From positions 27,412-91,411 of the IMG/VR virus record IMGVR_UViG_3300017951_000010: a DNA stretch of 64,000 bases. One strand, written 5' to 3'. Shown here one piece after another: positions 1-64,000 of the stretch. Within the stretch, counting starts at the first letter, position 1; the number at the start of each line of letters is the position of its first letter. Both the position numbers and the translations under genes were made by a program. Below the pieces are notes generated by a model. The model worked only from the letters and a program-made list of their open reading frames with translations, had not been told where the DNA came from and made no database searches. The DNA comes from a virus.

Positions 1-2
1 AA

Positions 3-50
3 AGATCATCACAAGACGTAGAGATCGCAGTCGAGAAAGCAGGATTATAA
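3..50 (+). CDS. C-terminal end of an upstream gene (partial)
   Basis: The third frame is open from the window edge and stops with TAA at 48-50, giving a tail ending DVEIAVEKAGL. Its stop overlaps the ATG of the next gene (TAATG), the coupling used between many genes in this window. The fragment is too short to identify. By T4-like order a tail or neck completion gene would be expected, but that is inference. Confidence 0.4.
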   Translation, partial: RSSQDVEIAVEKAGL

Positions 51-427
51 TGGCAGAATTTTACACAAACTTACCGCCAAAACAACAAAACGAGTTAGAC
101 AAAACAATCGAAAAACTAACGACAACAAACTACCAAACAGAGTACCAGTTCAACGTTGGTGAGTACGACAGCACTGTGGCCTTCTTCGTTAAGAGAGGTT
201 TCACAAGAACTTCAGCAGAGTCAACAGCATACGTGATATTATCACAGGCAAAGATTGATAGTGTAAAACCTCAGGAAATTTTAGACAAATTGACCTACGC
301 CTCACCTGCAAAGCTCAGTGAACTTATCACAATAATTTTAAATGCCAACAGGTACAAATCCAGTAGGCTGGGAGTAAGACAGACCCTCAACACAACAGGA
401 ACAGTATCTAGAAATATAATAGATTAA
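50..427 (+). CDS. Conserved T4-like phage protein, probably virion morphogenesis
   Basis: 125 residues. The middle (about 38-100) is helical, with an acidic EYDSTVAFF segment and a C-terminal part rich in Leu, Ser and Asn. From memory it resembles a small conserved protein of marine T4-like phages next to the neck and head-completion genes. I cannot name it more precisely. The start is TAATG-coupled to the preceding gene and the stop abuts the gp4-like gene, so it is part of a late structural operon. No membrane segment or catalytic motif is visible. Confidence 0.6.
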   Translation: MAEFYTNLPPKQQNELDKTIEKLTTTNYQTEYQFNVGEYDSTVAFFVKRGFTRTSAESTAYVILSQAKIDSVKPQEILDKLTYASPAKLSELITIILNANRYKSSRLGVRQTLNTTGTVSRNIID

Positions 428-867
428 TGATTCCTAGATTCGCAAATGGAAAGTTCTCACCTAAGAACGGTGAAAAATATGTTGGCATCAAGACTCCAAC
501 ATATAGAAGCAGTTGGGAACACGCTTTCATGCGCCTATGCGATGAACATCCAAATGTTTATCAATGGGCATCAGAGTCAATCAAGATTCCTTACAGGCAT
601 CCATTCACAGGCAAGTACACAGTTTACGTGCCCGACTTCTTTGTCGTGTACATTGACAAGACGGGAAAGAAACACGCCGAGATGATAGAAGTAAAACCAA
701 TGTCGCAAACAAACATGGAATCGGCAGGACGGAGCATGGGTAAAAAGAAACAAGTCGTGATTAATCAGGCCAAATGGGAGGCCGCGTCGGCGTATGCAAA
801 GCAGAGAAGAATAGGTTTCAGAGTGGTGTCAGAAGAGCAGTTGTTCCATCAAGGCAAACGTAAGTAA
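427..867 (+). CDS. 4: gp4-like head completion protein (TnsA-like nuclease fold)
   Basis: 146 residues, close to the 150 of T4 gp4 (also called gp50/65). The order of motifs matches T4 gp4: YRSSWE near residue 27, then W-x-S-E-x-I-x-IPY near 48-56, a PDFFVVY strand, an EVKP motif near 88-91 and an IGFRVVSE strand near the end. In T4 this protein finishes the DNA-filled head before tail joining. The E/D-EVK arrangement is that of restriction-endonuclease-like and TnsA-like nucleases. The ATG follows the upstream TAA directly. Identification rests on remembered T4 motifs and on position just before the terminase genes. Confidence 0.8.
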   Translation: MIPRFANGKFSPKNGEKYVGIKTPTYRSSWEHAFMRLCDEHPNVYQWASESIKIPYRHPFTGKYTVYVPDFFVVYIDKTGKKHAEMIEVKPMSQTNMESAGRSMGKKKQVVINQAKWEAASAYAKQRRIGFRVVSEEQLFHQGKRK

Positions 868-871
868 ATAT
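865..871 (+). promoter_or_regulatory. Late-promoter-like TAAATAT
   Basis: TAAATAT includes the TAA stop of the gp4-like gene and lies 4 bases before the ATG at 876. It fits the T4 late consensus TATAAATA in its right-hand part. The same arrangement recurs in front of many genes here. Confidence 0.5.
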
Positions 872-875
872 ACAC

Positions 876-1400
876 ATGACAAAAAAACTAGAAGATATTC
901 TTAATTTACCAAACGTCAAAGAAGCATTCAAGGAAGTTGATAAAAAAGAAAAACACAGAGCATTAAATGAAACTAACGGTTCGTCCGCAAACAAAAATTT
1001 AGATCCACAAACAAAAGCAAATCTGGAAAAAAGTTATAAAGAGTTTGACAAAGTTGCGGCCGCACTGCCACAGGTCAAAGGACTTGGAGAATTAAGTGAT
1101 CTGGAACTAGACAAACTGGCCATAGAGGCAGAAGAAAGTTATAAGAATCTTATGGATTTGGGGATGAATGTGGACTCACGTTATTCAGGCCGAATCTTTG
1201 AAGTTGCCAGCACTATGCTTAGAAACGCCATAGATGCAAAAAGTGGTAAAATTGACAAAAAACTCAAAATGATTGAACTACAACTTAAAAAGCAAAAACT
1301 AGATCAAAACGACAAAGACGGTACAGCAGTGGAAGAATCAGAGGGTTTTGTCATATCTGATCGAAACGAATTGATGAAGAAACTGCTGAAAAAAGACTAA
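876..1400 (+). CDS. 16: Terminase small subunit (gp16-like)
   Basis: 174 residues, strongly helical and charged. A central segment (about 80-140) reads like the conserved gp16 core: an acidic helix, then a stretch with RIFEVASTMLRNAIDAK and a following lysine-rich coiled helix. T4 gp16 (164 residues) forms a ring that stimulates the gp17 motor and recognises DNA. The placement, two genes ahead of the large terminase, fits the T4-like order with two unknown genes inserted. Sequence similarity of small terminases is always weak, so the call leans on position and helix layout. Confidence 0.65.
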   Translation: MTKKLEDILNLPNVKEAFKEVDKKEKHRALNETNGSSANKNLDPQTKANLEKSYKEFDKVAAALPQVKGLGELSDLELDKLAIEAEESYKNLMDLGMNVDSRYSGRIFEVASTMLRNAIDAKSGKIDKKLKMIELQLKKQKLDQNDKDGTAVEESEGFVISDRNELMKKLLKKD

Positions 1401-1404
1401 ATAT
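1398..1404 (+). promoter_or_regulatory. Late-promoter-like TAAATAT
   Basis: The motif overlaps the stop of the gp16-like gene and lies 5 bases before the ATG at 1410. Confidence 0.45.
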
Positions 1405-1409
1405 TGCAT

Positions 1410-2006
1410 ATGAGCACATTCTCACAATACCTTACGGAATCAACAAAGTCATATGACTATAAAATAAAGGTTGCGGGCGCACTGCCAGAAGGTTTCGCTA
1501 ACAAGATGGAAACTGCACTTCAAAAATTTGACGTTGCTAACATGTCATCAGGGAAGAAAACACCTATAATGACTGTGCCTCTTGATTTCCCACAACTGAG
1601 CAACGAAGAAGTTACTATCTTTGATGTGACTACAAACTATCCAGTATCAGTAAGAGAATTAAAAGAATATTTAGGGGTGTATATGAACTTGCCACAGACA
1701 CACATCGTTGTCAGGAAACCAGGCGAGCCAACAGAGGAATACCAAGATAACATGCAGGTAGCAAAAAATTCAGAATACAAAAATAAATTATTGGATTTAG
1801 AATACACAGATTCGGCTAAAATTAATGCAGAAGACTTCCATTCAGCCAAGGCCAACATGAGCCTACTAAAAGAATTACTTAAAGACAGAGAAGAGAACAA
1901 AGACCAACCAAAAGAAAAAGCAAACATTCAAAGCAACGAAGAGCAGGGTACTCCCAGTCCGCTTTCTAAATCAACAAATCCACACCCAGATCCAAAGAGG
2001 AAATAA
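1410..2006 (+). CDS. Unknown phage protein with FSQYLTE N-terminus
   Basis: 198 residues. An in-frame TTG at 1404 would add two residues, but the ATG at 1410 is preferred because it follows the TAAATAT motif by 5 bases. After the start it reads STFSQYLTE, a type of N-terminus common on myovirus structural and prohead-associated proteins. Residues about 15-130 look like a mixed alpha/beta domain. The last 50 are hydrophilic and rich in Lys, Glu, Pro and Ser, and probably disordered. The gene lies between the two terminase subunits. No function can be assigned. Confidence 0.6.
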   Translation: MSTFSQYLTESTKSYDYKIKVAGALPEGFANKMETALQKFDVANMSSGKKTPIMTVPLDFPQLSNEEVTIFDVTTNYPVSVRELKEYLGVYMNLPQTHIVVRKPGEPTEEYQDNMQVAKNSEYKNKLLDLEYTDSAKINAEDFHSAKANMSLLKELLKDREENKDQPKEKANIQSNEEQGTPSPLSKSTNPHPDPKRK

Positions 2007-2009
2007 GTT

Positions 2010-2828
2010 ATGGAAATGATCGACGTATTAAAGAAGTTACAAGAAATCGCAGAGACCAAACCAGAATTAGTTAAAGATGCTGTGGAGAACGTGGAGAAAA
2101 CAAATCCCAAAGTTGACGAAAGCAGAATGAAAGACTACCTACATGATGAGGCCGAAAAACTTTCAAGAAAAGAATTTTTAGAAAAGCACGGAAGTAGCCT
2201 AGCAGGTTTCTACGATGCAATAAATGGTGACCCAGAAGACAATGAAAAGCCAATGGAAGGCAAAAAAGAAATGAAGAAAGAAACAGTTAAAGAAGCAATA
2301 CAAATTTCAACAGACACGCCAGAAGAAGCAGGCATGATGATGCAGATTCTTAAACTTGCAGGTGTTAAACCAGTTGACGCTAAAATGATCGGTGCGCAGG
2401 ACGACGAGCCAGAGCATGACCATGACGACGCAACAGGTTCGATGGACATGGCCAGAATGAGAGACATCGTAAAGAAACCAGAGGATGAAAAAGCAGAAGA
2501 AACATTTGCCAACGCACCTGATGGTTACAAAGGTGAGCCAGAAACTCATGACGTTGACACTCTTGTAAATGTACACTCAGGTGGACTGAACAGACAGAAA
2601 TCTCAACACAGAAAAGAGTATCCGGGTGACAACCCAATGGCAGTTGCCAAGGAAGACCAGATCACAGAACAGGATCTAGCAAACAGCCTGAGAGAACAAT
2701 ACCAAAATTTCAAGAAGGCTTACCAAGAAGCCGCCAAACCTGATTTCCTTGACATGGACAAAGATGGTGACAAGAAAGAGCCAATGAAGAAGGCCGTCAA
2801 GGACAAAGAGGCTAAAGAGAAAAAATAA
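2010..2828 (+). CDS. Unknown highly acidic phage protein
   Basis: 272 residues, extremely rich in Glu, Asp and Lys with many Met, almost no hydrophobic core after residue 110. The C-terminus carries a DMDKDGDKKEPMKKA segment followed by Lys/Glu repeats. It looks like a scaffold, core or linker protein rather than an enzyme; this is inference from composition. AGAGGAAATAAG just upstream gives a good ribosome binding site for the ATG at 2010. It is in the packaging operon immediately before the large terminase. Confidence 0.6.
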   Translation: MEMIDVLKKLQEIAETKPELVKDAVENVEKTNPKVDESRMKDYLHDEAEKLSRKEFLEKHGSSLAGFYDAINGDPEDNEKPMEGKKEMKKETVKEAIQISTDTPEEAGMMMQILKLAGVKPVDAKMIGAQDDEPEHDHDDATGSMDMARMRDIVKKPEDEKAEETFANAPDGYKGEPETHDVDTLVNVHSGGLNRQKSQHRKEYPGDNPMAVAKEDQITEQDLANSLREQYQNFKKAYQEAAKPDFLDMDKDGDKKEPMKKAVKDKEAKEKK

Positions 2829-2856
2829 GTTAGTTTTCTACCACACTCTACGACAT

Positions 2857-2863
2857 TAAATAC
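2857..2863 (+). promoter_or_regulatory. Late-promoter-like TAAATAC
   Basis: In the 41-base gap before the large terminase gene, 6 bases from its ATG. There is no Shine-Dalgarno sequence between motif and start. Confidence 0.5.
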
Positions 2864-2869
2864 TACGTT

Positions 2870-4462
2870 ATGGCATACGTAAGTTTAGATTCAGACCAAA
2901 TTAAGAAGGCCAATAAAAGGCACAAATACTCAAAGGAACAAGTAGAACAACTTGAGAAGTGCATGGACGAGAAGACAGGCCCTTTGTATTTCATGAAACA
3001 GTTCATGAAGATCCAGCATCCTACCAAAGGCGAAATGCCTTTTGAACCTTATCCGTACCAGGAGAGATTGATCGAAGCATACAATTCACATAGATTCAGT
3101 ATTTCGATGTTGCCCAGACAGACAGGCAAGACAACCTGTGCCTCGGGCTATCTTATATGGTACGCCATGTTCAAGCCAGATTCACAGATACTAATTGCCG
3201 CACACAAATACGCAGGAGCATCAGACATCATGTCTAGGGTGCGTTATGCATATGAGATGTTGCCGGCTTGGATCAAAGCCGGAGTCAACCAATACAACAG
3301 GAACTCGATAGAGTTCGACAACGGATCAAAGATAATGGCAACCACAACAACAGAGAACACAGGACGGGGTATGTCCTTGACAATGATCTATTGTGATGAG
3401 TTCGCGTTCGTGCAACCACCCGAGAAAGCCAAAGAGTTTTGGACTTCACTGTCGCCAACTTTGAGTACAGGTGGTAAGTGCATGATCACAAGCACTCCCA
3501 ACTCAGACGAAGACCAGTTCGCCATGATATGGAAAGAGGCCAACAAACGATTTGATGAATATGGAAACGACAAGATAGTGGGCACCAACGGCTTCTATGC
3601 CATGAAGGCGCACTGGAACGAACACCCAGACAGAGACGAGGCATGGGCAGAAGCAGAAAGAGCCAGGATCGGTGAAGAAAGATTTAGACGGGAACACGAA
3701 TGTGAGTTCTTGATTTTTGACGAGACATTAATCAACAGTATAACTTTGGCCGACATGGAGGGCATGCCACCAGTGGAGACCACGGGGCAAGTGCGTTGGT
3801 TCAAAAGGCCAACTCCGGGACACACCTACATGGTTTCCTTAGACCCTAGCATGGGGACGGGTGGAGACTTTGCCGCTATACAGGTGTTCGAACTGCCCAC
3901 ATTTGAGCAAGTGGGAGAATGGCAACACAACACCACTCCCATGAATCAACAAGTTAGGATTTTACAGGGCATCAACAAGCACATACACGACACAATTTTA
4001 GAAAAGGACTCCACAGCAACTCCACAAATATTTTATTCAATGGAAAACAACACCATAGGTGAAGCCGCGCTCATGAGAGTTATGGACATAGGTGAAGAAA
4101 ACATACAAGGAATGTTCTTATCTGAACCAATTAGAAAAGGACACAGGAGGAAATTTAGAAGAGGATTCAACACAACTGCAAAGTTTAAAATAGACGCTTG
4201 TACAAAATTCAAAGAGCTCATTGAGAGTGGAAAGATGAAAATAAACTCACAACTGCTTGTATCCGAACTAAAGGATTTCGTTGCAAGTGGATTGAGTTAC
4301 AAGGCCAAACCCGGACAGCACGACGACCTAGTGAGTGCCTGCCTTTTAATGACACGTATGATGAAGGTTTTGGCAGATTTTGATCCAAAAATATTTGAAA
4401 AATGGACTGACAGGACCAGTGAGATCACACCAATGCCAATATTTGGATCGTTCACAGGATAA
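2870..4462 (+). CDS. 17: Terminase large subunit (gp17-like)
   Basis: 530 residues, somewhat shorter than T4 gp17 (610). The N-terminal ATPase shows Walker A LPRQTGKTT (residues 82-89) and Walker B MIYCDEFAF (about 172-180, with the D-E pair). A coupling TSTPN motif follows near 207-211. The RNase-H-like nuclease has MVSLDPSMGTGGDF (catalytic Asp about 325), a second acid in YSMEN (Glu about 392) and a late HDD motif near 488. The protein pumps DNA into the prohead and cuts the concatemer. All motor and nuclease residues I can place are present, so it should be functional. It follows the gp4 and gp16-like genes, as in T4 relatives. Confidence 0.95.
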   Translation: MAYVSLDSDQIKKANKRHKYSKEQVEQLEKCMDEKTGPLYFMKQFMKIQHPTKGEMPFEPYPYQERLIEAYNSHRFSISMLPRQTGKTTCASGYLIWYAMFKPDSQILIAAHKYAGASDIMSRVRYAYEMLPAWIKAGVNQYNRNSIEFDNGSKIMATTTTENTGRGMSLTMIYCDEFAFVQPPEKAKEFWTSLSPTLSTGGKCMITSTPNSDEDQFAMIWKEANKRFDEYGNDKIVGTNGFYAMKAHWNEHPDRDEAWAEAERARIGEERFRREHECEFLIFDETLINSITLADMEGMPPVETTGQVRWFKRPTPGHTYMVSLDPSMGTGGDFAAIQVFELPTFEQVGEWQHNTTPMNQQVRILQGINKHIHDTILEKDSTATPQIFYSMENNTIGEAALMRVMDIGEENIQGMFLSEPIRKGHRRKFRRGFNTTAKFKIDACTKFKELIESGKMKINSQLLVSELKDFVASGLSYKAKPGQHDDLVSACLLMTRMMKVLADFDPKIFEKWTDRTSEITPMPIFGSFTG

Positions 4463-4469
4463 TAAATAC
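4463..4469 (+). promoter_or_regulatory. Late-promoter-like TAAATAC
   Basis: Immediately after the terminase stop and 5 bases before the ATG at 4475. Confidence 0.5.
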
Positions 4470-4474
4470 GCTAT

Positions 4475-6904
4475 ATGAATCCAAAAAACTCAGTAGACCT
4501 ATTCAACAAGATTAGATCACAGTTCACTAATGTCCGTTTGGGCGACGGAAATGGCGCGGCAACGGCTGATCCAAAAACCGCTGTATTTTTTGAGTTTGAA
4601 TTCCAGGAGGATGCGGACACTTTTGGTTCAGTAAGCATCAGTCTAGCAGATGGTGAGAACATGAAAGTTTACTATAACAGAGATCTTGTCAACAAAATTG
4701 ACGAAGATAGCAGGGACGAATGGTACGCATTTCTCAAGGAACTAAAGGACTACGCAGTAGAGCACCAACTAGGGTTTGACGTTAGAGATATCACGAAATC
4801 GAACCTAACGAAGCAGGATTATCAAAATCTTGCAGATACGAACAAAACGGTAAATACTGACGAGATGTCAGAAGAACTAGCAAGAATCACTAAACTAGCG
4901 GGTGTGAACGAAGGCCTCACAGGCACAGCAAAACGTTCATACGAGAACCTAGACAAGACAAAATTAATAATCAGACACAAAGGCAAGGTTGACGAGACTG
5001 TGCCAGGTGCGAGATCAAGACAGATACAATCACTGTACATCGAGAACGAGGACGGTGAGAGGTTCAAGTACCCACTGACACACCTAGCAGGTGCGAGGGC
5101 GATGATGAGACACGTGGCCAACGGTGGAAGACCACACGACGAGTTCGGTGAACACATCATACAGACTTCAGAAGACATAGCGAAACTACAATCTTTTTCA
5201 AGATACGTTTCGAACAAGGATCAACTGAACGACAACGCAGGTGACATTATCGAAAACACGAAACTACAATTAGAGAATTTAAGAGAGTACATGAGAAATT
5301 TGTCAAAACAAGGTCACTATGAATCAAGTTGCAAGAGCTACAAGAAAGCAGAAGACCAAGTATTAGATGACGAGACCGTAAACAAACTGAGAGAGAAGTT
5401 CACAATGACCAACCTAGACAAGAGAGTGGAAGACGCTTTCCCACTTATCAACAAAGTAATGGCAGAATTAGAAAACGCAGGCAAAGAAGAACAAGTGAAC
5501 GAACTTGACCCAGGCGAGGCACCAAAAGTCAAAGACACACAGCCGACAGTGCTAGGCAAAGATGTTGAGCCAATCGACGCACCGGTGCAACCACCAGTTG
5601 ACCATGGCGCGATAGTGCAATCATTCCTCACAGATCCAGACAGCAAGATGATCCTAAGGAAGGACGCGGCGGCTGACAAGATGCTGAGGAACACAAAATT
5701 CACGAACAAGAACACGATGCTGAGCTCGATACTGGGCGACATCGCCAGCAGGATGCTGACCAAGTCAGGCGAGGAAGACAGGGTGGCCAACTTCGCTTCA
5801 AGGGTTGCGGATGAGATGGAACAGGAGAACAGTGCAAACTTCAAGCCAACTCCGGACTACATGAAGAACAAAAAGATAGCAATACAACTCGCAAAGAGAT
5901 ACATCGACGACTACAAGAAGATGGAGAAAGATCCAGAATACGAAAAACAGGTTAGGATGGAACCAGGTGAATTCAATCCCAAGAAAGATCTAAAAGGCAA
6001 GGCAAAAGAAACTGAAGCGTTTGAGTCATGGGCCGAAAACATAACAGAACAGAAACCCTACGTGTCAATGTACAGAGACGACAACGGCAAGATGGTGTAT
6101 GACGTACTGGACAAAGACGGCAAGTCAGCGTTCAAATCATCCGACGAAGAACTTTCAACCAACTTCCTACGTAAGAACTACGACGAGTTGATGGGTAGAA
6201 TGGCCGTGACGAAAGCAGACAAAAATTTAAACAATCCTGCATACCAAAAAATGAAGGCGGGAGATGACAGATACGCAGACAAGACCGAGGGCATGGGCGA
6301 CAAAATAGCAGACATGGCACAGAGCATGAGCAAAGATGAATTCATGAGTAAAGCAGACGAACTAGGACTCACACCAGAAGAAGCCGCGGAACACTACGAG
6401 AAGATGCAGGGCGGTGCACACGCAGGTAAATTTGAAGGTAATCAATTCGCACAGGCAGTACAGAAAGCCAAAGCGGCGGGCATGAAGGCGGGAGACAAGT
6501 TCAAAGTTGGTGACCAAGAGTACACACTGAAAGATGCTATAGAGTTAGCAGGCCTACAGTTGGAAGAATTCTTCTCAGAAGAAGAAAGCGACGATTGGAC
6601 AAAACTTATGAACGCAGTTGCTGAAAGATATGGCAAAGAGAAAGCAAGAGTGATCCACGATTATGCCCAATTAGGCACTGACAGCGGACCGGAACTAATG
6701 AAAGACCATGGCTTGACACCCGGAGACGGTATGGAGGAGAATCAGCGGGAATGGTTCAAGAAGTTTCCATGGTTGGAAAAATTAGATAAGACATCATGGA
6801 TGGACCGTCTTATCAACATCGCTGGCGAAGGGCCGGACTATGGAACTCCAGTCTCAGAAGATCCCGAGTTGGCTCGTATCAAAAACCTAGCATTTTACCA
6901 ATAA
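4475..6904 (+). CDS. Very large unknown phage protein, probably virion or core component
   Basis: 809 residues. The N-terminal 120 form a compact mixed domain. About 155-225 is a basic/aromatic module containing RSRQIQSLYIENEDGERF, which resembles a recurrent module of uncultured marine phage proteins. The middle is helical and rich in Glu and Lys, with a PPVDHGAIV linker near 370. The C-terminal 250 contain EEAAEHYEKM and a short acidic tail region. There is no Walker, nuclease or membrane motif. It is the largest gene in the packaging cluster and probably a structural, scaffold or injected protein; I do not recognise a named family. Confidence 0.6.
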   Translation: MNPKNSVDLFNKIRSQFTNVRLGDGNGAATADPKTAVFFEFEFQEDADTFGSVSISLADGENMKVYYNRDLVNKIDEDSRDEWYAFLKELKDYAVEHQLGFDVRDITKSNLTKQDYQNLADTNKTVNTDEMSEELARITKLAGVNEGLTGTAKRSYENLDKTKLIIRHKGKVDETVPGARSRQIQSLYIENEDGERFKYPLTHLAGARAMMRHVANGGRPHDEFGEHIIQTSEDIAKLQSFSRYVSNKDQLNDNAGDIIENTKLQLENLREYMRNLSKQGHYESSCKSYKKAEDQVLDDETVNKLREKFTMTNLDKRVEDAFPLINKVMAELENAGKEEQVNELDPGEAPKVKDTQPTVLGKDVEPIDAPVQPPVDHGAIVQSFLTDPDSKMILRKDAAADKMLRNTKFTNKNTMLSSILGDIASRMLTKSGEEDRVANFASRVADEMEQENSANFKPTPDYMKNKKIAIQLAKRYIDDYKKMEKDPEYEKQVRMEPGEFNPKKDLKGKAKETEAFESWAENITEQKPYVSMYRDDNGKMVYDVLDKDGKSAFKSSDEELSTNFLRKNYDELMGRMAVTKADKNLNNPAYQKMKAGDDRYADKTEGMGDKIADMAQSMSKDEFMSKADELGLTPEEAAEHYEKMQGGAHAGKFEGNQFAQAVQKAKAAGMKAGDKFKVGDQEYTLKDAIELAGLQLEEFFSEEESDDWTKLMNAVAERYGKEKARVIHDYAQLGTDSGPELMKDHGLTPGDGMEENQREWFKKFPWLEKLDKTSWMDRLINIAGEGPDYGTPVSEDPELARIKNLAFYQ

Positions 6905-6921
6905 TAGTAGTAGACTTTAGA

Positions 6922-6928
6922 TAAATAT
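6922..6928 (+). promoter_or_regulatory. Late-promoter-like TAAATAT ahead of gp32
   Basis: GATAAATATAG lies in the 100-base gap before the gp32-like gene, with the ATG about 76 bases downstream. Unlike other copies it leaves room for a leader with a full Shine-Dalgarno sequence. Confidence 0.4.
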
Positions 6929-6990
6929 AGTTGTATATTACGCTATATGTCTAATATACATTTAGGCACAAACAAACATAGGCACAATAA

Positions 6991-6996
6991 AGGAGG
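6991..6996 (+). promoter_or_regulatory. Strong ribosome binding site of the gp32-like gene
   Basis: AGGAGG is followed by 8 bases and the ATG at 7005. It is one of the few full-length Shine-Dalgarno sequences in the window, consistent with the large amounts of gp32 that T4-like phages need. Confidence 0.7.
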
Positions 6997-7004
6997 CTTA
7001 CATT

Positions 7005-7979
7005 ATGGCATCATTGGCTGAAATAAGAGCGAAGTTAAAATCTCAAGAAGTGAATCGCTCCACTTCATCAGGCGGAGACAACGCCATCTACCCACACTGG
7101 AACATATCGGAAGGTTCTGAGGCAGTCGTTAGATTTTTACCAGATAAGGATACGAATAACACATTTTTCTGGACCGAAAGGAACATGATCAAGTTACCGT
7201 TCGCAGGTATCAAAGGTCAGACTGATTCAAGACCGGTGACAGTGCAAGTACCATGCATGGAGATGTATGGGAAGACTTGTCCAGTGCTCACAGAGGTGAG
7301 ACCGTGGTTCAAAGACAAGAGCATGGAAGACATGGGCAGAAAATACTGGAAGAAGAAGAGTTACATCTTCCAGGGATTTGTCACAACGAATCCACTAGCG
7401 GAAGACTCAACACCTGAGAATCCAATCAGAAGATTTATTATTGGACCTCAGATCTTCAACATAATCAGAAGTGCATTGATGGATCCAGAGATGGAAGAAA
7501 TGCCAACTGACTACGTGAAGGGCGTGGACTTCAGAATAACTAAAACCACAAAGGGTGGTTATGCTGACTACTCAACTTCAAAATGGTCGAGAAGAGAAAG
7601 AGCGTTGGACGAGGCGGAGAGAGCCGCGATCGACACACATGGGTTACACAACCTAGGTGACTTCAGACCAAAAGAGCCAACCGAGGCAGAGGTGAAAATA
7701 ATCAAGGAATTATTTGAGAAATCTGTTGAAGGTGAGGCTTATGATCTTGAACAGTACGGACAGTACTTCAGACCTGCAGGGATGGCCTACAATGCACCGC
7801 AAACACCAAAAGCGGAAGCACCAGCGGCTACAACAGCACCAGCGTCTGAACCTGCACCAGCACCAGTGACGGAATCTGCACCAGCACCACAACCAGCGGC
7901 GACTACGGCTCCTGCAGGCGACAGTGCCAAGAGGGCAGAGGACATACTGAAACTGATCAGATCAAGACAAGCAAAATAA
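7005..7979 (+). CDS. 32: Single-stranded DNA-binding protein (gp32-like)
   Basis: 324 residues, similar to T4 gp32 (301). The N-terminus carries a basic LAST-like segment (AKLKSQEVNRSTSS). The core has YPHWNI, an aromatic KYWKKKSYIFQGFV strand and C84/C92, which recall only part of the T4 zinc site (His64, Cys77, Cys87, Cys90). gp32 coats ssDNA and recruits UvsX, UvsY and gp41 loader proteins. Instead of the acidic T4 tail, residues about 265-305 are an Ala/Pro/Thr-rich linker, followed by a short basic amphipathic helix ending RSRQAK. It has its own spacer, promoter motif and strong ribosome binding site, and is followed by UvsX. Confidence 0.9.
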   Translation: MASLAEIRAKLKSQEVNRSTSSGGDNAIYPHWNISEGSEAVVRFLPDKDTNNTFFWTERNMIKLPFAGIKGQTDSRPVTVQVPCMEMYGKTCPVLTEVRPWFKDKSMEDMGRKYWKKKSYIFQGFVTTNPLAEDSTPENPIRRFIIGPQIFNIIRSALMDPEMEEMPTDYVKGVDFRITKTTKGGYADYSTSKWSRRERALDEAERAAIDTHGLHNLGDFRPKEPTEAEVKIIKELFEKSVEGEAYDLEQYGQYFRPAGMAYNAPQTPKAEAPAATTAPASEPAPAPVTESAPAPQPAATTAPAGDSAKRAEDILKLIRSRQAK

Positions 7980-7991
7980 TCTGACATTTAC

Positions 7992-8022
7992 CAAGGCCCA
8001 GATATTGACCATTTGGGCCTTG
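7992..8022 (+). terminator. Perfect 9-bp hairpin after gp32
   Basis: CAAGGCCCA (7992-8000) and TGGGCCTTG (8014-8022) form an uninterrupted stem around a 13-base loop, 13 bases after the gp32 stop. No T-run follows, so it may be a weak terminator, an RNA-stabilising hairpin or a processing site. Confidence 0.5.
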
Positions 8023-8038
8023 TGTAGTAATATAGAGT

Positions 8039-8143
8039 ATGGATATAAAAAGAAAAATTGTAAAAGCAGTGGAATGGATATTGATTAAACAGATACCTGC
8101 ATGGGTATTGATAGTGGCAATCATCCTTTGGATACTGCTGTAG
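8039..8143 (+). CDS. Tiny single-pass membrane protein
   Basis: 34 residues. The first 18 are basic and amphipathic (MDIKRKIVKAVEW), the rest is one transmembrane helix (WVLIVAIILWILL). It sits in the gap between gp32 and uvsX and ends just before the uvsX ribosome binding region (AGGAAAT). Such small inner-membrane proteins are common in T4-like phages. No function can be inferred. No strong ribosome binding site is visible, which lowers confidence. Confidence 0.45.
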   Translation: MDIKRKIVKAVEWILIKQIPAWVLIVAIILWILL

Positions 8144-8153
8144 GAAATAAATT

Positions 8154-9215
8154 ATGACAAAAGTGTTTGACGCGACAAAATTTAGAAAAAGCATTACGAA
8201 ATCAATTCAAGGACTAGGCATAGGGTTCAGTGATCCAACAGACTGGATATCGACAGGCAACTATGCACTGAACTACCTAATATCAGGAGATTTCAACAGA
8301 GGCGTCCCACTGGGCAAGGTCTCTGTACTAGCAGGAGAATCGGGCGCAGGAAAGTCATACATTGCATCGGGTAACATCATAAGGAACGCACAGGAACAAG
8401 GTATTTTTGTAATCCTAATAGATTCAGAGAACGCACTAGATGAAACCTGGTTACAGGCGCTGAACGTTGACACATCAGAAGACAAATTACTAAAATTAAG
8501 TTTATCTATGATAGATGACGTAGCGAAAACAGTTTCAGAATTTATGAAATCATACAAAGACGAACACGCAGACAACAAGGAAGGCGCTCCAAAAGTTTTA
8601 TTTGTGATAGACTCGTTGGGTATGCTGTTGACACCAACTGATGTGGACCAGTTCGAGAAAGGTGAGATGAAAGGCGACCTAGGTAGGAAGCCTAAGGCAC
8701 TTACAGCACTAGTTAGGAACTGTGTGAACATGTTTGGTAGTTGGAACGTTGGACTTATAGCAACCAACCACACATATGCATCACAGGACATGTTTGATCC
8801 AGACGACAAGATATCAGGAGGTCAAGGCTTTATATATGCAAGTTCCATTGTGATTGCAATGAAAAAACTTAAACTTAAAGAAGACGAAAAAGGCAACAAG
8901 ATATCAGATGTGAGGGGTATAAGAGCGGCATGTAAAGTCATGAAGACCAGGTATGCCAAGCCTTTCGAAAGTGTGCAAGTGAAGATTCCATATGACACAG
9001 GCATGGATCCTTACAGTGGACTCGTGGATCTTTTTGAGAAAAAAGGTGTGCTGACACAACAAGGAAACAGGTTAAAATACATCGATTCGAATGGCAAAGA
9101 GCACTTAGATTTTAGGAAAGCATGGACAGGTGATAAATTAGATATGCTTATGGCAGACTTCACAAAAATTGCTGGAGAGCCAGATACAAAAACAGAAGAA
9201 AAGAGCAATGATTGA
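8154..9215 (+). CDS. uvsX: RecA-like recombinase UvsX
   Basis: 353 residues (T4 UvsX is 391). Walker A is GESGAGKS (61-68). Walker B is in VLFVIDSLGML (about 149-158). ATNHTY and SGGQGFIYASS correspond to the L2 region. UvsX forms filaments on gp32-coated ssDNA for strand exchange and recombination-dependent replication. It follows gp32 and precedes a gene that may encode its mediator, as expected for a recombination module. The start ATG follows TAGGAAATAAATT. The C-terminus is acidic and overlaps the next gene by 8 bases. Confidence 0.95.
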   Translation: MTKVFDATKFRKSITKSIQGLGIGFSDPTDWISTGNYALNYLISGDFNRGVPLGKVSVLAGESGAGKSYIASGNIIRNAQEQGIFVILIDSENALDETWLQALNVDTSEDKLLKLSLSMIDDVAKTVSEFMKSYKDEHADNKEGAPKVLFVIDSLGMLLTPTDVDQFEKGEMKGDLGRKPKALTALVRNCVNMFGSWNVGLIATNHTYASQDMFDPDDKISGGQGFIYASSIVIAMKKLKLKEDEKGNKISDVRGIRAACKVMKTRYAKPFESVQVKIPYDTGMDPYSGLVDLFEKKGVLTQQGNRLKYIDSNGKEHLDFRKAWTGDKLDMLMADFTKIAGEPDTKTEEKSND

Positions 9216-9444
9216 TTTTACACACGAAGATATTGAACGTCTATGGACATCGATTATACACTACGTACCGGAAAGACAAAAATCAGATATGGCAATTGAC
9301 TTCATAAAAAGTTTAGAAGACATCGGTGTTGAGCACGACGAAATCAAAGCATCAGCAGAATACGACCCTAAACTTGAAGAAGCGATTAGGACCGTGTTTG
9401 TAGAAGACGATGAAGAGTCAGACGGATACGGTGAAGATGACTAA
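9208..9444 (+). CDS. Small acidic protein coupled to UvsX
   Basis: 78 residues when started at the ATG at 9208, which overlaps the uvsX stop (ATGATTGA). An upstream in-frame TTG at 9169 is less likely. The protein begins MIDFTHEDIERLW, is helical and ends in a run of Asp/Glu (EDDEESDGYGEDD). No family is recognised. The tight coupling between uvsX and the next gene suggests a role in recombination or DNA binding control; that is inference only. Confidence 0.6.
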   Translation: MIDFTHEDIERLWTSIIHYVPERQKSDMAIDFIKSLEDIGVEHDEIKASAEYDPKLEEAIRTVFVEDDEESDGYGEDD

Positions 9445-9898
9445 TTGGTATTTTGAAGTAAGCAGATCACTAGATAAGATTCCAGATTGCACAGCATACT
9501 TTGACAAAGAATTAATCGAAGCAAAGAAACAATGCAGAATATACGGAAATCTTGAAAAAGCATCAGCGGCATTGCCAGGTATAGTAGAAGAACGTTTTGG
9601 ACAACTTCAACAACTAGAGGCTATACTTGAATACCTAAATATAGAACTTAGAAGATTGAGGTCAAAAACTTTTAAAAAGTTCTTAGAGAACTACAACCGG
9701 GCACTGTCAAGCAGAGACGCAGAAAAATATGTTGACGGCGAGGACGACGTTGTGGACCTAACAAAGATTGTCAACGATTTTGCTTTACTACGTAACCAAT
9801 GGCTGGGCATAACCAAAGGACTTGATCAGAAGCAATGGCAGATCACAAACATTGTAAAACTGAGAGTCGCGGGAATGGAAGATGCCGACATCAAATAA
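9437..9898 (+). CDS. Possible UvsY-like recombination mediator
   Basis: 153 residues from the ATG at 9437, which overlaps the previous stop (ATGACTAA). The chain is almost entirely helical. A central RSKTFKKFLE segment is followed by a VVDLTKIVNDFALLRNQWLG helix and a C-terminal ITNIVKLRVAGMEDADIK segment. The last part is arranged like the UvsY C-terminus, where a short linker joins two helices ending in a basic motif. UvsY (137 residues in T4) loads UvsX onto gp32-coated DNA, and the location fits. Similarity is remote and remembered, so the symbol is withheld. Confidence 0.45.
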   Translation: MTNWYFEVSRSLDKIPDCTAYFDKELIEAKKQCRIYGNLEKASAALPGIVEERFGQLQQLEAILEYLNIELRRLRSKTFKKFLENYNRALSSRDAEKYVDGEDDVVDLTKIVNDFALLRNQWLGITKGLDQKQWQITNIVKLRVAGMEDADIK

Positions 9899-10511
9899 CA
9901 GAATCATATTAACGGACGTTGATGGGGTTTTACTAGAATGGGAACATCATTTCACCAAATGGATGTTGCAAAGAACACTTTTTGACGCCCGAGGAGCAAG
10001 ATATCATCCATACAGGCTACTACCCGACAAAGAAAACACCTATGAAATGGCCGAACGTTTTGGATTGTCTAAGACAGAAATCCGTAAATTAATACGCGAA
10101 TTCAATAGGAGTGCATGGATGGGCACACAACGTCCAATGCCGGAGTCACAGACATGGGTCAAACTGTTGGCCGCCGAAGGTTGGACATTCATACCTATTA
10201 CATCTCAGACATCAGACAAGCCAGCACAGGAATTGCGTAAAAAACGATTGGGAGAACTGTTTGGCGACCACGTGTTCGTGAATTACCATATACTAGGCAC
10301 CGGAGCCGACAAAGACAGTGCTTTAGCCGAATTCCACGGAACCGGGCTGTATTGGGTCGAGGATAAACCTCACAACGCCTTAGCAGGGCTCAATTACGGT
10401 TTAAACCCCATATTAATCGACCATCAATACAACCGTGACTTCGAACATCCAGACATAGTGCGTGTAAATAATTGGCAAGACATTCACAAACTTGTGTCAG
10501 GAAGAAAATGA
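9882..10511 (+). CDS. HAD-superfamily phosphatase-like protein
   Basis: 209 residues. Motif I is DVDGVLLEW (12-20), with the nucleophile and acid Asp. A Ser/Thr motif (PITSQTSD, about 105-111) and a C-terminal VEDKPHNALAG (about 155-165) supply the later HAD motifs. The helical cap lies between residues 25 and 90. Members of this type dephosphorylate nucleotides or sugar phosphates; the substrate cannot be told. The gene overlaps its upstream neighbour by 17 bases and runs into a glycosyltransferase gene, so it may serve either nucleotide or glycan metabolism. Confidence 0.7.
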   Translation: MPTSNNRIILTDVDGVLLEWEHHFTKWMLQRTLFDARGARYHPYRLLPDKENTYEMAERFGLSKTEIRKLIREFNRSAWMGTQRPMPESQTWVKLLAAEGWTFIPITSQTSDKPAQELRKKRLGELFGDHVFVNYHILGTGADKDSALAEFHGTGLYWVEDKPHNALAGLNYGLNPILIDHQYNRDFEHPDIVRVNNWQDIHKLVSGRK

Positions 10512-11182
10512 AAATTTACGTAGGTTGGGACAGCAGAGAAGACATAGCATATCAAGTGTGTGAACACTCCATCAAGCGCAGAGACCCCTCAGCGGAAGTG
10601 ATACCACTCAAACAGAACGACATGAGGGCGCAAGGAATATACACACGAGAAAAAGACAAACTTGCATCAACCGAATTTACTTTCACAAGATTTTTTGTAC
10701 CTTACCTCAATGATTACAAAGGATGGGCAGTTTTTTGTGACTGTGACTTCTTATGGAAAGTTCCTGCACACAATCTTGTTAAGTTTATGGACCCCAGCAA
10801 AGCAGTTGTTTGTGTTCAGCATGATTACACACCAAAAGAGACTACAAAGATGGACGGACAGGTACAATCCGTGTACCCACGTAAGAATTGGAGTAGCATG
10901 GTTCTGTGGAATTGTGAACACCCAAAAAACAAAATGCTTACCCCCGAATTCCTGAATGAACAGACACCCAAGTTTCTACACAGGTTCTCATGGCTCGAGG
11001 ATTCCGATATAGGGTCACTGCCGCACAACTACAACTGGCTTGTGGGATGGTACAGGGAGCCTGAACAGGGCACTCCCAAGATACTGCACTACACGGAAGG
11101 TGGCCCGTGGTTCGACGGATATAGAAACTGTGAGTACTCGGACGACTGGAAGAAGGAAGCAATCAATCTATTCAGTGCGTAA
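10508..11182 (+). CDS. Glycosyltransferase, GT-A fold (GT8-like)
   Basis: 224 residues from the ATG at 10508, behind GGAAGAAA. The N-terminus is a typical IYVGWDSREDIAYQV strand-helix. A DxD-type metal site is FCDCDFLW (about 76-83). Later LPHNYNWLVGWY and ILHYTEGGPW match the C-terminal HYxGxxKPW region of GT8-like enzymes. It should transfer a sugar from a nucleotide donor; the acceptor is unknown. It opens a long run of glycan-related genes and overlaps the HAD gene by 4 bases. Confidence 0.75.
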   Translation: MKIYVGWDSREDIAYQVCEHSIKRRDPSAEVIPLKQNDMRAQGIYTREKDKLASTEFTFTRFFVPYLNDYKGWAVFCDCDFLWKVPAHNLVKFMDPSKAVVCVQHDYTPKETTKMDGQVQSVYPRKNWSSMVLWNCEHPKNKMLTPEFLNEQTPKFLHRFSWLEDSDIGSLPHNYNWLVGWYREPEQGTPKILHYTEGGPWFDGYRNCEYSDDWKKEAINLFSA

Positions 11183-11616
11183 TGAACTGGGAAAAAATAA
11201 AAACTCAACACTACTTCAAGGAACCTGTAGAACACATCTATACAAGTTCTATCTTTGACTCTAAAGAATATGACAGGTTGTATGAAAATCAAAATAACCT
11301 AAATCACCAACATTGGCAAGATTTTGACAAACAATACAGGACCGGTTTCACATTTTTTGAGGACGTCAACGACATATCTCTAAACAACGACGTGCTGTGT
11401 TTATGGTTTTTCAAAGAGCGAAGCGACAGAGGCGTGAGCACAATGATAAATCTGGATGGCAAACTTATTACGTATTTTCCAAACGCTTTCCTAATCACGA
11501 CTAGTAAAAAAATCAAGTTCGAAGAAAAACAAGAGCCATACATACGGAGACCTGTTGTGCAACTGGATATGCCATTAGACACATACAACAGCATCACAAG
11601 TAAGTTTCAAAAGTAA
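11182..11616 (+). CDS. Unknown phage protein
   Basis: 144 residues. Start is TAATG-coupled to the glycosyltransferase. The sequence is aromatic-rich in the first half (HYFKEPVEHIYTSSIF, then a WQDFDKQYRTGFTFF stretch) and has a beta-rich second half with YFPNAFLITTSKK. There is no known motif. It converges on a minus-strand methyltransferase gene with a 10-base overlap. Its position suggests glycan modification, but nothing in the protein proves this. Confidence 0.5.
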   Translation: MNWEKIKTQHYFKEPVEHIYTSSIFDSKEYDRLYENQNNLNHQHWQDFDKQYRTGFTFFEDVNDISLNNDVLCLWFFKERSDRGVSTMINLDGKLITYFPNAFLITTSKKIKFEEKQEPYIRRPVVQLDMPLDTYNSITSKFQK

Positions 11617-12212
11617 ATTTTATCAATTTGGTTTATTCCGTCGTGAGTGTCAATTACTTGTGAGTTCTTGAAACCCAAGTTCGTCATAAAATCATCCATT
11701 TGTTTTTCGTGTGGCATGTCTGGAAATTGTTTGTTGGGATGGATGTTAACTTCTTGAATAACATAGGTTGCCCTCTGGAAAATTTTTGGAGCACCTTGCA
11801 TTATCATTATTTCTGCTCCTTGTACATCTTGCTTGATTAGATCGTAATCCGCATCTTCGCCGATTACCTGTCCAAGTGTCTTCATCTGGCGTGTCTCATA
11901 GTCTTTGAATATTCCAAACAACGTGGAACCTTTTGTATAGGTTATTTTTTTCCTATTTCCTTTGTCGATCTCTCGTAGATAAATTTTTACTTCTTTCTCT
12001 TGGTCTCCTAGCACAGCGATATGTACGTCTTCCGTTAGCATTTTTAATCTTCCTTCGTGTTTTTGTCCTGCTTCTATGCAAGTGTAATGAGCATCCGGCC
12101 AAATGCTTTTTACATTCTTGGTCCAGAAACCATTCCATGCTCCTATGTCTAGAATCTTGGATGGTGTGAAATTTTCTTTTATTTTTAAATTTCTTAGGTA
12201 ATCGTACATCAT
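11607..12212 (-). CDS. FkbM-family SAM methyltransferase
   Basis: 201 residues. The SAM-binding loop is ILDIGAWNGFW (about 19-29) followed by YTCIEAG. DYDLIKQDVQGAEIMIMQGA (about 124-143) is the hallmark FkbM core, usually IKIDVEGxExxVLxGA. FkbM enzymes methylate hydroxyl groups of sugars or polyketides. Here a sugar is likely, given glycosyltransferases on both sides. It is the first of two FkbM-type genes in the window. Two consecutive ATGs (12212 and 12209) could start it. Confidence 0.85.
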   Translation of the reverse strand: MMYDYLRNLKIKENFTPSKILDIGAWNGFWTKNVKSIWPDAHYTCIEAGQKHEGRLKMLTEDVHIAVLGDQEKEVKIYLREIDKGNRKKITYTKGSTLFGIFKDYETRQMKTLGQVIGEDADYDLIKQDVQGAEIMIMQGAPKIFQRATYVIQEVNIHPNKQFPDMPHEKQMDDFMTNLGFKNSQVIDTHDGINQIDKIYF

Positions 12213-12215
12213 TCT

Positions 12216-13028
12216 TTATAAAATTCCTTTGTCCATCAATATCTCAACAGCAGTGCCATTTTCAAACTCTTCGGGCGTGAATTGTTGATATGCAAGGCTG
12301 TACAACCATGGCTCTGGGTCAGCATAATATGGTTCTTCAATATCCTCGAGGTGCACGTTGCCCATGGGTTCAGCGAAACTTTTTCTATGGCAAAAAACAG
12401 GCACGCCCATACATACTGCCTCCACTGCACTGATACTACAACTAGTCACACACGCCCAAGCGTCCTTCAAATCCTCGGATAGGGGCACCTTGGCCTCACT
12501 TGGTCCTGATGTGCCCCTGCCCCTAGGCTTGTGTCGAAGTCTGATCGGTCTGTCTGTATATCTTTTCAGTGATTCTATGGTATTGGTTGTCCAATTGACC
12601 TGGTCCAAATAATTATGAATTCCTGCCGAGCTAGGGCACACTAAAATGTGTTTGCCTTTAAGTGTGGGAGCGGCAATTTTGATTTTGAATTGATCAAATC
12701 TATCTGACCTGCAATCTTTGATAAACCTTGCATGTATAGTGTTTTTACATATCCTCCAGAAATGATTATCTGGCCTAAGGTTGCTGTTGTCAAACCTACC
12801 AAAATAGGGGGTATCAGTAAACCAAAAGTTTTGTCTTCTTGCCTCAAGTCTTTTAACCATTTGTAAGTTGTTTGCAACAAATCCCCAAAACATAGAATTG
12901 TCAGCGGCTTGTGATTGTTTTGCGTTGTCTAAAACCGTCACCTGGTCGGGCCAGGACTTTTGAACTCCTTCAAAAACTTCCCATGCCTTGCTTTTTTTAT
13001 TTTTAAATGGAGCGTAAATTGTTAGCAT
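12216..13028 (-). CDS. Capsule-type glycosyltransferase-like protein, paralogue family member 1
   Basis: 270 residues. One of five related proteins in this window. Shared features are TDRPIRLR-K-P in the middle, WACVTSCSISAVEAVCMGVPVFC (about 188-210) and a C-terminal LAYQQFTPEEFENGTA. The pattern of an RPHP-like segment plus a glycine-rich GVPVF loop resembles the C-terminal Rossmann half of KpsC/KpsS-type capsule enzymes and other GT-B proteins. Here the RPHP motif has become R-H-K-P. It overlaps the SGNH gene upstream by 26 bases and is co-directional with FkbM. Enzymatic role is inferred. Confidence 0.6.
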   Translation of the reverse strand: MLTIYAPFKNKKSKAWEVFEGVQKSWPDQVTVLDNAKQSQAADNSMFWGFVANNLQMVKRLEARRQNFWFTDTPYFGRFDNSNLRPDNHFWRICKNTIHARFIKDCRSDRFDQFKIKIAAPTLKGKHILVCPSSAGIHNYLDQVNWTTNTIESLKRYTDRPIRLRHKPRGRGTSGPSEAKVPLSEDLKDAWACVTSCSISAVEAVCMGVPVFCHRKSFAEPMGNVHLEDIEEPYYADPEPWLYSLAYQQFTPEEFENGTAVEILMDKGIL

Positions 13029-13674
13029 CTATAAATTCTTTCAGTAAGTTTGCCCATTGTCTATGCCCTTCCGTGGATGGATGTGGATCATTGGGACTGA
13101 CAATCAAGTTCTTTTCTGCGATAAATTCCATTTGACTTATTCCTGGATTAAAAAATCTCTGCATGTTTATCGCTTTCTTTATCACGTCAAAATCCGACAC
13201 ACCACTTTCGAAATCATTTGGCAGGCTGTTGTACATCACGTACGGAATACGTTTGCGCTCAAAATAATTCTGTAAATCAAACACATTGTCAAGAAAATTC
13301 ATAATTAGGTTGTTTTCGATGTCCCATCCTCTGTTGGATCTTAGAAAACTTACGTTGTCTAGGGTTTTCCATGTTCTCCAAGTCAAATCTGTACCAGGAA
13401 TCCTGTCTTTTTTCCAACCATCATTTGTCACGTAATCATTTCTATGAGAACTAGACCAACCAATGACTGCAAATTTATCTTTTGTATCATTCTGCTCGAA
13501 CCAAACCTTTGTGCTGAAACTAATACGATCGTTACCCCTACCACCCATGGCCAGGTTGACCAAGTCTGTTTGATACTCTTTGGCTAAAATTTTTGCGGTG
13601 TGGGTTTCTACTCCATCTTTTGGTCGATCAGTCAAAAAACTGCAACCGTTTGAGAATATTGTCATGTGTGTCAT
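13003..13674 (-). CDS. SGNH/GDSL-like hydrolase
   Basis: 223 residues from the ATG at 13674 (a second ATG at 13665 is possible). Block I is FSNGCSF (about 6-12), where Ser is the likely nucleophile. GGRGNDR (about 43-49) supplies the oxyanion Gly and Asn. DPHPSTEGH near the end gives the Asp-His pair. SGNH enzymes remove or move acyl groups, often on sugars. An extended -10-like TGCTATAAT overlaps the first start on the minus strand. It is one of four SGNH-like genes here. Confidence 0.75.
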   Translation of the reverse strand: MTHMTIFSNGCSFLTDRPKDGVETHTAKILAKEYQTDLVNLAMGGRGNDRISFSTKVWFEQNDTKDKFAVIGWSSSHRNDYVTNDGWKKDRIPGTDLTWRTWKTLDNVSFLRSNRGWDIENNLIMNFLDNVFDLQNYFERKRIPYVMYNSLPNDFESGVSDFDVIKKAINMQRFFNPGISQMEFIAEKNLIVSPNDPHPSTEGHRQWANLLKEFIDANNLRSI

Positions 13675-13695
13675 TATAGCATAATTATTATTTGA

Positions 13696-14784
13696 ATGCC
13701 AGCAAAAAACATAAATGACATACGATTTTTTACAGATCGTTGGGAAACAATAGACCGAACTTACGAATATGATGTAAACTATCATCCATCTGTGCCCTCA
13801 AAATTTAAATCTTTACCAACTTTTGTTTCGGAGTTTTATGATTGTAAAGTCAATAGTTGTCCCGTGTTGCTGACCAGAGACAATCAACTGGTCTCTGACT
13901 TTATCTGGGGGCTAAGATCTAATACCAAGCACAAACCCAGTAAGACACATAAACTATGGTCATTCTGGGGCGAGTCGGTCGATATAAAACTGCCACAGGT
14001 GACCGAAAACTTCAACGAGTCAAACTTGTATGTTTGGTTACCAGTTGACGAATACTGCGTTGGCAATCCATGGCACATTTGGATAGATGTGATTTCAAAG
14101 TTCAGGCTAGTTGAAAAGCGTTGGTCAACTAATTTTGCCAATTACTGTTTTATACTTGCAAACAAAAGTCCTTATCTTGAAAAAATTTGCAAAGCGTTGT
14201 TTCCAGATGTGAAGATTGTTGTCATGCCAAAGGGTGAAACTTGGCATTTCAAACACCTAATTGTTCCTAGCCTCAGCAATTCTGATGATGGTGTAATTGT
14301 TCCACCATTGGCTCAATGGCTAAGGCATTTCAAAGGACTCCCTAAACTAAAAGAAATCAAACCCGACAAAAAGATTGTTGTTCTGAGGCCGGGCGCAACG
14401 TCTAGAAGAATCACTAATTCGGACGAACTACTATTGAAATTAAAAGGATGGCACACAGTAAGTTTAGAAACAATGTCCATAGAAGACCAAATGCGTGTGT
14501 TTGCGGAATCGACTCATGTACTAGCGGCACACGGTGCAGGACTAACAAATCTTCTGTGGTGTAATCCTGGAACCAAGGTCATAGAGATACAGGACAGGAA
14601 CATGTTACACAAAAAGGTATACCCGTTGTTGTCTTACCACCTGGGTCTGAAACATGAATTGTATATAGCAGACAGTGAACGGATTCATTTGCAGGGCGGA
14701 AAGAGGCCTAAGGGCATAAAAAGATTTAGTGACATGATCGACTTCAAAATCAACATACCGGAAATAATGGAGATATTAGATTGA
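13696..14784 (+). CDS. GT61-family (DUF563) glycosyltransferase
   Basis: 362 residues. The C-terminal half has the family pattern: VVLRPGATSRRITNSDEL (about 233-250) followed by THVLAAHGAGLTNLLWCNPGTKVIEI (about 273-298). The N-terminal half has a WHIWIDV helix typical of the acceptor domain. GT61 enzymes transfer xylose, GlcNAc or similar residues in glycans. The gene is divergent from the SGNH gene with a 21-base gap and heads a plus-strand run of eight overlapping glycan genes. Confidence 0.85.
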   Translation: MPAKNINDIRFFTDRWETIDRTYEYDVNYHPSVPSKFKSLPTFVSEFYDCKVNSCPVLLTRDNQLVSDFIWGLRSNTKHKPSKTHKLWSFWGESVDIKLPQVTENFNESNLYVWLPVDEYCVGNPWHIWIDVISKFRLVEKRWSTNFANYCFILANKSPYLEKICKALFPDVKIVVMPKGETWHFKHLIVPSLSNSDDGVIVPPLAQWLRHFKGLPKLKEIKPDKKIVVLRPGATSRRITNSDELLLKLKGWHTVSLETMSIEDQMRVFAESTHVLAAHGAGLTNLLWCNPGTKVIEIQDRNMLHKKVYPLLSYHLGLKHELYIADSERIHLQGGKRPKGIKRFSDMIDFKINIPEIMEILD

Positions 14785-15527
14785 TGCACTCCATACTTAA
14801 AAATTTCAAGGCAGTTGTAACTGATCCATATCCACATTTTATAATAGAAGACGCATTACCTTGGGATCTTTACTCTACACTGGAACATGAATGGCCTGCT
14901 GAACAGATGCTATCTACCAAACCCTATGATAATGGTGTATGCTACAGGTTGAAAGCGGACGTTATGCTGAAACAAGGTGAAGTGTCTGAGACATGGAGAA
15001 ATTTCTGTGAGTATCACACATCGGTTGAATTCTTTGATGAGGTTAGAAATATATTCAAAGATTACATAGAACCATTACAAGGCAAACTGGGAGCTCGGGG
15101 TTGGGCAGAAAATGATGCAGAGGTTTGGACTGACTGCCAGACTGTGATGCATAAGCCTATCACCTATACGTCCAGAACCGCCCACATCGACAACCCGATG
15201 GAGATGTACGCTGGATTGCTTTACATGCCATACCCCGATGATAAAAGTTTAGGAGGTGAATTCCAGATACACAAAGCAATCAACGACATAACAAAGGTAG
15301 ACAAATCTAAAGGTAGACAAATATATGACGAGGACCTAGGTGACGTTGTCACTACTGTTCCCTACAAACCAAACACTTTCGTGATGTTTTGTAATTCTAC
15401 CCCAAACGCAATACACAGTGTTACACCGCGTATTCATCCGCAACTACACAGGCGCAGTGTAAACATAATAGGTGAGTACAGCAGACAGAGTGGCAAGTCT
15501 ATGTATAAAGTGACAGAATTGAAATGA
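14784..15527 (+). CDS. 2OG-Fe(II) oxygenase
   Basis: 247 residues from the ATG at 14784 (TGATG overlap; an in-frame TTG three bases earlier is discounted). The iron site is H134-x-D136 in TAHIDNP and H211 in NAIHSVTP. The 2-oxoglutarate-binding Arg is in HRRSVNI (223/224). LLYMPYPDD between them is a strand of the jelly roll. Such enzymes hydroxylate proteins, sugars or small molecules. Marine T4-like phages often carry them, but the substrate is unknown. It sits between GT61 and a capsule-type transferase gene. Confidence 0.8.
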   Translation: MHSILKNFKAVVTDPYPHFIIEDALPWDLYSTLEHEWPAEQMLSTKPYDNGVCYRLKADVMLKQGEVSETWRNFCEYHTSVEFFDEVRNIFKDYIEPLQGKLGARGWAENDAEVWTDCQTVMHKPITYTSRTAHIDNPMEMYAGLLYMPYPDDKSLGGEFQIHKAINDITKVDKSKGRQIYDEDLGDVVTTVPYKPNTFVMFCNSTPNAIHSVTPRIHPQLHRRSVNIIGEYSRQSGKSMYKVTELK

Positions 15528-16339
15528 TAGCAGGCATACACACCACCAAACAACGAACCCAGAGATATGTTGACGCATTCGTTAGAGGCACGCCAGGACC
15601 CAACACGATATACCAGTTCAGGGACCTGACTAGGTTACCTGAAGAAAAGCTCACAATGTATGGCATACTGGCAGGATCCGGAGAGGTGTACAAGTGGTGC
15701 CAGAGAGAACAAAAAGATTTCTATTTCATGGACCATGGATACTTCAAAAACTGCCATGATGAACCTCATTGGCTACGCATCACACGAAACGCACACTGTC
15801 AAAACAAGATCACGACAACAAAGACAGACAGGTATGAGAAATATTTCAAGAAAGATATTAAGCCATGGAACAAAAATGGAAAGAGCATACTGGTACTCCC
15901 GCCAACAAATGCTATAAGCAATTTCTTCCAGGTCACGGACTGGCTTGACAAAACAATGGCCACCTTGAAGAACAACACAGACAGACCCATAGAAGTGCGA
16001 GAGAAACCCTACAATCCAACTATAGAAGTAGATCATGTCGGGGCCACTGTCAAAGTGGACAGGCCAACAAATCACCAAGGCAAAATAGAATGGAGCAAGT
16101 ATTTCGCCACTGTCACGTACAATTCCAACACCATGGTGGAGAGCCTTACCAACGGAGTCCCCGTTCTGTGCGATCCGGTCAACTGTGCGGCGGCACCAAT
16201 ATCAGAAACTGATTTCAGTAAAATAGAATCGCCTAAATACGGTGACAGAGTTGCCTTATTTTCAAATTTGGCCTACAACAATTGGAACATGGAAGAAATG
16301 GCTAATGGTACAGCATGGAGAATGATTAATGAAAGTTGA
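15524..16339 (+). CDS. Capsule-type glycosyltransferase-like protein, paralogue family member 2
   Basis: 271 residues, ATGA-coupled to the oxygenase gene. It has NTDRPIEVREKP (about 149-160), then KYFATVTYNSNTMVESLTNGVPVLC and the terminal LAYNNWNMEEMANGTAW. These match the three conserved blocks of the other four paralogues. The N-terminal 100 residues differ from them and carry FYFMDHGYF. Likely a GT-B-like transferase acting on capsule or LPS; acceptor unknown. Confidence 0.6.
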   Translation: MIAGIHTTKQRTQRYVDAFVRGTPGPNTIYQFRDLTRLPEEKLTMYGILAGSGEVYKWCQREQKDFYFMDHGYFKNCHDEPHWLRITRNAHCQNKITTTKTDRYEKYFKKDIKPWNKNGKSILVLPPTNAISNFFQVTDWLDKTMATLKNNTDRPIEVREKPYNPTIEVDHVGATVKVDRPTNHQGKIEWSKYFATVTYNSNTMVESLTNGVPVLCDPVNCAAAPISETDFSKIESPKYGDRVALFSNLAYNNWNMEEMANGTAWRMINES

Positions 16340-17312
16340 AATTTTTAGAAGAACGGTAAAAGATAGGAGAAAAGGCAACAGTTGGGACTTGTTGTATCAC
16401 CTAAAGGAAGGCATAGAAGCCGCGGGAGATGAAGCAGTTATAGTCAATGAACACAGGACTGGACCAACAGTTCCAGGAGAAATGACACCGACTGCACCCA
16501 TGGCGGCCATGTTTGGTTATGGCGGTGACCGACAAATGCACCACACCAAAGGCAGACGTAGAGAACTTGCAGACAACTGTAGGGCAAAGAAGATTCCTCT
16601 CATAACTTTTGACGGTGGTGTTTTATCGAGTTTTGGTAACGTGTCAACGTCACCAGATCATCATTTCAGGGTATCCTTGTACACCCCGATGAATGACGGG
16701 AACTTCCTGTCTGACAACAGTCCAGGTGATCGTTGGGAAATGATGCGTAAGAAATTCAAAGTAAAATATGAACCATGGCGTAAATCCAATCAAGAAGACC
16801 CTATAATATTCGTATTACAGCCAAAAGACAACTGGAGCATGAACGAGCTAGACCCTATCGAATGGTTCAACGGCGTATATGAAAAACTTAGACCGATAAC
16901 AGACAGAAAATTTATAGTCAGGCCACATCCAAATAATGTGGCATCAATTGACGACAGGCGAAAAGAATTTCCTGACGATATAGAACTACAATTCACACAA
17001 AAACATTTTGCCGGAGATGAAAAAAAGCACTATAGATTCAATTTCCAAGATACTATAACTAATTGTCATGCTGTTGTTACTCACAATTCTACTGCCAGCG
17101 TCGACTCTTGCGTTCGTGGGATACCTACCTTTTGTACCTCAGATCTTGCGCTTTGTTGGCCTGTAGCAAACAAAGATCTAAACAGGATCGAAACGCCCGA
17201 ATATCCGGACCGGACACAATGGTTGCATGACCTTGGCTATAAGATGTGGAGCATCAAAGAAATCAGAGACGGCACAGTATACAAAAGGTTCAAAGAAAAA
17301 CTAGGACTATGA
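16329..17312 (+). CDS. Capsule-type glycosyltransferase-like protein, paralogue family member 3
   Basis: 327 residues, the longest member. It carries FIVRPHPNNVAS (about 195-206), CHAVVTHNSTASVDSCVRGIPTFC (about 247-270) and the terminal YPDRTQWLHDLGYKMWSIKEI. It keeps the full RPHP motif seen in KpsC-type enzymes. FVLQPKDNWS precedes it as a nucleotide-fold strand. It overlaps both neighbours by a few bases, so it is translated as part of the glycan operon. Confidence 0.6.
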   Translation: MKVEIFRRTVKDRRKGNSWDLLYHLKEGIEAAGDEAVIVNEHRTGPTVPGEMTPTAPMAAMFGYGGDRQMHHTKGRRRELADNCRAKKIPLITFDGGVLSSFGNVSTSPDHHFRVSLYTPMNDGNFLSDNSPGDRWEMMRKKFKVKYEPWRKSNQEDPIIFVLQPKDNWSMNELDPIEWFNGVYEKLRPITDRKFIVRPHPNNVASIDDRRKEFPDDIELQFTQKHFAGDEKKHYRFNFQDTITNCHAVVTHNSTASVDSCVRGIPTFCTSDLALCWPVANKDLNRIETPEYPDRTQWLHDLGYKMWSIKEIRDGTVYKRFKEKLGL

Positions 17313-18169
17313 CGAGTCTTGCAGTAATTACAACTTTTCCACCAAAAAACAACTACGCTGATAGGATGATTCAAAGTCATATCGACAATTGGCCCGATGA
17401 CGTGACACTTTATGCCTACTACGAAAAAAACAAGCCAACACTCGAACACCCAAAAGTCAAATACGTAGACACAGAAGCGGTGAACCCTGAACTTGTAAGA
17501 TTCAAAAATCGCCATAAAAATGATCCTGTGGCGAATGGTGAGACCACACCCATACCTGGGGGAGTAAGAAGATTGCCAAATGCAGGAGACCTAGACAGAG
17601 GCAAAGGTTCCTTTCTTTGGGACGCGGTAAGGTTTTCTCACAAAGTCTTTTGTGTTGCACACGCCATTGAAAACATCGACAACGACTACTTGCTTTGGCT
17701 TGATGCTGACACCTACACGTTCCGTCCGATAACAAAAAAGTTTGTGACGGATCTATTGCCGAACGACAAACTTGTAAACTACCTAGGGAGGCCAACATAT
17801 CCCGAGTGTGGTTGGGTATGCTACAATAGGAGACATCCAAAAATAAAAGAGTTTATCCACCAATGGACAAAACTATATACTAATGACACAATATTCAACG
17901 AGCTGGAATGGCACGACAGTTATCTGTTTTGGCAGGTATTACAGCGAGTGGCTCCTGACCAAGGCGTGGACATAGGACACGGTGCGGGAGTACAAGGACT
18001 GCATGTTTTCGTGAACAGTGTTCTAGGAGAATATGTCGATCACATGAAAGGAAAAAGGAAATTGAAGGGCAAAAGTTCAAAATCAGACCTTAGAGTAAAA
18101 AGAGATCAACAATATTGGCAGACGGTTGAAGACTACAACCCGTTTGCAAAACAAGGAGACAAAAAATAA
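17309..18169 (+). CDS. GT-A-like glycosyltransferase, trio member 1
   Basis: 286 residues from the ATG at 17309, overlapping the previous stop (ATGA). VITTFPP opens the fold. WDAVRFSHKVF is followed by LLWLDADTYTF, the DxD metal and nucleotide site (about 128-138). The C-terminus has FVNSVLGEYVDHMKGKRKLKGKSS and QYWQT. The same four blocks occur in two other genes here (19324-20196 and 60143-60946), so this is a phage-amplified family. The donor sugar is unknown. Confidence 0.7.
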   Translation: MTSLAVITTFPPKNNYADRMIQSHIDNWPDDVTLYAYYEKNKPTLEHPKVKYVDTEAVNPELVRFKNRHKNDPVANGETTPIPGGVRRLPNAGDLDRGKGSFLWDAVRFSHKVFCVAHAIENIDNDYLLWLDADTYTFRPITKKFVTDLLPNDKLVNYLGRPTYPECGWVCYNRRHPKIKEFIHQWTKLYTNDTIFNELEWHDSYLFWQVLQRVAPDQGVDIGHGAGVQGLHVFVNSVLGEYVDHMKGKRKLKGKSSKSDLRVKRDQQYWQTVEDYNPFAKQGDKK

Positions 18170-19327
18170 ATGAAATACCCACTAGCATACTCCACTTGGG
18201 GCAAAGAAGAATTAGATGCAATACAAAAAGTGATTGACACGGACATGTACACCATGGGCAAACATGTAAAACAATTTGAGAATGAATTTGCAGAACTTTT
18301 CCACTCTCCCAATGCCATCATGGTAAATTCTGGTTCGAGCGCAAACCTTTTGATGCTCAGCCTTTTAAAATGGAAATACAAACTGACAGGTGACATAATT
18401 GTTCCTGTTGTAGGTTGGGCAACTACCTATTTCCCAATAGCACAAAATGGCTTTAAGATAAACTTTGTTGATGTAGATCCAAACACATGGAACATAGATG
18501 TTAACAAAATAGAACAGGCGATTACACCAAACACCTGTGCAATTATGCCAGTAAATTTGTTGGGCAATAGTTGTGACTACCAAGCAATCAAAAGCATTTG
18601 CGATAAACATAACCTTGTTCTTATAGAAGACAACTGCGAGTCGATGGGTGCTAAATTCAACGAGCAACACACGGGCACCTTTGGCCTGGCCGGCTCATTC
18701 AGTTTCTTCTTTAGTCATCACATACAAACAATGGAAGGCGGTATGATATTGTGCCGAGACAAGGAAGACGCGGACTACCTAAGGAGTATGAGGGCACACG
18801 GTTGGGTAAGAGAATTGCCTGACAATTCTTCATTGTATCAAAAAACAGGAAATGCATTTGATGATAATTTTATATTTGCCACTCCGGGATACAATCTACG
18901 TCCTCTAGAAATGAGTGGAGCGATTGGCTCTGTCCAACTTACAAAATGGGATTCAATCATGTCCACTAGATTGGCCAACGCCAAACATTTTTTAAATTTG
19001 TTCTCAAACAAATCGTGGTGCAGGATACAACAGGAGACCGGTAAAAGCAGTTGGTTCACATTTGGGATAGTGCTTGATGGAAAACTAAAAGGAAGGCGGC
19101 CAGAAGTGATAGACGCATTGTCTAAGGCAGGCATACAGAACAGACCGTTGGCATCGAGGAATTTTCTTAAACAACCAGTTATGCCAAACTTAGACTACAT
19201 GGTGTCTGGTACAACGGAGTCGGCTGATGACATACACGAAAACGGATTTTTTGTTGGCAACGGAAGTGTTGGTATACAAGAAGAGATCAGCCAGATGTAT
19301 GAAATAATCAGTGGTATTGCAAAATGA
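18170..19327 (+). CDS. DegT/DnrJ/EryC1-fold enzyme, probable sugar 3-dehydratase (His in place of Lys)
   Basis: 385 residues, full length for the family. The PLP-fold motifs are NSGSSANL (53-60), VPVVGWATT (78-86) and IEDNCESMG (152-160). At the Schiff-base position the sequence is FSFFFSHHIQTMEGG, so His (about 183) replaces the usual Lys. The same swap defines the ColD and RfbH/E1 3-dehydratases, which remove the 3-hydroxyl of 4-keto-6-deoxy sugars. A dehydratase making a 3-deoxy sugar is therefore more likely than an aminotransferase. The gene abuts one transferase gene and overlaps the next. Confidence 0.8.
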   Translation: MKYPLAYSTWGKEELDAIQKVIDTDMYTMGKHVKQFENEFAELFHSPNAIMVNSGSSANLLMLSLLKWKYKLTGDIIVPVVGWATTYFPIAQNGFKINFVDVDPNTWNIDVNKIEQAITPNTCAIMPVNLLGNSCDYQAIKSICDKHNLVLIEDNCESMGAKFNEQHTGTFGLAGSFSFFFSHHIQTMEGGMILCRDKEDADYLRSMRAHGWVRELPDNSSLYQKTGNAFDDNFIFATPGYNLRPLEMSGAIGSVQLTKWDSIMSTRLANAKHFLNLFSNKSWCRIQQETGKSSWFTFGIVLDGKLKGRRPEVIDALSKAGIQNRPLASRNFLKQPVMPNLDYMVSGTTESADDIHENGFFVGNGSVGIQEEISQMYEIISGIAK

Positions 19328-20196
19328 AAAGTTTAACAATCGCAACAACCTGGGGCACGAAATACCATCCTAACCCTGTGGTTCCGTGTGTAGAAAGCAC
19401 TATCAAAAACTGGCCCGAACATGCCAAGATACTTTTATATCCAGACGACATGAACCAATCTATAAAATCACCTCGTGTGCAAAACATAGATCTGTTACAG
19501 GCACAACCAAAACTGCAAGAATTCATTAACAGGCATAAAGACGACCCGATGTTGAATCCTCGAATACGACAAAATACACAGGAGCAAAAAGGATTCGACA
19601 AAGACACCTCGATATATGTGTACGATGCAGTGCGTTTTAGTTATAAAGTTTTTGCGTGTATAGACGCTTGGCAAAGGACCAAACCTGATATGCTATGGTT
19701 CTTGGATGCTGATCTACTGACATTTGAAAAGATCCCAATGTCTTGGCTAGAACACATAATGCCAGATACAGCGTTCACGTCTTATCTGGGCCGACCAAAA
19801 AAAGGTTTTTCTGAGACTGGATACTACGCATTTAACACCGCACACAAATACACAGGCGAATTTTTTGAGAGATGGGAACAGTACTACACAGAAGATTTAT
19901 TTTTCAACATACAAAAGGGTTTTCTAAACCATTTTCCAATATCAGGGTACACAGACTCGTTCACGTTTGATGCTGTCAGGATCGAAATGGAACAGGCTGG
20001 TAAAATAAAAAATGAAGACCTAAATGACGGCAGGTGGGCGGGCGAAAGAAAGGCCAGGCATCCATTTATCAATTCAGAATTGGGACAGTACATGGACCAC
20101 ATGAAAGGTTACACAAGAAAGTCTGCAATGAGCTCTAAAAAAAGAGACCTTACCACTAAACAGACACATCCATATTGGCAAACACTAAAAGATTAG
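19324..20196 (+). CDS. GT-A-like glycosyltransferase, trio member 2
   Basis: 290 residues. IATTWGTKY opens the fold, then YDAVRFSYKVF and MLWFLDADLLTF (about 133-144) with the DxD site. The end has FINSELGQYMDHMKGYTRKSAMSSKKRDL and HPYWQT. It is clearly paralogous to the genes at 17309-18169 and 60143-60946. It is ATGA-coupled to the DegT-fold gene, suggesting the transferase uses or accompanies the sugar that enzyme makes. That link is inference from position. Confidence 0.7.
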   Translation: MKSLTIATTWGTKYHPNPVVPCVESTIKNWPEHAKILLYPDDMNQSIKSPRVQNIDLLQAQPKLQEFINRHKDDPMLNPRIRQNTQEQKGFDKDTSIYVYDAVRFSYKVFACIDAWQRTKPDMLWFLDADLLTFEKIPMSWLEHIMPDTAFTSYLGRPKKGFSETGYYAFNTAHKYTGEFFERWEQYYTEDLFFNIQKGFLNHFPISGYTDSFTFDAVRIEMEQAGKIKNEDLNDGRWAGERKARHPFINSELGQYMDHMKGYTRKSAMSSKKRDLTTKQTHPYWQTLKD

Positions 20197-20201
20197 GTTA
20201 G

Positions 20202-20208
20202 TAAATAT
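20202..20208 (+). promoter_or_regulatory. Late-promoter-like TAAATAT
   Basis: Four bases before the ATG at 20213 and overlapping an earlier in-frame ATG at 20207. The position favours the second ATG as the start. Confidence 0.45.
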
Positions 20209-20212
20209 GGCT

Positions 20213-21148
20213 ATGAGATCACTTATAACAGGTTGCCAAGGTTTCATAGGCAAAAATCTAGCACAGCATCTAAAAAAACAAGGACATCATGTCACTGGAA
20301 TCGATAAAAAACTAAAAGTGGGTGATCCTGTTTTTGTTGATGATTTTGTAGGACACGACATGGAGTCAAGAATTACAATAGACAACGACTTTGACAGGAT
20401 ATATCACCTGAGTGCTGACGTGCCAAATTCAAAAAATGTTGGATCAGCTCAACTTGGCACTGGCAGAAGTAACCCTATTCAGACAATACAAGCAATGGAT
20501 TTTGCGGCTAAAAATAAATCACATTTTATATATGCTGTGTCTGCCATGATATACAACACTAGTTTTCAAGGTCATAACGGACCTGACCTTAATGAAGATG
20601 AACACATATGGCCTGCACAGCCGGCTGGCAATATATACGGAATGGAAAAATTATACAACATGCAATTGGCACAAGAATACGCAAAAAGTTATGGCATGAA
20701 AATTTCGTTACCTATATTCCACGCCATGTACGGTCCACACTGTGATGTGCTTGAAAATTCTAAAGTTGTAGCGGCAACTTGCCTAAAAATAATCAAAGCC
20801 AATGATCCTGGAGAAATTGAAATTTGGGGTGACGGAACGCAAATTAGATCCTTCTGCTACATTGATGACTTGATGATAGGGCTTGACAAATTAATTGAAA
20901 ATGACGTGCAAATACCAATCAACATGGGATCAGATGAAGCGATCACCATGAACCAATTAGCAGACATGCTGATCGACATATCAGGGAAAAAAATAAAAAA
21001 GACATACCTTCCATCCGGACCGGCTGGTTGTATGCGAAGAAATTCTGACAATACGAAAATTAAAAAATTGACAGGCTGGAAGCCAAACTATCCACTCCTA
21101 GAAGGACTGAAAAAAACATACGAATACGTACAGACAGTAGTAAAATGA
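20213..21148 (+). CDS. NAD-dependent sugar epimerase/dehydratase (extended SDR)
   Basis: 311 residues from the ATG at 20213 (20207 is the alternative). The NAD loop is TGCQGFIG (about 6-13). HLSADVP follows, then the catalytic SAMIYNT with YGMEK (Y-x3-K, about 142-146) and an RSFCYIDDL strand near 218. The C-terminal TGWKPNYPLLEGL is typical of extended SDRs acting on nucleotide sugars, and the overall pattern leans toward GDP-mannose 3,5-epimerase-like members. It lies between two transferase genes. Confidence 0.8.
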   Translation: MRSLITGCQGFIGKNLAQHLKKQGHHVTGIDKKLKVGDPVFVDDFVGHDMESRITIDNDFDRIYHLSADVPNSKNVGSAQLGTGRSNPIQTIQAMDFAAKNKSHFIYAVSAMIYNTSFQGHNGPDLNEDEHIWPAQPAGNIYGMEKLYNMQLAQEYAKSYGMKISLPIFHAMYGPHCDVLENSKVVAATCLKIIKANDPGEIEIWGDGTQIRSFCYIDDLMIGLDKLIENDVQIPINMGSDEAITMNQLADMLIDISGKKIKKTYLPSGPAGCMRRNSDNTKIKKLTGWKPNYPLLEGLKKTYEYVQTVVK

Positions 21149-22017
21149 AACTAGAAATATGGACGGACTACGGTCCATTGAATTCAAAACCAATTTTTCA
21201 CGCATTCATCCAAAGCGTTCGTGACGCCGGAGACCAAGTTTACGAAAATAGGTCGACCAACGCCGACGTGGCTGTAATATGGAGCGTGTTATGGCGAGGC
21301 AGGATGCAATCTTACAGACCAATCTGGGAAAAGTACAGGACAGAAGGCAAACCGGTCGTTGTCATAGAAGTGGGCGGTCTAAGACGCAATCAAAGTTTCA
21401 AGATAGGAATCAATGGCATAAACAGAGATGCAGATTTTGCCAATCAAGAGTTTGATGACAAACGTTGGCCATTGTTTAGACACGAATTGAAGCCGTGGAA
21501 TCCAACAGGAGAGATGATAGTAATATGTGGACAACATGATCAATCGGAACAATGGAAGGGGTTACCTAGAATGGGCACCTGGATCAAAAACCAAATTGCA
21601 GAAATCAGAAAATACACATCTCGTCCAATACTAGTGAGGCCACATCCACGAAATCAGATCCCATTTAAGGAAAGTGATTTCAAGAACGTCAAAGTACGTC
21701 TGCCGAGGCGAGACTACAAAACATACGACGACACAGACTTCAAGGCTGTGCTAGGCCGTGCGTGGGCAATCATCAACCATAGTTCTAATCCTGCCATAGA
21801 GTCAGTGATAAACGGAGTTCCGGTGTTTGTATCGCAATCTAGTTTATGCCATGATGTGGGTAACTTATCAATTTCAGACATAAACACACCTGCTATGCCA
21901 AATAGAATGCAGTGGGCCAACAGGCTTGCCTACACTGAATGGTTCGAAGACGAGATTAGACAGGGATTGCCATGGCAAAGAATCAAAAAACGACTGCAGG
22001 AGAAATACCTCAAATGA
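21145..22017 (+). CDS. Capsule-type glycosyltransferase-like protein, paralogue family member 4
   Basis: 290 residues, ATGA-coupled to the epimerase. It has RPILVRPHPRNQI (about 163-175), GRAWAIINHSSNPAIESVINGVPVFV (about 208-233) and the terminal MQWANRLAYTEWFEDEI. The N-terminal half has EIWTDYGPLNS and VIWSVLWRGRM. It retains the RPHP motif and a Ser-rich loop before the glycine-rich strand, as in KpsC-like enzymes. The function is inferred from family pattern and neighbours. Confidence 0.6.
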   Translation: MKLEIWTDYGPLNSKPIFHAFIQSVRDAGDQVYENRSTNADVAVIWSVLWRGRMQSYRPIWEKYRTEGKPVVVIEVGGLRRNQSFKIGINGINRDADFANQEFDDKRWPLFRHELKPWNPTGEMIVICGQHDQSEQWKGLPRMGTWIKNQIAEIRKYTSRPILVRPHPRNQIPFKESDFKNVKVRLPRRDYKTYDDTDFKAVLGRAWAIINHSSNPAIESVINGVPVFVSQSSLCHDVGNLSISDINTPAMPNRMQWANRLAYTEWFEDEIRQGLPWQRIKKRLQEKYLK

Positions 22018-22775
22018 CAATAATAAACTTAGGAAAAATGAATGAAATACTACCGATAGAATTTGAAACGTACAAAGGCGAGACCATTGTTGTTAAGACA
22101 ATCATAAGGGGCGGTAAAAAAATACAGGAAACAGGATACTACGAAGACAAAGTCAAAAACAAGCCGAGAGGCAATGCCTACGTGATAGGTAACGGTCCAT
22201 CGAGGAAAGGTTTCGACCTCAACACACTCAAAGCCACAGGACAAACTTACGGATGCAATGCCCTGTACAGAGACTTCTTGCCAGATTTTATCTTTAGCGT
22301 GGATACAAAAATCACAATGAAAATGGTAGAGGACGAGGTGGGTCTCAAGACAAATCATTATGCACCTGCTCTCGAAGTCAACAGGAAACAATCAAAAGGC
22401 ATGCTACACCTCATACCACACAATCCTCACTGGATATCAGGCAACGCCGCGTTCTGGACTGCATGTGTGCATGGGCACAGAAACATTTACCTAATAGGTT
22501 TTGATTTCAGAGAATACGGCAAGGGCGAACTGAACAATATCTACCAGGACACGGAAAACTACGGCGAGAGGCATAGTGATGCCATATTTGAACAGTGGTT
22601 GAAACAATTTAGGGATCACCTGAAGATGAGACCTTACTGCCATTTTACTATTGTTCACGACAACCCACCGGATTTCCTTAACTACTTGCAGACAGGAACA
22701 GATCTTGGAAATTCCAGTCTAATGACTTACAAGGAATTTAACGATAAAGTTTTAAAAAAGCAGACTGAAACTTAG
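22014..22775 (+). CDS. DUF115/MptE-like Rossmann protein
   Basis: 253 residues from the ATG at 22014, overlapping the previous stop. AYVIGNGPSRKGFDL (about 54-68) followed by YGCNALYRDFLPDFIFSVD is the pattern of DUF115-like proteins, where a G-x-GPS loop binds nucleotide. NAAFWTACVHGHRNIYLIGFDF supplies the second core strand. Members include glycosyltransferase- or sialyltransferase-like enzymes and pterin pyrophosphokinases. In this context a glycan role is more likely. It closes the first glycan operon. Confidence 0.55.
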   Translation: MTIINLGKMNEILPIEFETYKGETIVVKTIIRGGKKIQETGYYEDKVKNKPRGNAYVIGNGPSRKGFDLNTLKATGQTYGCNALYRDFLPDFIFSVDTKITMKMVEDEVGLKTNHYAPALEVNRKQSKGMLHLIPHNPHWISGNAAFWTACVHGHRNIYLIGFDFREYGKGELNNIYQDTENYGERHSDAIFEQWLKQFRDHLKMRPYCHFTIVHDNPPDFLNYLQTGTDLGNSSLMTYKEFNDKVLKKQTET

Positions 22776-22794
22776 GTCTAAAAGCATAGAAGTT

Positions 22795-23205
22795 TTAATT
22801 GTGATTTGAATAAGGATCCTTCAATACAGTCATCTGATACAGATGCACCATCTCATGAGCAAGTTTTTCGATAAAGTCTTTCCATGTAGGAAATTTACAA
22901 TGTAGTTGTATGTAATATCCTTCAACAATATGATGTGGCAATTTGCGTTGATTAAATCTTCCTGCTGGTGCATGTCTGCCATCCCAATGAGCCACACATC
23001 TGCCCCAGTCCTTGTGTAACTTTTTGATTTCAATATGAACACGCCCTAATCTATTACCAAAAAGCACTGTGTTTAATTTGGTAAACCAATGTGCAACTGC
23101 CATCCCTGTAGGTTTATACTCTCGGACGTCGCCCCTGGTCTCAAGGTTCCGTTGCAGTTGTTTTCTAAAACTTTTTATTCTACTATGTGTTTTCTTTCTT
23201 TGCAT
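22795..23205 (-). CDS. SprT-like zinc metalloprotein
   Basis: 136 residues from the ATG at 23205. HEMVH (117-121) is the zinc protease motif, placed near the C-terminus after a basic N-terminal half. FNQRKLPHHIVEGYYIQLHC precedes it as the SprT-like strand. SprT/Spartan proteins act on DNA-protein crosslinks, and small SprT-like genes occur in T4-like marine phages. Its 5' end abuts the -35 element of the promoter that drives the replication block in the opposite direction. Confidence 0.7.
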   Translation of the reverse strand: MQRKKTHSRIKSFRKQLQRNLETRGDVREYKPTGMAVAHWFTKLNTVLFGNRLGRVHIEIKKLHKDWGRCVAHWDGRHAPAGRFNQRKLPHHIVEGYYIQLHCKFPTWKDFIEKLAHEMVHLYQMTVLKDPYSNHN

Positions 23206-23207
23206 GG

Positions 23208-23235
23208 TTGACAAAATTACCAATTATTGTATAAT
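23208..23235 (+). promoter_or_regulatory. Consensus sigma-70-type promoter for the replication block
   Basis: TTGACA (23208-23213) and TATAAT (23230-23235) are separated by 16 bases. Both hexamers match the bacterial consensus exactly. The start of the HARP-like gene is 36 bases further on. It should be read by the unmodified host polymerase, that is as an early promoter. Confidence 0.8.
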
Positions 23236-23271
23236 GTACTAATAATTATCTAAATTACCAGGTTTATAAAA

Positions 23272-24600
23272 ATGTCAGATATGCCAAAAACAATTAACGA
23301 AGCCCTTAAAATATTAGCATATAATGATTATCTATGGGGTGACCCCACAAAAAAGGCAATAAATGCCCATCCTAAGGACAGAGCAACTGTGTCATCATTA
23401 GCAGAATCACAATATGCGTGGACTGAAAAACAGGCAAGGCTGGCACTCGTAATACTGAAAAGATATCTCACGAAGTTTCAAGCACATGGCATGGATATAA
23501 AATCTCTGCTTGATGATCCCAAGTATGACGAACAATTCCGTGAAATCAATTTTAAAAAAACAATACAATACATCTCAATAGAAGATGAAGAATTGATAGA
23601 AGTACGATTTCCTTATCACAAAAAAGTCATCCAACTGATACGATGCCTCAAGGATAAAAGAGACCTCCCTGCAGGCTATTCCTCGTATGATGGTGAGTCA
23701 AAAAAATGGTTGTTCAAAAAAACAGATGTGACAACATACTACCTTACATTAATTGCGGCACGATATGATTTTGAATTTTTAGATAAAAAAATAATTAAAG
23801 ACTACGACAACATCAATAAATCTATTAAAAATCATAAAATACCTACTGCCACCATTGTTGGCGAACAAGTTTGCTTGTCCCACGCTCCGGAATCCATGCT
23901 GTCTTACTGGCAAGATACTCAGCAAGACAAACCTTTGTTGCATCAAATAGATGCATTGAAAAATATCCGAGTTGATGCCACACAACTTGTTTGCAGTGCT
24001 GAGAATCAACTGGCCTTAAAAATTGCCAATAACAACCACCATAAGTTATGGATAGATTCGAAAACATACTCCAAACAAGAAGTGGTGAGGAGTTTGTTTG
24101 AATTGGATGCCTTTCCTTTGGTAATGCCTTGCCATAGTGATTTACAGGAAGAAAATGAAGTAGAAGAATTTTGGGAGTGGCTTAACGTATTCAAAATAAA
24201 CGGGATCGACATACTCAAAGATTGTTCTTGGGGATTTGACCTCCGCGAACCTATATACAGGAAAGATGTGGAAAGGAACAATGAAAGAACTTATCTGATT
24301 GACAGCACAAAGTCGAGACAGTTTTTCGAAAACTTGTATGAACTGCACCAGATGAGCAAACAATTTAAATTTATCGATAAAAAAACCAAAATACTTTTTG
24401 TAAGGAACAGGATACCACGTGCATTAATCAAGAGCAAGATACAACCAAAAACATCTCTAATAGCGTTAGGTGGTGGTTATTATGCTGGTGGCACAGAGAA
24501 TCTGAAAAGACTGCTTGAAAATCTTCCAAAAAAGTTGTATTATAGTGATCACCAACCGAGTAGTTGGGACTGGAATGATCGCATTATACAAAAAATTTAA
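23272..24600 (+). CDS. Unknown protein with HARP-like segment, upstream of UvsW
   Basis: 442 residues. Residues about 100-165 read FPYHKKVIQLIRCLKDKR, then WLFKKTDVTTYYLTLI. This is the order of a HARP domain (hydrophobic-basic strand, Trp strand, helix), used by SMARCAL1-type annealing helicases. The C-terminal 200 residues have an alternating strand/helix layout with a PSSWDW end and no helicase motif. The stop is directly followed by the ATG of UvsW. It may be a partner that adds strand-annealing or fork-binding activity to UvsW; this is inference. Confidence 0.5.
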   Translation: MSDMPKTINEALKILAYNDYLWGDPTKKAINAHPKDRATVSSLAESQYAWTEKQARLALVILKRYLTKFQAHGMDIKSLLDDPKYDEQFREINFKKTIQYISIEDEELIEVRFPYHKKVIQLIRCLKDKRDLPAGYSSYDGESKKWLFKKTDVTTYYLTLIAARYDFEFLDKKIIKDYDNINKSIKNHKIPTATIVGEQVCLSHAPESMLSYWQDTQQDKPLLHQIDALKNIRVDATQLVCSAENQLALKIANNNHHKLWIDSKTYSKQEVVRSLFELDAFPLVMPCHSDLQEENEVEEFWEWLNVFKINGIDILKDCSWGFDLREPIYRKDVERNNERTYLIDSTKSRQFFENLYELHQMSKQFKFIDKKTKILFVRNRIPRALIKSKIQPKTSLIALGGGYYAGGTENLKRLLENLPKKLYYSDHQPSSWDWNDRIIQKI

Positions 24601-26064
24601 ATGAGCAGTTGTAAATTAGTAATAAAAGACGAAGTAAATGTGAAGTTTGAGAATCTATCTCTCGAATGGCGCAAAAGACTGTCAAACAAATTCAAATATG
24701 AGATACCATATGCAAGGCATCTGCCAGCAGTGAAATTGGGCAGATGGGATGGTAAGGTAAGTTTCTTTGGATTGGGAGGCACCACGTACCTCAACCTAGT
24801 TGACCAAATACTTCCTATACTAGAAGAAGGCGGCGTATATGTGGACTTCGAAGACAGACGTCAACAACACAATTATGAATTTAAAAAAGTAGACAAGGAC
24901 TACTTGTCGCACATCACGTGGCCAGACAATCATCCGTGTGCAGGACAGAAATTACAACTTCGTGACTACCAAGTTGAAACCATAAACAAGTTTATAGAGA
25001 ATCCTCAGTGCATACAGGAGATTGCCACGGGAGCAGGTAAAACTATAATCACAGCGGCATTGTGTCAATTGGTTGAACCATACGGACGTACATTGACTAT
25101 TGTTCCAAACAAAAGTTTAGTGACTCAGACAGAGGAAGACTTTCTCACCTGTAATTTAGATACTGGCGTGTACTATGGTGACAGGAAGGAACTTGGTAGG
25201 TACAATACAATCGCGACATGGCAGAGCTTGAACGTTCTGGAAAAGAAAGCCAAAGACGAACACACAACAGAGTTCCTTGAAGCAATACAAGGCATCAACA
25301 CAATAATAATTGATGAGGTGCACATGGCAAAAGCAGACGTGTTGAAGAGATTATTGACTGGTCCATTTGCACACTGTGGCATACGTTGGGGTCTCACAGG
25401 TACTGTACCAAAGGCAGATTATGAATTCATGGGCCTGAAATGTAGCATCGGTGAGGTTGCAAATAAAATACAGGCCAGTGAACTACAGGAGAAAGGTGTG
25501 TTGGCAAACTGCCACGTGAATGTGTTGCAGACACAGGACCATCCACAGTTCAAAACATATGGAGAAGAATTGAAATGGTTAACCACAGACCAAACAAGAA
25601 TGACTTGGGTAGCACAGACAATACAAAGTATCTCAACATCAGGGAATACTTTGATACTAGTAGATAGAATAAGTGCAGGTGAAATACTAGAGAAGAAATT
25701 AAAGGACTCAGTGTTTGTGTCTGGGTCAACAAAAAACACAGATAGAAAGGAGCAGTACGATGAAGTATCTACTAGCCAAAATAAAATTATTATTGCCACA
25801 TATGGAGTTGCCGCTGTTGGCATTAATATTCCTAGGATTTTTAATCTTGTCCTAATAGAGCCAGGTAAGTCATTTGTGAGGGTGATACAGAGCATAGGTC
25901 GTGGGATCAGAAAAGCAGAGGACAAGGACAGTGTGCAGATCTGGGACATTACCAGCAGTTGCAAGTTTGCAAAAAGACACCTGGGGGCGAGGAAAAAGTT
26001 TTACAAAGAAGCCAATTATCCATACAAGATAGAAAAGATAAATTATGAAAACAATTTTAATTGA
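24601..26064 (+). CDS. uvsW: UvsW-type DNA/RNA helicase
   Basis: 487 residues (T4 UvsW 503). The N-terminal 110 residues match the UvsW double-strand-recognition domain region. Helicase motifs are ATGAGKT (142-148), DEVH (238-241), TGTV (about 262-265), ATYGVAAVGINI and QSIGRGIRK (motif VI, about 430-438). UvsW unwinds R-loops and branched DNA and shifts T4 from origin- to recombination-dependent replication. The start abuts the upstream stop and the end overlaps the next gene by 20 bases. Confidence 0.92.
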   Translation: MSSCKLVIKDEVNVKFENLSLEWRKRLSNKFKYEIPYARHLPAVKLGRWDGKVSFFGLGGTTYLNLVDQILPILEEGGVYVDFEDRRQQHNYEFKKVDKDYLSHITWPDNHPCAGQKLQLRDYQVETINKFIENPQCIQEIATGAGKTIITAALCQLVEPYGRTLTIVPNKSLVTQTEEDFLTCNLDTGVYYGDRKELGRYNTIATWQSLNVLEKKAKDEHTTEFLEAIQGINTIIIDEVHMAKADVLKRLLTGPFAHCGIRWGLTGTVPKADYEFMGLKCSIGEVANKIQASELQEKGVLANCHVNVLQTQDHPQFKTYGEELKWLTTDQTRMTWVAQTIQSISTSGNTLILVDRISAGEILEKKLKDSVFVSGSTKNTDRKEQYDEVSTSQNKIIIATYGVAAVGINIPRIFNLVLIEPGKSFVRVIQSIGRGIRKAEDKDSVQIWDITSSCKFAKRHLGARKKFYKEANYPYKIEKINYENNFN

Positions 26065-26749
26065 TGGTTGTAGTTATGGTTTAATTTTTAGCCATCATTT
26101 GATAAAGCCTTTTTTCAATGAAAAGTTTGGAGCAAGTAACATCGTTAATATAAGCAAAACAGGTGCTTCGTTTGATACCCAAATCAAAAACTTAATAGAA
26201 ACTTTGTCTGTTGGTGACAGACCAGATTTGATACTTATTCCGGTCACTCATATGACCAGATACGATGAACCTGTTAGTAAGAAATTTGATCCTGCTTTGG
26301 CCTATGATTGGCCTTTGTGTGTTTCAATGGATCCTTTTAAAGATAAACAAAATCTAAATTCAAGATTTCAATCAAAGTTTAATTTAGATTTCATCAATGG
26401 CCTGTTGAAAACTAAAACCATGCTATACAACGATGTAACTAGTTTTAACAACCTTTTGGTAAAAATAATCACTTTATCGGCTTTCCTAAAAAGCAATGGG
26501 TACAGGTATGTAATATTCAATATGTGTAATAACTTCAAAAAGTTGCGTGACATAAATTTTAATAAAACCAAATTAATACAAGACGATGTGAATGTTATGG
26601 AACTATTTGACTTTTGTGGTAATGAATATATGCATCAATTTTCAAAGGGTATACCTCAGGAACAAAAGTATTTTCATCATTATGAGGAACATGAAAATAT
26701 TCAATTGTTAAATTATATCAATTCCTATATAATAAAAAACAATATATGA
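26045..26749 (+). CDS. SGNH-like hydrolase-fold protein
   Basis: 234 residues. ILIDGCSYG (3-11) is a block-I-like motif with a possible Ser nucleophile. ISKTGASFD (about 35-43) resembles block II. The C-terminal YFHHYEEHENIQLL could give the His, but a clear D-x-x-H is missing. It is AT-rich compared with its neighbours and inserted between UvsW and core replication genes, which suggests later acquisition. It is the least certain of the four SGNH-like proteins. Confidence 0.5.
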   Translation: MKTILIDGCSYGLIFSHHLIKPFFNEKFGASNIVNISKTGASFDTQIKNLIETLSVGDRPDLILIPVTHMTRYDEPVSKKFDPALAYDWPLCVSMDPFKDKQNLNSRFQSKFNLDFINGLLKTKTMLYNDVTSFNNLLVKIITLSAFLKSNGYRYVIFNMCNNFKKLRDINFNKTKLIQDDVNVMELFDFCGNEYMHQFSKGIPQEQKYFHHYEEHENIQLLNYINSYIIKNNI

Positions 26750-27249
26750 AAATCCTTACACTTGATGACAGAACCTACAAACTGGAAAAGATCCCGGAAT
26801 GGGTAGATGAGAACTTGAGATTTGCAGTTTTGGACAACTCGGATCCAAGCAATCCAGATTTCTTTTACATTCCGTTGATCTTCTTAGAAAGTTTCAATGC
26901 GCCCGCGGCGGTTCTCGAAATTGGCGAACACAGAATCAAAATGCCTCTTGACTGGAAGATGCTGATAGGTGAAGCAGGACAACAGGAAATGCATCTCTTA
27001 CCTATCACGAGTTTGAACGATAGAGGATTCGATGCATTCACGTTCAATCCTTTATCAAGTGCAAAACCAGAATTCCTACCAATAGACATAGTTGATATAT
27101 ACACCGAGGTCAAATGGTACTTCCCAAAAATAAAGTCAGGGCAGATGTTGGCCGTGCCACTAACTGATGGTGCAAAACCTCTATGTGCCTACTTTGTAAA
27201 AGATATTTCCAGACAATGTGAACAGGTTGACTATGGCTCGGTATGGTAA
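26746..27249 (+). CDS. Conserved marine T4-like phage protein of unknown function
   Basis: 167 residues, ATGA-coupled. It is rich in strands and prolines, with FYIPLIFLESFNAPAAVL (about 40-57), MPLDWKMLIG, LPITSLNDRGFDAFTFNPLSS (about 86-106) and EVKWYFPKIKSGQMLAVPL. The strong order and the large number of invariant-looking aromatic and Pro residues suggest a conserved core protein of the replication or late-transcription region. I remember similar proteins in marine T4-like genomes but no function. Confidence 0.55.
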   Translation: MKILTLDDRTYKLEKIPEWVDENLRFAVLDNSDPSNPDFFYIPLIFLESFNAPAAVLEIGEHRIKMPLDWKMLIGEAGQQEMHLLPITSLNDRGFDAFTFNPLSSAKPEFLPIDIVDIYTEVKWYFPKIKSGQMLAVPLTDGAKPLCAYFVKDISRQCEQVDYGSVW

Positions 27250-27478
27250 AAAATCAATCCATATAGAAGCACCTATATTAAAAATCCAAAACAAATATGT
27301 GTGGATGGAGGAAGAATGGATAAAAGATTTTATGGGTTGGCTTAACCAAAATAATTTCCGTATTACAGGTTTACAACACATGAACAAGAAACTAAAATTA
27401 ACATTTAAAACAGCAAAGGACTGTACAATTTTTGGATTAAAATATGCCGGGAAAGACAAACAAAAAAAAGTTTTTTGA
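27233..27478 (+). CDS. Small unknown protein
   Basis: 81 residues from the ATG at 27233, overlapping the upstream gene by 17 bases and the next by 35. It contains MEEEWIKDFMGWLNQNNFRITGL and ends in a lysine-rich tail. No family is recognised. The double overlap argues that it is translated as part of the replication operon. Confidence 0.45.
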   Translation: MARYGKKSIHIEAPILKIQNKYVWMEEEWIKDFMGWLNQNNFRITGLQHMNKKLKLTFKTAKDCTIFGLKYAGKDKQKKVF

Positions 27479-27911
27479 CCTAAGGAACGGCCTTAAGGCT
27501 GTTGATTTTAGAAATAAAAACTACTACGACAGGGTCGACGACGAAGAAAAAAATTTGTATTCACCTTTCATGTTAATGAGATACGTGTCAACGGTGTCGT
27601 CAAAGGACAGATTTTATACAGAACACTATGTTGAAATGGTGAATGAATGTGTAAACAAAAACATGAAAAATTTACAATGGTACAAAGCACACAAAAAATT
27701 AGCATGGATTTTAACTTCTATGTGCGGTGCACTACAACAGCAGTTTCACCCATGGATAAAACCAATGAAACGTGTAACAAATAAAAGCCTAGATCAATTG
27801 AAGTCAATATACCCCACATGGCACACAGATGACCTCGAGGCTTTAGACAAAGTACTGACCGACAAAGAACTAGAGGAGTTGTTGGAGGAACATGGCATCG
27901 AGTCAAAATAA
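27444..27911 (+). CDS. 62: Probable clamp-loader small subunit (gp62-like)
   Basis: 155 residues. After a basic N-terminus it reads LYSPFMLMRYVS (about 38-49), then YVEMVNECVN (about 63-72), a FHPWIKPMKR segment (about 97-106) and the C-terminal DDLEALDKVLTDKELEELL. This matches the layout of marine gp62 proteins: a YxPFLVNRxLS block, a YxNExN block, a FSKW.K block and a helix with LxxLTxxQ. gp62 joins gp44 to load the gp45 clamp. gp44 and gp45 are not in the window. Similarity is remembered, so confidence is moderate. Confidence 0.55.
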   Translation: MPGKTNKKKFFDLRNGLKAVDFRNKNYYDRVDDEEKNLYSPFMLMRYVSTVSSKDRFYTEHYVEMVNECVNKNMKNLQWYKAHKKLAWILTSMCGALQQQFHPWIKPMKRVTNKSLDQLKSIYPTWHTDDLEALDKVLTDKELEELLEEHGIESK

Positions 27912-28578
27912 ATGCACGTACTGTGGCAAGAACTTTGCAAAGGCAAGGACACTTCAAGTACACTTATGTGAACCAAAACGCAGATATTTACAACGTGATG
28001 AAAAATGGGTAGTGAATGCTTTCATGGTATTCCAAAGGTTCTATCAAATTCATCAACACGGTTCAAAACTTAAAACCTATGATGATTTTGTCAAAAGTGC
28101 ATACTATAATGCATTTGTAAAATTTGGCAGGTACATCATGCACATAAATCCGTTGTATCCAGAAAAATATATCGACTATGTGCTTCGCTCAAAAATTAAA
28201 TTAGATCATTGGGCAAGAGATGATTTATACGAAGTATACTTGATTGAAACATTAAAAACTGAACCAGTTGAAGCGGCCCTCCAAAGGAGCATCACAACAA
28301 TGATGGATTGGGCAAACGAACAAAACGCACAATGGTCAGACTATTTCAGATTGGTTAACACTAACAGAGCGGTAGCTCATATACAACAGGGAAAAATAAG
28401 TCCGTGGTTGTTGCTCGGTTGCAATGCAGGCAAAAGGATGTTAAAATCATTCAACGACGAACAATTACAAATGATAGAAAAATTTATAAATCCAAGTTTC
28501 TGGCCAAGCAAGTTGAAAAGTTATCCAGCAGATCACATGCTGGTGCAAGACACAGCAAGAGAGGCCAAAATTGTCTAA
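27892..28578 (+). CDS. Zinc-finger phage protein of unknown function
   Basis: 228 residues. The N-terminus has C-x2-C then H-x-C spacing (CTYCGKNFAKARTLQVHLC, about 8-26), a C2HC zinc finger. The rest is helical with YNAFVKFGRYIMHINPLYP (about 67-85), SITTMMDWANEQ and GKISPWLLLGC. No catalytic motif is visible. It lies between the gp62-like gene and a polymerase-like gene, so a DNA-binding replication or transcription role is likely but unproven. Confidence 0.5.
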   Translation: MASSQNKCTYCGKNFAKARTLQVHLCEPKRRYLQRDEKWVVNAFMVFQRFYQIHQHGSKLKTYDDFVKSAYYNAFVKFGRYIMHINPLYPEKYIDYVLRSKIKLDHWARDDLYEVYLIETLKTEPVEAALQRSITTMMDWANEQNAQWSDYFRLVNTNRAVAHIQQGKISPWLLLGCNAGKRMLKSFNDEQLQMIEKFINPSFWPSKLKSYPADHMLVQDTAREAKIV

Positions 28579-28804
28579 GATCAAATTAGAAATAAATGAC
28601 GATTTGAAATTTGAAGATGGCGACTGTGCTGTGATTATCAAGGATGATGGATCTATAGGAAGAGTGATAATGCCGGATATGGACAAAGACTACTTGAATA
28701 CAGAAGGTTACAGAAAACTGCTTGATGTCATTGAGGTGTTGGATCCAGGAAGCAAAGAACAGTTCATCAAATACAATGAGAAAAACAAAGGGAGTGTACA
28801 CTAA
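28571..28804 (+). CDS. Small acidic protein with TTG start
   Basis: 77 residues beginning at TTG (28571), which overlaps the previous stop. The next in-frame ATG is about 33 residues later, so TTG is preferred. The sequence starts SKIKLEINDDL and has a DCAVIIKDDGSIGRVIMP strand pair. No family is recognised. Its stop overlaps the ATG of the polymerase-like gene (TAATG), so the two are translationally coupled. Confidence 0.5.
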   Translation: MSKIKLEINDDLKFEDGDCAVIIKDDGSIGRVIMPDMDKDYLNTEGYRKLLDVIEVLDPGSKEQFIKYNEKNKGSVH

Positions 28805-29394
28805 TGCCTGACGTAGACATAGACTTCTATGACAGAGACGGTGTGCTGAAACTGTTCAAACACACACCAGCAACAATCATAAAAGACAACAAGGCAGAAA
28901 AACATAAAACAGGTGTTTACTTTCATGCTTGTCCGGAACACCCTGTTACGGGACACAGCACTCTGGACTACAAAAAGGCCGAGGACAGAGGATATTTTAA
29001 AATAGACATGTTGAATGTGAACATCTATAAAGATGTCAAATCTGAACAAGAATTGGTAGAGTTGATGATACAGGAACCAGATTGGGACATGCTTAAAAAT
29101 CCAAAGACTGTTGAGAAACTTTTCCACCTAAACGGCCATTACAACATCGTTTCAAAGTTGGAGCCACGAAATATTGAACAACTTGCGGCTGTACTAGCAA
29201 TCATACGTCCTGCAAAAAGGCATCTAATGTACAAGGACTGGAAAGATATATTGAACGAAGTATGGATTCGTCCAACCGATGGATCTTATTTTTTCAAGAA
29301 GTCCCACGCCATAGCATATGCACAGGCCATAGTTGTCCAAATGAATTTACTGAGCAGAGCTAAATATAGTTTTGATGCAACATCAAAAAACTAA
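28804..29394 (+). CDS. Miniature DNA polymerase III alpha-like (C-family palm) protein
   Basis: 196 residues. It begins at the C-family catalytic loop: PDVDIDF (residues 2-8; DnaE has PDFDxDF). HKTGVYF (34-40) matches the KHAGGV segment. DYKKAEDRGYFKIDML (55-70) matches the third catalytic Asp region. QLAAVLAIIRPAKR (126-139) matches the ALYRPG block. FKKSHAIAYA (164-173) matches the fingers motif FNKSHAxAYA. All three catalytic Asp are present in about one sixth of the usual length, without PHP, clamp-binding or OB domains. It may be a reduced polymerase or a regulatory relic. Confidence 0.65.
   Translation: MPDVDIDFYDRDGVLKLFKHTPATIIKDNKAEKHKTGVYFHACPEHPVTGHSTLDYKKAEDRGYFKIDMLNVNIYKDVKSEQELVELMIQEPDWDMLKNPKTVEKLFHLNGHYNIVSKLEPRNIEQLAAVLAIIRPAKRHLMYKDWKDILNEVWIRPTDGSYFFKKSHAIAYAQAIVVQMNLLSRAKYSFDATSKN
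29361..29367 (+). promoter_or_regulatory. Late-promoter-like TAAATAT inside the polymerase-like gene
   Basis: CTAAATATAG lies in the last codons of the upstream gene, 7 bases before the ATG at 29375. Confidence 0.35.
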
Positions 29395-29653
29395 AAGACT
29401 TAGAAAAAAACTTCCAATACAGATCAAAGACCTAGGTGATACCCAAGCAGTGGTCGACTTGTCTGCATTCTTATCGGCTCAAGTAAAGGCAGGCAACAAG
29501 TACAACGTAAAGGTGCTTAACAAAGAAGGACAACTAGATCAACATTTTGTCGATGTTGAACTGCCATACTGGCAGGAAATTTGGGCTCCGAGGGGAATAA
29601 AGATTAGATATGATCGCAGACAGCGATCTTTTTTTTTGACTGTGATTAGGTAG
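29375..29653 (+). CDS. Small basic unknown protein
   Basis: 92 residues from the ATG at 29375; the preceding TTG is discounted. The N-terminus is very basic (QHQKTKRLRKKLP), then a mixed domain with VDLSAFLSAQ and ELPYWQEIW. The last codons pass through a terminator hairpin and its T-run, giving a RSFFLTVIR end. No family is recognised. It closes the first part of the replication operon and converges on a minus-strand gene with an 8-base overlap. Confidence 0.5.
   Translation: MQHQKTKRLRKKLPIQIKDLGDTQAVVDLSAFLSAQVKAGNKYNVKVLNKEGQLDQHFVDVELPYWQEIWAPRGIKIRYDRRQRSFFLTVIR
29612..29637 (+). terminator. Rho-independent terminator within the 3' end of a gene
   Basis: GATCGC (29612-29617) and GCGATC (29623-29628) enclose a 5-base loop and are followed by nine T. 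It lies inside the last codons of the gene ending at 29653. It should end plus-strand transcription before the convergent gene. Confidence 0.75.
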
Positions 29654-30020
29654 GTTTACGAACTAGTTGGATTGTCCTTCTCTTCACCCGTTTCTTTGAA
29701 ATTTGAGACAGTTTTACGGTAGGTCCATGCACTATCTCTACATCTTTGGAATTTAAACTTACTAACGTCGATCTGAAATACCTAAATTGTCCTTTCAAAA
29801 AGATGTTGATTGGTAATTTTCTATTAGACTCATGCCACCAGGTCTCTCCACACTTTAAAAAACGCATCTTGTCCGCTGGCATCATAAGCCTTCCATAATC
29901 GTAAAAACTTATAACATTTGCATCTTCATTCTGCACAATGCCAACGTATTCCAAATCGCCCTTTCTGATCAGGCTTAAAAAGGGAAATTTATCCCTTAAG
30001 GTGTAAAAAATTTCGTTCAT
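29646..30020 (-). CDS. Unknown conserved-looking phage protein
   Basis: 124 residues. It starts NEIFYTLRDKFPFLSLIR and has EYVGIVQNEDANVISFYDYG (about 24-43), ETWWHESNRKLPINIFLKG and a strongly basic C-terminus (KKRVKRRTIQLVRKP). The aromatic, strand-rich body and basic tail suggest a nucleic-acid-binding protein. It is a single minus-strand gene in a plus-strand block, ending against a plus-strand terminator. No family is recognised with certainty. Confidence 0.5.
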   Translation of the reverse strand: MNEIFYTLRDKFPFLSLIRKGDLEYVGIVQNEDANVISFYDYGRLMMPADKMRFLKCGETWWHESNRKLPINIFLKGQFRYFRSTLVSLNSKDVEIVHGPTVKLSQISKKRVKRRTIQLVRKPT

Positions 30021-30030
30021 GCTCTATCTA

Positions 30031-30047
30031 TAAATACTGTTAAATAT
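30031..30047 (+). promoter_or_regulatory. Double late-promoter-like motif TATAAATAC/TTAAATAT
   Basis: TATAAATAC at 30029-30037 matches the full T4 late consensus TATAAATA. A second TAAATAT (30041-30047) lies 5 bases before the ATG at 30053. The tandem pair precedes a structural-looking gene. Confidence 0.6.
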
Positions 30048-30052
30048 GTATT

Positions 30053-30847
30053 ATGCAAACAGTATCAAGGTATTTACTCAACAATGTGGTAATTGTTTAC
30101 CAAAATGGTTATCATGGAAGGAACTCAAAGGTGTACGATAGAAGACTTACAATTCATAGAGGAGTTACAAATCCACTTACCTTTACGTTCAAAAATGAGG
30201 ATCAGAAAGCCCAAGATGTGTCATCGAAGACAGTGGCCAGTGGAAACTACTACCAATTGGTGATTGTTGATACCGAATCAAAGAAAGCGGTTATCACAAA
30301 AAATTTGACTATTTTAGACGACGGAAGCACAATTACAACTAAAGGACAAGCAAAATGTGAGATATCAGACGGAGACCTTTTGGCTTTAGATGCAAAATTT
30401 TACGAGTATTCAATTCAGGAAATCAAATCAGACGGCAGTACGCTGGTCACTTATGCAGATACAAGTTACGTGGCGGGGGGTAGCATAGAAATATTAGACA
30501 CAGCATATCCACAGTTCACACCTAGTTTGACCGTGAGCAGTTTCACGTTGTCCAGCGATATTTTCACATCCGGTGCTGTTAAGGGACGTCCGGGTATCAA
30601 CAACAACAAGGCACTACACACTGTTGCCATTTATCCAAATAACTTTTCGGGCACAGTGGAAGTACAAGGTACCATGGAAACTGTTCCGTCTGCGAATGAC
30701 TATTTTACAATTACCAGTACTACAATGACCGACTCGTCAAGTGTTACAAGTTTAAACTTCACAGGTGTTTTCCAAAATGTGCGTTTCAAGGCCACCAGAA
30801 CATCTGGTAACACTGGTAAGATTGACAAAATACTTTATAGACAGTAA
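30053..30847 (+). CDS. Beta-rich structural protein (tail or baseplate type)
   Basis: 264 residues rich in Thr, Ser, Val and Gly with regular strand spacing and few charged clusters. The N-terminal 130 (RRLTIHRGVTNPLTFTFKN, then NYYQLVIVD and FYEYSIQEI) resemble upper-baseplate or tail-fibre-attached domains. About 155-264 repeat a strand pattern typical of a carbohydrate- or fibre-associated module. The preceding consensus-like late promoter supports late expression. It is an unusual insertion between replication genes. The exact structural role is unknown. Confidence 0.5.
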   Translation: MQTVSRYLLNNVVIVYQNGYHGRNSKVYDRRLTIHRGVTNPLTFTFKNEDQKAQDVSSKTVASGNYYQLVIVDTESKKAVITKNLTILDDGSTITTKGQAKCEISDGDLLALDAKFYEYSIQEIKSDGSTLVTYADTSYVAGGSIEILDTAYPQFTPSLTVSSFTLSSDIFTSGAVKGRPGINNNKALHTVAIYPNNFSGTVEVQGTMETVPSANDYFTITSTTMTDSSSVTSLNFTGVFQNVRFKATRTSGNTGKIDKILYRQ

Positions 30848-30857
30848 AATATAGGGT

Positions 30858-31871
30858 ATGAACCTGATCCAATCTACTATTCTGACAAGTCTACCTGCGG
30901 CTAGGAAAAAAACTCCCAGTGGCTGGATATCTTTCAATGCGCCTTGTTGCGTACACAACGGCGAGACGGCAGACAAAAAGAAACGTGGTGGCATAATGAC
31001 CAGTGCAGACGGAACAGTAAGTTATCACTGCTTCAATTGTGGATTCAAGGCCAGTTACGTGATCGGCAGGAAGCTCACGTACAAGATGAGGCAGTTCATG
31101 GGCTACATCGGCATACCCGACGACACAATAAAGAAGTTGGCCATAGAGGCCATGCGTGAAGAAGAGAACGACATCAAGTATGAGAAAAAGAAATTTGTAA
31201 ACTTTAAAAACAAAGCACTGCCAAAAAACACACACAAACTTGATATTTGGCTAGAGAAATATATCGGAAACGACTTGACAGAACCGCAATGGAAAAAAAT
31301 TGATGGACTACTCAAATACCTAGGAGATAGAGGCATTGGCCCTGATTGGTATGATTTCATGTACTCTCCAGACAAGATGTGGGACATACACCAACGTCTG
31401 TTAATACCATTCTATTGGAGGGGTGACATTGTTGGTTACACAGGAAGAATATTTGAAGAATCGCGTGGTGTAAAATATTACACCGACGTATGGCCGGGGT
31501 ACGTGTTCAACATGGACGCACAGGATTGGGCAAGGAAATTTGTTATAGTCACTGAGGGACCTTTTGATGCCATTGCCGTTTCTGGAGTCAGCATACTGGG
31601 GTCGGAGATAAATGACACACAAAGAGAGTTGATTAATAATCTTGGAAGAAGAGTTATTGTTGTACCGGACAGAGATGCACCTGGAGAAAAATTGATTGAT
31701 CAGGCGACAGAGTTTGGATGGAGCGTGGCCTTTCCTGAATGGGATAACAGTATCAATGATGTTGCAGATGCAGTAAAGAATTATGGGAGGCTGTACACGA
31801 TACAATCTATTTTGAAAACAGCAGAAAGTACCAAACTTAAAATTGACCTGAAGAGGAGGATGTATGGTTAG
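30858..31871 (+). CDS. 61: DNA primase (gp61-like)
   Basis: 337 residues, as T4 gp61 (342). The N-terminal zinc site is formed by Cys30/31, His33, Cys58 and Cys61 (the latter in YHCFNCGF). The Toprim core has VTEGPFDAIAV (231-241, Glu233 and Asp237) and VVPDRDAPG (268-276). The primase makes the pentaribonucleotide primers for the lagging strand and works with gp41, encoded two genes on. The fold and catalytic residues look complete. Confidence 0.92.
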   Translation: MNLIQSTILTSLPAARKKTPSGWISFNAPCCVHNGETADKKKRGGIMTSADGTVSYHCFNCGFKASYVIGRKLTYKMRQFMGYIGIPDDTIKKLAIEAMREEENDIKYEKKKFVNFKNKALPKNTHKLDIWLEKYIGNDLTEPQWKKIDGLLKYLGDRGIGPDWYDFMYSPDKMWDIHQRLLIPFYWRGDIVGYTGRIFEESRGVKYYTDVWPGYVFNMDAQDWARKFVIVTEGPFDAIAVSGVSILGSEINDTQRELINNLGRRVIVVPDRDAPGEKLIDQATEFGWSVAFPEWDNSINDVADAVKNYGRLYTIQSILKTAESTKLKIDLKRRMYG

Positions 31872-32772
31872 TTTCCACGTTGAACCTACAAGTAAATGCA
31901 CTCTGGCGTGTAGCCTATGTGATAGGACTTGGTTCTATGAAAAGTTCAAGACTCGATCTATACACGAAATTGATGTAGACAATCTTGTATCTTTTGTGGG
32001 TGCCAATGCTAACATCGAACTGTGTGGCAACAACGGAGATCCTATATATCATTCTAAGTTCTTAGAACTTATTCGTAAATTAAAAGATAACAACTGTAGG
32101 ATAAGCATTATAACAAACGGTTCATCGAGAAGTAAAACTTGGTGGACAAGTTTATCTGTCCTACTGACAGAAAAAGATTCAATTACATTTAGCATAGACG
32201 GTCTAGAGGATACCAATCACATCTATCGTAAAAATTCTAAATGGCACACAATAATAGAGGCTGTAAATGTCATGTCGTCTAGTAAATGTAAATTGATTTG
32301 GAAGTTCATTGTATTCAAACACAATCAACATCAGATAGAACAAGCACAGGGTTTTTCAAAGACTTTGGGTTTTGATCATTTCAGATTAGAGCAGAGCGAT
32401 AGATGGTTAGGACAAAAAGATTTGATGCCTGACGAGGAATATGTTGACAAATACTACAAGCATCAGGAGTCAGTTTTGATTGACAAAGACTACCAAACCC
32501 AAATGAGTCCTGCTTGTTTGGTAAATGACAAACCAAGTTCTGACCTTTATATAGACGCAGAAGGCGACTTTTATCCTTGCTGTTGGATGGGCACCTATAG
32601 ATACAAGTACAAGAACATTTTTTCACCAAAACAATCAAATTTCAATATTAGAAACAACACACTACAAGATATTTTGCAAAGGTCGGATGTGGTTGAATTT
32701 TTTAATTCAACAAAACAATTTACATCTGCACACGATTGTTGTAAAATACAATGCGGAGTAAAAAATGGCTGA
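31864..32772 (+). CDS. Radical SAM enzyme with SPASM-like C-terminus
   Basis: 302 residues. The [4Fe-4S] motif is CTLACSLC (C-x3-C-x2-C, about 12-19). ELCGNNGDPIY (about 51-61) is the GGEP-like SAM motif, and TFSIDGLEDTNH gives the next strand. The C-terminal part has several Cys (DFYPCCWMG about 234-242, and a final HDCCKIQC) typical of a SPASM auxiliary-cluster domain. Such proteins modify peptides or small molecules. It is inserted between primase and helicase genes, overlapping both by 8 bases, so it is expressed with the replisome. Confidence 0.8.
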   Translation: MVSFHVEPTSKCTLACSLCDRTWFYEKFKTRSIHEIDVDNLVSFVGANANIELCGNNGDPIYHSKFLELIRKLKDNNCRISIITNGSSRSKTWWTSLSVLLTEKDSITFSIDGLEDTNHIYRKNSKWHTIIEAVNVMSSSKCKLIWKFIVFKHNQHQIEQAQGFSKTLGFDHFRLEQSDRWLGQKDLMPDEEYVDKYYKHQESVLIDKDYQTQMSPACLVNDKPSSDLYIDAEGDFYPCCWMGTYRYKYKNIFSPKQSNFNIRNNTLQDILQRSDVVEFFNSTKQFTSAHDCCKIQCGVKNG

Positions 32773-34204
32773 ATACACATTTGATGTACAAAAACTTTAT
32801 ATAGAAATGCTTTTGGCAGATGCGGAATCATTTGCTAGAGCGCAGAATATATTCAAACCGGAATCTTTTGATCGAAAACTGCAACCAATTGCCAAGTTCG
32901 TCAAAGACTACATGGACGAATACAAAGTCATGCCAGAGGTTGAACAAGTGAACGCAAAGCATGACATAAAGTTGAAATCAGCAAAAGACCTAGACCCGAG
33001 CCATTTCAATTGGCTACTAGACGAATTTGAAACATTCTCGAGACACAAGGCACTGGAACGTGCGATACTACAGTCAGCAGACTTATTGGAAAAGGGCGAC
33101 TATGCTCCTGTGGAGGACATGGTCAAAGACGCAGTGAACGTGGGACTGACACGTGATCTCGGTACAGACTACTTTGAGGACCCTAAAGGAAGACTAGAGG
33201 CACTCAAGGCAAACAACGGGCAGATCAGCACAGGCTGGCAGAACCTCGACAAGAAACTGTTTGGCGGTTTCAACCGTGGAGAACTAAACATCTTTGCAGG
33301 TGGATCAGGCGCAGGTAAGAGTTTGTTCTTGCAGAATCTTGCGGTGAACTGGGCACAGGCTGGTCTGAACGTTTGTTACATATCATTTGAATTGAGTGAA
33401 CAACTGACTGCTATGAGATTGGACGCTATGATGACAAACATTCCCACTCGTAAGGTGTTTCCAGAGATAGAAAACGTAGAGATGAAGGTCAAAATGCTTG
33501 CCAAGAAATCAGGTACTCTTCAAATCAAATACTTGCCAAGCGGAAGTAACGTGTTGGACGTGAGAACATATCTCAAAGAGCTAGAACTAAAAAACAAGAA
33601 GAAAATTGATTGCATACTGATAGACTATTTGGATCTCATGATGCCAAAAAGCAAAAGGATATCTCCGGCAGACTTGTTTATCAAGGACAAGTATGTTTCG
33701 GAAGAACTGAGGAACTTGGTTGTGGAAAAACAGTGTGTACTTGCAACTGCATCACAGTTGAACAGGGCGTCTGTGGAAGAGATCGAATTCGATCACAGTC
33801 ACATATCGGGCGGACTGTCCAAGATACAAACCGCTGACAACGTGATAGGTATATTCACATCGAGGGCTATGAAAGAACGTGGTAGGTATCAGATACAGTT
33901 CATGAAGACAAGATCAAGTTCTGGTGTTGGACAGAAAGTGGACTTGGAGTTTGACGTGGACAGTTTACGTATCAGGGACCTGGCAGATGATCCGGAATAC
34001 AAACAGTTTGACAAACAAAGAAGCACAATATACGATAACCTCAAGAAGACATCTAAGGTCACGGGCAGTGACACTCCAAAAGATGCGAGAGATAGTGTAC
34101 CAGACCCAACAAAAGGTGACACCATAGGTAAGGTGAAAGCAACTGTCGAGGGCGGCAAACTGAGACAACTCTTAAACGAACTGCACTCAGATGAAGAACA
34201 ATAA
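32765..34204 (+). CDS. 41: Replicative DNA helicase (gp41, DnaB-like)
   Basis: 479 residues (T4 gp41 475). The N-terminal 130 are the helical oligomerisation domain. The RecA-like core has Walker A GGSGAGKS (179-186), CYISFELSEQ with the catalytic Glu, Walker B CILIDYLDLM (283-292) and ATASQLNR (about 329-336), followed by the arginine-finger region. It unwinds DNA ahead of the polymerase and stimulates gp61. It ends in an acidic tail and overlaps the endonuclease III gene by 14 bases. Confidence 0.93.
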   Translation: MAEYTFDVQKLYIEMLLADAESFARAQNIFKPESFDRKLQPIAKFVKDYMDEYKVMPEVEQVNAKHDIKLKSAKDLDPSHFNWLLDEFETFSRHKALERAILQSADLLEKGDYAPVEDMVKDAVNVGLTRDLGTDYFEDPKGRLEALKANNGQISTGWQNLDKKLFGGFNRGELNIFAGGSGAGKSLFLQNLAVNWAQAGLNVCYISFELSEQLTAMRLDAMMTNIPTRKVFPEIENVEMKVKMLAKKSGTLQIKYLPSGSNVLDVRTYLKELELKNKKKIDCILIDYLDLMMPKSKRISPADLFIKDKYVSEELRNLVVEKQCVLATASQLNRASVEEIEFDHSHISGGLSKIQTADNVIGIFTSRAMKERGRYQIQFMKTRSSSGVGQKVDLEFDVDSLRIRDLADDPEYKQFDKQRSTIYDNLKKTSKVTGSDTPKDARDSVPDPTKGDTIGKVKATVEGGKLRQLLNELHSDEEQ

Positions 34205-34874
34205 CGACATAGAATTCATCTATGAGAAGTTAAGTTCACTGTACCCAAACTACTCAAACAAGAAACCCAAAGCAAAAATATATTCCAAAGCATACACTAG
34301 CCTGATAGGAGTAATGCTGTCGGCACAGTCACAGGATAAAAGGACCGCTGTTGCTTGTAGACAATTATTTGCTTTGGCCGACACACCCGAGGAGATGTTA
34401 AAACTATCACAGGCGGAAATTATCGAGGCCATAAAACCCGCAGGACTGTTTAACGCAAAGTCTAAAAACATACTAGCCACTAGCAAAATGTTACTTGAAA
34501 AATTTAACGGGCGTGTGCCAAACACACAGAAAGAACTGATGACACTGCCCGGAGTTGGACGTAAGAGTTCTGATATCGTTATGAGATTTGTTTTTGGTGA
34601 GCCACACATAGCAGTGGACACCCACGTGTTCAGGATGTTGTGGAGGCTAGGTTGGGTGGACTCATTAGACGAAGGCAAGGCATCTATCACTGTGAACAAT
34701 ACCACACCCAGCAAGTACAAGTACGGTGCACATATGTGGTTGATAACACACGCCAAGTTGGTGTGTAAATCAAGATCGCCGTTGTGCGACTCCTGTGTGA
34801 TAAGCGCCGCGTGTGACCGGCGGAACATCGACACACCAAAAAATAAATTACGTCAAGAAATCTCCGCAACATAA
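34191..34874 (+). CDS. nth: Endonuclease III (Nth) DNA glycosylase/AP lyase
   Basis: 227 residues, close to the bacterial 211. The helix-hairpin-helix reads LPGVGRKSSDIV, with catalytic Lys125. The second active residue is Asp143 in AVDTHVFR. The four-Cys iron-sulfur motif C-x6-C-x2-C-x5-C is exact (Cys192, 199, 202, 208). It removes oxidised pyrimidines and nicks the abasic site. The gene lies inside the replication operon between helicase and polymerase-like genes, so it probably protects phage DNA during replication. Confidence 0.93.
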   Translation: MKNNNDIEFIYEKLSSLYPNYSNKKPKAKIYSKAYTSLIGVMLSAQSQDKRTAVACRQLFALADTPEEMLKLSQAEIIEAIKPAGLFNAKSKNILATSKMLLEKFNGRVPNTQKELMTLPGVGRKSSDIVMRFVFGEPHIAVDTHVFRMLWRLGWVDSLDEGKASITVNNTTPSKYKYGAHMWLITHAKLVCKSRSPLCDSCVISAACDRRNIDTPKNKLRQEISAT

Positions 34875-34884
34875 TCTACGCAGA

Positions 34885-34891
34885 TAAATAT
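34885..34891 (+). promoter_or_regulatory. Late-promoter-like TAAATAT
   Basis: GATAAATATG sits between the endonuclease III and polymerase-like genes, 35 bases before the chosen ATG at 34927. The larger distance makes it weaker evidence than other copies. Confidence 0.3.
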
Positions 34892-34926
34892 GTTTGCTCA
34901 AGGCAACAACAGGCAAACATAGGCAA

Positions 34927-36618
34927 ATGAAAGATAAGGAACTAAACGACATAACAAGGCTGTACGATAGATTTATTAGGCAATGCCCAGGCACAGAAGA
35001 ATACACGCAAAGGCTCGCTGAGGAAACTCGCATCATCCTTCAACTACGTTTCGTAGATTACTTCATACAAATATGTGACATCATTGCAATGACACGAGAC
35101 ATACCACACATGACACGTGGTTCGGCTGGTTCGTCATTGGTCTGTTACCTATTGGGCATAACAGATGTGGACCCAGTGGAGTGGGGCATACCCGTAGCAA
35201 GGTTCCTCAATCCCAACAGGGATGACCTACCTGATGTTGATATAGACTTTCCCCATCACAAGCAGGACGAGGTGATGCAAAGAATATTCAAACGTTGGCC
35301 GGGACGCAGTGCTAGAATATCTAACTACGTGCTCTATCAAGATAAGTCGGCAAGGCGTGAAGCGGCGAAACGTTTGGGTGTCAAGGGTAACCTACCCCGC
35401 AGGTTCACATATGATTCGTTAGGCATCGACGCCAAAGAGGCCAGACGTATCGAGAACAAATTGAAAGGTAAGAAAAGATGCATATCAAAACACTGCGGAG
35501 GAATACTGATGTTTCAAAGACAACTACCAAAAAGCCTGTTCACGGCGGAGAACCAAATACTACTAGACAAGAACGAAGTGGAGGACCTGGAACACCTCAA
35601 GGTGGACATTTTAGCCAATCGTGGTTTGTCGCAACTCATAGAGATAGATCCCATACGGAAACTGACAGACTATCCCGAAGAGGATTCCGCTACTTCGGAA
35701 CTTTTGTGCAGGGGAGATGTACTGGGAGTGACACAGGCAGAGAGTCCGGCCATGAGGAGACTGTTCAGGGCGATACAACCGAAGAGTAGGAAGGACTGTG
35801 TGTTCGCCACGGCACTGATAAGGCCCGTTGCCATATCAGGACGCAAGAAGGCCACCATGTTCCATGACTGGAGCAAGGAACGTATGAGTGATACTATTGT
35901 GTATGAGGATGATGCCATAGACAGGATCGCAGAGGTGCTGGACATAGACAAGTATGAGGCCGACATGTACAGACGTGCATTCGCCAAGAAGAACGAAGAA
36001 AAGATAATGGAGTTCATAACGAGACTGGGCGAGCATCCACGCAAGGACGAGATTATAACAATGCTACAGTCATTGTCAGGGTTTGGCCTGTGCAGGGCAC
36101 ACGCCGTTAACCTGGGAAGGTTGATATGGGCGTTGGCTTATCAAAAAGCACACAACAAAGAAAAATTTTGGAGATCTTGTTTAAAACACTGCCAGGGATC
36201 ATACAAGCGTTGGGTTTACAGGACAGAAGCCAAGCGTGTGGGCATAGAAGTAGTAACACCTAGCAAGTCCGACAAATGGGACACACCGGAGTACCAATAC
36301 AGGAAGTACGGTTGGTGGAGCCAGGATAATTTCATGCCAGGCATGTACGTGAAAGAACTTTATCTGGACAAAGTGGAGTTCGCAGGTATGATAGCCAACG
36401 GAAGAGTGTTCCGTAGCGACAAAGGTAGTTACGTGACGTTCCTGACGCTGGGCGTTGGTAATGGACAATACATAGATGTCACTATCAAACGAGCGTTTGC
36501 ATACAGTGATCATGATGTGGTGTGGGGACAGGGTACAATAAGGCACAGCAACAACTCGGACTATGTGGAGTGCTATGATTCAAAAGGTTTCCGTTTGGAA
36601 AAATTCAACAATAAGTAA
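34927..36618 (+). CDS. Compact C-family DNA polymerase (DnaE-like, no PHP domain)
   Basis: 563 residues from the ATG at 34927; the open frame also extends to a TTG at 34894. Palm motifs are RGSAGSSLVCYLLGITDVDP (64-83), RFLNPNR and PDVDIDF (102-108; Asp103 and Asp105), then KHCGGILMF (188-196) and HLKVDILANRGL (third Asp227). LGVTQAESPAMRRL and ALIRPVAISG match the thumb/fingers boundary blocks. HAVNLGRLIWALAYQKAH is the fingers helix. EFAGMIANGRVF to DVTIKRA is an OB-fold-like end. DnaE is about 1,160 residues; the PHP and tau-binding parts are missing here. It follows helicase and repair genes and is a credible phage replicase. Confidence 0.82.
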   Translation: MKDKELNDITRLYDRFIRQCPGTEEYTQRLAEETRIILQLRFVDYFIQICDIIAMTRDIPHMTRGSAGSSLVCYLLGITDVDPVEWGIPVARFLNPNRDDLPDVDIDFPHHKQDEVMQRIFKRWPGRSARISNYVLYQDKSARREAAKRLGVKGNLPRRFTYDSLGIDAKEARRIENKLKGKKRCISKHCGGILMFQRQLPKSLFTAENQILLDKNEVEDLEHLKVDILANRGLSQLIEIDPIRKLTDYPEEDSATSELLCRGDVLGVTQAESPAMRRLFRAIQPKSRKDCVFATALIRPVAISGRKKATMFHDWSKERMSDTIVYEDDAIDRIAEVLDIDKYEADMYRRAFAKKNEEKIMEFITRLGEHPRKDEIITMLQSLSGFGLCRAHAVNLGRLIWALAYQKAHNKEKFWRSCLKHCQGSYKRWVYRTEAKRVGIEVVTPSKSDKWDTPEYQYRKYGWWSQDNFMPGMYVKELYLDKVEFAGMIANGRVFRSDKGSYVTFLTLGVGNGQYIDVTIKRAFAYSDHDVVWGQGTIRHSNNSDYVECYDSKGFRLEKFNNK

Positions 36619-36743
36619 ATCTGTAACGCCATTATTCAATGACGTCGGAAAAACAAGGACCTGCTGAGTTGAGAGAAACACAGGCACTGCAAAAAAGGCC
36701 CTTCCGTATGCGAATTAATCGCTAACAATCACAAAACAAAGTG

Positions 36744-36772
36744 TTGACTTATTGTTATAGAACAAATAATAT
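36744..36772 (+). promoter_or_regulatory. Sigma-70-type promoter of the ABC-transporter cassette
   Basis: TTGACT (36744-36749) and TAATAT (36767-36772) are separated by 17 bases, the optimal distance. AAGGAG 8 bases before the ATG at 36798 gives a strong ribosome binding site. The gap from 36619 to here carries no gene. It is a host-type promoter for a moron-like cassette. Confidence 0.75.
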
Positions 36773-36797
36773 GTGAAAACTTATATAAGGAGAATAA

Positions 36798-38054
36798 ATG
36801 AAAAAAATCATAATTTCAATAATTTCCTTTCTAGCATTAATTTGCATGCCTGTAATGGGTTTGGCAAAGGATGTAAAGATAGGAGTGATATATCCGCTGA
36901 CAGGGTCATCTGCACAGATTGGTAAGGATGCTGTTGCGGCAGTGAATACTGCTTTGGATATTATCAACAACAGCCATGACATACCAGGCATGCCTCTGGC
37001 AAAGAACAAAGGACTAAAAGGTCTTAACGGAGCCAATGTCAGCATAGTTGTGGGTGACCATACAGGAAAACCAGACGTTGGTGTCAGTGAGACTGAAAAG
37101 ATGCTGAACAAAGATGGTGTCCACGCCATGTATGGTGCATACTTTAGTTCAGTGGTAGCCGCGGCTAGCACAGTGACGGAAAGAGCAGGAATACCATTTG
37201 TAAATGGAGATTCTGCATCACCTAAACTAACATCGAGAGGTCTGAAATACTTTTTTAGAGTTGGGCCACACGATGGAATGTTTACTCAGTTGATGTTCGA
37301 ATTCATAAAGGACTTCAACAAGAAAAACAATGCAAACCTGAACACATTGGGTATCATACACGAAGACACACTTTGGGGTTCAGACAGTGGATCAACTCAA
37401 AACAAGATGGCCAAAGAACAAGGTTTGAACGTTGTTGAGAAAATCAGTTACAAGGCGTCTACCACGACGTTGACATCTGAAGTACAGAAACTGAAGGCAT
37501 CAAATCCAGATGTAACTCTTCCGTCTCAGTATACCGCAGATGCATTCTTGTTCATGAACACAGCCAAGGAGTTGGATTACAATCCTAAATTGTTAATCGC
37601 CCAGAACGCTGGATACGTCGACCCAACATTTATTTCAACAATGGGTGACAAGGCAGAGGGCGTGATTTCAAGATCACCTTTCAACACTGATCTAGCAAAG
37701 ACCATACCAATGATAGGAACCATAAATGAGATCTTCAAGAAACACTCAGGCGGTAGAGATCTGTCTGATGTTCCAGCGAGAGCATTTACTGGATTCATGG
37801 CCCTTGCTGTTGCAATAGACAACGCGGGCTCGACAGATCCTGATAAGATCAGACAGGCTCTTGTGGATCTAGACATTCCAGGCGAAGCATTGATAGTACC
37901 ATACAGAGGTGTCAAGTTTGGTCCAGACGGGCAAAACTCGGCAGTGAGAGGTGTGCTGATGCAGGTTCAAAACGGAAAATACTGTACTGTATATCCTTAT
38001 GAACTAGCGGCTTGTGACCTTGTGTATCCTATGCCAACTTGGGATCAAAAATAA
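36798..38054 (+). CDS. ABC importer substrate-binding protein (LivJ/UrtA type)
   Basis: 418 residues. A signal peptide (MKKIIISIISFLALICMPV...GLA-KD) is cut by signal peptidase I at about residue 24; there is no lipobox. The mature part starts VKIGVIYPLTGSSAQIGKD, the hallmark of type I periplasmic binding proteins for branched-chain amino acids, amides and urea. AMYGAYFSSVVAAAS (about 113-127) lines the ligand cleft. It captures a small amide or amino acid in the periplasm and delivers it to the permease encoded downstream. The ligand cannot be chosen from sequence alone. Confidence 0.85.
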   Translation: MKKIIISIISFLALICMPVMGLAKDVKIGVIYPLTGSSAQIGKDAVAAVNTALDIINNSHDIPGMPLAKNKGLKGLNGANVSIVVGDHTGKPDVGVSETEKMLNKDGVHAMYGAYFSSVVAAASTVTERAGIPFVNGDSASPKLTSRGLKYFFRVGPHDGMFTQLMFEFIKDFNKKNNANLNTLGIIHEDTLWGSDSGSTQNKMAKEQGLNVVEKISYKASTTTLTSEVQKLKASNPDVTLPSQYTADAFLFMNTAKELDYNPKLLIAQNAGYVDPTFISTMGDKAEGVISRSPFNTDLAKTIPMIGTINEIFKKHSGGRDLSDVPARAFTGFMALAVAIDNAGSTDPDKIRQALVDLDIPGEALIVPYRGVKFGPDGQNSAVRGVLMQVQNGKYCTVYPYELAACDLVYPMPTWDQK

Positions 38055-38065
38055 CAACACCAAAC

Positions 38066-38095
38066 TTCGAGGCGTAGGCGTCGCGACGCCTCGAA
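38066..38095 (+). terminator. Perfect 10-bp hairpin between binding-protein and permease genes
   Basis: TTCGAGGCGT (38066-38075) and ACGCCTCGAA (38086-38095) pair fully around a 10-base loop. Only a short T-rich stretch follows. Such a hairpin usually stabilises the upstream mRNA or attenuates the downstream genes, giving more binding protein than permease. Confidence 0.6.
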
Positions 38096-38111
38096 TTCAT
38101 ATTTTCATACA

Positions 38112-38978
38112 ATGGGCACTGATATCATTATACAGGCAATCGTAGCAGGACTGATGATGGGACTGATATATGCCTTGATAGCGGCGGGCCTCAGTTTGAT
38201 TTTTGGATTAATGGAGATTGTAAATTTCGCTCACGGCGAACACCTTATGCTGTCCATGTTTACAACATTCTGGTTGTGGTCATTGTTCGGCCTGGATCCT
38301 TTACATTCAATTCCGGTAACTGTTTTGCTGATGGCATTCTGTGGTATAATCACACATTACTTCTTGATACGTTACATATTGAAAGCGAAGATGTTGATAC
38401 AGATATGTGCAACCTTTGGGTTGTCTATATTCATGAGATCATTGGCGCAACTTTTGTGGACACCAGATTACAGACACGTGTCCAATCCGATTCTGGAAGG
38501 CAGGCTCGAAATAGGTAACATATACATCGGACAACCACAACTGTTCGCCAGCATGGTTTGCCTACTGGCTTTCGTAGGACTCTACTGGTTCGTAAACAGA
38601 ACTGACACAGGGCTGGCAATACAGGCAACTTCACAGGACAGGCATGCCGCAGAAATCCTGGGTATACCATCTAATAAAATGTTCGCACTGGGGTGGGCCA
38701 TAGGCCTAGGCTGTGTTGCTGTTGCTGGTTCAATGATGATGAACTACTTTGCTGTTTTCACAGACGTTGGTACCAACTTTGCCCTATTTGCCTTTGTTGC
38801 GGTTGCCCTCGGCGGTTTCGGTAGCATTATCGGCTGTCTATATGCGGGCATCATAATAGGCCTTGTAGAGTCACTGGGCGGCCTGCTGATAGACCCTTCG
38901 TTTAAATTACTGTACATTTTTGCCATATACCTCATAGTTGTGATTTACAGACCGCAGGGTTTGTTCGGGAGATACTGA
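38112..38978 (+). CDS. livH: ABC permease, LivH type
   Basis: 288 residues with about eight transmembrane helices. MGLIYALIAAGLSLIFGLMEIVNFAHGEHLM (about 16-46, quoted in part) contains the family signature NFAHGE. GVAVAGSMMMNYF and ALGGFGSIIGCLYAGIIIGLVES carry the EAA-like coupling region. The protein ends YRPQGLFGRY as in LivH/UrtB. It forms half of the inner-membrane channel with the LivM-type subunit. It overlaps the next gene by one base. Confidence 0.88.
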   Translation: MGTDIIIQAIVAGLMMGLIYALIAAGLSLIFGLMEIVNFAHGEHLMLSMFTTFWLWSLFGLDPLHSIPVTVLLMAFCGIITHYFLIRYILKAKMLIQICATFGLSIFMRSLAQLLWTPDYRHVSNPILEGRLEIGNIYIGQPQLFASMVCLLAFVGLYWFVNRTDTGLAIQATSQDRHAAEILGIPSNKMFALGWAIGLGCVAVAGSMMMNYFAVFTDVGTNFALFAFVAVALGGFGSIIGCLYAGIIIGLVESLGGLLIDPSFKLLYIFAIYLIVVIYRPQGLFGRY

Positions 38979-39985
38979 TGAGCAACGCACTGTCACAAGC
39001 GAAGTCAGAACCAATTTACAACACCAACGGAAAAATTGCATTCTCAATATTGTGTACTGTGATTCTACTTGCGTTCCTGCCTGTAATTGGCATTAACAAT
39101 TTTTACCTACATTTGTTTATCATGTTATTCATGCACAGTGTGATGGCGCAATCATGGAACATCATCGCCGGCTTTTCAGGACAGATAAGTCTGGGACATG
39201 GATTATTTTTTGGTATAGGTGCTTACGCTACATCATTCCTCTACACCGAATACGCAATAACACCCTGGATCGGTATAATATTCGGCATGGCGGTGTCGGG
39301 TGTATTGGCAGTTCTCATAGGTGTTCCTATGTTGCGATTACACGGTCACTACTTTGCCATAGCGACATTATTGATAGCAATCAGTTTCTCATTGTTTTTC
39401 AGACGATGGGATCTTGTCGGAGCGGCATCTGGACTCTGGATCACAATGACAGATACAGATTCATGGATGGCACTTCAGTTCCATTCAAGTAAAGTTCCAT
39501 ACTACTATATTTTCTTATCATTCTTCATTGCTAGTTTCCTCATGACGTGGATATTGAACAGATCCAAACTAGGTTATAGGTTGAAAGCAGTACGAGATGA
39601 TCAACAGGCGGCGGCCAGCATCGGAATAGATGTGTCACGTCATAAGATATTGGCCTACGTGATTTCGGCGATGATGATGTCTCCAATGGGAAGTCTGTTC
39701 GCACAGTACATACTCATAATTGACCCTGCGACAGTGTTCAATATAGAATTTTCAATCGTGGTGCTTTTAATTACAGTGCTGGGAGGCATTGGAAGCGTGT
39801 GGGGGCCTTTGATAGGCACTGCTATCCTGATTCCGATCTCCGAATACACTAGGATATACCTAGGCGGGACCGGAGGAGCAGTTGACCTTATACTCTACGG
39901 ATTGATACTGATGCTGATATGTGTGTTCAGACCAACAGGTTTGATATCATTACTACCTAACAAAGTATTACAAAGGAAAAAATGA
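38978..39985 (+). CDS. livM: ABC permease, LivM type
   Basis: 335 residues with about nine or ten membrane spans. AGFSGQISLGHGLFFGIGAYA (in part, about 62-82) is the LivM hallmark. RLHGHYFAIATLLIA and KAVRDDQQAAASIGIDVSRHK give the cytoplasmic coupling loop. VLGGIGSVWGPLIG is the EAA-like motif, and the end FRPTGL is typical. It pairs with LivH. The start overlaps the livH stop (TGATG). Confidence 0.88.
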   Translation: MSNALSQAKSEPIYNTNGKIAFSILCTVILLAFLPVIGINNFYLHLFIMLFMHSVMAQSWNIIAGFSGQISLGHGLFFGIGAYATSFLYTEYAITPWIGIIFGMAVSGVLAVLIGVPMLRLHGHYFAIATLLIAISFSLFFRRWDLVGAASGLWITMTDTDSWMALQFHSSKVPYYYIFLSFFIASFLMTWILNRSKLGYRLKAVRDDQQAAASIGIDVSRHKILAYVISAMMMSPMGSLFAQYILIIDPATVFNIEFSIVVLLITVLGGIGSVWGPLIGTAILIPISEYTRIYLGGTGGAVDLILYGLILMLICVFRPTGLISLLPNKVLQRKK

Positions 39986-40704
39986 AAATATTGAAGGTAT
40001 CCGATCTAAGTAAATCATTTGGTGGCATCAAAGCCAACAGTGAGATATCATTCGATGTAGAACAAGGAAGCATTCTGGGAGTTATTGGACCCAACGGTGC
40101 CGGTAAATCAACACTGTTCGATTTGATAACTGGATACACAAAAGCAGACTCAGGACGGGTTGAATTCTTTGGCAAGGACATATCCAATATGAGGCCAGAC
40201 AGAGTAAGCAGTCTGGGTATAGGAAGAACTTTCCAAAAACTTAAACCGTTTGCGGATCAAACTCTGCTTGAGAATGTGATGATAGGGTGCTTCGTAAATG
40301 CAACAACCATGAAGAACGCAAGGAACAGGGCACTGGAGATTATTGACTTTGTTGACCTAATAGACAAGAGATATCATTATGCTAGAGAACTTTCAACAGG
40401 TCAAAGAAAAAGACTTGAGATGGCCAGGGCCATGGCCATAGAGCCAAAGTTACTGCTAATGGATGAAGTGACGGGCGGCGTGGATCAGAAAACGATCCCA
40501 GGCCTGGTGGAGTTAATTAAGAAAATGAAGAAGACCGGAGTTACGATTATAACCATTGAGCACAACATCAACATCATAATGGAAATCTCAGACAACATCC
40601 TTGCTTTAGATCAAGGCGAAAGGATTGCGTACGGCACACCGACTCAGATACAGAATAACAAAAAGGTAGTCGACTCCTACCTAGGAACCTATGATGCTAA
40701 TTGA
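39982..40704 (+). CDS. livG: ABC ATPase, LivG type
   Basis: 240 residues. Walker A is GPNGAGKST (about 36-44), the signature is LSTGQRKRLEMARAM, Walker B LLLMDEVTGGVD, and the switch His is in TIEHN. In place of the usual LSGG this subunit has LSTGQ, common in LivG/UrtD. It hydrolyses ATP to power import together with LivF. It overlaps livM by 4 bases and livF by 14, which points to strictly coupled translation. Confidence 0.9.
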   Translation: MKILKVSDLSKSFGGIKANSEISFDVEQGSILGVIGPNGAGKSTLFDLITGYTKADSGRVEFFGKDISNMRPDRVSSLGIGRTFQKLKPFADQTLLENVMIGCFVNATTMKNARNRALEIIDFVDLIDKRYHYARELSTGQRKRLEMARAMAIEPKLLLMDEVTGGVDQKTIPGLVELIKKMKKTGVTIITIEHNINIIMEISDNILALDQGERIAYGTPTQIQNNKKVVDSYLGTYDAN

Positions 40705-41401
40705 TATCAAAAACATTGACGTACTTTATGATGATTACCAAGTGATATGGAACGTTTCGATGAATGTCAAACAAGGTGAGATAGTTGCGTTGCTGGGTCC
40801 GAATGGTTCAGGTAAGAGCACTATACTAAACACAATCAGCAACTTGGTTCCTCATAGGAAGGGAAGCATACACTTTGATGGGCAACTTATTTCAAACGTT
40901 CCAACACATCAAAGGACGTCTTTAGGTATTTCACACGTGCTTGAAAGAAGAAGAGTTTTTCCACACCTTACTGTAATTCAGAACTTGATGCTCGGAGCAT
41001 GGCACTCAAAGGCCAAAGAAAAATCTCAAATTTCTCTTGCTAAAATTTTCAAAATATTTCCAAAACTTCAAGTACGAAAAAATCAATTGGCTAGAACCAT
41101 GTCCGGTGGGGAACAACAGACTCTAGCAATAGCAAGGGGATTAATGGGACTACCTAAATTGCTGATGGTGGATGAGCCATTCCTTGGACTGTCTCCAATC
41201 GTAATGAAAGACTTGATCAAAGTATTCAGGAACATCGCAGATGAAGGAATATCAATTTTATTCGTTGAACAGAATGTTAGATTAGCACTAAACATGGCTG
41301 ACCGAGGATACATTCTGGAAAGCGGAAGATTAGTAATTGACGGTGAATCAAAGGATCTGATTGATAACGAAAAAGTTACGAAAGTATTTTTAGGGAATTA
41401 G
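40691..41401 (+). CDS. livF: ABC ATPase, LivF type
   Basis: 236 residues (or 235 from the second ATG). Walker A is GPNGSGKST (about 36-44), signature MSGGEQQTLAIARGL, Walker B LLMVDEPFLGLSP, switch His replaced by Gln in VEQN as is usual in LivF. It completes a five-subunit importer: one binding protein, two permeases and two ATPases, all apparently intact. The stop lies directly against the stop of the converging hydro-lyase gene. Confidence 0.9.
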   Translation: MMLIDIKNIDVLYDDYQVIWNVSMNVKQGEIVALLGPNGSGKSTILNTISNLVPHRKGSIHFDGQLISNVPTHQRTSLGISHVLERRRVFPHLTVIQNLMLGAWHSKAKEKSQISLAKIFKIFPKLQVRKNQLARTMSGGEQQTLAIARGLMGLPKLLMVDEPFLGLSPIVMKDLIKVFRNIADEGISILFVEQNVRLALNMADRGYILESGRLVIDGESKDLIDNEKVTKVFLGN

Positions 41402-42187
41402 TTACAAAGCCGCAAGATCATTATTCAGCAGATCTGTTATCAACATACTCCCCGGATAATGTGTAATACAAAAATCAGGTTTCGAGTCTTGAAGCACTGA
41501 CTGTGGCGTTACACCACATGCCCAAAATATCGGTATCTCTCCATCCTCAAGCGGCCTCGGTGCATCTCCATAATCCGGTTTCATTATATCATCGATTCCA
41601 ATCTTAGCGGGATCTCCTAAATGAATGGGTGCGCCGTGCACCGCAGGAAATCTCGAACTAATCTGTATTGATCTTATTGCGTCCTTGGCAGTAAGTGGCC
41701 TCATGGAGACAACAACCTTTCCGCTAAACTTACCTGCGGGTTTGCAGTCAATCGATGTCCTGTACATAGGCACTACCGTGTCATTCTCTATGTGTTGCAT
41801 GGGTATGCCGGCTTCTAATAAAGGTAACTCGAAAGACATAGAACATCCAAGAACAAAAACTGTTAAGTCATCGTTCCAATATTTTTTGATATCAAATGGT
41901 TCGTCGATTATCTTTCCTTTTTCCCACACCCTGTATCTTGGCACATCTGTTCTGATGTCGATGTCACCTAGGTCTTGTAGCATTGGATTTCCTTTGGTTC
42001 CAAATCCTATCAACGGGCAAGGCTTTGGGTTCTTCTGACAGAAAGATGCGAAGTCCATTGCGTAGTCACTTGGTAATATGCAAACGTTCCCTTGGACGTA
42101 CTTTCCCGCGGTACCGGCAGTTTGTTTAGTATACTGATTTTTCCTTATTACTTGTCTTGCCTCTGATGGATTTTGAATATCAAGCAT
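41402..42187 (-). CDS. DUF1445 putative hydro-lyase / D-glutamate cyclase-like enzyme
   Basis: 261 residues from the ATG at 42187; the frame is open to a GTG at 42244, but the family normally begins near this ATG. Signature blocks are [62 protein letters not shown] (about 113-129), VVSMRPL and FWACGVTPQ near the end. The family includes mammalian mitochondrial D-glutamate cyclase, which makes 5-oxoproline, and bacterial YcsI near oxoproline genes. Convergent with the importer genes, it may process the imported compound; this is inference. Confidence 0.85.
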
Positions 42188-42260
42188 TTTATTTTTTTGT
42201 AGATACTTATAATAGTTTCCAGACACAGTCAAAAGTTTAATCACCGATGACGGCTATCAG

Positions 42261-42267
42261 TAAATAC
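42261..42267 (+). promoter_or_regulatory. Late-promoter-like TAAATAC
   Basis: AGTAAATACCGG, 4 bases before the ATG at 42272. It lies between the divergent hydro-lyase and methyltransferase genes. Confidence 0.5.
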
Positions 42268-42271
42268 CGGT

Positions 42272-43108
42272 ATGAAACAATTCAACGCAGAATTTCTTGA
42301 AACAGATTGGCGAAGAAACAGACCACAAAAATTTGGATTCAAGATGTCGAACGAAAAGACTTTGGCAAAACATCAACGTCTCCTTCCGCCCGAAATGGTA
42401 AAAGGAAAATCAATACTGGACATAGGATCATTCATGTCACAGACAGGGGATTGGTGTTTGAATCACGGTGCCACAAAATACACTGGTGTCGAAATAATAA
42501 AAGAATTTGCAGACAGGGGCATAGAACTGATGGAGAAGTATCACTCAGGAGAGAATTGGAACATCATACATTCGAGTCTTGAAGATTACTTTGCCACTCA
42601 CAACGAGAAATATGATATCATATTCTCATGGGGAGTATCATTCAGCCAAATAGATCACGCATGGTTCATCAAAAATCTCTGTGAACGCTGTGATCACATG
42701 GCCCTCAATTGGAGGCATCCAAAGGTGATGTGGAACGACAACAACGATTACATTCCAGATGAGATGTGGAAGAAGTTTGAATATGATATCCCTTACCAAG
42801 AATGGCAAGAGGACGTAATGACACAGACAGCAGGTAAGAATGCAAGTGTATACTGTTCCTCTGTACACACAAGCATGAAGGCAGTGCAACTGCTTATGAA
42901 GATGAATGGTTTTTCATCAAGCACAGACAGTTATGAGTACTTCAAGAAGGTCATGCCTGAAGACATGGGCATGTTCAGACGAAAAGACAGACCCGGCTTC
43001 TTTGTGGTCGAAGGCACTAGAGACGAGGCAGTGGCACGTCCAAACATATTCAACGAGATGGTTGAAAACCCAAAGGTGTGGAATGAAAAGTGGATCGACT
43101 GGTGTTAA
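42272..43108 (+). CDS. Class I SAM methyltransferase
   Basis: 278 residues. The SAM loop is ILDIGSFMSQTGDW (about 48-61) followed by YTGVEIIKEFADRG with the acidic ribose-binding residue. DIIFSWGVSFSQIDH (about 115-129) is motif II/III. The N-terminal 45 residues are basic and aromatic. The C-terminal third has RHPKVMWNDNNDY and a RPGFFVVEGTR strand. The substrate is unknown; small molecule or sugar is most likely. It overlaps the next methyltransferase gene by 26 bases. Confidence 0.75.
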   Translation: MKQFNAEFLETDWRRNRPQKFGFKMSNEKTLAKHQRLLPPEMVKGKSILDIGSFMSQTGDWCLNHGATKYTGVEIIKEFADRGIELMEKYHSGENWNIIHSSLEDYFATHNEKYDIIFSWGVSFSQIDHAWFIKNLCERCDHMALNWRHPKVMWNDNNDYIPDEMWKKFEYDIPYQEWQEDVMTQTAGKNASVYCSSVHTSMKAVQLLMKMNGFSSSTDSYEYFKKVMPEDMGMFRRKDRPGFFVVEGTRDEAVARPNIFNEMVENPKVWNEKWIDWC

Positions 43109-43769
43109 GGACTGGCAGTTTGATGAGACGATAGCAAAGTCCTTCGTTGAACATGCCAGGAAGCACATACCAAACTACGAGCAAGTCATAGACAAGTGTG
43201 CCAACTATTGTGAACTCAACCTGCCCAAAGATGCAAAGATCATTGATGTTGGCTGTGCCACAGGGCACACATTAAGCAGACTGCACGGTCGCGGGTTTAC
43301 TGATCTATATGGCGTTGACAACAGTGAAAGCATGGTAGAACAGGCACAACAAGGTATAGCAACTTACACAGTGAGTGACAAGTTTCCAGAAGGACAGTTT
43401 GACATGATACTGTGTAACTGGACCTTACATTTTATGAAAGACAAGATATCTTATCTGACCTCTATGCGTGACGGACTATCTGAAAACGGGACAATGATTA
43501 TATCCGAAAAGATCAGTAAAGATCCAGATCGTGTTAAATTGTATCATGACCAAAAAAAGAGGCTGGGGGTATCTGAAGAAGAAATAAAACGAAAACAAAA
43601 ACAATTAGAGAACGTCATGTTCATAGACTCGCTAGATTGGTACCAACGCATCTTAAAAACATTGGGTTTTGAAGTGACAGTCATAGATGCTGATTGGTGT
43701 TTCGCGACGTTCTTGTGTAGAAAAGAAAAAGACTCATGGATGCAATGGACATACCACACTGGGTGGTAG
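43083..43769 (+). CDS. Class I SAM methyltransferase
   Basis: 228 residues from the ATG at 43083. The SAM loop IIDVGCATGHTLSRL (about 46-60) and YGVDNSESMVEQA (about 69-81) are canonical. FDMILCNWTLHFM (about 98-110) and MRDGLSENGTMIISEKI fit a small-molecule methyltransferase. The open frame continues upstream without a good start, and this ATG gives the expected N-terminus. It lies between a second methyltransferase and the PP-loop gene with overlaps on both sides. Confidence 0.8.
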   Translation: MKSGSTGVKDWQFDETIAKSFVEHARKHIPNYEQVIDKCANYCELNLPKDAKIIDVGCATGHTLSRLHGRGFTDLYGVDNSESMVEQAQQGIATYTVSDKFPEGQFDMILCNWTLHFMKDKISYLTSMRDGLSENGTMIISEKISKDPDRVKLYHDQKKRLGVSEEEIKRKQKQLENVMFIDSLDWYQRILKTLGFEVTVIDADWCFATFLCRKEKDSWMQWTYHTGW

Positions 43770-44824
43770 GAGACAAACACATCTATAATCAACTAGAGGC
43801 ATGGGAAGAAATTGCGGCCTCGGGCAAAGCATACAGGTTTTACTTCTACGATCATGTGTACAACCGTTACGACTGGTCCGTAGAACCAAAACAGTCGTGG
43901 GATGAGTTAGTGTTACACAGATGCCTGCAACTGCGGCAGAAATACAGAAAACTATCTTTGTGGTACAGCGGTGGACGAGATTCTCACCACGTGTTGAGAT
44001 CGTTTGCCAAAAATAATATACCAATAGACGAGTTACTACTTTTACATTGGAAGATGAATCCAGTACGTAATCACGAATATTATAACTGGCAGTTGCCTCT
44101 GGCAAAAAAATACAAAGAGGTCAACCCTAATGTTAAGATAACGACAGTGGATGTTGACTCAAAAGTTTACAACAAATACTATGATTCGAAAGGACCAGAT
44201 TCTAGATATTTCTCTTCCGACGATGGGCTCTATCAACCAAGTGATTTCGAGTGGCACACAGTAAATCTCTGCAATATTTCTGACAGCAGTACCGGGGTAA
44301 TTGTGGCCCTTGAAAAGCCATACCTTTATCTAGATAACGGAAAACTGTATCACAGATTTGTTGACAAACCGTTTGAGCTGTACAGAGGCTCCATTAGTGA
44401 ATTTGAAATGTTCCACTATGCCCCTGACCTGCCAGAGTTATATATCAAGCAGTGCCACATATTGGCCAACTACATAAAACAGAAATACCCAAATAAGGAC
44501 AAGCAATTCTTTGATGAGTTCATAGAGAACCCCCATGGTTCTTATTACAGTGAATACTGTACGGCGTGTGGACGAGGTCCGGCCATCGATGAGGACGAAC
44601 CGTGCAACAACGGAAAAAACAAGTACAATGGGTCACATAAAATATTTGACAACATCATAGACATTGCCCAAAAAGACAATTTTAAATCCTACAAGATATG
44701 GAAGGATGGTATGGAATATTGGCACAAAAAAGTGCCGGAGGCATTTCAACAGAAGCAGAATTACAGACAGGGTGGAACCACAGGAATAGTAAGCACATCT
44801 AAGTTCATTATGGACTATGCCTAA
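43736..44824 (+). CDS. PP-loop ATP pyrophosphatase-like protein
   Basis: 362 residues. LSLWYSGGRDSHHVLRSF (about 73-90) has the PP-loop SGGxDS, used by enzymes that adenylate a carboxyl, amide or tRNA base (asparagine synthetase, PAPS reductase and QueC types). No glutaminase or PAPS C-terminal motif is seen. Two Cys-rich spots (YCTACGRGPA and DEPCNNGK, about 273-297) might bind metal. It is overlapped by a methyltransferase gene upstream, so the product may be modified in sequence. The substrate cannot be inferred. Confidence 0.7.
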   Translation: MDAMDIPHWVVGDKHIYNQLEAWEEIAASGKAYRFYFYDHVYNRYDWSVEPKQSWDELVLHRCLQLRQKYRKLSLWYSGGRDSHHVLRSFAKNNIPIDELLLLHWKMNPVRNHEYYNWQLPLAKKYKEVNPNVKITTVDVDSKVYNKYYDSKGPDSRYFSSDDGLYQPSDFEWHTVNLCNISDSSTGVIVALEKPYLYLDNGKLYHRFVDKPFELYRGSISEFEMFHYAPDLPELYIKQCHILANYIKQKYPNKDKQFFDEFIENPHGSYYSEYCTACGRGPAIDEDEPCNNGKNKYNGSHKIFDNIIDIAQKDNFKSYKIWKDGMEYWHKKVPEAFQQKQNYRQGGTTGIVSTSKFIMDYA

Positions 44825-44828
44825 ATAC
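44822..44828 (+). promoter_or_regulatory. Late-promoter-like TAAATAC
   Basis: CTAAATACAAAC overlaps the PP-loop gene's stop and lies 16 bases before the ATG at 44845. Confidence 0.35.
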
Positions 44829-44844
44829 AAACAAAAGAAAAATC

Positions 44845-45540
44845 ATGCCAAAATATATAAAGACAGTCAAGACAAAAGAACAACTGGCAGTACTGCTTCA
44901 AGGCATTGCCGGCAAGGGTAGAGAACTTATACAGCAATGGATCGATATCGATCCTATCTTTGTTGGAGAGTTGACATCAGCAAATTACGAAATGAGTATC
45001 AAAAAGCATCTCATAGAATCTGTGAAACAGATTTCGATAGAAGGCCACTGGTGTGAGTTTGGAGTCAGAGAAGGAAGAAGTCTCCAATGGTTGATAAATG
45101 AGCATCCTAATACTGTAATACATGCTTTTGACTCATGGAAAGGATTACCAGAGGATTGGAACCACGGAACAGGCACAGTGGCCGACATGTCTTGTGAACC
45201 TCCTGTTGTGCCAGAACACATACAACTACACAAAGGATGGTTCAAAGACACATTACCTATCTGGAAACAAAAAAATGACGGACCAATCGCATTCCTCCAC
45301 ATGGACGCCGATATATACTCATCTACCAAAGAAGTCTTGGTATCATTGGATGAACAAATTGTTCCTGGAACTGTTATAACTTTTGATGAATTTTGCAATT
45401 TTAGACTTTCCGGAAAGATGAGCAAATGGCAGGACCAAGAATTCAGAGCGTTAACAGAATGGCTAGATGAAAAGCAAAGGGAGGTTGAACCTTTAAATCG
45501 AAACTGGGCGTATCAGGCGAGTTGTGTAGTCGTTAGTTGA
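44845..45540 (+). CDS. TylF/MycF-type O-methyltransferase
   Basis: 231 residues. HWCEFGVREGRSLQWL (about 68-83) is the TylF-type SAM loop. VIHAFDSWKGLPEDW (about 91-105) supplies the ribose-binding Asp. AFLHMDADIYSSTKEVL (about 151-167) is the Mg-binding block. TFDEF near 181-185 gives another metal ligand. The family O-methylates sugars of macrolides and glycans. It converges on the FkbM gene with a 48-base overlap. Confidence 0.85.
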   Translation: MPKYIKTVKTKEQLAVLLQGIAGKGRELIQQWIDIDPIFVGELTSANYEMSIKKHLIESVKQISIEGHWCEFGVREGRSLQWLINEHPNTVIHAFDSWKGLPEDWNHGTGTVADMSCEPPVVPEHIQLHKGWFKDTLPIWKQKNDGPIAFLHMDADIYSSTKEVLVSLDEQIVPGTVITFDEFCNFRLSGKMSKWQDQEFRALTEWLDEKQREVEPLNRNWAYQASCVVVS

Positions 45541-46263
45541 TCTGCTTTCATGTACAAAAATAAAATCCGCATCATGGGGATAGCCTTCATATGATGTGTC
45601 ACGCACAGCATCTTGCACTGTTTCGCATTTCATTATTTTCTTGTTCTTGATAAAATACCAATATGTTTGGTAGCCTAGGTCTGTAAGATATTGGAAAATG
45701 TTTTCTAAAGGATATTTTGTGTTTTGATCCCATATCTCAACCATAAGTGTCGGCCAAGATGTTTTCAAAAGTGCTTCTGCACCTTTCAACACATCGAGTT
45801 CAGTACCTTCGGTATCTATCTTGATAAGTCCAATATTGGAATGTTTTTGGTCGTCTAACTTGACCACATCCACCGTGATCGGTTTACCCCATCCTGGATT
45901 AAGAAATCCATTTTGTGAAAGCCTCTTGTCGTCTATGTAGAAAGTTTCTTTGCCTTGGAAGTTGCTTACTGCAAGATTATAAACCGAGACATTACTGAAT
46001 TTTTCTTTTAATTTGATTGTCTGTTCATAACTGTGACTGGGTTCATATGAATGCACGTGTTTAAATTTTTTCGCGAAGAACGTTGACATCAAACCCGCCG
46101 CGGCTCCGACATCAATTGCTTCTTCATTCTTATCAATGAGTCCCATGTTTTCTATTGCAGTGAGAGTTCCGTTAGTGACTTTGCCGTATGACTTTTCTGT
46201 GAACACACGCCTATCTAAAACAGATTTTGGTAAATCTAAATCTTTGTAAAACATAACCCCCAT
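45493..46263 (-). CDS. FkbM-family SAM methyltransferase
   Basis: 256 residues. AIDVGAAAGLMSTFFA (about 49-64) is the SAM loop and VHSYEPSHSYEQT follows. IGLIKIDTEGTELDVLKGAEALL (about 143-165) is an almost textbook FkbM core. The C-terminus has a YPHDADFIFVHE strand. It probably O-methylates a sugar. It overlaps another methyltransferase gene upstream by 28 bases. Confidence 0.88.
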   Translation of the reverse strand: MGVMFYKDLDLPKSVLDRRVFTEKSYGKVTNGTLTAIENMGLIDKNEEAIDVGAAAGLMSTFFAKKFKHVHSYEPSHSYEQTIKLKEKFSNVSVYNLAVSNFQGKETFYIDDKRLSQNGFLNPGWGKPITVDVVKLDDQKHSNIGLIKIDTEGTELDVLKGAEALLKTSWPTLMVEIWDQNTKYPLENIFQYLTDLGYQTYWYFIKNKKIMKCETVQDAVRDTSYEGYPHDADFIFVHESRSTNDYTTRLIRPVSI

Positions 46264-46847
46264 TCTCGCAAATACATTTTCGGAACCTGCTTATTGTTTA
46301 ATAATGGATCGCGCCAATAAACCGACTTAATCATATTTAAATTTGATTTTTCCTTCACTATTCTAGTTAGCGGTTGATTTAGCTCGTACCCTATTTCTTC
46401 AAACTTGTCTATCCAGTACGGTGCTTCCTGGCAGTTGACATGATGGTGGCCGGGCCAACCAATTGGGCACCATGTAAAAATAACATATTTGGCTCTCTTG
46501 AATATGTCCATGTAGTTGTGCACCTTGCTTCCGTCTATGTGCTCGCTTACACTGACGCTCCAAATTAAGTCAATCTGATCAGGTATCTCTTTTATTTTAA
46601 CCACACCGTCGTTCTCAAAATCATGTTTGAAAAGGTTATCACATATCGGATTGACCAAGGCGTCACTATCTCCTTCGATGCCATAAGCAGTGTAGCCGTG
46701 TTGCTCTTTAGCGAATGCCACATTTAATCCCACACCACAACCAACATCCAACATTGTCTTGCAGTCTAGTTGGGTCCTGAAATAATCGAGGAGGTATGGA
46801 CTCACGTGTCCTCTGCTCCAATGTCCGCCTGTGTTGTTGTTTGCCAT
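46236..46847 (-). CDS. Class I SAM methyltransferase
   Basis: 203 residues. TMLDVGCGVGLNVAFA (about 31-46) and YGIEGDSDALVN give the SAM site. DLIWSVSVSEHIDGSKVHNYMD is the post-motif block often seen in glycan and small-molecule methyltransferases. CPIGWPGHHHVNCQE has a metal-like His cluster. It is TAATG-coupled to the oxygenase gene upstream and overlaps the FkbM gene downstream, forming a three-gene minus-strand operon. Confidence 0.8.
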   Translation of the reverse strand: MANNNTGGHWSRGHVSPYLLDYFRTQLDCKTMLDVGCGVGLNVAFAKEQHGYTAYGIEGDSDALVNPICDNLFKHDFENDGVVKIKEIPDQIDLIWSVSVSEHIDGSKVHNYMDIFKRAKYVIFTWCPIGWPGHHHVNCQEAPYWIDKFEEIGYELNQPLTRIVKEKSNLNMIKSVYWRDPLLNNKQVPKMYLREWGLCFTKI

Positions 46848-47932
46848 TATTTGAATTGAAGTTGCAGGTTGATTCTCATGCCTTCGTCCACACGCCCACC
46901 AGTGTGCATAGTGTATCCAGGATCGAACAGTGCAAAGTTTCCTGTGTTGTTTGTTGTCAATTTGACAATATTATCTGTGATCAATTTCTGCTCGGACGTT
47001 CCATCTAGCAGGTTCCTTCCAAACTGGTAGTTGATCCTCAATCTCTTTGGAAGTCTGAAGATAGCACTCCTGTGCAGTTTGTCCTCCATGTAATTTCCAA
47101 TTGCGTTTGCCCTGCCCCATACGGATTCAAAGGCATCGTGCTTCCACCTATTACTGGTCTTGACAAACCATATAGGTCCTTGTTTTTCTGTAACTTCTCC
47201 CAAATAGAAAGCACCTTTCAGCAAATCAAATTTTGGGTCTAAGTGTAGGTTGGTTGTCACTGGATGTTTCTGCGACACTGAATTGATATCTCTGTACTGT
47301 TGGAAGATATGACTGTCCGTCGGATAGGAAACGTGTAAGGTGACTTTCTTAACACTCATGCTCTTGCCCATGTATGAAGATGCCGCATCTAGTATTCCTT
47401 GCTTCTCGAATTCTTCATTTAACATGTCCTGCACCTTGCTACCATTTTCGGGTTTTGGGTTTGCTCTGTCGTATGTCCCTATTTGAGTTATTTGATCTTG
47501 TTTGTTTAATAAAAAGTCAATGTCCGATTGGAGGAGACTCTTGACCTTGTGTCCTATGTCGCTATATCCAAATGTGACACCCTGCTCTGCCAGGGTGTGA
47601 AAGTGTTTGTTGTCAGAATGCTTGTCAAAGAAGTTATGTCTATTTGTGGTTATTTGATAAGTGTACTGCCTGCCTACTTTTTTTCGCCAATGGTTTATAA
47701 TTTCCTGTTCTCCCTCCTGCAGAGGCATCTGTGTCTTTGAAAGCTCTACAAGTTCATCCACGATCATTAGGAATTGGTTCATTCCTTTTTTCTTCATGAA
47801 CATATCCTCACACCGATTGACAAGTGCATCTGATTCGAGATTGTCATCGAAACGTTGTTCTTGTCTTACTTCGGGGAGGTCTGATACATCGGGGAAAACA
47901 AATCCGTGATCGGCTATTTCTTGATAATTCAT
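46847..47932 (-). CDS. 2OG-Fe(II) oxygenase, PhyH-like
   Basis: 361 residues from the ATG at 47932. The N-terminal half is helical. The jelly roll has TTNLHLDPKFDLLKGAFYL with the H-x-D pair (about 224-226), and a far FDPGYTMHTGGRVDEGMRI block with the distal His and the 2OG-binding Arg (about 340-355). This order matches phytanoyl-CoA-type dioxygenases. Hydroxylation of a sugar, lipid or peptide is likely. A late-promoter-like motif lies 7 bases upstream of the start. Confidence 0.7.
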   Translation of the reverse strand: MNYQEIADHGFVFPDVSDLPEVRQEQRFDDNLESDALVNRCEDMFMKKKGMNQFLMIVDELVELSKTQMPLQEGEQEIINHWRKKVGRQYTYQITTNRHNFFDKHSDNKHFHTLAEQGVTFGYSDIGHKVKSLLQSDIDFLLNKQDQITQIGTYDRANPKPENGSKVQDMLNEEFEKQGILDAASSYMGKSMSVKKVTLHVSYPTDSHIFQQYRDINSVSQKHPVTTNLHLDPKFDLLKGAFYLGEVTEKQGPIWFVKTSNRWKHDAFESVWGRANAIGNYMEDKLHRSAIFRLPKRLRINYQFGRNLLDGTSEQKLITDNIVKLTTNNTGNFALFDPGYTMHTGGRVDEGMRINLQLQFK

Positions 47933-47939
47933 TATATGG

Positions 47940-47946
47940 GTATTTA
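47940..47946 (-). promoter_or_regulatory. Late-promoter-like TAAATAC (minus strand)
   Basis: GTTAAATACCC on the minus strand is 7 bases before the ATG at 47932. It is part of a 29-base divergent intergenic region with a second copy on the plus strand. Confidence 0.5.
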
Positions 47947-47950
47947 ACAA

Positions 47951-47957
47951 TAAATAT
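47951..47957 (+). promoter_or_regulatory. Late-promoter-like TAAATAT (plus strand)
   Basis: AATAAATATTCC lies 4 bases before the ATG at 47962, back to back with the minus-strand copy. Confidence 0.5.
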
Positions 47958-47961
47958 TCCT

Positions 47962-48783
47962 ATGCACAATTATCATTTCTCTAATGGATGCAGTTTCTCA
48001 ACCAAAAAGAAACACAATAGTTGTCACCAATGGTTGGCTAATCACTATGGACTAGGGCAAGACAAAACTATCAACTGTGCCAAAGGCGGACGTGGCAATG
48101 ATAGGATCGTACAGACCACAATGTCATTCTTTTACAATAATCCAGAAAGAATGAAGGACACCACAGTAAGCATAGGCTGGTCAACACCCTACAGATGGGA
48201 TTTTATTTTGAGAGACAAACAAGAGAGTTCAAGAGTCATACGTGGTGCAAATACAGAGTTTGACTGGCAGTGGCAGACTTTTCACCTTGCAAAGGCTGAT
48301 CCACCTGAACCTGGTAGGTTCTTCCTTGATTATGGAATCAATGAAAGAGGAATGGATCTAGATCTTACCCATGCTGTAAAACTTTACACTCAAATTCTAA
48401 CATTACAATATTTCTTCAAGCAACACAACATAAGGTATGTCATGTACCATGCTTTAACGAACTATTGTCCTGTGGACACCGTGGACGGTATATCTAGATC
48501 TCAACTGAAAAATTTACGTGACGCCATAGATAAAAAACATTTCATGAATTTTGACAGCAGTGAGTCAGTAAAGGAAAAAGTTAAGATGCAACTTGCAAAC
48601 AGGTCATCACCAGAACACAGGTATCATCACAAAGAGGATTACTGCCAGTCACACTTCGAGTTTGTGGCGAAGCATGGTCTGGGCAAGGCACCGAACGACG
48701 CACACCCAAATCCCGAAGGACACAGGCGATGGGGACAACTACTTTACGATTTCACAAAAAATAATGGCCTTTTTTCTAACTAA
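47962..48783 (+). CDS. SGNH/GDSL-like hydrolase
   Basis: 273 residues from the ATG at 47962. FSNGCSF (5-11) is block I. GGRGNDR (about 37-43) is block II with Gly and Asn. YVMYHAL and DAHPNPEGHRRWG (about 249-261) give the Asp and His. It is clearly paralogous to the gene at 13003-13674, with the same NGCSF, GGRGNDR and HPxxEGH blocks. A deacylase or acyltransferase role on glycan is inferred. Confidence 0.78.
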   Translation: MHNYHFSNGCSFSTKKKHNSCHQWLANHYGLGQDKTINCAKGGRGNDRIVQTTMSFFYNNPERMKDTTVSIGWSTPYRWDFILRDKQESSRVIRGANTEFDWQWQTFHLAKADPPEPGRFFLDYGINERGMDLDLTHAVKLYTQILTLQYFFKQHNIRYVMYHALTNYCPVDTVDGISRSQLKNLRDAIDKKHFMNFDSSESVKEKVKMQLANRSSPEHRYHHKEDYCQSHFEFVAKHGLGKAPNDAHPNPEGHRRWGQLLYDFTKNNGLFSN

Positions 48784-49384
48784 ATCTTGTTTCATTCACA
48801 CTCCTAAGTGTGCCGGCAGGTGGGTCAAACAACACCTCAGCGAAGCCTGTACCATCACTGGTAGGGAATACAATCAAGGATTCTTGGGAGAGAAAAACAC
48901 AGAACATTACGCCCCAACTTGGATCGAGCTCGGGGATAAAAAACCTTTTGCATTTGTGAGACACCCAATCGTGTGGTTGGCAAGCCTACACAATCACAGA
49001 ATGCGTAAGAGAGGAAACTGGTTTCCAGACAGGTTCCCATTAGAAAAGGCAGGACATTCTGATTGGCATCAATTTGTAAAAAACGTTTGCCTTCATGAAA
49101 ACTGGATACAGGAGTACTATGACATGCACGTGGGACAGTACGGAGATCAAATCATGATAGGAAAAATGGAAAACCTTGAAAGCGAACTGATAAGAATACT
49201 TACTGCGTTGAATGAACCTTTTGATATCACAAAATTAGAAGGCAAAGGAAAAATATTGCACAAAAGATCGAACATAGAGAACACGATGAAAAGAGTAAAA
49301 GCCTTGTCTCTGAAAGAAAAAGAGGCTCTGTATGAAAGCCAGAAAGTGGCCTTCTTAAAGTACGGCTATTCCTTGTCTGTGTAA
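48764..49384 (+). CDS. Sulfotransferase-like protein
   Basis: 206 residues from the ATG at 48764, overlapping the SGNH gene. FIHTPKCAGRWVKQHL (10-25) is the PAPS 5'-phosphosulfate loop. FAFVRHPIVWLASL (about 63-76) is the 3'-phosphate loop with R-x-P. Both are in the standard order and distance for carbohydrate-type sulfotransferases. It would transfer sulfate from PAPS to a glycan or other hydroxyl. It converges on a methyltransferase gene with a 30-base overlap. Confidence 0.75.
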   Translation: MAFFLTKSCFIHTPKCAGRWVKQHLSEACTITGREYNQGFLGEKNTEHYAPTWIELGDKKPFAFVRHPIVWLASLHNHRMRKRGNWFPDRFPLEKAGHSDWHQFVKNVCLHENWIQEYYDMHVGQYGDQIMIGKMENLESELIRILTALNEPFDITKLEGKGKILHKRSNIENTMKRVKALSLKEKEALYESQKVAFLKYGYSLSV

Positions 49385-49942
49385 TTCGACAAATCCAGAA
49401 CGTTTGTCGTTGTGCATGTAGACGACATCCTTAACAAACTGTTTCACACTAGACACATTCCTTAACGAACAAAAGACCCTAGTATCATTGTGCGAGTGTT
49501 CTAGAATAAATTCTTTATAGGTTCGTACAGGGTAATGGAACCCCATACTGCTTTCACTCATTATCACATCAAACTTAGGAGCGTTATCCCAGGTGGTGTC
49601 AGTTGGTTCTAAAAGTTTGTATTCTCGAACATTACGTGACTCAAGGCTAGACCTTATACTTTCAAAACTGTTGTAGGCTTCAAAATCATCAACTGGACCA
49701 AAGTCGTTGTGTCTCTTGTCGTTGTCTTGATCGTTTCTTTGCTTGTCTAATAACCAAATTTCCGTACCGTGCTCTGTATTAAACCAGCCTGATTCGTGTG
49801 CAAATCCACAGCCAATGTCTAACAACGTCTGCGGCATGATGCCGAGATAGTCTTTAAAGGCAGTGTACCCGACATATTTTTTATCAATGTACTCTTTGGA
49901 GTTCCAAAGTTTTTCTTGCCTACCTAATACTTTTTCTGACAT
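49355..49942 (-). CDS. Class I SAM methyltransferase
   Basis: 195 residues from the ATG at 49942. LLDIGCGFAHESGWF (about 41-55) is the SAM loop. IWLLDKQRN follows. DVIMSESSMGFHYPVRTYKEF (about 127-147) is motif II/III. The short length indicates a minimal Rossmann core. It overlaps the capsule-type transferase gene upstream by 23 bases and is probably translated with it. Confidence 0.72.
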   Translation of the reverse strand: MSEKVLGRQEKLWNSKEYIDKKYVGYTAFKDYLGIMPQTLLDIGCGFAHESGWFNTEHGTEIWLLDKQRNDQDNDKRHNDFGPVDDFEAYNSFESIRSSLESRNVREYKLLEPTDTTWDNAPKFDVIMSESSMGFHYPVRTYKEFILEHSHNDTRVFCSLRNVSSVKQFVKDVVYMHNDKRSGFVELHRQGIAVL

Positions 49943-50825
49943 GTTCCCAGCACTCCCCAGATTCAAATTCTGCAACGCTCCATTGGCAGTGGGCAATATT
50001 GTTTGTCCATTGCTTCTTATCACCCCTGTATGGATTGTTGATTTCATCAAGGCTATTACTACTTACATCATAGACCATACTTCCTGTGTCTAGCGCAACA
50101 CTTGGAACTCCGTTGATTACGGCATCTATACCTGTACCGGAGGTGTAAGTTACTGTGCACCATGCGTCCTTGAATAGTTCTTGCACAGGTACAAAATTCT
50201 TTTGGGTAAGATCACAGTCCTGCCATATGACATTAGGCAGGCTCAATATTTCTTGTTTCAGTTTGTTGTGTAGTGTTGTCTTCCTGTACAGCGGATGTGG
50301 TCTCACAATTATAGTTCTATCTGTTTTAGCCCTCAATTCTTTTGCTACATTGTTGGTCCATTGGAAAATATCTAAACCCCGTAGGCTGGCATCTCCTACC
50401 TTTTGCATACACAACAAAACGTAGTCTCCGTCTGCCTTCCACACACACTCCGGATCATATCCGTTTCTCTCAAACACTTTTTTTGACCTATCAGCCGTTA
50501 TGTGTTCAAATCCCCACTTCGCGTCATCCCAAAGGAATCCATTAACTCCTACCCTGAACTCCGAATGGAACGCTGTTGATATGGGCCTGCCAATCAGTTG
50601 TGTTTCCAACTGAACATATGGCATTCCACTTTCTATCACACGACCTTTGCCTTGATGTGCTTTCCTACCTCTGCTTTTCTTATAACTGCCATATATCACG
50701 GCACAGTCATACTTGTGAGCGTTGTCACTGGTGGTAATCTCGCCACCACACCCTTTGGCAAAGGATACCAACACGTTCCTGAATTGGTCATAGTTGGCAG
50801 AATCTTCTATTACAGCAATTCGCAT
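49920..50825 (-). CDS. Capsule-type glycosyltransferase-like protein, paralogue family member 5
   Basis: 301 residues from the ATG at 50825, which follows a TAAATAC motif by 4 bases. It has TIIVRPHPLYRKTTL (about 168-182), AWCTVTYTSGTGIDAVINGVPSVAL (about 222-246) and the terminal QWTNNIAHCQWSVAEFESGECW. These are the three family blocks shared with the genes at 12216, 15524, 16329 and 21145. The RPHP motif is complete. It is far from the other four, showing dispersal of the family through the genome. Confidence 0.6.
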   Translation of the reverse strand: MRIAVIEDSANYDQFRNVLVSFAKGCGGEITTSDNAHKYDCAVIYGSYKKSRGRKAHQGKGRVIESGMPYVQLETQLIGRPISTAFHSEFRVGVNGFLWDDAKWGFEHITADRSKKVFERNGYDPECVWKADGDYVLLCMQKVGDASLRGLDIFQWTNNVAKELRAKTDRTIIVRPHPLYRKTTLHNKLKQEILSLPNVIWQDCDLTQKNFVPVQELFKDAWCTVTYTSGTGIDAVINGVPSVALDTGSMVYDVSSNSLDEINNPYRGDKKQWTNNIAHCQWSVAEFESGECWEHVRKSIR

Positions 50826-50829
50826 GCGG

Positions 50830-50836
50830 GTATTTA
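50830..50836 (-). promoter_or_regulatory. Late-promoter-like TAAATAC (minus strand)
   Basis: GTAAATACCCGC on the minus strand, 4 bases before the ATG at 50825. Confidence 0.5.
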
Positions 50837-50891
50837 CGTAGCGGAGCGAAAGCGTAAATTTTACCAAACGTTTTTTCAAAAAATACGCGGA

Positions 50892-50907
50892 AGCGTAAAA
50901 GCGTAAA
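50892..50907 (+). repeat. Tandem AGCGTAAA repeat in a divergent intergenic region
   Basis: AGCGTAAA occurs twice in direct tandem (50892-50899, 50900-50907) and once more at 50851-50858. The 131-base gap (50826-50956) between divergent genes also holds a TTTTTT-C-AAAAAA inverted repeat. It may be an operator or promoter region. Confidence 0.4.
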
Positions 50908-50956
50908 GCCGGTCTGACCCGAACGATAATTAACACTTAACAATGGGAGACACAGC

Positions 50957-51127
50957 ATGGGCATACACTACGACTACAAGAGCACCCGAGGTTCCAAGAA
51001 GATGCAGAAGCAACAGGAACGTGAACAGCGCAGGCGATCCAGACGCTCCCGGGGGGAGATCCCCAAACAGAAACAGGACGAGAACAGGCCACTGACACTG
51101 GACATGATCACGGACCCCAACAAATGA
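50957..51127 (+). CDS. Small very basic protein
   Basis: 56 residues, ATG at 50957 behind GGGAGA, stop overlapping the ATG of the radical SAM gene (ATGA). It contains HYDYKSTRGSKKMQKQQ followed by an Arg-rich run (REQRRRSRRSRGE) and an acidic end. No fold or family is recognised. It is the first gene of the GC-rich segment. Possible roles are nucleic-acid binding or a substrate or leader for the radical SAM enzyme next door; the latter is speculation. Confidence 0.5.
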   Translation: MGIHYDYKSTRGSKKMQKQQEREQRRRSRRSRGEIPKQKQDENRPLTLDMITDPNK

Positions 51128-52155
51128 TCAATGAGAGATTATTCAATCACTACCGCATAGACACCCGCAAGGACCTACGGATAGGCAACAGTTGCCCCAG
51201 GCCCTTCGACACGGTGCTGATAGACAAGCAGGGATCCTGCTACGCCTGTGAGTGCCAGTCGTGGTTGCCACAGAGCATAGGCAACCTGCAGGTTAGGCCC
51301 CTGGCGGACATACTGGGCAGTGACATGCACAGGCACCTGCAGGGGTCCATAACGGACGGCACCTACAGGTACTGCAACGAGCACCAGTGCTCCTACATAC
51401 GGTCACAGAACGTGTTGCATGGCCAGCCGGATCGCATACGTCACCTGAGGCTGGCCATAGATGACAGTTGCAACCTGCGTTGTCCGAGTTGTAGGAAGGG
51501 CTTGATATTCCACAAGGAGGGCTCCGCGTACGACCTGGGCATACGCCTGGCCGACAGGATCAACGACTGGTTGCATGACTGTGAGGACCCGATGCAGGTG
51601 CACATAGGTTCCGATGGTGACCCGTTCGCGTCGCACGTGTACAGGCACTTCATGGAGCAGACACCACAACGGGACAACATCCGGTACAGCATACTGACCA
51701 ACGGACTGATGTTTCCGGAGTTCCACTCGCGGGTGCCCAACGTGATCGGCAACCTGCAGGAACTGGGAGTCAGCGTGGACGGCGCAACACAGGAGACCTA
51801 CGAGAAGTTGAGGCTCGGGGGCAAGTGGGAAAAGATACTGGAGGGGTTGGAATGCATGGCGGAGCAGAGACAGAAGCACGGCTTCAGGTTCATACTGCAC
51901 TTCGTGGTGCAGAAGGACAACTACCACGAGATGGAGGCCATGATAGACCTGGCGGAGCGGTTCGGGGCCGACCGAGTCTGGCTCAACAAGATCGAGGACT
52001 GGGGCACGACCGATGACTTCCACACACAGGACATCTGGCGGAGCCCGGAGTACCTGCGCAGGCTGGATGGCGTGCGGCAACGCATATGGCGGAGGGGTGA
52101 CCGGTTCATAGAGTGCCCCACGCTGTTGACCGAGAGCGAGAGGGCCCGACCGTGA
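51124..52155 (+). CDS. Radical SAM enzyme with N-terminal twitch-like domain
   Basis: 343 residues. The first 100 carry a Cys-rich auxiliary-cluster segment (NSCPRPFDTVLIDKQGS, then CYACECQSW and CNEHQCS), placed before the core. The core motif CNLRCPSC (about 115-122) is C-x3-C-x2-C. GSDGDPF (about 161-167) is the GGEP-like motif and SVDGATQETYEKLR (about 219-232) the next strand. This domain order is that of N-terminal twitch radical SAM proteins. DNA composition here is strongly GC-rich, unlike most of the window. Confidence 0.82.
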   Translation: MINERLFNHYRIDTRKDLRIGNSCPRPFDTVLIDKQGSCYACECQSWLPQSIGNLQVRPLADILGSDMHRHLQGSITDGTYRYCNEHQCSYIRSQNVLHGQPDRIRHLRLAIDDSCNLRCPSCRKGLIFHKEGSAYDLGIRLADRINDWLHDCEDPMQVHIGSDGDPFASHVYRHFMEQTPQRDNIRYSILTNGLMFPEFHSRVPNVIGNLQELGVSVDGATQETYEKLRLGGKWEKILEGLECMAEQRQKHGFRFILHFVVQKDNYHEMEAMIDLAERFGADRVWLNKIEDWGTTDDFHTQDIWRSPEYLRRLDGVRQRIWRRGDRFIECPTLLTESERARP

Positions 52156-52706
52156 AGTCCTACCACGTGTTGGGGTGCGGCCCACTGGCCGAGATACAGT
52201 CACACACAATGGACTACATCCACAACAGGAGACCGGAGATGCTGGACGAGAGCGACCTCTGGCACAAGGCCGACACGCCGGAGTTCCTGGGTGCGTGTGC
52301 GCCGTTGGTGCGCTGGACACGTGAACTGGGACTGCGGATCAGGGAAGTGGCCTTCACTGTGTCACACAGCGGCACGGTGGTCAACCCGCACATAGACGAG
52401 GCGCCGGTGCTGGCCAAAGTCAACGTGCCCATACTCAACACCCGACACACCTACAACAGGTGGTACGACGTGCCACAACAGGTCATGCAGGACCCCAGGC
52501 ACAGGCGCACCAACAGTTTTGGGAGATCATACCACAGTTTCCAGGGAGTGGCACTGCGGCAGGTGGATGAACTGGAACTGACGTCACCCGCCGTGTTCAA
52601 CTCCGCCCGGGCACACGACATCGCGTTCACCGAGAGGTCCACTTACCCACGAGTGGTGCTGACCTGCATGTTCCACGATGAACCTAAAAAGTTCCTGGAG
52701 GCATGA
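52152..52706 (+). CDS. Probable 2OG-Fe(II) oxygenase-fold protein
   Basis: 184 residues from a GTG at 52152 that overlaps the previous stop (GTGA). TVVNPHIDEAPVLAKVNVPI (about 75-94) contains an H-x-D pair followed by a jelly-roll strand. FNSARAHDIAFTE (about 150-162) offers a distal His and YPRVVLTCMF the Arg. The arrangement fits an aspartyl-hydroxylase-like or related dioxygenase. It is in the GC-rich segment, coupled to the radical SAM gene, so both may act on the same substrate. Confidence 0.5.
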   Translation: MKSYHVLGCGPLAEIQSHTMDYIHNRRPEMLDESDLWHKADTPEFLGACAPLVRWTRELGLRIREVAFTVSHSGTVVNPHIDEAPVLAKVNVPILNTRHTYNRWYDVPQQVMQDPRHRRTNSFGRSYHSFQGVALRQVDELELTSPAVFNSARAHDIAFTERSTYPRVVLTCMFHDEPKKFLEA

Positions 52707-52713
52707 CCGCTCG

Positions 52714-52720
52714 TAAATAT
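52714..52720 (+). promoter_or_regulatory. Late-promoter-like TAAATAT
   Basis: CGTAAATATTTCC, AT-rich within a GC-rich segment, 6 bases before the ATG at 52727. Confidence 0.5.
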
Positions 52721-52726
52721 TTCCAA

Positions 52727-53236
52727 ATGAAGATAGCCATCACAGGACACAAGAGAGGCATAGGACGTCAGTTGGACCTACAGCTCACGGCACTGGGACA
52801 CCGGGTGGTGGGCATATCGAGGAGCGATGGGGAGAACATCCGCAGGGTGGCGCACACCGCTACACTGATAGAGGACTGTGACATGTTCATCAACAACGCC
52901 GTGAGTGCCTACGCCCAGACCGAGTTGCTGTTCGAGGTGTGGCACAGGTGGGCAGAGCTCAAGGAGGCGCACCACATCTGGAACATATCCACGAGGCTGT
53001 GCCTGGAGACACAGGACAGGCAGATCAATGGTCTTACCATGCGGGAGAGCATGGAGTACAGGAATCGCAAGATGAGCCTGGAACTGGCACACAGTCAACT
53101 GGCCGCGCAGGCCAGCAACATAAAGATGAAATTAATCAGGCCACCGGGCGTGAGGACCCAGGCGTTCAGTGATCCCAATGGCCTGTCCGCGGAGGAATAC
53201 GTGCATGGACTCCTGGAGGAGCAGGGACTCAAATGA
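52727..53236 (+). CDS. Short-chain dehydrogenase/reductase-like protein
   Basis: 169 residues from the ATG at 52727; an ATG at 52703 overlapping the upstream stop is the alternative. IAITGHKRGIGRQL (3-16) is the TGxxxGIG cofactor loop. CDMFINNAV (about 53-61) is the NNAG-like block. EYRNRK has the Y-x3-K active site. The protein is short for an SDR (usual 250). Its role may be oxidation or reduction of a sugar or peptide product of neighbouring enzymes; this is inference. Confidence 0.65.
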   Translation: MKIAITGHKRGIGRQLDLQLTALGHRVVGISRSDGENIRRVAHTATLIEDCDMFINNAVSAYAQTELLFEVWHRWAELKEAHHIWNISTRLCLETQDRQINGLTMRESMEYRNRKMSLELAHSQLAAQASNIKMKLIRPPGVRTQAFSDPNGLSAEEYVHGLLEEQGLK

Positions 53237-54375
53237 AGCCAAAACAGATACTGATGAACAAGAGCTTCTGTCCGTTGCCCTGGACAGGTTTCATAGTGCA
53301 ACAGAACGGTGACGTCAAGAACTGCGTGTTGGCCAAGAAGACTCTGGGCAACCTGCGTGAACGCACAGTGCAGGAGATAATGTCCGGTGCCGAGAACACC
53401 GAGATAAAGGAACAGATGCTTTCGGACAGCAAACCCTCCAGTTGCGAAGGCTGTCACAGGCTCGAGCAGGGAAAGAGCAACCTCGACATCATAAGCCAGA
53501 GGCTGTACTACATCAAGGAACTGCGAGACGTGGATCCCGAGTTGTACGACCAGTTGTCCAATTTCAATCTGCACACAGTGGACATACGTTGGACCAACCA
53601 ATGCAACCAGGCCTGCGTGTATTGTGGTCCACACAACAGCACACTATGGGAGAAAGAGGTCGGCGCATCTGAAGTCATGTCATTGGAATCAAAAAAGGCA
53701 CTGAGGGATTACATTTTCCAAAACGTCTCACAGTTGAAGAACGTATACCTAGCGGGCGGTGAGCCCACCCTCATGAACGAGAACATCGCGTTCCTCAAAC
53801 TGCTGTTAGAGAGAAACCCAAAGGTGCACCTGCGTGTCAACACCAACCTCAGCAACATCCAGACTAAAGTTGCACGCCTAATAATGCAATTTGAAAACGT
53901 GCATTGGATTGTCAGCGTGGAGTCCACAGGCGACCATTACGATTACATTAGGTATGGCGGCAGTTGGCAGAGGCTGGTGGACAACATCAGTACCGTCAGG
54001 TTGGTACCGGGTCACAAGGTCAGTTTCAACATGCTATACTGCATACTCAACCACAAAGAGATATTCAACTGCATTGACTTCCTGGTGTCAATGGGCTTCC
54101 ATAATAACAGTTTTGTTGTGGGTCCTGTAATTGGACCACGTTGGCTTAACATAAGAAACCTGCCTGCAAAGAAACTGGAATGGTGCAAGAGCGAGTTACA
54201 GCAACGCATAGAAAAAAAGCCTGGCTTCCTGTTAGAGGACGGCCTACGCAATCTCTGGTCATACCTTGACGAGGCGTTTGCACCAGACCTGGATGAGTCA
54301 TTCCGCAGGCTGAGGGAAATAGACCAAAGAAGAGGATTAGATTCAAAAAAAGTGATACCAGAACTTTATGATTAA
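53233..54375 (+). CDS. Radical SAM enzyme with N-terminal twitch-like domain
   Basis: 380 residues, ATGA-coupled. The N-terminal domain has FCPLPWTGFIVQQNGDVKNC (about 13-32), GNLRERTVQEIMSG and CEGCHRLE (about 75-82): a twitch/SPASM-like cluster domain before the core. The core is CNQACVYC (about 122-129), AGGEPTLMN (about 174-182) and IVSVESTGDHYDYIRYGG (in part). Composition falls from GC-rich at the 5' end to ordinary toward the 3' end, so the segment border lies inside this gene. Peptide modification is the usual role of such architecture. Confidence 0.82.
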   Translation: MKPKQILMNKSFCPLPWTGFIVQQNGDVKNCVLAKKTLGNLRERTVQEIMSGAENTEIKEQMLSDSKPSSCEGCHRLEQGKSNLDIISQRLYYIKELRDVDPELYDQLSNFNLHTVDIRWTNQCNQACVYCGPHNSTLWEKEVGASEVMSLESKKALRDYIFQNVSQLKNVYLAGGEPTLMNENIAFLKLLLERNPKVHLRVNTNLSNIQTKVARLIMQFENVHWIVSVESTGDHYDYIRYGGSWQRLVDNISTVRLVPGHKVSFNMLYCILNHKEIFNCIDFLVSMGFHNNSFVVGPVIGPRWLNIRNLPAKKLEWCKSELQQRIEKKPGFLLEDGLRNLWSYLDEAFAPDLDESFRRLREIDQRRGLDSKKVIPELYD

Positions 54376-54886
54376 AATAACAAAAATCAGAGACGAATAC
54401 GTCTTCCCAATATTTAAGAATGGCTATACTAGCATCAGAAACCATGCAGACCAGAACAGATGCAGATGGTTTATCAACGAGCAGTGCAGACGGGCAGACA
54501 CCATCACTGTGATAATCAGAGAACCAAGGCAACGTTACATATCTGGGGTGCATACGGTTGTAGAACTTCTGCGCCGTAAACACAAAAACATCGACCACGA
54601 GACAGTTGTGACCCTCATTGAAAATTACAATTTCTCCAACGAACATTTCCAACCACAATGGGCCTGGATGCTTAGGCTGAAAGAATATTTCAGTGGCAAC
54701 ATCAAATTGGAGGGAATGGTACATCTAGACCACTTGACTGGACTACACGACGGTCCCTTCATCCCAGAGATGACCAACGCCCAGAGAAAAATACTAGAGG
54801 CAATGACGCCACCGGATCTATCCAATGACTACAAACTCTACAGACAGATAGGCACAACAGGGAGTATAGCAGATGTATTGTCCTAG
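54368..54886 (+). CDS. Sulfotransferase-like protein
   Basis: 172 residues. YVFPIFKNGYTSIRNH (11-26) resembles the PAPS loop (PKNACTS type). ITVIIREPRQRYISGVH (about 46-62) is the R-x-P...RFxSG block that binds the 3'-phosphate. HFQPQW follows at about 96-101. It looks like a compact member of the carbohydrate sulfotransferase superfamily. It lies between two radical SAM genes, overlapping both, and so belongs to the same operon. Confidence 0.65.
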   Translation: MIKITKIRDEYVFPIFKNGYTSIRNHADQNRCRWFINEQCRRADTITVIIREPRQRYISGVHTVVELLRRKHKNIDHETVVTLIENYNFSNEHFQPQWAWMLRLKEYFSGNIKLEGMVHLDHLTGLHDGPFIPEMTNAQRKILEAMTPPDLSNDYKLYRQIGTTGSIADVLS

Positions 54887-55892
54887 ATTGGACCATTTTG
54901 TGAGGCTAAACGCGGATGGCAGTGTGGGCAGATGTGGACACATGATAAATCCAAAGGGATTCGACACAATCGATCAGTTAGACTCTAGCGAATGGTTGCA
55001 TGGCATCAAAGAAAAGGTCAACAACAACGAATGGCCCAGCGAGTGTGAACGTTGCAAGTTGTCTGAGGAAACCACACGTGAAAGTATCAGGACAAAGAGC
55101 ATAGAGAGACACAAGATACTGCACCCTTTGAACAACAGGTATCTAGTTGTTGGGGGTGTGCTAGACAACGTCTGTAACAGTGCGTGCCAGACCTGTAACT
55201 CAAAGCTCAGCACCAAGATAGGAAGCCTAGAGTCAAAAGATTACCCCAGAGTAGACAACTATGTGAGGTTCTGGGAACTGCCGCAGGATCGGATACTGGA
55301 GGTCGACGTGAACGGTGGTGAGCCTACCGCTAGCAAGAACTACAAAAAGATACTCGCCAAACTTCCACCTAACACCAAAATACTCCGCATGAACACCAAC
55401 GGTTCGCGAATGATACCAGAGCTTTTAGATGTACTGAACAGTGGCATAATGGCCATAGTTACTCTCAGCCTTGACGGCTGTGGAGAAACCCATGACTACG
55501 TAAGATGGCCTATAAAATGGGATGGCTACACAAAGACAGTAAGAAAATATTTAGAGCTGAGGGAAAGATTTCCTTTGCTAAAACTTAACACATGGACCAC
55601 GGTGAGTTGTCTTAACATAAACAATTTGCCAGACATTATCAGGTTCACACAGCAAAATGGTCTAGACCATGCGTGGGCATTCCTCAATGCACCCGACGTG
55701 CTGAATGTGAAATACAGCAACCGGTACACGAAGAGAGCCAAACAGGCTTTTGCAAATTCAGACATTGAACAACTGCAAGAAATATCCAACACTCTGGCAA
55801 CACAAGAAGACAACGAAGAAGCACTGCAAAACTTTGTGCAAAGGCAAGACGCCTTGCGGGGTATATCAATTAAAGATTATAAACTTTCATAA
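54873..55892 (+). CDS. Radical SAM enzyme with N-terminal twitch-like domain
   Basis: 339 residues. The N-terminus has YCPRLDHFVRLNADGSVGRC (2-21) and CERCKLSE (about 54-61), the third twitch-like arrangement in this cluster. The core is VCNSACQTCNSK (C-x3-C-x2-C, about 106-117), NGGEPTASKNY (about 146-156) and TLSLDGCGETHDYVRWP. It is related to the two previous enzymes but has its own linker lengths. It converges on another radical SAM gene with a 23-base overlap. Confidence 0.85.
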   Translation: MYCPRLDHFVRLNADGSVGRCGHMINPKGFDTIDQLDSSEWLHGIKEKVNNNEWPSECERCKLSEETTRESIRTKSIERHKILHPLNNRYLVVGGVLDNVCNSACQTCNSKLSTKIGSLESKDYPRVDNYVRFWELPQDRILEVDVNGGEPTASKNYKKILAKLPPNTKILRMNTNGSRMIPELLDVLNSGIMAIVTLSLDGCGETHDYVRWPIKWDGYTKTVRKYLELRERFPLLKLNTWTTVSCLNINNLPDIIRFTQQNGLDHAWAFLNAPDVLNVKYSNRYTKRAKQAFANSDIEQLQEISNTLATQEDNEEALQNFVQRQDALRGISIKDYKLS

Positions 55893-56952
55893 CCTTTTTG
55901 AGTTCGTCGATCGATGTGGACTTTGGCGCACATATGCCACAGATGCATGTTTTCTGAACACATGTCAAATAGGTGTTAGAATCATTTTCAAGTTTACTCT
56001 TAAGGCTACTGATGTAATCATCCATTGTGTCAGATGTGGCAAGTGCTCCTAACTTACCATCAAGGGTAACCCTGCAATCCTTGTTGGTGTAAAAACTTTT
56101 CGTGTGCGAATCGGCCATCAGGAAAAACTGGTTTGCGGAACAATTGAAACCAACATAACTGTTATTTGGCTGAGGTACAAACTTGGCCGGGTGCTTGAAA
56201 TCTCTGTTGATGCACATCAGTCTCTCTCCACAACATGCTCTGCCTCTACGAATAATTTCCACGTTCTGCATTTTATCTGTCAACTCTTTGCTCAGCCTCG
56301 GCCAGAACTTTCGGAGGTCGTCGAAGTGTTCTTCGGTATAGTTGCCTGTTGGTCCATCGACAAGTTTTGGTTGAATGTTGTAACCTTTCTTCTGCATGAA
56401 CTTCAACATGTACACGCACTCCTGCCAGTTTTTGGGATACATGACAACTATTCCACCATACCGTTTTCCAGATTTATGGGTAACTTCAAGATTACGCAAA
56501 AAATTTTCTTTCAACTTGCCTGGCCCTTCTGTGTGATAACTGAACTGGACATATTCTAAATGTTTTACGACTTCTTTCCATTTGTCTTCTTTGCAAGATG
56601 CGTTTGTTGTCAGTAAACGTGTCAATGACCATTTGTGTGAATACTTTTTGTAAAGTTCTGAACTTTCTTTCAACAAATAAACTATGTCGGGATGATACAA
56701 GGCCTCGCCACCATAAATGTTCAAAGTGGCCGATCTTAATCGTGGCTTCTTCACGTCCATCACCGTGTCTATGTAGCTCATGGCCTGTCCCAGCATCGTG
56801 AGGCAGAGTTCCTTGTCGGGGTGAGCCTGTCTGTTATCGTGTCCACCACAATACGTGCAATCGTAATTACACTTCATGGTTACTCGCCAATCACAAAGGA
56901 AACCCATTTTGTGTTTTGGTGATGCGTAAGGTTCTAGTGTTTTGATCTGCAT
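55870..56952 (-). CDS. Radical SAM enzyme with C-terminal cysteine cluster
   Basis: 360 residues. The core motif CNYDCTYCGGHDNR (about 28-41) is near the N-terminus, with YGGEALYHPD (about 79-88) as the SAM loop. The C-terminus ends with CVQKTCICGICAPK (about 332-345), a SPASM-like cluster. AGGHDNR after the last Cys resembles the start of AdoMet-dependent peptide maturases. Unlike the three plus-strand enzymes the extra Cys are at the C-terminus, so it is a separate lineage. Confidence 0.82.
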   Translation of the reverse strand: MQIKTLEPYASPKHKMGFLCDWRVTMKCNYDCTYCGGHDNRQAHPDKELCLTMLGQAMSYIDTVMDVKKPRLRSATLNIYGGEALYHPDIVYLLKESSELYKKYSHKWSLTRLLTTNASCKEDKWKEVVKHLEYVQFSYHTEGPGKLKENFLRNLEVTHKSGKRYGGIVVMYPKNWQECVYMLKFMQKKGYNIQPKLVDGPTGNYTEEHFDDLRKFWPRLSKELTDKMQNVEIIRRGRACCGERLMCINRDFKHPAKFVPQPNNSYVGFNCSANQFFLMADSHTKSFYTNKDCRVTLDGKLGALATSDTMDDYISSLKSKLENDSNTYLTCVQKTCICGICAPKSTSIDELKKVMKVYNL

Positions 56953-56959
56953 GTCGTAA

Positions 56960-57679
56960 TTATTTCAACTTATTACCAAATTTTTCAATAAAGAGTTTTG
57001 CGAACCTTTCGTGATGTTCGACACCGTAGTGTAGGCCATCGTTCGCGAGACTTGGTTCATTGGTCAGTTTGCGTTGTTGAAACTTGTCCCAGTAGGGCCA
57101 ACAGTTCTTGATGGTGTAATGTTCTAGAACATTCAGGCCTTTAATGTGTTCATGATAAGAGTCCTGTGCAAAACAATGAAAAGTTTTACATTGATTCTTT
57201 TCGGCAAACTTCTCAACAAAAAATACATTTTTAAGAAAATTGTTTTTATCAGTGTGCTCGTTCTCATGTTTGAGTTCCTCGTCATAACTCATCTGACTCT
57301 GGGCGTAGGTATGCAACTTTTCTCTACGACTCCAGAAAGGCCAACACACAATTATTATCCTAGGATCTAATAGTTTTTCACAACCATACAATATCCTTAC
57401 CAACTTGTCGGCACTAGCACCAGGCTGTCCAAGATTCCAGTATCTCAGTCTTTCAGTGTTGTGTTGTGATAGGAAGTGTACCCAGTGTTCGTTGTCAGCG
57501 TTGCCTTGTCCAAATGTATGACTACATCCTAGCACCACTACGTTCTTCTTACCGGAAGGCATCGGCTCCCATTCAGGACACCTGTATCCGTGAGAGTTTA
57601 CTTTGTAGTCCTTCAATGGAGATTTATCCAACGCTACGCTAACTGGCAGTTCTCTATCACCGTAATATCCAAACTTCAT
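56960..57679 (-). CDS. SGNH-like hydrolase
   Basis: 239 residues. VVVLGCSHTFGQGNADNEHW (about 47-66) holds the block I GCSHTFG with Ser nucleophile. WNLGQPGASADKL is block II. NDGLHYGVEHHERFA (about 214-228) supplies the Asp-x-x-His pair. IIVCWPFWSRREK lies in the middle. This GCSHTFG-type subfamily is common in marine phages. It is TAATG-coupled to the small gene upstream and 8 bases from the radical SAM gene downstream. Confidence 0.75.
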   Translation of the reverse strand: MKFGYYGDRELPVSVALDKSPLKDYKVNSHGYRCPEWEPMPSGKKNVVVLGCSHTFGQGNADNEHWVHFLSQHNTERLRYWNLGQPGASADKLVRILYGCEKLLDPRIIIVCWPFWSRREKLHTYAQSQMSYDEELKHENEHTDKNNFLKNVFFVEKFAEKNQCKTFHCFAQDSYHEHIKGLNVLEHYTIKNCWPYWDKFQQRKLTNEPSLANDGLHYGVEHHERFAKLFIEKFGNKLK

Positions 57680-57981
57680 TATGTGCTTCCTTTCGACAGC
57701 ATCATCTGTTGTTTGATCTTCATGCTGATGTACAGTTCCATGAACCCCATCCTGCCCTTTCGCCCGAACATGTCGGGATACTTCAGTTTGCCCACCATCA
57801 GGTGTTTCTCTTCCGCGTAGCAGTCCAACACGTTGGTTTTCTTGCGATACACAAATTTCAGTGCCTTGCGTTCGGCAAGATATCCCATCAAAGGAGACTC
57901 TTTCCTTAGAAGGTGCTTGGCCACATATGGTGGCACCTGTTGCATGTTTTCTTTGAGCTTGATCGAATAAAAGCGTTTCAC
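57679..57981 (-). CDS. Small basic unknown protein
   Basis: 100 residues from a GTG at 57981, or 88 from the ATG at 57945. The sequence is basic, with VPPYVAKHLLRKESPLMGYLAER and FGRKGRMGFMELYISMKIKQQ. No family is recognised. Its stop overlaps the SGNH start (TAATG). It follows the tRNA cluster by 20 bases. Confidence 0.45.
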   Translation of the reverse strand: MKRFYSIKLKENMQQVPPYVAKHLLRKESPLMGYLAERKALKFVYRKKTNVLDCYAEEKHLMVGKLKYPDMFGRKGRMGFMELYISMKIKQQMMLSKGST

Positions 57982-58001
57982 ACAGTTAATTATTGTGCAA
58001 T

Positions 58002-58078
58002 TGGTGGACCGGAAAGGATTCGAACCTATGGCCTTGAGTTCCGCAAACTCACGCTCTATCCAACTGAGCTACCGGTCC
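58002..58078 (-). tRNA. tRNA-Arg (anticodon GCG)
   Basis: 77 bases including encoded CCA. The acceptor stem GGACCGG/CCGGTCC is perfect with discriminator A. D-arm GCTC/GAGC, anticodon stem TGAGT/ACTCA and loop TTGCGGA give anticodon GCG. The T-loop is TTCGAAT, with one T-T mismatch in the T-stem. It reads CGC/CGT codons. Confidence 0.9.
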
Positions 58079-58083
58079 ATTAA

Positions 58084-58160
58084 TGGCCTCCGGGGAGGGA
58101 TTCGAACCCCCGACCCCAAGTTTAGGAAACTCGTATTCTATCCAACTGAACTACCCGGAG
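58084..58160 (-). tRNA. tRNA-Arg (anticodon CCT)
   Basis: 77 bases including encoded CCA. Acceptor stem CTCCGGG/CCCGGAG with discriminator G. Anticodon stem CGAGT/ACTTG and loop TTCCTAA give anticodon CCT, which reads AGG. AGG is frequent in the surrounding genes. T-loop TTCGAAT. Confidence 0.9.
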
Positions 58161-58168
58161 GTCTCGTG

Positions 58169-58242
58169 TGGTGGAGGATAGGAGAGTCGAACTCCTGACT
58201 CATCCATGCCATGGATGCGTGATCCCACTTCACCAATCCCCC
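58169..58242 (-). tRNA. tRNA-Ala (anticodon GGC)
   Basis: 74 bases including encoded CCA. Acceptor GGGGGAT/ATCCTCC has a G3-T70 pair, the alanine identity element. Anticodon stem CATCC/GGATG with loop ATGGCAT gives GGC, reading GCC/GCT. T-loop TTCGACT. Confidence 0.88.
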
Positions 58243-58314
58243 AAAATGACCAATCACATGCGCGACCAATGACTTTTTTGGTGTATATGGTAATTCTGGC
58301 ATAATTGGTTCAAA

Positions 58315-58390
58315 TGGTGCCGCTTCACGGATTCGAACCGCGGACCTACTGATTACAAATCAGTTGCTCTACCAACTGAGCTAAAGCGGC
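58315..58390 (-). tRNA. tRNA-Thr (anticodon TGT)
   Basis: 76 bases including encoded CCA. Acceptor GCCGCTT/AAGCGGC with discriminator A. Anticodon stem ACTGA/TCAGT and loop TTTGTAA give TGT, reading ACA, a codon used heavily in the phage genes. T-loop TTCGAAT. A TATATT element about 10 bases upstream on the minus strand may be its promoter. Confidence 0.92.
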
Positions 58391-58494
58391 ATCACATGTA
58401 ATATAGTACACTATAAACACGCAATAGTCTACCTGTTAAACGCACACAGAAGCACGTACACGCATGGTAAAGCCACACATGGACTACTTGTCTA

Positions 58495-59292
58495 TTATCG
58501 CTTTCGCATGCCGTTAAACACAGTGATTTTCAGTTTGGAGTTGTCTGAATCGATGGATTTAAATGTATCAAAGTCAATGTTTAATTTTTCCAATAACTTG
58601 GTCATTGCTTTGACATCTTTTGGTAAGCACATGCCTCCATAACCTTTGAGATTCTCATTTACATCTAGGTAGGTGTCTTTACATCTACCAAACTTGACAA
58701 ATGCATCTTTCACGGCAGTGTAATCACAATCCAATCTACCACACACCTCATGCATGATGTTTGCAAATATGATCTTGTATGCGGCGAACACGTTGTTATA
58801 ATATTTCAATATCTCCGCTTCCGTGGGTTTCAATCTCACAGTTTCCTTTGGATAGTGACCGTGTGCTTCAACAAGTTTTTCGAACACAAACTTGTCATGT
58901 GTTCCCACAGCCAGTAGGTTGTGATTGTTTATAAAGTCGTCCGCGGCACAACGTTCTCGCAGAAACTCTGGCACGAAACACAACGTCAGATCATTAAACT
59001 CATTGATTGCTTTTTGAGTGAAGCCACACTCCACTGTGCTTTTGATTGCCACTATTCCTTTATATTCGTTGGCAGATAATTCTTTGAGCACACTAGTGAT
59101 GATGGTTGTGTCACAACTGCCGTCGTCCCCTTGGGGCGTAGGCACACACAGAAACACAATCTCGCTTGGGATGATATCCTTAATTGTGCTGTTTAGTTTG
59201 AGGTCATGGCAAAATATTTCGTGTCCTAATTTTTCAAACCCTGTGTTGATTGCGGACCCAACAACACCTAATCCAACAATGCCTATCTTCAT
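58495..59292 (-). CDS. UDP-glucose/GDP-mannose dehydrogenase-like enzyme, shortened
   Basis: 265 residues against the usual 390-450. The NAD loop is GIVGLGVVGSA (4-14). VPTPQGDDGS (50-59), IKSTVECG and VPEFLRER (107-114) are dehydrogenase-family blocks. AEILKYYNN has the active-site Lys163 and GYGGMCLPKD the catalytic Cys222. The C-terminal UDP-binding domain is missing, so it may use another nucleotide sugar or depend on a partner. It would oxidise the 6-hydroxyl to a uronate. It overlaps the epimerase gene by 4 bases. Confidence 0.8.
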   Translation of the reverse strand: MKIGIVGLGVVGSAINTGFEKLGHEIFCHDLKLNSTIKDIIPSEIVFLCVPTPQGDDGSCDTTIITSVLKELSANEYKGIVAIKSTVECGFTQKAINEFNDLTLCFVPEFLRERCAADDFINNHNLLAVGTHDKFVFEKLVEAHGHYPKETVRLKPTEAEILKYYNNVFAAYKIIFANIMHEVCGRLDCDYTAVKDAFVKFGRCKDTYLDVNENLKGYGGMCLPKDVKAMTKLLEKLNIDFDTFKSIDSDNSKLKITVFNGMRKR

Positions 59293-60146
59293 AGCAACGA
59301 CTCCACTGTTTCTTTCATGCCATCACGGAGAGTGGTGTATCTTTCAAAACCGGTCAGGTCTTTGAGCAGGCTAGTGTCGGGACATCTTCTTAAAACAGAC
59401 CCTCTGGGTCCTTCTCGTATTTCCAACAGTGTTGGATCAACGCCCATAATGTCCATTATGCATTTGGCAACGTCCTCTATCTTTATCTCTTCCTGTTTGC
59501 CAACGTTCACTATCTTGTCATTGGCGTGCAACACTAAATTGTGAGTCATGGCGACAGCATCATCCACGTAACAGAAACTTCTTGTATCGTTTCCTTTGAT
59601 GTAGTACTCACCCTGCTTTGCTCTCTCAACGAACTCACTTATGAAATGATCCCGTTGTCCGGGGCCGTACACATTGAAATACCTTATGATCAACCAGTGT
59701 GTAGAAAGATTGGATATCAAATTTTCTCCTAACGCTTTTGGAATGCTGTAACTCCACCTAGGGTTCATGATGTCATCAAACATAATAGGGACTTGTTCGT
59801 CGGTTGGCACATCATAAAGACCCTTGTCCACCGCACCATTAAATATTTCACACGTGCTGGTGAAAACTATTTTGGTGGGTGAGTCCTTGTAACGTTCAAC
59901 AATGTGCATGGTAGGCAATGTGTTGTTCATTGTTACTTCTGTTGGTGTTTCATAAAAAAGCCTTGTGCCGTTTGTTGCCGCCATGTGTACAATGACGTCA
60001 CAGTCTGGCATGTTGTCCACAACAGACTTGTCCTTGAGGTCTTGTCCGTCTGCTAGATCATAAGTTGTTACGTCATGCTTGTCCTTGATGTGATTTAGAT
60101 AATGACTGCCAATAAACCCTTTATGGCCAGTGAGAACTATTCTCAT
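59289..60146 (-). CDS. NAD-dependent sugar epimerase/dehydratase (extended SDR)
   Basis: 285 residues. TGHKGFIGSHYL (6-17) is the NAD loop. VHMAATNG, then FTSTCEIFN with the catalytic Ser/Thr (about 93-101) and WSYSIPK with Y-x3-K (about 130-136). RYFNVYGPGQ and RSFCYVDDA are family blocks. Close functional relatives are UDP-glucose 4-epimerases and UDP-glucuronate decarboxylases. Coupled to the dehydrogenase and a transferase, it forms a three-gene operon for one nucleotide sugar. Confidence 0.82.
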   Translation of the reverse strand: MRIVLTGHKGFIGSHYLNHIKDKHDVTTYDLADGQDLKDKSVVDNMPDCDVIVHMAATNGTRLFYETPTEVTMNNTLPTMHIVERYKDSPTKIVFTSTCEIFNGAVDKGLYDVPTDEQVPIMFDDIMNPRWSYSIPKALGENLISNLSTHWLIIRYFNVYGPGQRDHFISEFVERAKQGEYYIKGNDTRSFCYVDDAVAMTHNLVLHANDKIVNVGKQEEIKIEDVAKCIMDIMGVDPTLLEIREGPRGSVLRRCPDTSLLKDLTGFERYTTLRDGMKETVESLL

Positions 60147-60946
60147 TTCCAGTACTCCTGTTCGGATCTTTCTGCCTTGACCTTATCTTTGAAATCTTCT
60201 ATGTTGCTTCTGCCTTTTGCTTTTCTGGCATCACCCTTCAAGTGGTCCATGAATGTTCCCAGTATTGTATTAACAAACGGATGTCGCTTTCCTAGGCCTT
60301 CGGGGCCTGTGATGTCGTTGCTCTTAGCACCGTGTGTTTGTTCAGTGATCCGACGTGCTGTGTCGTACGTAAAACAATCTACCTGGTATTCTAGTTCAAA
60401 TATCTTGCCTGTGGTGTAAAGGTCTTGAAAAGTCTCTGCGAAGTTCCTAACATTAGGATGTTGAAGATTGTACATAATAAACCCTGTCTCTGTAAATGGC
60501 AACTTCTTATTATTTGGTCTCCCTACGTAGGCTGTAAAATTATCATCTGGCAATAGTTTTTTAAGTTCTTCGATAGGCGGGTCTGCAAAGGTAACGGTGT
60601 CCGCATCAATGAACAACAAAGTGTCTGCCTGGCTGTTCATGATTCTATGACACTGTGCAAACACCTTGTAGCAGAACTTGATCGCGTCATACTTGAAATC
60701 ACGCACACCATTCCTGATGCCGTTGTTTTGTTCATTGTTGTGTTGTTGCAAGAAATCTTTTATCTCAGGACAAGTTTCAAATATGTCGTGTTCGACAACC
60801 CTAGGATCGTCTATTGCAGTCTTAACATTCTCACAGTAAAGATGAATGTTTACGTCGTTGGGCCAGTGCTGTAGGAATGTTTCGACCATTCTTTTACCAT
60901 ACTGTTCCCAACCTGCCTTGTGGAATGTAGTGAGCACTTCTATCAT
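60143..60946 (-). CDS. GT-A-like glycosyltransferase, trio member 3
   Basis: 267 residues from the ATG at 60946; the TTG at 60952 is discounted. VLTTFHKAGW opens the fold, YDAIKFCYKVF precedes LLFIDADTVTF (about 108-118) with the DxD site, and the end has FVNTILGTFMDHLKGDARKAKG. These blocks match the genes at 17309 and 19324. A late-promoter-like TAAATAT lies 5 bases upstream of the start. Confidence 0.7.
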   Translation of the reverse strand: MIEVLTTFHKAGWEQYGKRMVETFLQHWPNDVNIHLYCENVKTAIDDPRVVEHDIFETCPEIKDFLQQHNNEQNNGIRNGVRDFKYDAIKFCYKVFAQCHRIMNSQADTLLFIDADTVTFADPPIEELKKLLPDDNFTAYVGRPNNKKLPFTETGFIMYNLQHPNVRNFAETFQDLYTTGKIFELEYQVDCFTYDTARRITEQTHGAKSNDITGPEGLGKRHPFVNTILGTFMDHLKGDARKAKGRSNIEDFKDKVKAERSEQEYWK

Positions 60947-60951
60947 CGCCA

Positions 60952-60958
60952 ATATTTA
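60952..60958 (-). promoter_or_regulatory. Late-promoter-like TAAATAT (minus strand)
   Basis: CTTAAATATTGGC on the minus strand, 5 bases before the ATG at 60946. Confidence 0.5.
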
Positions 60959-60970
60959 AGTACCGTTATA

Positions 60971-60999
60971 TTGACGGTTGTTATTTTATGTGCTATGTT
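60971..60999 (+). promoter_or_regulatory. Sigma-70-like promoter
   Basis: TTGACG (60971-60976) and TATGTT (60994-60999) with a 17-base spacer. The -10 is weak. A 7-bp hairpin (AAGCATA/TATGCTT, 61004-61022) lies at the start of the predicted leader. It would serve the small gene at 61067. Confidence 0.4.
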
Positions 61000-61066
61000 A
61001 AAGAAGCATACCAGTTATGCTTGAAACACATAAATAATTTACCCATAAAGGGGCAGGAGGACACTT

Positions 61067-61246
61067 ATGAGAGATACAAAATCAATACTTGCTTATGCAA
61101 AAGAAATGCAGAAGAAGGCAAAGGAATCGGTGTTGAACAAAGTCTTGCGTAAAGAAGTCGAGGTAGGGGCCAACGGTACTCAGCAGTACGTCATTAAGCA
61201 AGGCGCCAACAGAGGCAAGATAGCCGACAAAGATTCATTTCAGTAA
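61067..61246 (+). CDS. Small basic protein
   Basis: 59 residues, ATG at 61067 behind GGCAGGAGG, a strong ribosome binding site. It has RDTKSILAYAKEMQKKAKES and a later EVGANGTQQYVIKQGANRG segment. The first half is a helix and the second a small strand pair. No family is known to me. The strong translation signals support a real gene. Confidence 0.6.
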   Translation: MRDTKSILAYAKEMQKKAKESVLNKVLRKEVEVGANGTQQYVIKQGANRGKIADKDSFQ

Positions 61247-61282
61247 ACATTATTGGGAACAAGAGCAAGTTAAATAACCGCG

Positions 61283-61594
61283 ATGGAATTTTTTAACAGC
61301 AAACAATTCATGGCGATAATCATAATCGTCTTGGTGCTATGCACTTTGATGGGTTGCGCCAAGAAACCGCTCGAAACACAAGGGCCGAGCCAGGCCACCA
61401 CGATGGATGCTGTGGGCAAGATGAAGGGCATAGGACTTGTGATAGGTTGCGTGTTTGCTCCCAATAATGAAGAATGTAAAGATTTGAGATCCGGGAAAAA
61501 GGATGAAAAGCCACACGAGTCTCAGGAAGAATACAACCAAAAAGTCAATAACGAATGGAGCGAGCTAGACGAGGATGCCGTCGACACCAAATAA
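61283..61594 (+). CDS. Small phage lipoprotein
   Basis: 103 residues. The N-terminus is a membrane signal (FMAIIIIVLVLCTLMGC) ending in a lipobox with Cys25, so it should be processed by signal peptidase II and lipidated. The mature part is hydrophilic and acidic toward the end. Roles could be an outer-spanin-like or a host-surface function; neither can be shown. It overlaps the next gene by 20 bases. Confidence 0.65.
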   Translation: MEFFNSKQFMAIIIIVLVLCTLMGCAKKPLETQGPSQATTMDAVGKMKGIGLVIGCVFAPNNEECKDLRSGKKDEKPHESQEEYNQKVNNEWSELDEDAVDTK

Positions 61595-61952
61595 TTTTAA
61601 GGTAACAAACGCCATAGGCGAGACCGACAACTACTTCGGGGCGGAAGTTCAGTTCTTCCACATCACCTTGATACAGAGCGACAGTTCGGTGCTTGACGTA
61701 AGAAATGAGCTGGGCTACGACGAAACGGTGCACAACCTCACCAGGACCATCCTGCAGAGGGGTACAATAATATTCCAGAGAATAGATAATGCGGCATCGG
61801 GAAGAATAGACATCACAATGGAGAGGTCGGGATGGACAGCCTCAACATTGCAATCCGCAATAAGGGCCATGGGCGACAGTGTTGGCGTCAACGACACATC
61901 AGTGAGTCTCTCTGTTGTTGCTGAGACCGAACTCAAACTAGATAACAGTTAA
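61575..61952 (+). CDS. Conserved-looking small phage protein, beta-rich
   Basis: 125 residues. NAIGETDNYFGAEVQFFHITLIQ and VLDVRNELGYDETV (in part, about 14-55) are followed by GTIIFQRIDNAASGRIDITMERS and SLQSAIRAMGDSVGV. From memory the pattern resembles a small conserved protein of marine myoviruses, perhaps virion-associated. It converges with a minus-strand gene with a 4-base overlap. Function unknown. Confidence 0.55.
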   Translation: MPSTPNNFKVTNAIGETDNYFGAEVQFFHITLIQSDSSVLDVRNELGYDETVHNLTRTILQRGTIIFQRIDNAASGRIDITMERSGWTASTLQSAIRAMGDSVGVNDTSVSLSVVAETELKLDNS

Positions 61953-62260
61953 ATTTTCAATCCAGGTATTATATCTATGCCTTGTAGTTCCTTGGGCTTG
62001 CCTTTGGGATAGTCTGGCTCTATCACGAACTCCTCCGTGGCGTCCGCGTTCTGGCATCCGGCCGCCAGCCAGTCGTATTCAAAATTCATCTTGTTAACGA
62101 AATCCCACAACACGTCGTAGGTACCTCTGTCTGGATCCTTTAGAAGCAGTTCCTTCTTGCACTCCTCCATCGTCCTGAACTCCTGGTCCAACTGGAAGGT
62201 CTGCATTGTGGATGACGGGTCCTGGCCTATCAGGTAGGCCAGAATCAGTAATTTGTACAT
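61949..62260 (-). CDS. Small protein with possible signal segment
   Basis: 103 residues when started at the Met encoded at about 62260 (the frame is open further to a GTG at 62320). The N-terminus KLLILAYLIG is hydrophobic but short. EFRTMEECKKELLL and FEYDWLAAGCQNAD carry two Cys that could pair in the periplasm. It follows the lipoprotein gene with almost no gap. No family is recognised. Confidence 0.5.
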   Translation of the reverse strand: MYKLLILAYLIGQDPSSTMQTFQLDQEFRTMEECKKELLLKDPDRGTYDVLWDFVNKMNFEYDWLAAGCQNADATEEFVIEPDYPKGKPKELQGIDIIPGLKI

Positions 62261-62261
62261 C

Positions 62262-62492
62262 CTAATTTGCCGGTCTCGCCTCTTGTGCTCTTGACTTCTC
62301 TTTCTTGGGTAGAAGTTCACAAGCCTCCGTCGACGGTTTGTTGCTTAGGTCTTTGTCCGCGATCCACACCCAAGAGTAACTGATGCTGTCGCCTTCGACT
62401 AAACATCTCTTACCGATCAACAGTTCTGGATTGCTTGGGATAGCACAGCCTGTGACTGCAAATAGGAAAATTATAGATATTATTTTTTTCAT
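62262..62492 (-). CDS. Small phage lipoprotein
   Basis: 76 residues. KKIISIIFLFAVTGC gives a signal peptide and lipobox with Cys16. The mature part has two more Cys (RCLVEGD and EACELLP) and a basic, Ala-rich end. It is preceded on the minus strand by a TTTACA-16-TATAAT promoter and a TAAATAT motif 5 bases before its ATG. Paired with the next gene it may form a periplasmic or outer-membrane system. Confidence 0.6.
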   Translation of the reverse strand: MKKIISIIFLFAVTGCAIPSNPELLIGKRCLVEGDSISYSWVWIADKDLSNKPSTEACELLPKKEKSRAQEARPAN

Positions 62493-62497
62493 ATGTG

Positions 62498-62504
62498 ATA
62501 TTTA
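62498..62504 (-). promoter_or_regulatory. Late-promoter-like TAAATAT (minus strand)
   Basis: CATAAATATCAC on the minus strand, 5 bases before the ATG at 62492. Confidence 0.45.
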
Positions 62505-62513
62505 TGTACGCAC

Positions 62514-62541
62514 ATTATAGCACACTTCTGTTGTTTGTAAA
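62514..62541 (-). promoter_or_regulatory. Sigma-70-like promoter of the lipoprotein gene (minus strand)
   Basis: TTTACA (62541-62536) and a consensus TATAAT (62519-62514) with a 16-base spacer, about 22 bases before the lipoprotein ATG. Confidence 0.55.
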
Positions 62542-62577
62542 CCACATAAATACCAAAAAACATAAGAGGAGCATATC

Positions 62578-62691
62578 ATGTTTATATCATTAGGAATCAT
62601 AATTGGTTTCGCCGCAGGTTGGTACGCCAACGAAAAATGGGATGACCTTAAATCCCTAGGCGCAAAAGCGATTTTCTGGAAAAAGAAATAA
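62578..62691 (+). CDS. Tiny membrane protein
   Basis: 37 residues, ATG at 62578 behind AGAGGAG. FISLGIIIGFAAGWYA is a single membrane helix with glycine spacing, followed by EKWDDLKSLG and a KKK end. TAAATAC lies 24 bases upstream. Its stop overlaps the next start (TAATG). Function unknown. Confidence 0.55.
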   Translation: MFISLGIIIGFAAGWYANEKWDDLKSLGAKAIFWKKK

Positions 62692-62879
62692 TGTTCACCA
62701 AGTTCGTATTCATGTTGCTGTTCACGGCCAACACGCCCGAGCAGACAACATGGGTGTGGCCTGAGGCCTACACCTACCCAGAAGAGAGGCAAGTCATTGC
62801 GAGCTATCCTGTTCTGCCAGTGGAACAGCACGTCATAGAAAAAATTATCATCCCGTTGCCAAAACCCAAGTTAAATTAG
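62691..62879 (+). CDS. Small protein with signal-like N-terminus
   Basis: 62 residues, TAATG-coupled to the tiny membrane protein. The start FTKFVFMLLFTANT looks like a short secretion or membrane signal. The rest is Pro-rich with WPEAYTYPEERQVI and ends LPKPKLN. No family is recognised. The pair could be a small holin-, spanin- or envelope-related unit, without proof. Confidence 0.45.
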   Translation: MFTKFVFMLLFTANTPEQTTWVWPEAYTYPEERQVIASYPVLPVEQHVIEKIIIPLPKPKLN

Positions 62880-62888
62880 TTTGCTATT

Positions 62889-63005
62889 TGTAAATTTTGT
62901 AAATTTAAATTTACAAAAGATTTACATCATTTACAGCGTACGGCTAGGTTTTTGGCCAAATCCGTGTATAATTTACTATAAGTAAATTTACAAACTTAAT
63001 TTACA
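62889..63005 (+). repeat. Region dense in TGTAAA/TTTACA repeats
   Basis: TGTAAA occurs at 62889-62894 and 62898-62903. TTTACA occurs at 62910-62915, 62921-62926, 62930-62935, 62987-62992 and 63000-63005. A 24-bp perfect palindrome (62895-62918, TTTTGTAAATTT and its complement) and a 10-bp one (62982-62991) are included, with TATAAT at 62967-62972. It looks like an operator array before the gene at 63019. Confidence 0.55.
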
Positions 63006-63018
63006 AAAGGAAACAAAA

Positions 63019-63180
63019 ATGTACGCAGACAAGAAAAAAAGCCAAAAGGTTTATGTGGAAAGCAAATGTGTTTCTCGTGACGACTGTTGTTGGGATGAAA
63101 CACCAGAGACGGAAGTCGTTGTGAATTCAAAACAAGATACCACCAGAGAGTGGCCCGCACACTGGAAAGTGATACAATAG
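63019..63180 (+). CDS. Small Cys-containing protein
   Basis: 53 residues, ATG at 63019 behind AAAAGGAAAC. It has KKKSQKVYVESKCVSRDDCCWDE with three Cys, then an acidic and Trp-containing end. The Cys spacing could bind metal or a cluster. It is preceded by the TTTACA-rich region, suggesting tight regulation, and followed by the iron permease gene on the other strand. No family is recognised. Confidence 0.5.
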   Translation: MYADKKKSQKVYVESKCVSRDDCCWDETPETEVVVNSKQDTTREWPAHWKVIQ

Positions 63181-63231
63181 ACCATGTGGCCTGTAACAGA
63201 CGAAGAACAATCTTGGTTATCTAAAAAGTAA

Positions 63232-63816
63232 CTATTCTAACAGTTCGTGTATACCGTAGTATAGGAAGTATATCGCCAACGCAGTGAATATCCATCTGCT
63301 GGCACGGAATATCTTGCCTATGGGTATCTGCTTGATGCGATTACTGAACAAGTAGCAGACAACGGCCAACGCACCTATGCCGGCAACTGCGCCAACACCT
63401 ATATCAATCAATGAGGTTCCGGCCACCCAAAGTCCGGACAGGAATGCCACGACTTCTGCGCCTTCCCTGAACACTGTCAGGAACACTATGGTCGCCAGGG
63501 CTATCATGCTACCCGAGATGCTGTTCTTGATATCTTTCATGTGCTGTGCGGCGCCATGGCAGAACCATGCCGTCCAGAACAACAAACCGGATGCCACGAG
63601 TGCGGTCCAGGCCTCCACCGAATCAAAATCGTTCTGTATGAAATCTATCGCGAAGTAACCCAACGTCGCACTAGCGATCAGCGCCACGATCGTGCTCGCC
63701 ATCACTGTGATCTTCTGCCTGTTGGTGTTTGCCATCAGCCACGCCATCTGCACTATGAGATAGGCCTCTAGGCCTTCCCTGAACCATATGAACGTTGATG
63801 CTGTTATGCCTGTCAT
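63232..63816 (-). CDS. FTR1-type iron permease
   Basis: 194 residues from the ATG at 63816; about six membrane helices. Two REGxE motifs are present: FREGLEAYL (12-20) and FREGAEVV (116-123), the signature of FTR1/EfeU high-affinity iron permeases. The second half continues SGLWVAGT and a final YFLYYGIHELLE. Bacterial members usually have 260-280 residues and partner with a ferroxidase or EfeO/EfeB; no such gene is in view. It would act in the host inner membrane. Confidence 0.82.
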   Translation of the reverse strand: MTGITASTFIWFREGLEAYLIVQMAWLMANTNRQKITVMASTIVALIASATLGYFAIDFIQNDFDSVEAWTALVASGLLFWTAWFCHGAAQHMKDIKNSISGSMIALATIVFLTVFREGAEVVAFLSGLWVAGTSLIDIGVGAVAGIGALAVVCYLFSNRIKQIPIGKIFRASRWIFTALAIYFLYYGIHELLE

Positions 63817-63864
63817 GTTGTTATTGTACTGCAAATAGTTAGCAATCGCAACCTAGTTGGTAAA

Positions 63865-63999
63865 CTAAACTTGGTCCATGATACTGTTCCACAGGTCAAC
63901 GTCTGACCGGTAAACGCTTTTGACCTTGTCTATCTGCTCTTGTGTCAGTGTGGGTCTGGGATAATGACTCTGATTTATAGGAACGCCAGTGACCGTGCC
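63865..63999 (-). CDS. C-terminal end of a sulfotransferase-like gene (partial)
   Basis: The minus strand is open from the window edge to a TAG at 63867-63865. The 44 residues end with QSHYPRPTLTQEQIDKV, then VYRSDVDLWNSIMDQV. This resembles the end of sulfotransferase-type proteins, where an L-T-x-E helix is followed by a Y-x-x-D-x-x-L helix. The rest of the gene lies beyond the window. Confidence 0.45.
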   Translation of the reverse strand, partial: GTVTGVPINQSHYPRPTLTQEQIDKVKSVYRSDVDLWNSIMDQV

Positions 64000-64000
64000 A

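Follow-up and report, generated by a model that had tools for sequence, protein, structure and literature searches.

The window, a 64,000-nucleotide stretch of DNA covering bases 27412-91411 of a linear IMG/VR virus record of 91,411 bases, contains five contiguous transporter genes on the plus strand (36798-41401), all open and full length. The first encodes a periplasmic substrate-binding protein of 418 aa (36798-38054; Peripla_BP_6, E = 5e-50), whose N terminus reads as a hydrophobic, signal-like stretch. It is followed by genes for two permeases, one LivH/UrtB-like (permease 1, 38112-38978; BPD_transp_2, E = 3e-33) and the other LivM/UrtC-like (permease 2, 38978-39985; BPD_transp_2, E = 1e-38), and for two ATPases, one LivG-like (ATPase 1, 39982-40704; ABC_tran, E = 1e-29, plus BCA_ABC_TP_C) and the other LivF-like (ATPase 2, 40691 or 40694 to 41401; ABC_tran, E = 7e-31). 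Both ATPases carry Walker A (GPNGAGKS/GPNGSGKS), signature (LSTGQ/MSGGE), and Walker B (LLLMDE/LLMVDE) motifs, and the adjacent, intact binding protein, permease pair, and ATPase pair make up a five-gene ABC importer of the HAAT (Liv/Urt) type.

Convergent with ATPase 2 lies a minus-strand gene (41402-42187) for a DUF1445 putative hydro-lyase (PF07286, E = 5e-62), the two stop codons abutting at 41401/41402. The protein belongs to the NCBIfam "putative hydro-lyase" family NF003969, with a score of 398.6 bits against a cut-off of 324, and keeps the family-conserved residues in the alignment. Its ORF opens at a GTG at 42244, and alignment with SAR11 proteins sets the conserved start at the ATG at 42187. 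Two statements of a preliminary description of this DNA are borne out: that a phage carries five intact importer genes, upheld by the open reading frames, the Pfam matches, the ATPase motifs, and a second phage carrier; and that the DUF1445 gene is directly convergent with them, its end at 42187 included.

Upstream of the binding-protein gene is a tentative sigma-70-like promoter match (TTGACT-17-TAATAT; 36744-36772, plus strand), obtained by a consensus scan in which the number of sites does not exceed that in shuffled sequences. A hairpin separates the binding-protein gene from the permease genes (38066-38095, plus strand; -17.9 kcal/mol, z = -4.2), and in the second phage a hairpin occupies the corresponding gap (-9.0 kcal/mol, z = -2.2). 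By analogy with such operons, this intergenic hairpin may serve to make the binding protein more abundant than the membrane components.

Phage functions encoded on the contig include a large terminase (TerL), a single-strand binding protein (SSB), DnaB helicase, primase, and a DnaE-like polymerase of short length. TerL and SSB each show 55% identity to jumbo phage proteins, TerL to those of the PA5oct type (284-288 kb) and SSB to those of Phosso (469 kb) and PA5oct; for the polymerase the figure is 39%, to a protein of an uncultured phage of 484 kb. From these matches, the contig probably represents part of a jumbo phage genome. At only 574 aa (34894-36618), the polymerase falls well below the length of a complete DNA polymerase III alpha chain. 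The window fragment also contains at least five radical SAM genes, at 31864-32772 and 51124-56952, together with a GC island (50001-55000; up to 0.59, against approximately 0.43 for the contig) that spans radical SAM genes, and the second phage has radical SAM relatives as well, at 22-30% identity.

Insertion sites and a second phage carrier

The cassette is bordered on the left by the phage DnaE-like polymerase gene (34894-36618, plus strand), which has 311 relatives among matching IMG/VR stretches, the best 80 of them at 72-95% identity, and the right flank is a phage methyltransferase gene (44845-45540, plus strand). One relative (L102) has a near-seamless empty site, in which 8 bp separate the polymerase gene from the counterpart of this methyltransferase gene. 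The intervening DNA of the window (36619-44844), which holds the cassette plus three more genes (two methyltransferase-like), is therefore an insertion relative to L102. The best 80 of the 311 polymerase-gene relatives have replication genes in common with the window phage, but all lack the cassette; in 24 of these 80 the sequence continues for 5 kb or more past the polymerase gene. The region 3' of the polymerase gene (36619-44844 and the matching spot in L065-L144) looks like a variable cargo spot, its gene content differing among relatives.

The preliminary description proposed searching viral contigs for the same cassette, and pattern searches of 2.9 million of them returned one other viral relative of the binding protein, on the 65.5 kb contig IMGVR_UViG_3300021197_002039. 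This unrelated, T4-like phage carries all five transporter genes in the same order, at a different site and at 77-92% identity (binding protein 91%, permease 1 86%, permease 2 77%). Beyond the transporter genes, the two phages share nothing above 31% identity, and the other genes of the second phage are closest to the pelagiphages HTVC008M and Mosig and to cyanophages, all T4-like. Its relatives L147-L149 keep the gene order on both sides and lack the cassette. Further viral scans using the binding protein, permease 1, and DUF1445 as queries found no other importer, leaving two phage carriers.

The importer and the DUF1445 gene had been presented as one cassette, which holds for the window phage, where both occur; DUF1445 is not constant, however, being absent from the second phage contig, most simply through loss. 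DUF1445 genes of approximately 54% identity occur at three other viral loci (L060:7923-8696, L061:10001-10771, and L062:8255-8737), with no transporter or pxp genes in the DNA examined there.

Relationship to SAR11 loci

Cellular homologs were retrieved after the sequence of PDB 8wch joined the query set, a genome scan with the two phage proteins alone having given no match. The phage binding protein is 79% identical both to 8wch and to SAR11 proteins; its homologs are found at 77-80% identity in Pelagibacteraceae (SAR11) and at 72-77% mostly in Gammaproteobacteria bins. In the five-protein tree the two phages are joined (100/100) and nested among SAR11 (100/99, 100/99, and 95/94), and the same nesting is recovered when the binding protein and the remaining four proteins are analyzed in separate trees. 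At these nested nodes the phage genes fall within the SAR11 5-oxoprolinase-linked transporter clade, and the binding-protein phylogeny suggested in the preliminary description for finding host and ligand class thus places the phage clade among SAR11 homologs. An AU test rejects a SAR11 clade without the phages; since the group tested contained the divergent L043 and L045, the nesting rests on the supported nodes and not on this test. From these trees the donor appears to be SAR11. DUF1445 conflicts mildly with this placement, possibly because of long branches: in its tree the window copy is adjacent to SAR11 but outside it (support 80).

Among the overlapping sets of genomes searched (197 from the SAR11 family, 397 from the order, and 385 from the class), the closest sampled cell is at most 79% identical. 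An ortholog of the binding protein at E <= 1e-120 is present in 20 of the 397 SAR11-order genomes, a lower bound owing to incomplete genomes, and the locus is therefore accessory in SAR11.

The SAR11 locus (e.g., L012) shares with the window phage the five transporter genes (77-80% for the binding protein), DUF1445 (76-85%), and the convergent ATPase-DUF1445 junction, and differs in having a divergent binding-protein gene and adjacent pxpA/pxpB/pxpC-like genes, whereas the phages have the binding-protein gene in line and no pxp genes. This difference in gene order (REARRANGEMENT) is consistent: each of the 41 close cellular loci has its binding-protein gene transcribed divergently from the permease block, and both phages have it codirectional. 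A codirectional order occurs in distant plasmid homologs (41-46% identity) but not in the close clade. DUF1445 converges on the last ATPase gene in 34 of the 41 close cellular loci, where the two stop codons mostly abut, and in the window phage this junction preserves the SAR11 layout exactly, to the base. Given this conserved junction, DUF1445 was most likely captured together with the transporter.

Comparison of the two phage copies shows saturated synonymous sites (ps 0.72-0.89) and few protein differences (pn 0.05-0.14), a combination indicating that selection maintains the function of the genes. GC content is 0.43 and 0.41 in the two cassettes, 0.43 and 0.42 in the respective phages, and 0.29-0.32 in the SAR11 loci. 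On this evidence, the cassette genes have probably been long resident in phages and kept functional. We reject recent passive uptake of host DNA, given the GC content, the synonymous saturation, and the identity of at most 79% to any sampled cell. With phage genes on its flanks, absence from relatives, and conservation by selection, the insert has the genomic features of a phage auxiliary metabolic gene cassette.

The phage GC content of 42-43% does not match that of SAR11. The second phage encodes a permuted tmRNA of the alphaproteobacterial type, with a tag unlike those of SAR11; by these sequence features an alphaproteobacterial host is likely for it, and a SAR11 host is possible. Permuted tmRNA genes with a long tag (ANKKALGFADLTVGMSELRLAA) lie directly beside the cassette or the empty site at L002:14611-14951, L147:13424-13763, and L148:12716-13038.

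Candidate ligand and proposed role in infection

In the SAR11 locus, the transporter and DUF1445 genes lie beside genes for PxpA and a PxpC-like protein (TIGR00724), both scoring above their cut-offs, for a PxpB-like protein that falls slightly short of its cut-off, and for a TPR-like protein. The distant plasmid homologs (from Azospirillum, Terrarubrum, Agrobacterium, Roseomonas, and Methylobacterium) adjoin DUF1445, oxoprolinase-type genes, or both. These recurring neighbors make 5-oxoproline or a close relative our best guess for the ligand. Of the three substrates first suggested (amino acid, amide, or oxoproline), oxoproline is thus the one favored by the pxpA/pxpB/pxpC-like and DUF1445 neighbors, while the curated Liv and Urt equivalog cut-offs are not reached. 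The pxp genes present in the SAR11 loci are absent from both phage contigs, which are possibly incomplete genomes, so that the host would have to convert 5-oxoproline to glutamate. Glutamate demand during infection is plausible by analogy with other pelagiphages, which raise the host nitrogen and glutamate genes glnA, gltBD, and amt during infection (PMC12753301).

We consider it fairly probable that the locus is a phage-borne, SAR11-derived uptake cassette that imports 5-oxoproline or a close relative to feed glutamate synthesis in infection. In such a scheme, an ancestral phage would have acquired, from a SAR11-type 5-oxoproline locus, the portion holding the transporter and DUF1445 genes, as the phylogeny and the conserved junction suggest, and the binding-protein gene would have come to lie in line with the permease genes, giving a single phage-style operon, although the direction and cause of this change are our inference. 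At least two unrelated phage lineages have acquired the operon, and purifying selection maintains it there. Infected cells would then synthesize its proteins, export the binding protein, and take up 5-oxoproline or a close relative, and host 5-oxoprolinase could turn imported 5-oxoproline into glutamate for phage synthesis; DUF1445 might conceivably act on the D-form or a related compound. The DUF1445 domain is also found in mammalian D-glutamate cyclase, but that protein additionally contains DUF4392 and its activity was shown for the whole protein (PMC5339696), leaving DUF1445 alone unproven as a cyclase. Only PF07286 was found in the phage protein, in place of the DUF1445 + DUF4392 architecture of the DGLUCY type, and we do not accept D-glutamate cyclase as its proven activity.

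The most serious alternative, though in our judgment an unlikely one, is that the ligand of the same phage cassette is an ordinary amino acid, whether branched-chain or not, or a broad mixture, the 5-oxoprolinase neighbors being incidental. The fold family is indeed Liv/HAAT, and PDB 8wch, at 79% identity, is named a probable Leu/Ile/Val-binding protein. Against this, oxoprolinase-type and DUF1445 neighbors recur across distant bacteria, and scores against the Liv models are far below their cut-offs (e.g., 71 vs. 477 bits for the binding protein, and 96 vs. 379, 94 vs. 366, 186 vs. 362, and 206 vs. 441 bits), placing the proteins outside the curated LivJ/LivK-HMGF families. The importer resembles E. 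coli LivJ/LivKHMGF in subunit make-up and fold families, but the binding proteins are only approximately 24% identical. In LivJ/LivK, a Glu grips the amino group of the ligand; this Glu is not conserved in the phage binding protein, where Gln/Asn aligns at the position, in keeping with a ligand that has no free amine.

That the cassette mainly depletes or senses 5-oxoproline or D-glutamate, as a signal, an osmotic compound, or a wall-derived one, instead of feeding the phage, seems improbable. One report describes altered cyclic-di-GMP and aggregation in Salmonella exposed to 5-oxoproline (PMC9509341), but the cassette comes without a regulator, and a full importer is a costly means of removing a signal. 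We regard a urea or short-amide (Urt) transporter as very improbable: the permease and ATPase do score against Urt models, and the subunit make-up is that of UrtABCDE, yet every Urt score is under its cut-off (UrtB 158 vs. 250 bits, UrtA 23 vs. 493 bits), no urease genes lie beside the cellular homologs examined, and the carboxyltransferase genes neighboring the SAR11 transporter accompany PxpA, which points to 5-oxoprolinase and not to urea amidolyase. On the curated cut-offs, we reject a simple Liv or Urt identity. An assembly chimera or recently packaged host DNA with no phage role is hardly credible even for a contig of metagenome origin, because these genes recur in identical order, at a different site, on an independent contig from an unrelated phage, empty sites exist in relatives of both phages, ordered phage genes lie on both flanks, the GC content is phage-like, identity to any sampled cell is at most 79%, and the gene order is unlike that of all close cellular loci.

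The remark that single transporter parts are the usual cargo of phages is fair, but complete pstSCAB clusters are already on record in contigs of soil phages, and a public phage genome has a similar one (PMC10987575). Complete phage importers are thus known, and the cassette described here belongs with phage auxiliary metabolic genes and is not a new category. Like pstSCAB, it is a complete ABC importer; pstSCAB is a four-gene phosphate system of another family, whereas here a predicted organic-solute importer of five genes, with a linked enzyme gene, is common to unrelated phages. In a survey of transporters encoded by viruses, the ABC type is listed for mimiviruses and entomopoxviruses and not for phages (PMC6163359), and the literature we searched, with subscription papers and preprints outside its scope, yielded no five-gene amino-acid-type importer in phages. 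For 5-oxoproline uptake itself, the secondary transporter PxpT and the TRAP-type DctP6/DctP7 (PMC13274462) share the proposed substrate and the oxoprolinase link, but they are of unrelated transporter types and are experimentally supported.

Phage metabolic genes are mostly single, each boosting one host step; here, all five parts of an importer have probably been kept working over long evolution in two unrelated phages, in an order unseen in close bacterial homologs. The presence of the same importer in an unrelated phage suggests that viruses can bring a whole uptake system into the infected cell. We raise as possible rather than probable that this complete importer for an organic nutrient, remodeled into a phage operon and common to unrelated marine phage lineages, opens 5-oxoproline to infected cells; with the orthologous binding protein found in only 20 of 397 SAR11-order genomes, the phage may then widen the diet of its host and not just boost an existing pathway. 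If made during infection, the importer would let infected cells take up an organic source of nitrogen and carbon by a route of their own, and would bear on viral steering of marine dissolved organic matter. Furthermore, the cassette supplies a direct ligand guess for the transporter of some SAR11 genomes.

Follow-up and report, generated by a model that had tools for sequence, protein, structure and literature searches.

Radical SAM (rSAM) enzymes are a known family, and T4-like phages rich in them are known as well. In the accessible parts of two reports, rSAM cassettes occur in a variable region of pelagimyophages (PMC7029224) and a T4-like environmental genome carries 12 rSAM genes (PMC5332604); rSAM genes of environmental phages have repeatedly been noted without a known function. 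Among the described families, NF033640 (N_Twi_rSAM, "twitch domain-containing radical SAM") has an N-terminal twitch domain before the rSAM core, and its definition includes neither an assigned function nor an accompanying cassette of sulfotransferase and short-chain dehydrogenase/reductase (SDR) genes. BtrN, a 2-deoxy-scyllo-inosamine dehydrogenase that acts on an aminocyclitol, has its twitch domain at the C terminus. The RiPP maturases SkfB, CteB and SuiB and the enzyme anSME share the rSAM core fold with the enzymes described here, with only partial structural overlap; their auxiliary domain lies on the opposite side of the core.

Our work concerns a gene cassette (Table 1) in a 64,000-nucleotide stretch of DNA, the window, drawn from a virus record that spans 91,411 bases. 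Its phage is T4-like and rSAM-rich, as are the marine phages of the two reports, whose accessible parts do not describe the gene set ST-RS3-SDR-RS2, its two genome positions, the p56-RS1 pair or a link to bacterial glycan genes. A description of the cassette was not found in the literature covered, which left most subscription journals outside its scope. The capsid and terminase match T4-superfamily phages, and the nearest isolates by these proteins are large phages, PA5oct, Paride and Phosso among them (47 to 77% identity). No isolated phage is close at the DNA level to positions 45000 to 64000 of the window, where a tRNA-Thr region is the sole match. Among the INPHARED isolates, the cassette genes have no close relatives; RS1 to RS3 have distant matches, and nothing matches RS4 or p56.

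Table 1. Genes of the cassette and its flank (positions in the window)
Feature	Positions	Strand	Remarks
p56, 56-aa basic protein, MGIHxxYK...TLDxxTxP	50957..51127	+	4-nt ATGA overlap with RS1
RS1, rSAM with N-terminal SPASM/twitch-like domain	51124..52155	+	PF13186 and PF04055; invariant Cys; profile match to RS2
OG, putative 2OG-Fe(II) oxygenase-like protein, optional member	52152..52706	+	HxD...H...R motif; GTG start overlaps RS1 stop
SDR, small short-chain dehydrogenase/reductase	52703..53236	+	GxxxGIG, YxxxK
RS2, N-twitch rSAM	53233..54375	+	NF033640 member above cut-off
ST, probable minimal sulfotransferase	54368..54886	+	KNGxTS and RxPxxRxxSG motifs
RS3, N-twitch rSAM	54873..55892	+	NF033640 match; invariant Cys; ST neighbour
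RS4, Cys-rich domain C-terminal to the rSAM core	55870..56952	-	PF04055; sporadic neighbour, outside the conserved quartet
SGNH/GDSL-like hydrolase	56960..57679	-	frequent cassette flank in the window's phage group
100-aa conserved protein, cassette flank	57679..57981	-	without assigned function

The original prediction placed four rSAM genes between 51124 and 56952, three of them with N-terminal twitch-like domains. All four frames are intact with PF04055 above cut-off, and the three domains are borne out by PF13186 in RS1 (residues 24 to 89) and RS2 (residues 13 to 75), by NF033640 in RS2 and RS3, and by invariant cysteines. The fourth gene, RS4, was correctly said to lie on the other strand with its cysteines after the core: CNYDCTYC is followed by nine cysteines that are invariant among the aligned relatives, and the gene converges on the 3' end of RS3. 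The predicted 56-residue basic protein also exists and starts slightly outside the interval. The genes from p56 to RS3 are co-directional with junction overlaps of 4, 4, 4, 4, 8 and 14 nt, and an overlap at every junction suggests that the operon p56-RS1-OG-SDR-RS2-ST-RS3 is translationally coupled.

NF033640 covers the full length of RS2 with 247.5 bits at a cut-off of 170. RS3 also matches over its full length with 137.5 bits and RS1 only in the core with 39.8 bits, both below the cut-off; hence, only RS2 is assigned to this subfamily. In alignments of 30 to 34 relatives each, the invariant cysteines are C13/C31/C71/C74 and C124/C128/C131 in RS2 and C3/C21/C58/C61 and C101/C105/C108 in RS3, so that a four-Cys twitch domain precedes the CxxxCxxC core in both enzymes. 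RS1, a diverged relative, has five conserved N-terminal cysteines (C24/C42/C44/C84/C89) before C116/C120/C123, and the alignment of its profile with RS2 extends through the twitch domain. The N-terminal domain of RS2 matches the C-terminal twitch of BtrN (E-value of 3e-5), the likeness being confined to this domain. As regards anti-phage defence, matches to viperin profiles are weak and far below cut-off.

Structure models were made for RS3 and ST. The RS3 model (pLDDT 89) matches no PDB structure over its full length (TM ≤ 0.43); the peptide maturase SkfB is the top fold match there, and SuiB, CteB, anSME and EpeE also appear. Among predicted viral proteins it has more than 15 full-length matches, including MoaA/NifB/PqqE-family proteins of KVP40-type vibriophages (TM of ~0.63), which share ~23 to 29% identity with RS3 over part of the protein only. 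The twitch-first rSAM architecture is thus widespread in phages and, it appears, structurally unsolved. A search for bacterial homologues of RS3 with back-translated patterns returned only a 10-kb contig of a metagenome-assembled genome, and this candidate was rejected for its phage-like gene content. Reading the translations of five long phage rSAM loci by eye revealed no fused glycosyltransferase.

The genes interleaved with the rSAM genes, which had been read as sulfotransferase, SDR and oxygenase genes, are real and conserved; the SDR is supported by family matches and its catalytic motif, the sulfotransferase has its motifs and weak matches, and the oxygenase has its motif only. The relatives of ST conserve VxPIFKNGxSS (5'PSB) and RxPxxRxxSG (3'PB), with R51, P53, R56 and G60 invariant. 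These resemble the PSB and 3'PB motifs of carbohydrate sulfotransferases (PF03567; NDST/3-OST), from which ST differs in its length of just 172 aa and in the spacing of ~34 residues between the motifs. PF03567 matches 4 of 26 ST relatives (best E-value of 7.6e-4), and ST of the window itself has no Pfam match. The top fold matches of its model (pLDDT 93) are mostly sulfotransferases, including NDST/3-OST, and are individually nonsignificant (best E-value of 0.04, TM ≤ 0.33). ST is therefore a probable sulfotransferase-like protein, named for how it would work and not as a member of PF03567. SDR keeps the Rossmann cofactor motif (GxxxGxG) and YxxxK, with partial family profile matches below cut-off. 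In OG, the HxD...H...R motif is largely conserved among relatives, and no Pfam family or PDB profile matches; by motif, it is a putative 2OG-Fe(II) oxygenase-like protein.

Which of these genes belong together? IMG/VR was scanned separately from RS3, SDR, RS2 and ST, which gave 238, at least 576, at least 596 and 354 matching stretches, respectively; the best 80 of each were read, and co-occurrence was counted in distinct loci with at least 3.5 kb of flank. Among these best matches, loci found from RS3 contained ST (27/27), SDR (25/27) and RS2 (17/27), and those found from SDR contained ST (36/36) and RS3 (33/36). Starting from RS2, each of SDR, ST and RS3 was present in 32 of 33 loci, and RS3 was present in 17 of the 18 loci found from ST. 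The conserved unit is therefore the quartet ST-RS3-SDR-RS2 with OG as an optional member, and not the four rSAM genes that had been grouped together: RS2 and RS3 belong to the quartet, whereas RS4 was rejected as a core member, being present in 5 of 27 RS3 loci and at a variable position. Two findings that would have counted against a common system, scattered homologues and missing cluster cysteines, did not materialize; the neighbors were recovered nearly every time from each start, and the cysteines are invariant across relatives.

The quartet resides at two positions in related genomes. One phage group has the order terminase-x-gp32-[ST-RS3-(OG)-SDR-RS2]-uvsX, with gp32 and uvsX named from reading of the translations. 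The group of the window has the permuted order p56-RS1-OG-SDR-(RS2)-ST-RS3-SGNH downstream of primase/helicase; the window's own gp32 and uvsX, which just 174 bp separate, are orthologs of the genes in the other group (~60% and 75% identity, respectively). Relatives keep the gene content and order of the cassette, which speaks against a chance arrangement, and RS3, ST and SDR have correlated protein distances (r of 0.62 to 0.79), as is partly expected from shared descent. Recurrence in many environmental phage contigs and at two positions argues that the quartet very probably constitutes a single biochemical pathway that has yet to be described. With this reciprocally conserved cassette, the rSAM genes of environmental phages become part of a pathway of four defined enzymes that can be tested.

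What does this pathway make? Bacterial NF033640 proteins above cut-off are rare (2/369, 3/399, 1/78 and 2/385 genomes in overlapping samples). Four bacterial loci were read, with the genome that holds the phage-like contig set aside, and three of them lie within polysaccharide gene clusters. In one (L154), four tandem NF033640 copies stand beside rfbC/rfbD-like, ABC2_membrane, TylF and WbsX genes, and one copy is an 854-aa single frame ABC_tran-Wzt_C-SPASM-Radical_SAM, a fusion to the Wzt O-antigen-export ATPase that gives this subfamily a strong glycan clue. Another NF033640 gene (L155) adjoins a family-2 glycosyltransferase gene, and a third (L157) has glycosyltransferase-, methyltransferase- and epimerase-like genes, as assigned by reading, clustered around it. 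Together with the carbohydrate-type signatures of ST, the sugar-handling genes elsewhere in the window (epimerase, UDP-sugar dehydrogenase, TylF-like) and the fast divergence of ST (26 to 30% identity between phages with 91 to 95% helicase identity), which would suit a role at a surface antigen, these loci make it quite possible, if short of probable, that the cassette tailors surface glycans by oxidation or epimerization and sulfation, acting on host LPS or capsule during infection. Of the readings considered, this one has the strongest support. Against it, the quartet of the gp32-uvsX group sits among replication genes and outside any glycan cluster, the fourth bacterial gene (L153) has a methyltransferase as its sole notable neighbor, and characterized SPASM/twitch enzymes act mostly on peptides.

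From the observed gene content, motifs, intact clusters, co-inheritance and glycan context of the bacterial members, we infer a substrate, chemistry, reaction order, use of PAPS and biological role as follows. In RS2 and RS3, a 5'-deoxyadenosyl radical would take a hydrogen from a sugar carbon of a nucleotide-sugar or lipid-linked glycan and thereby oxidize or epimerize an alcohol, as in BtrN, with the auxiliary [4Fe-4S] cluster accepting an electron or anchoring the substrate. SDR would interconvert or reduce the resulting carbonyl, ST would transfer sulfate from host PAPS and OG, where present, would hydroxylate. The modified residue would be placed on LPS or capsule of the infected cell, and the altered charge and receptor identity could lead to superinfection exclusion or altered defence. 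That a portable, phage-specific module of two twitch-first rSAM enzymes, an SDR and a minimal ST, spread from one position to another in T4-type genomes, builds a novel sulfated keto or epimerized sugar for display on the infected cell is a more specific proposal, which we consider somewhat unlikely. Surface-glycan tailoring would point to radical chemistry plus sulfation as a route through which phages may alter the surface of their hosts.

The original prediction spoke of a biosynthetic or peptide-modification system in a phage. The T4-type capsid and terminase, the co-directional overlapping operon and the reciprocal co-occurrence uphold the former; peptide modification, though unlikely, is a serious rival of the glycan reading. 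The rSAM enzymes would then cross-link, epimerize or oxidize a peptide (p56 in the case of RS1) or a phage or host protein, and ST would sulfate a residue such as tyrosine. The fold matches of RS3 to peptide maturases would fit, yet this likeness concerns mainly the rSAM core. The search for a conserved small peptide succeeded beside RS1 only. p56 is encoded in 42 viral loci, with RS1, which it overlaps, as the next gene in 38; two of the others end at contig ends, and two carry p56 without RS1. Additional RS1 genes are preceded by a diverged p56 (MGIHxxYK...TLDxLTxP) that retains the ATGA overlap. At three loci, the gene immediately 5' of RS1 encodes a DUF1289-type protein of 61 aa, which replaces or follows p56; p56 is missing upstream of RS1 in L106, L125, L097, L100 and L113, and several RS1 genes have neither protein. 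p56 has no cysteine, and both its ends are conserved while the middle is variable. The quartet, unlike the RiPP maturases, has no precursor peptide: it keeps no small open reading frame, and p56 is absent from the gp32-uvsX group. Because p56 tracks RS1, its gene neighborhoods identify it as a partner of RS1, of which it may be a substrate, and not of the quartet, and it was rejected as a general substrate of all rSAM enzymes. These observations and the bacterial polysaccharide clusters are why peptide modification is not our leading explanation.

A small diffusible metabolite or cofactor, for example a signal, a siderophore-like compound or a redox cofactor, is quite unlikely as the product. 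It would account for redox enzymes with a tailoring enzyme in a core that lacks a peptide precursor, and the window phage also encodes an FTR1-like iron permease, but the unit contains neither a scaffold-building enzyme nor an exporter. Very unlikely is a hypermodified nucleotide that shields phage DNA: the gp32-uvsX location in one phage group and the rSAM, SDR and 2OG chemistry would fit base modification, but no nucleotide-specific family is prominent among the family matches, the window's group has the unit elsewhere beside variable genes, the relatives in bacteria are found within glycan clusters, and a sulfotransferase is not known to act in DNA-base modification.

Apart from the cassette, the window encodes a fifth rSAM protein with PF04055 above cut-off, RS5 (31864 to 32772), which has a C-terminal SPASM domain and lies between primase- and helicase-like genes.

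The surroundings of RS1, the first of the N-twitch radical SAM enzymes of the cassette, and of p56, the 56-residue basic protein that partners it, vary among loci. In L102, L016 and L093, a DUF1289-type small protein with four cysteines lies immediately 5' of RS1. Relatives of p56 are also present in L195 and L197, where RS1 is not found downstream; in L195, p56 is followed directly by a gene resembling that for ST, the probable sulfotransferase.

Coordinates of additional genes in the window and in bacterial locus L154
Feature	Location	Strand	Remarks
Glycosyltransferase-, epimerase- and aminotransferase-like genes	window 10472-22775		Extended run; read from translations alone
RS5, fifth radical SAM enzyme	window 31864-32772	+	SPASM C-terminal; flanked by primase- and helicase-like genes
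Endonuclease III-like gene	window 34191-34874	+	
Urt/Liv-type ABC transporter	window 36798-41401	+	Complete; its five genes encode one binding protein and two each of permeases and ATPases
D-glutamate cyclase family/putative hydro-lyase gene	window 41402-42244	-	
FTR1-family iron permease-like gene	window 63232-63834	-	
Wzt-like O-antigen export ATPase fused to N-twitch radical SAM enzyme	L154:8579-11143	-	Bacterial

The densest radical SAM arrays that we encountered were in L138, L139 and L140, with about 10 to 12 radical SAM-like matches per 21 kb (whole loci), several of them relatives of RS5 or of RS4, the opposite-strand enzyme with a C-terminal Cys-rich domain.

The phage window encodes a whole Urt/Liv-type transporter with the D-glutamate cyclase family/putative hydro-lyase gene alongside; relatives of its binding protein occurred in none of the 133 cassette loci. 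The FTR1-family permease-like gene is carried by a phage with many Fe-S enzymes.
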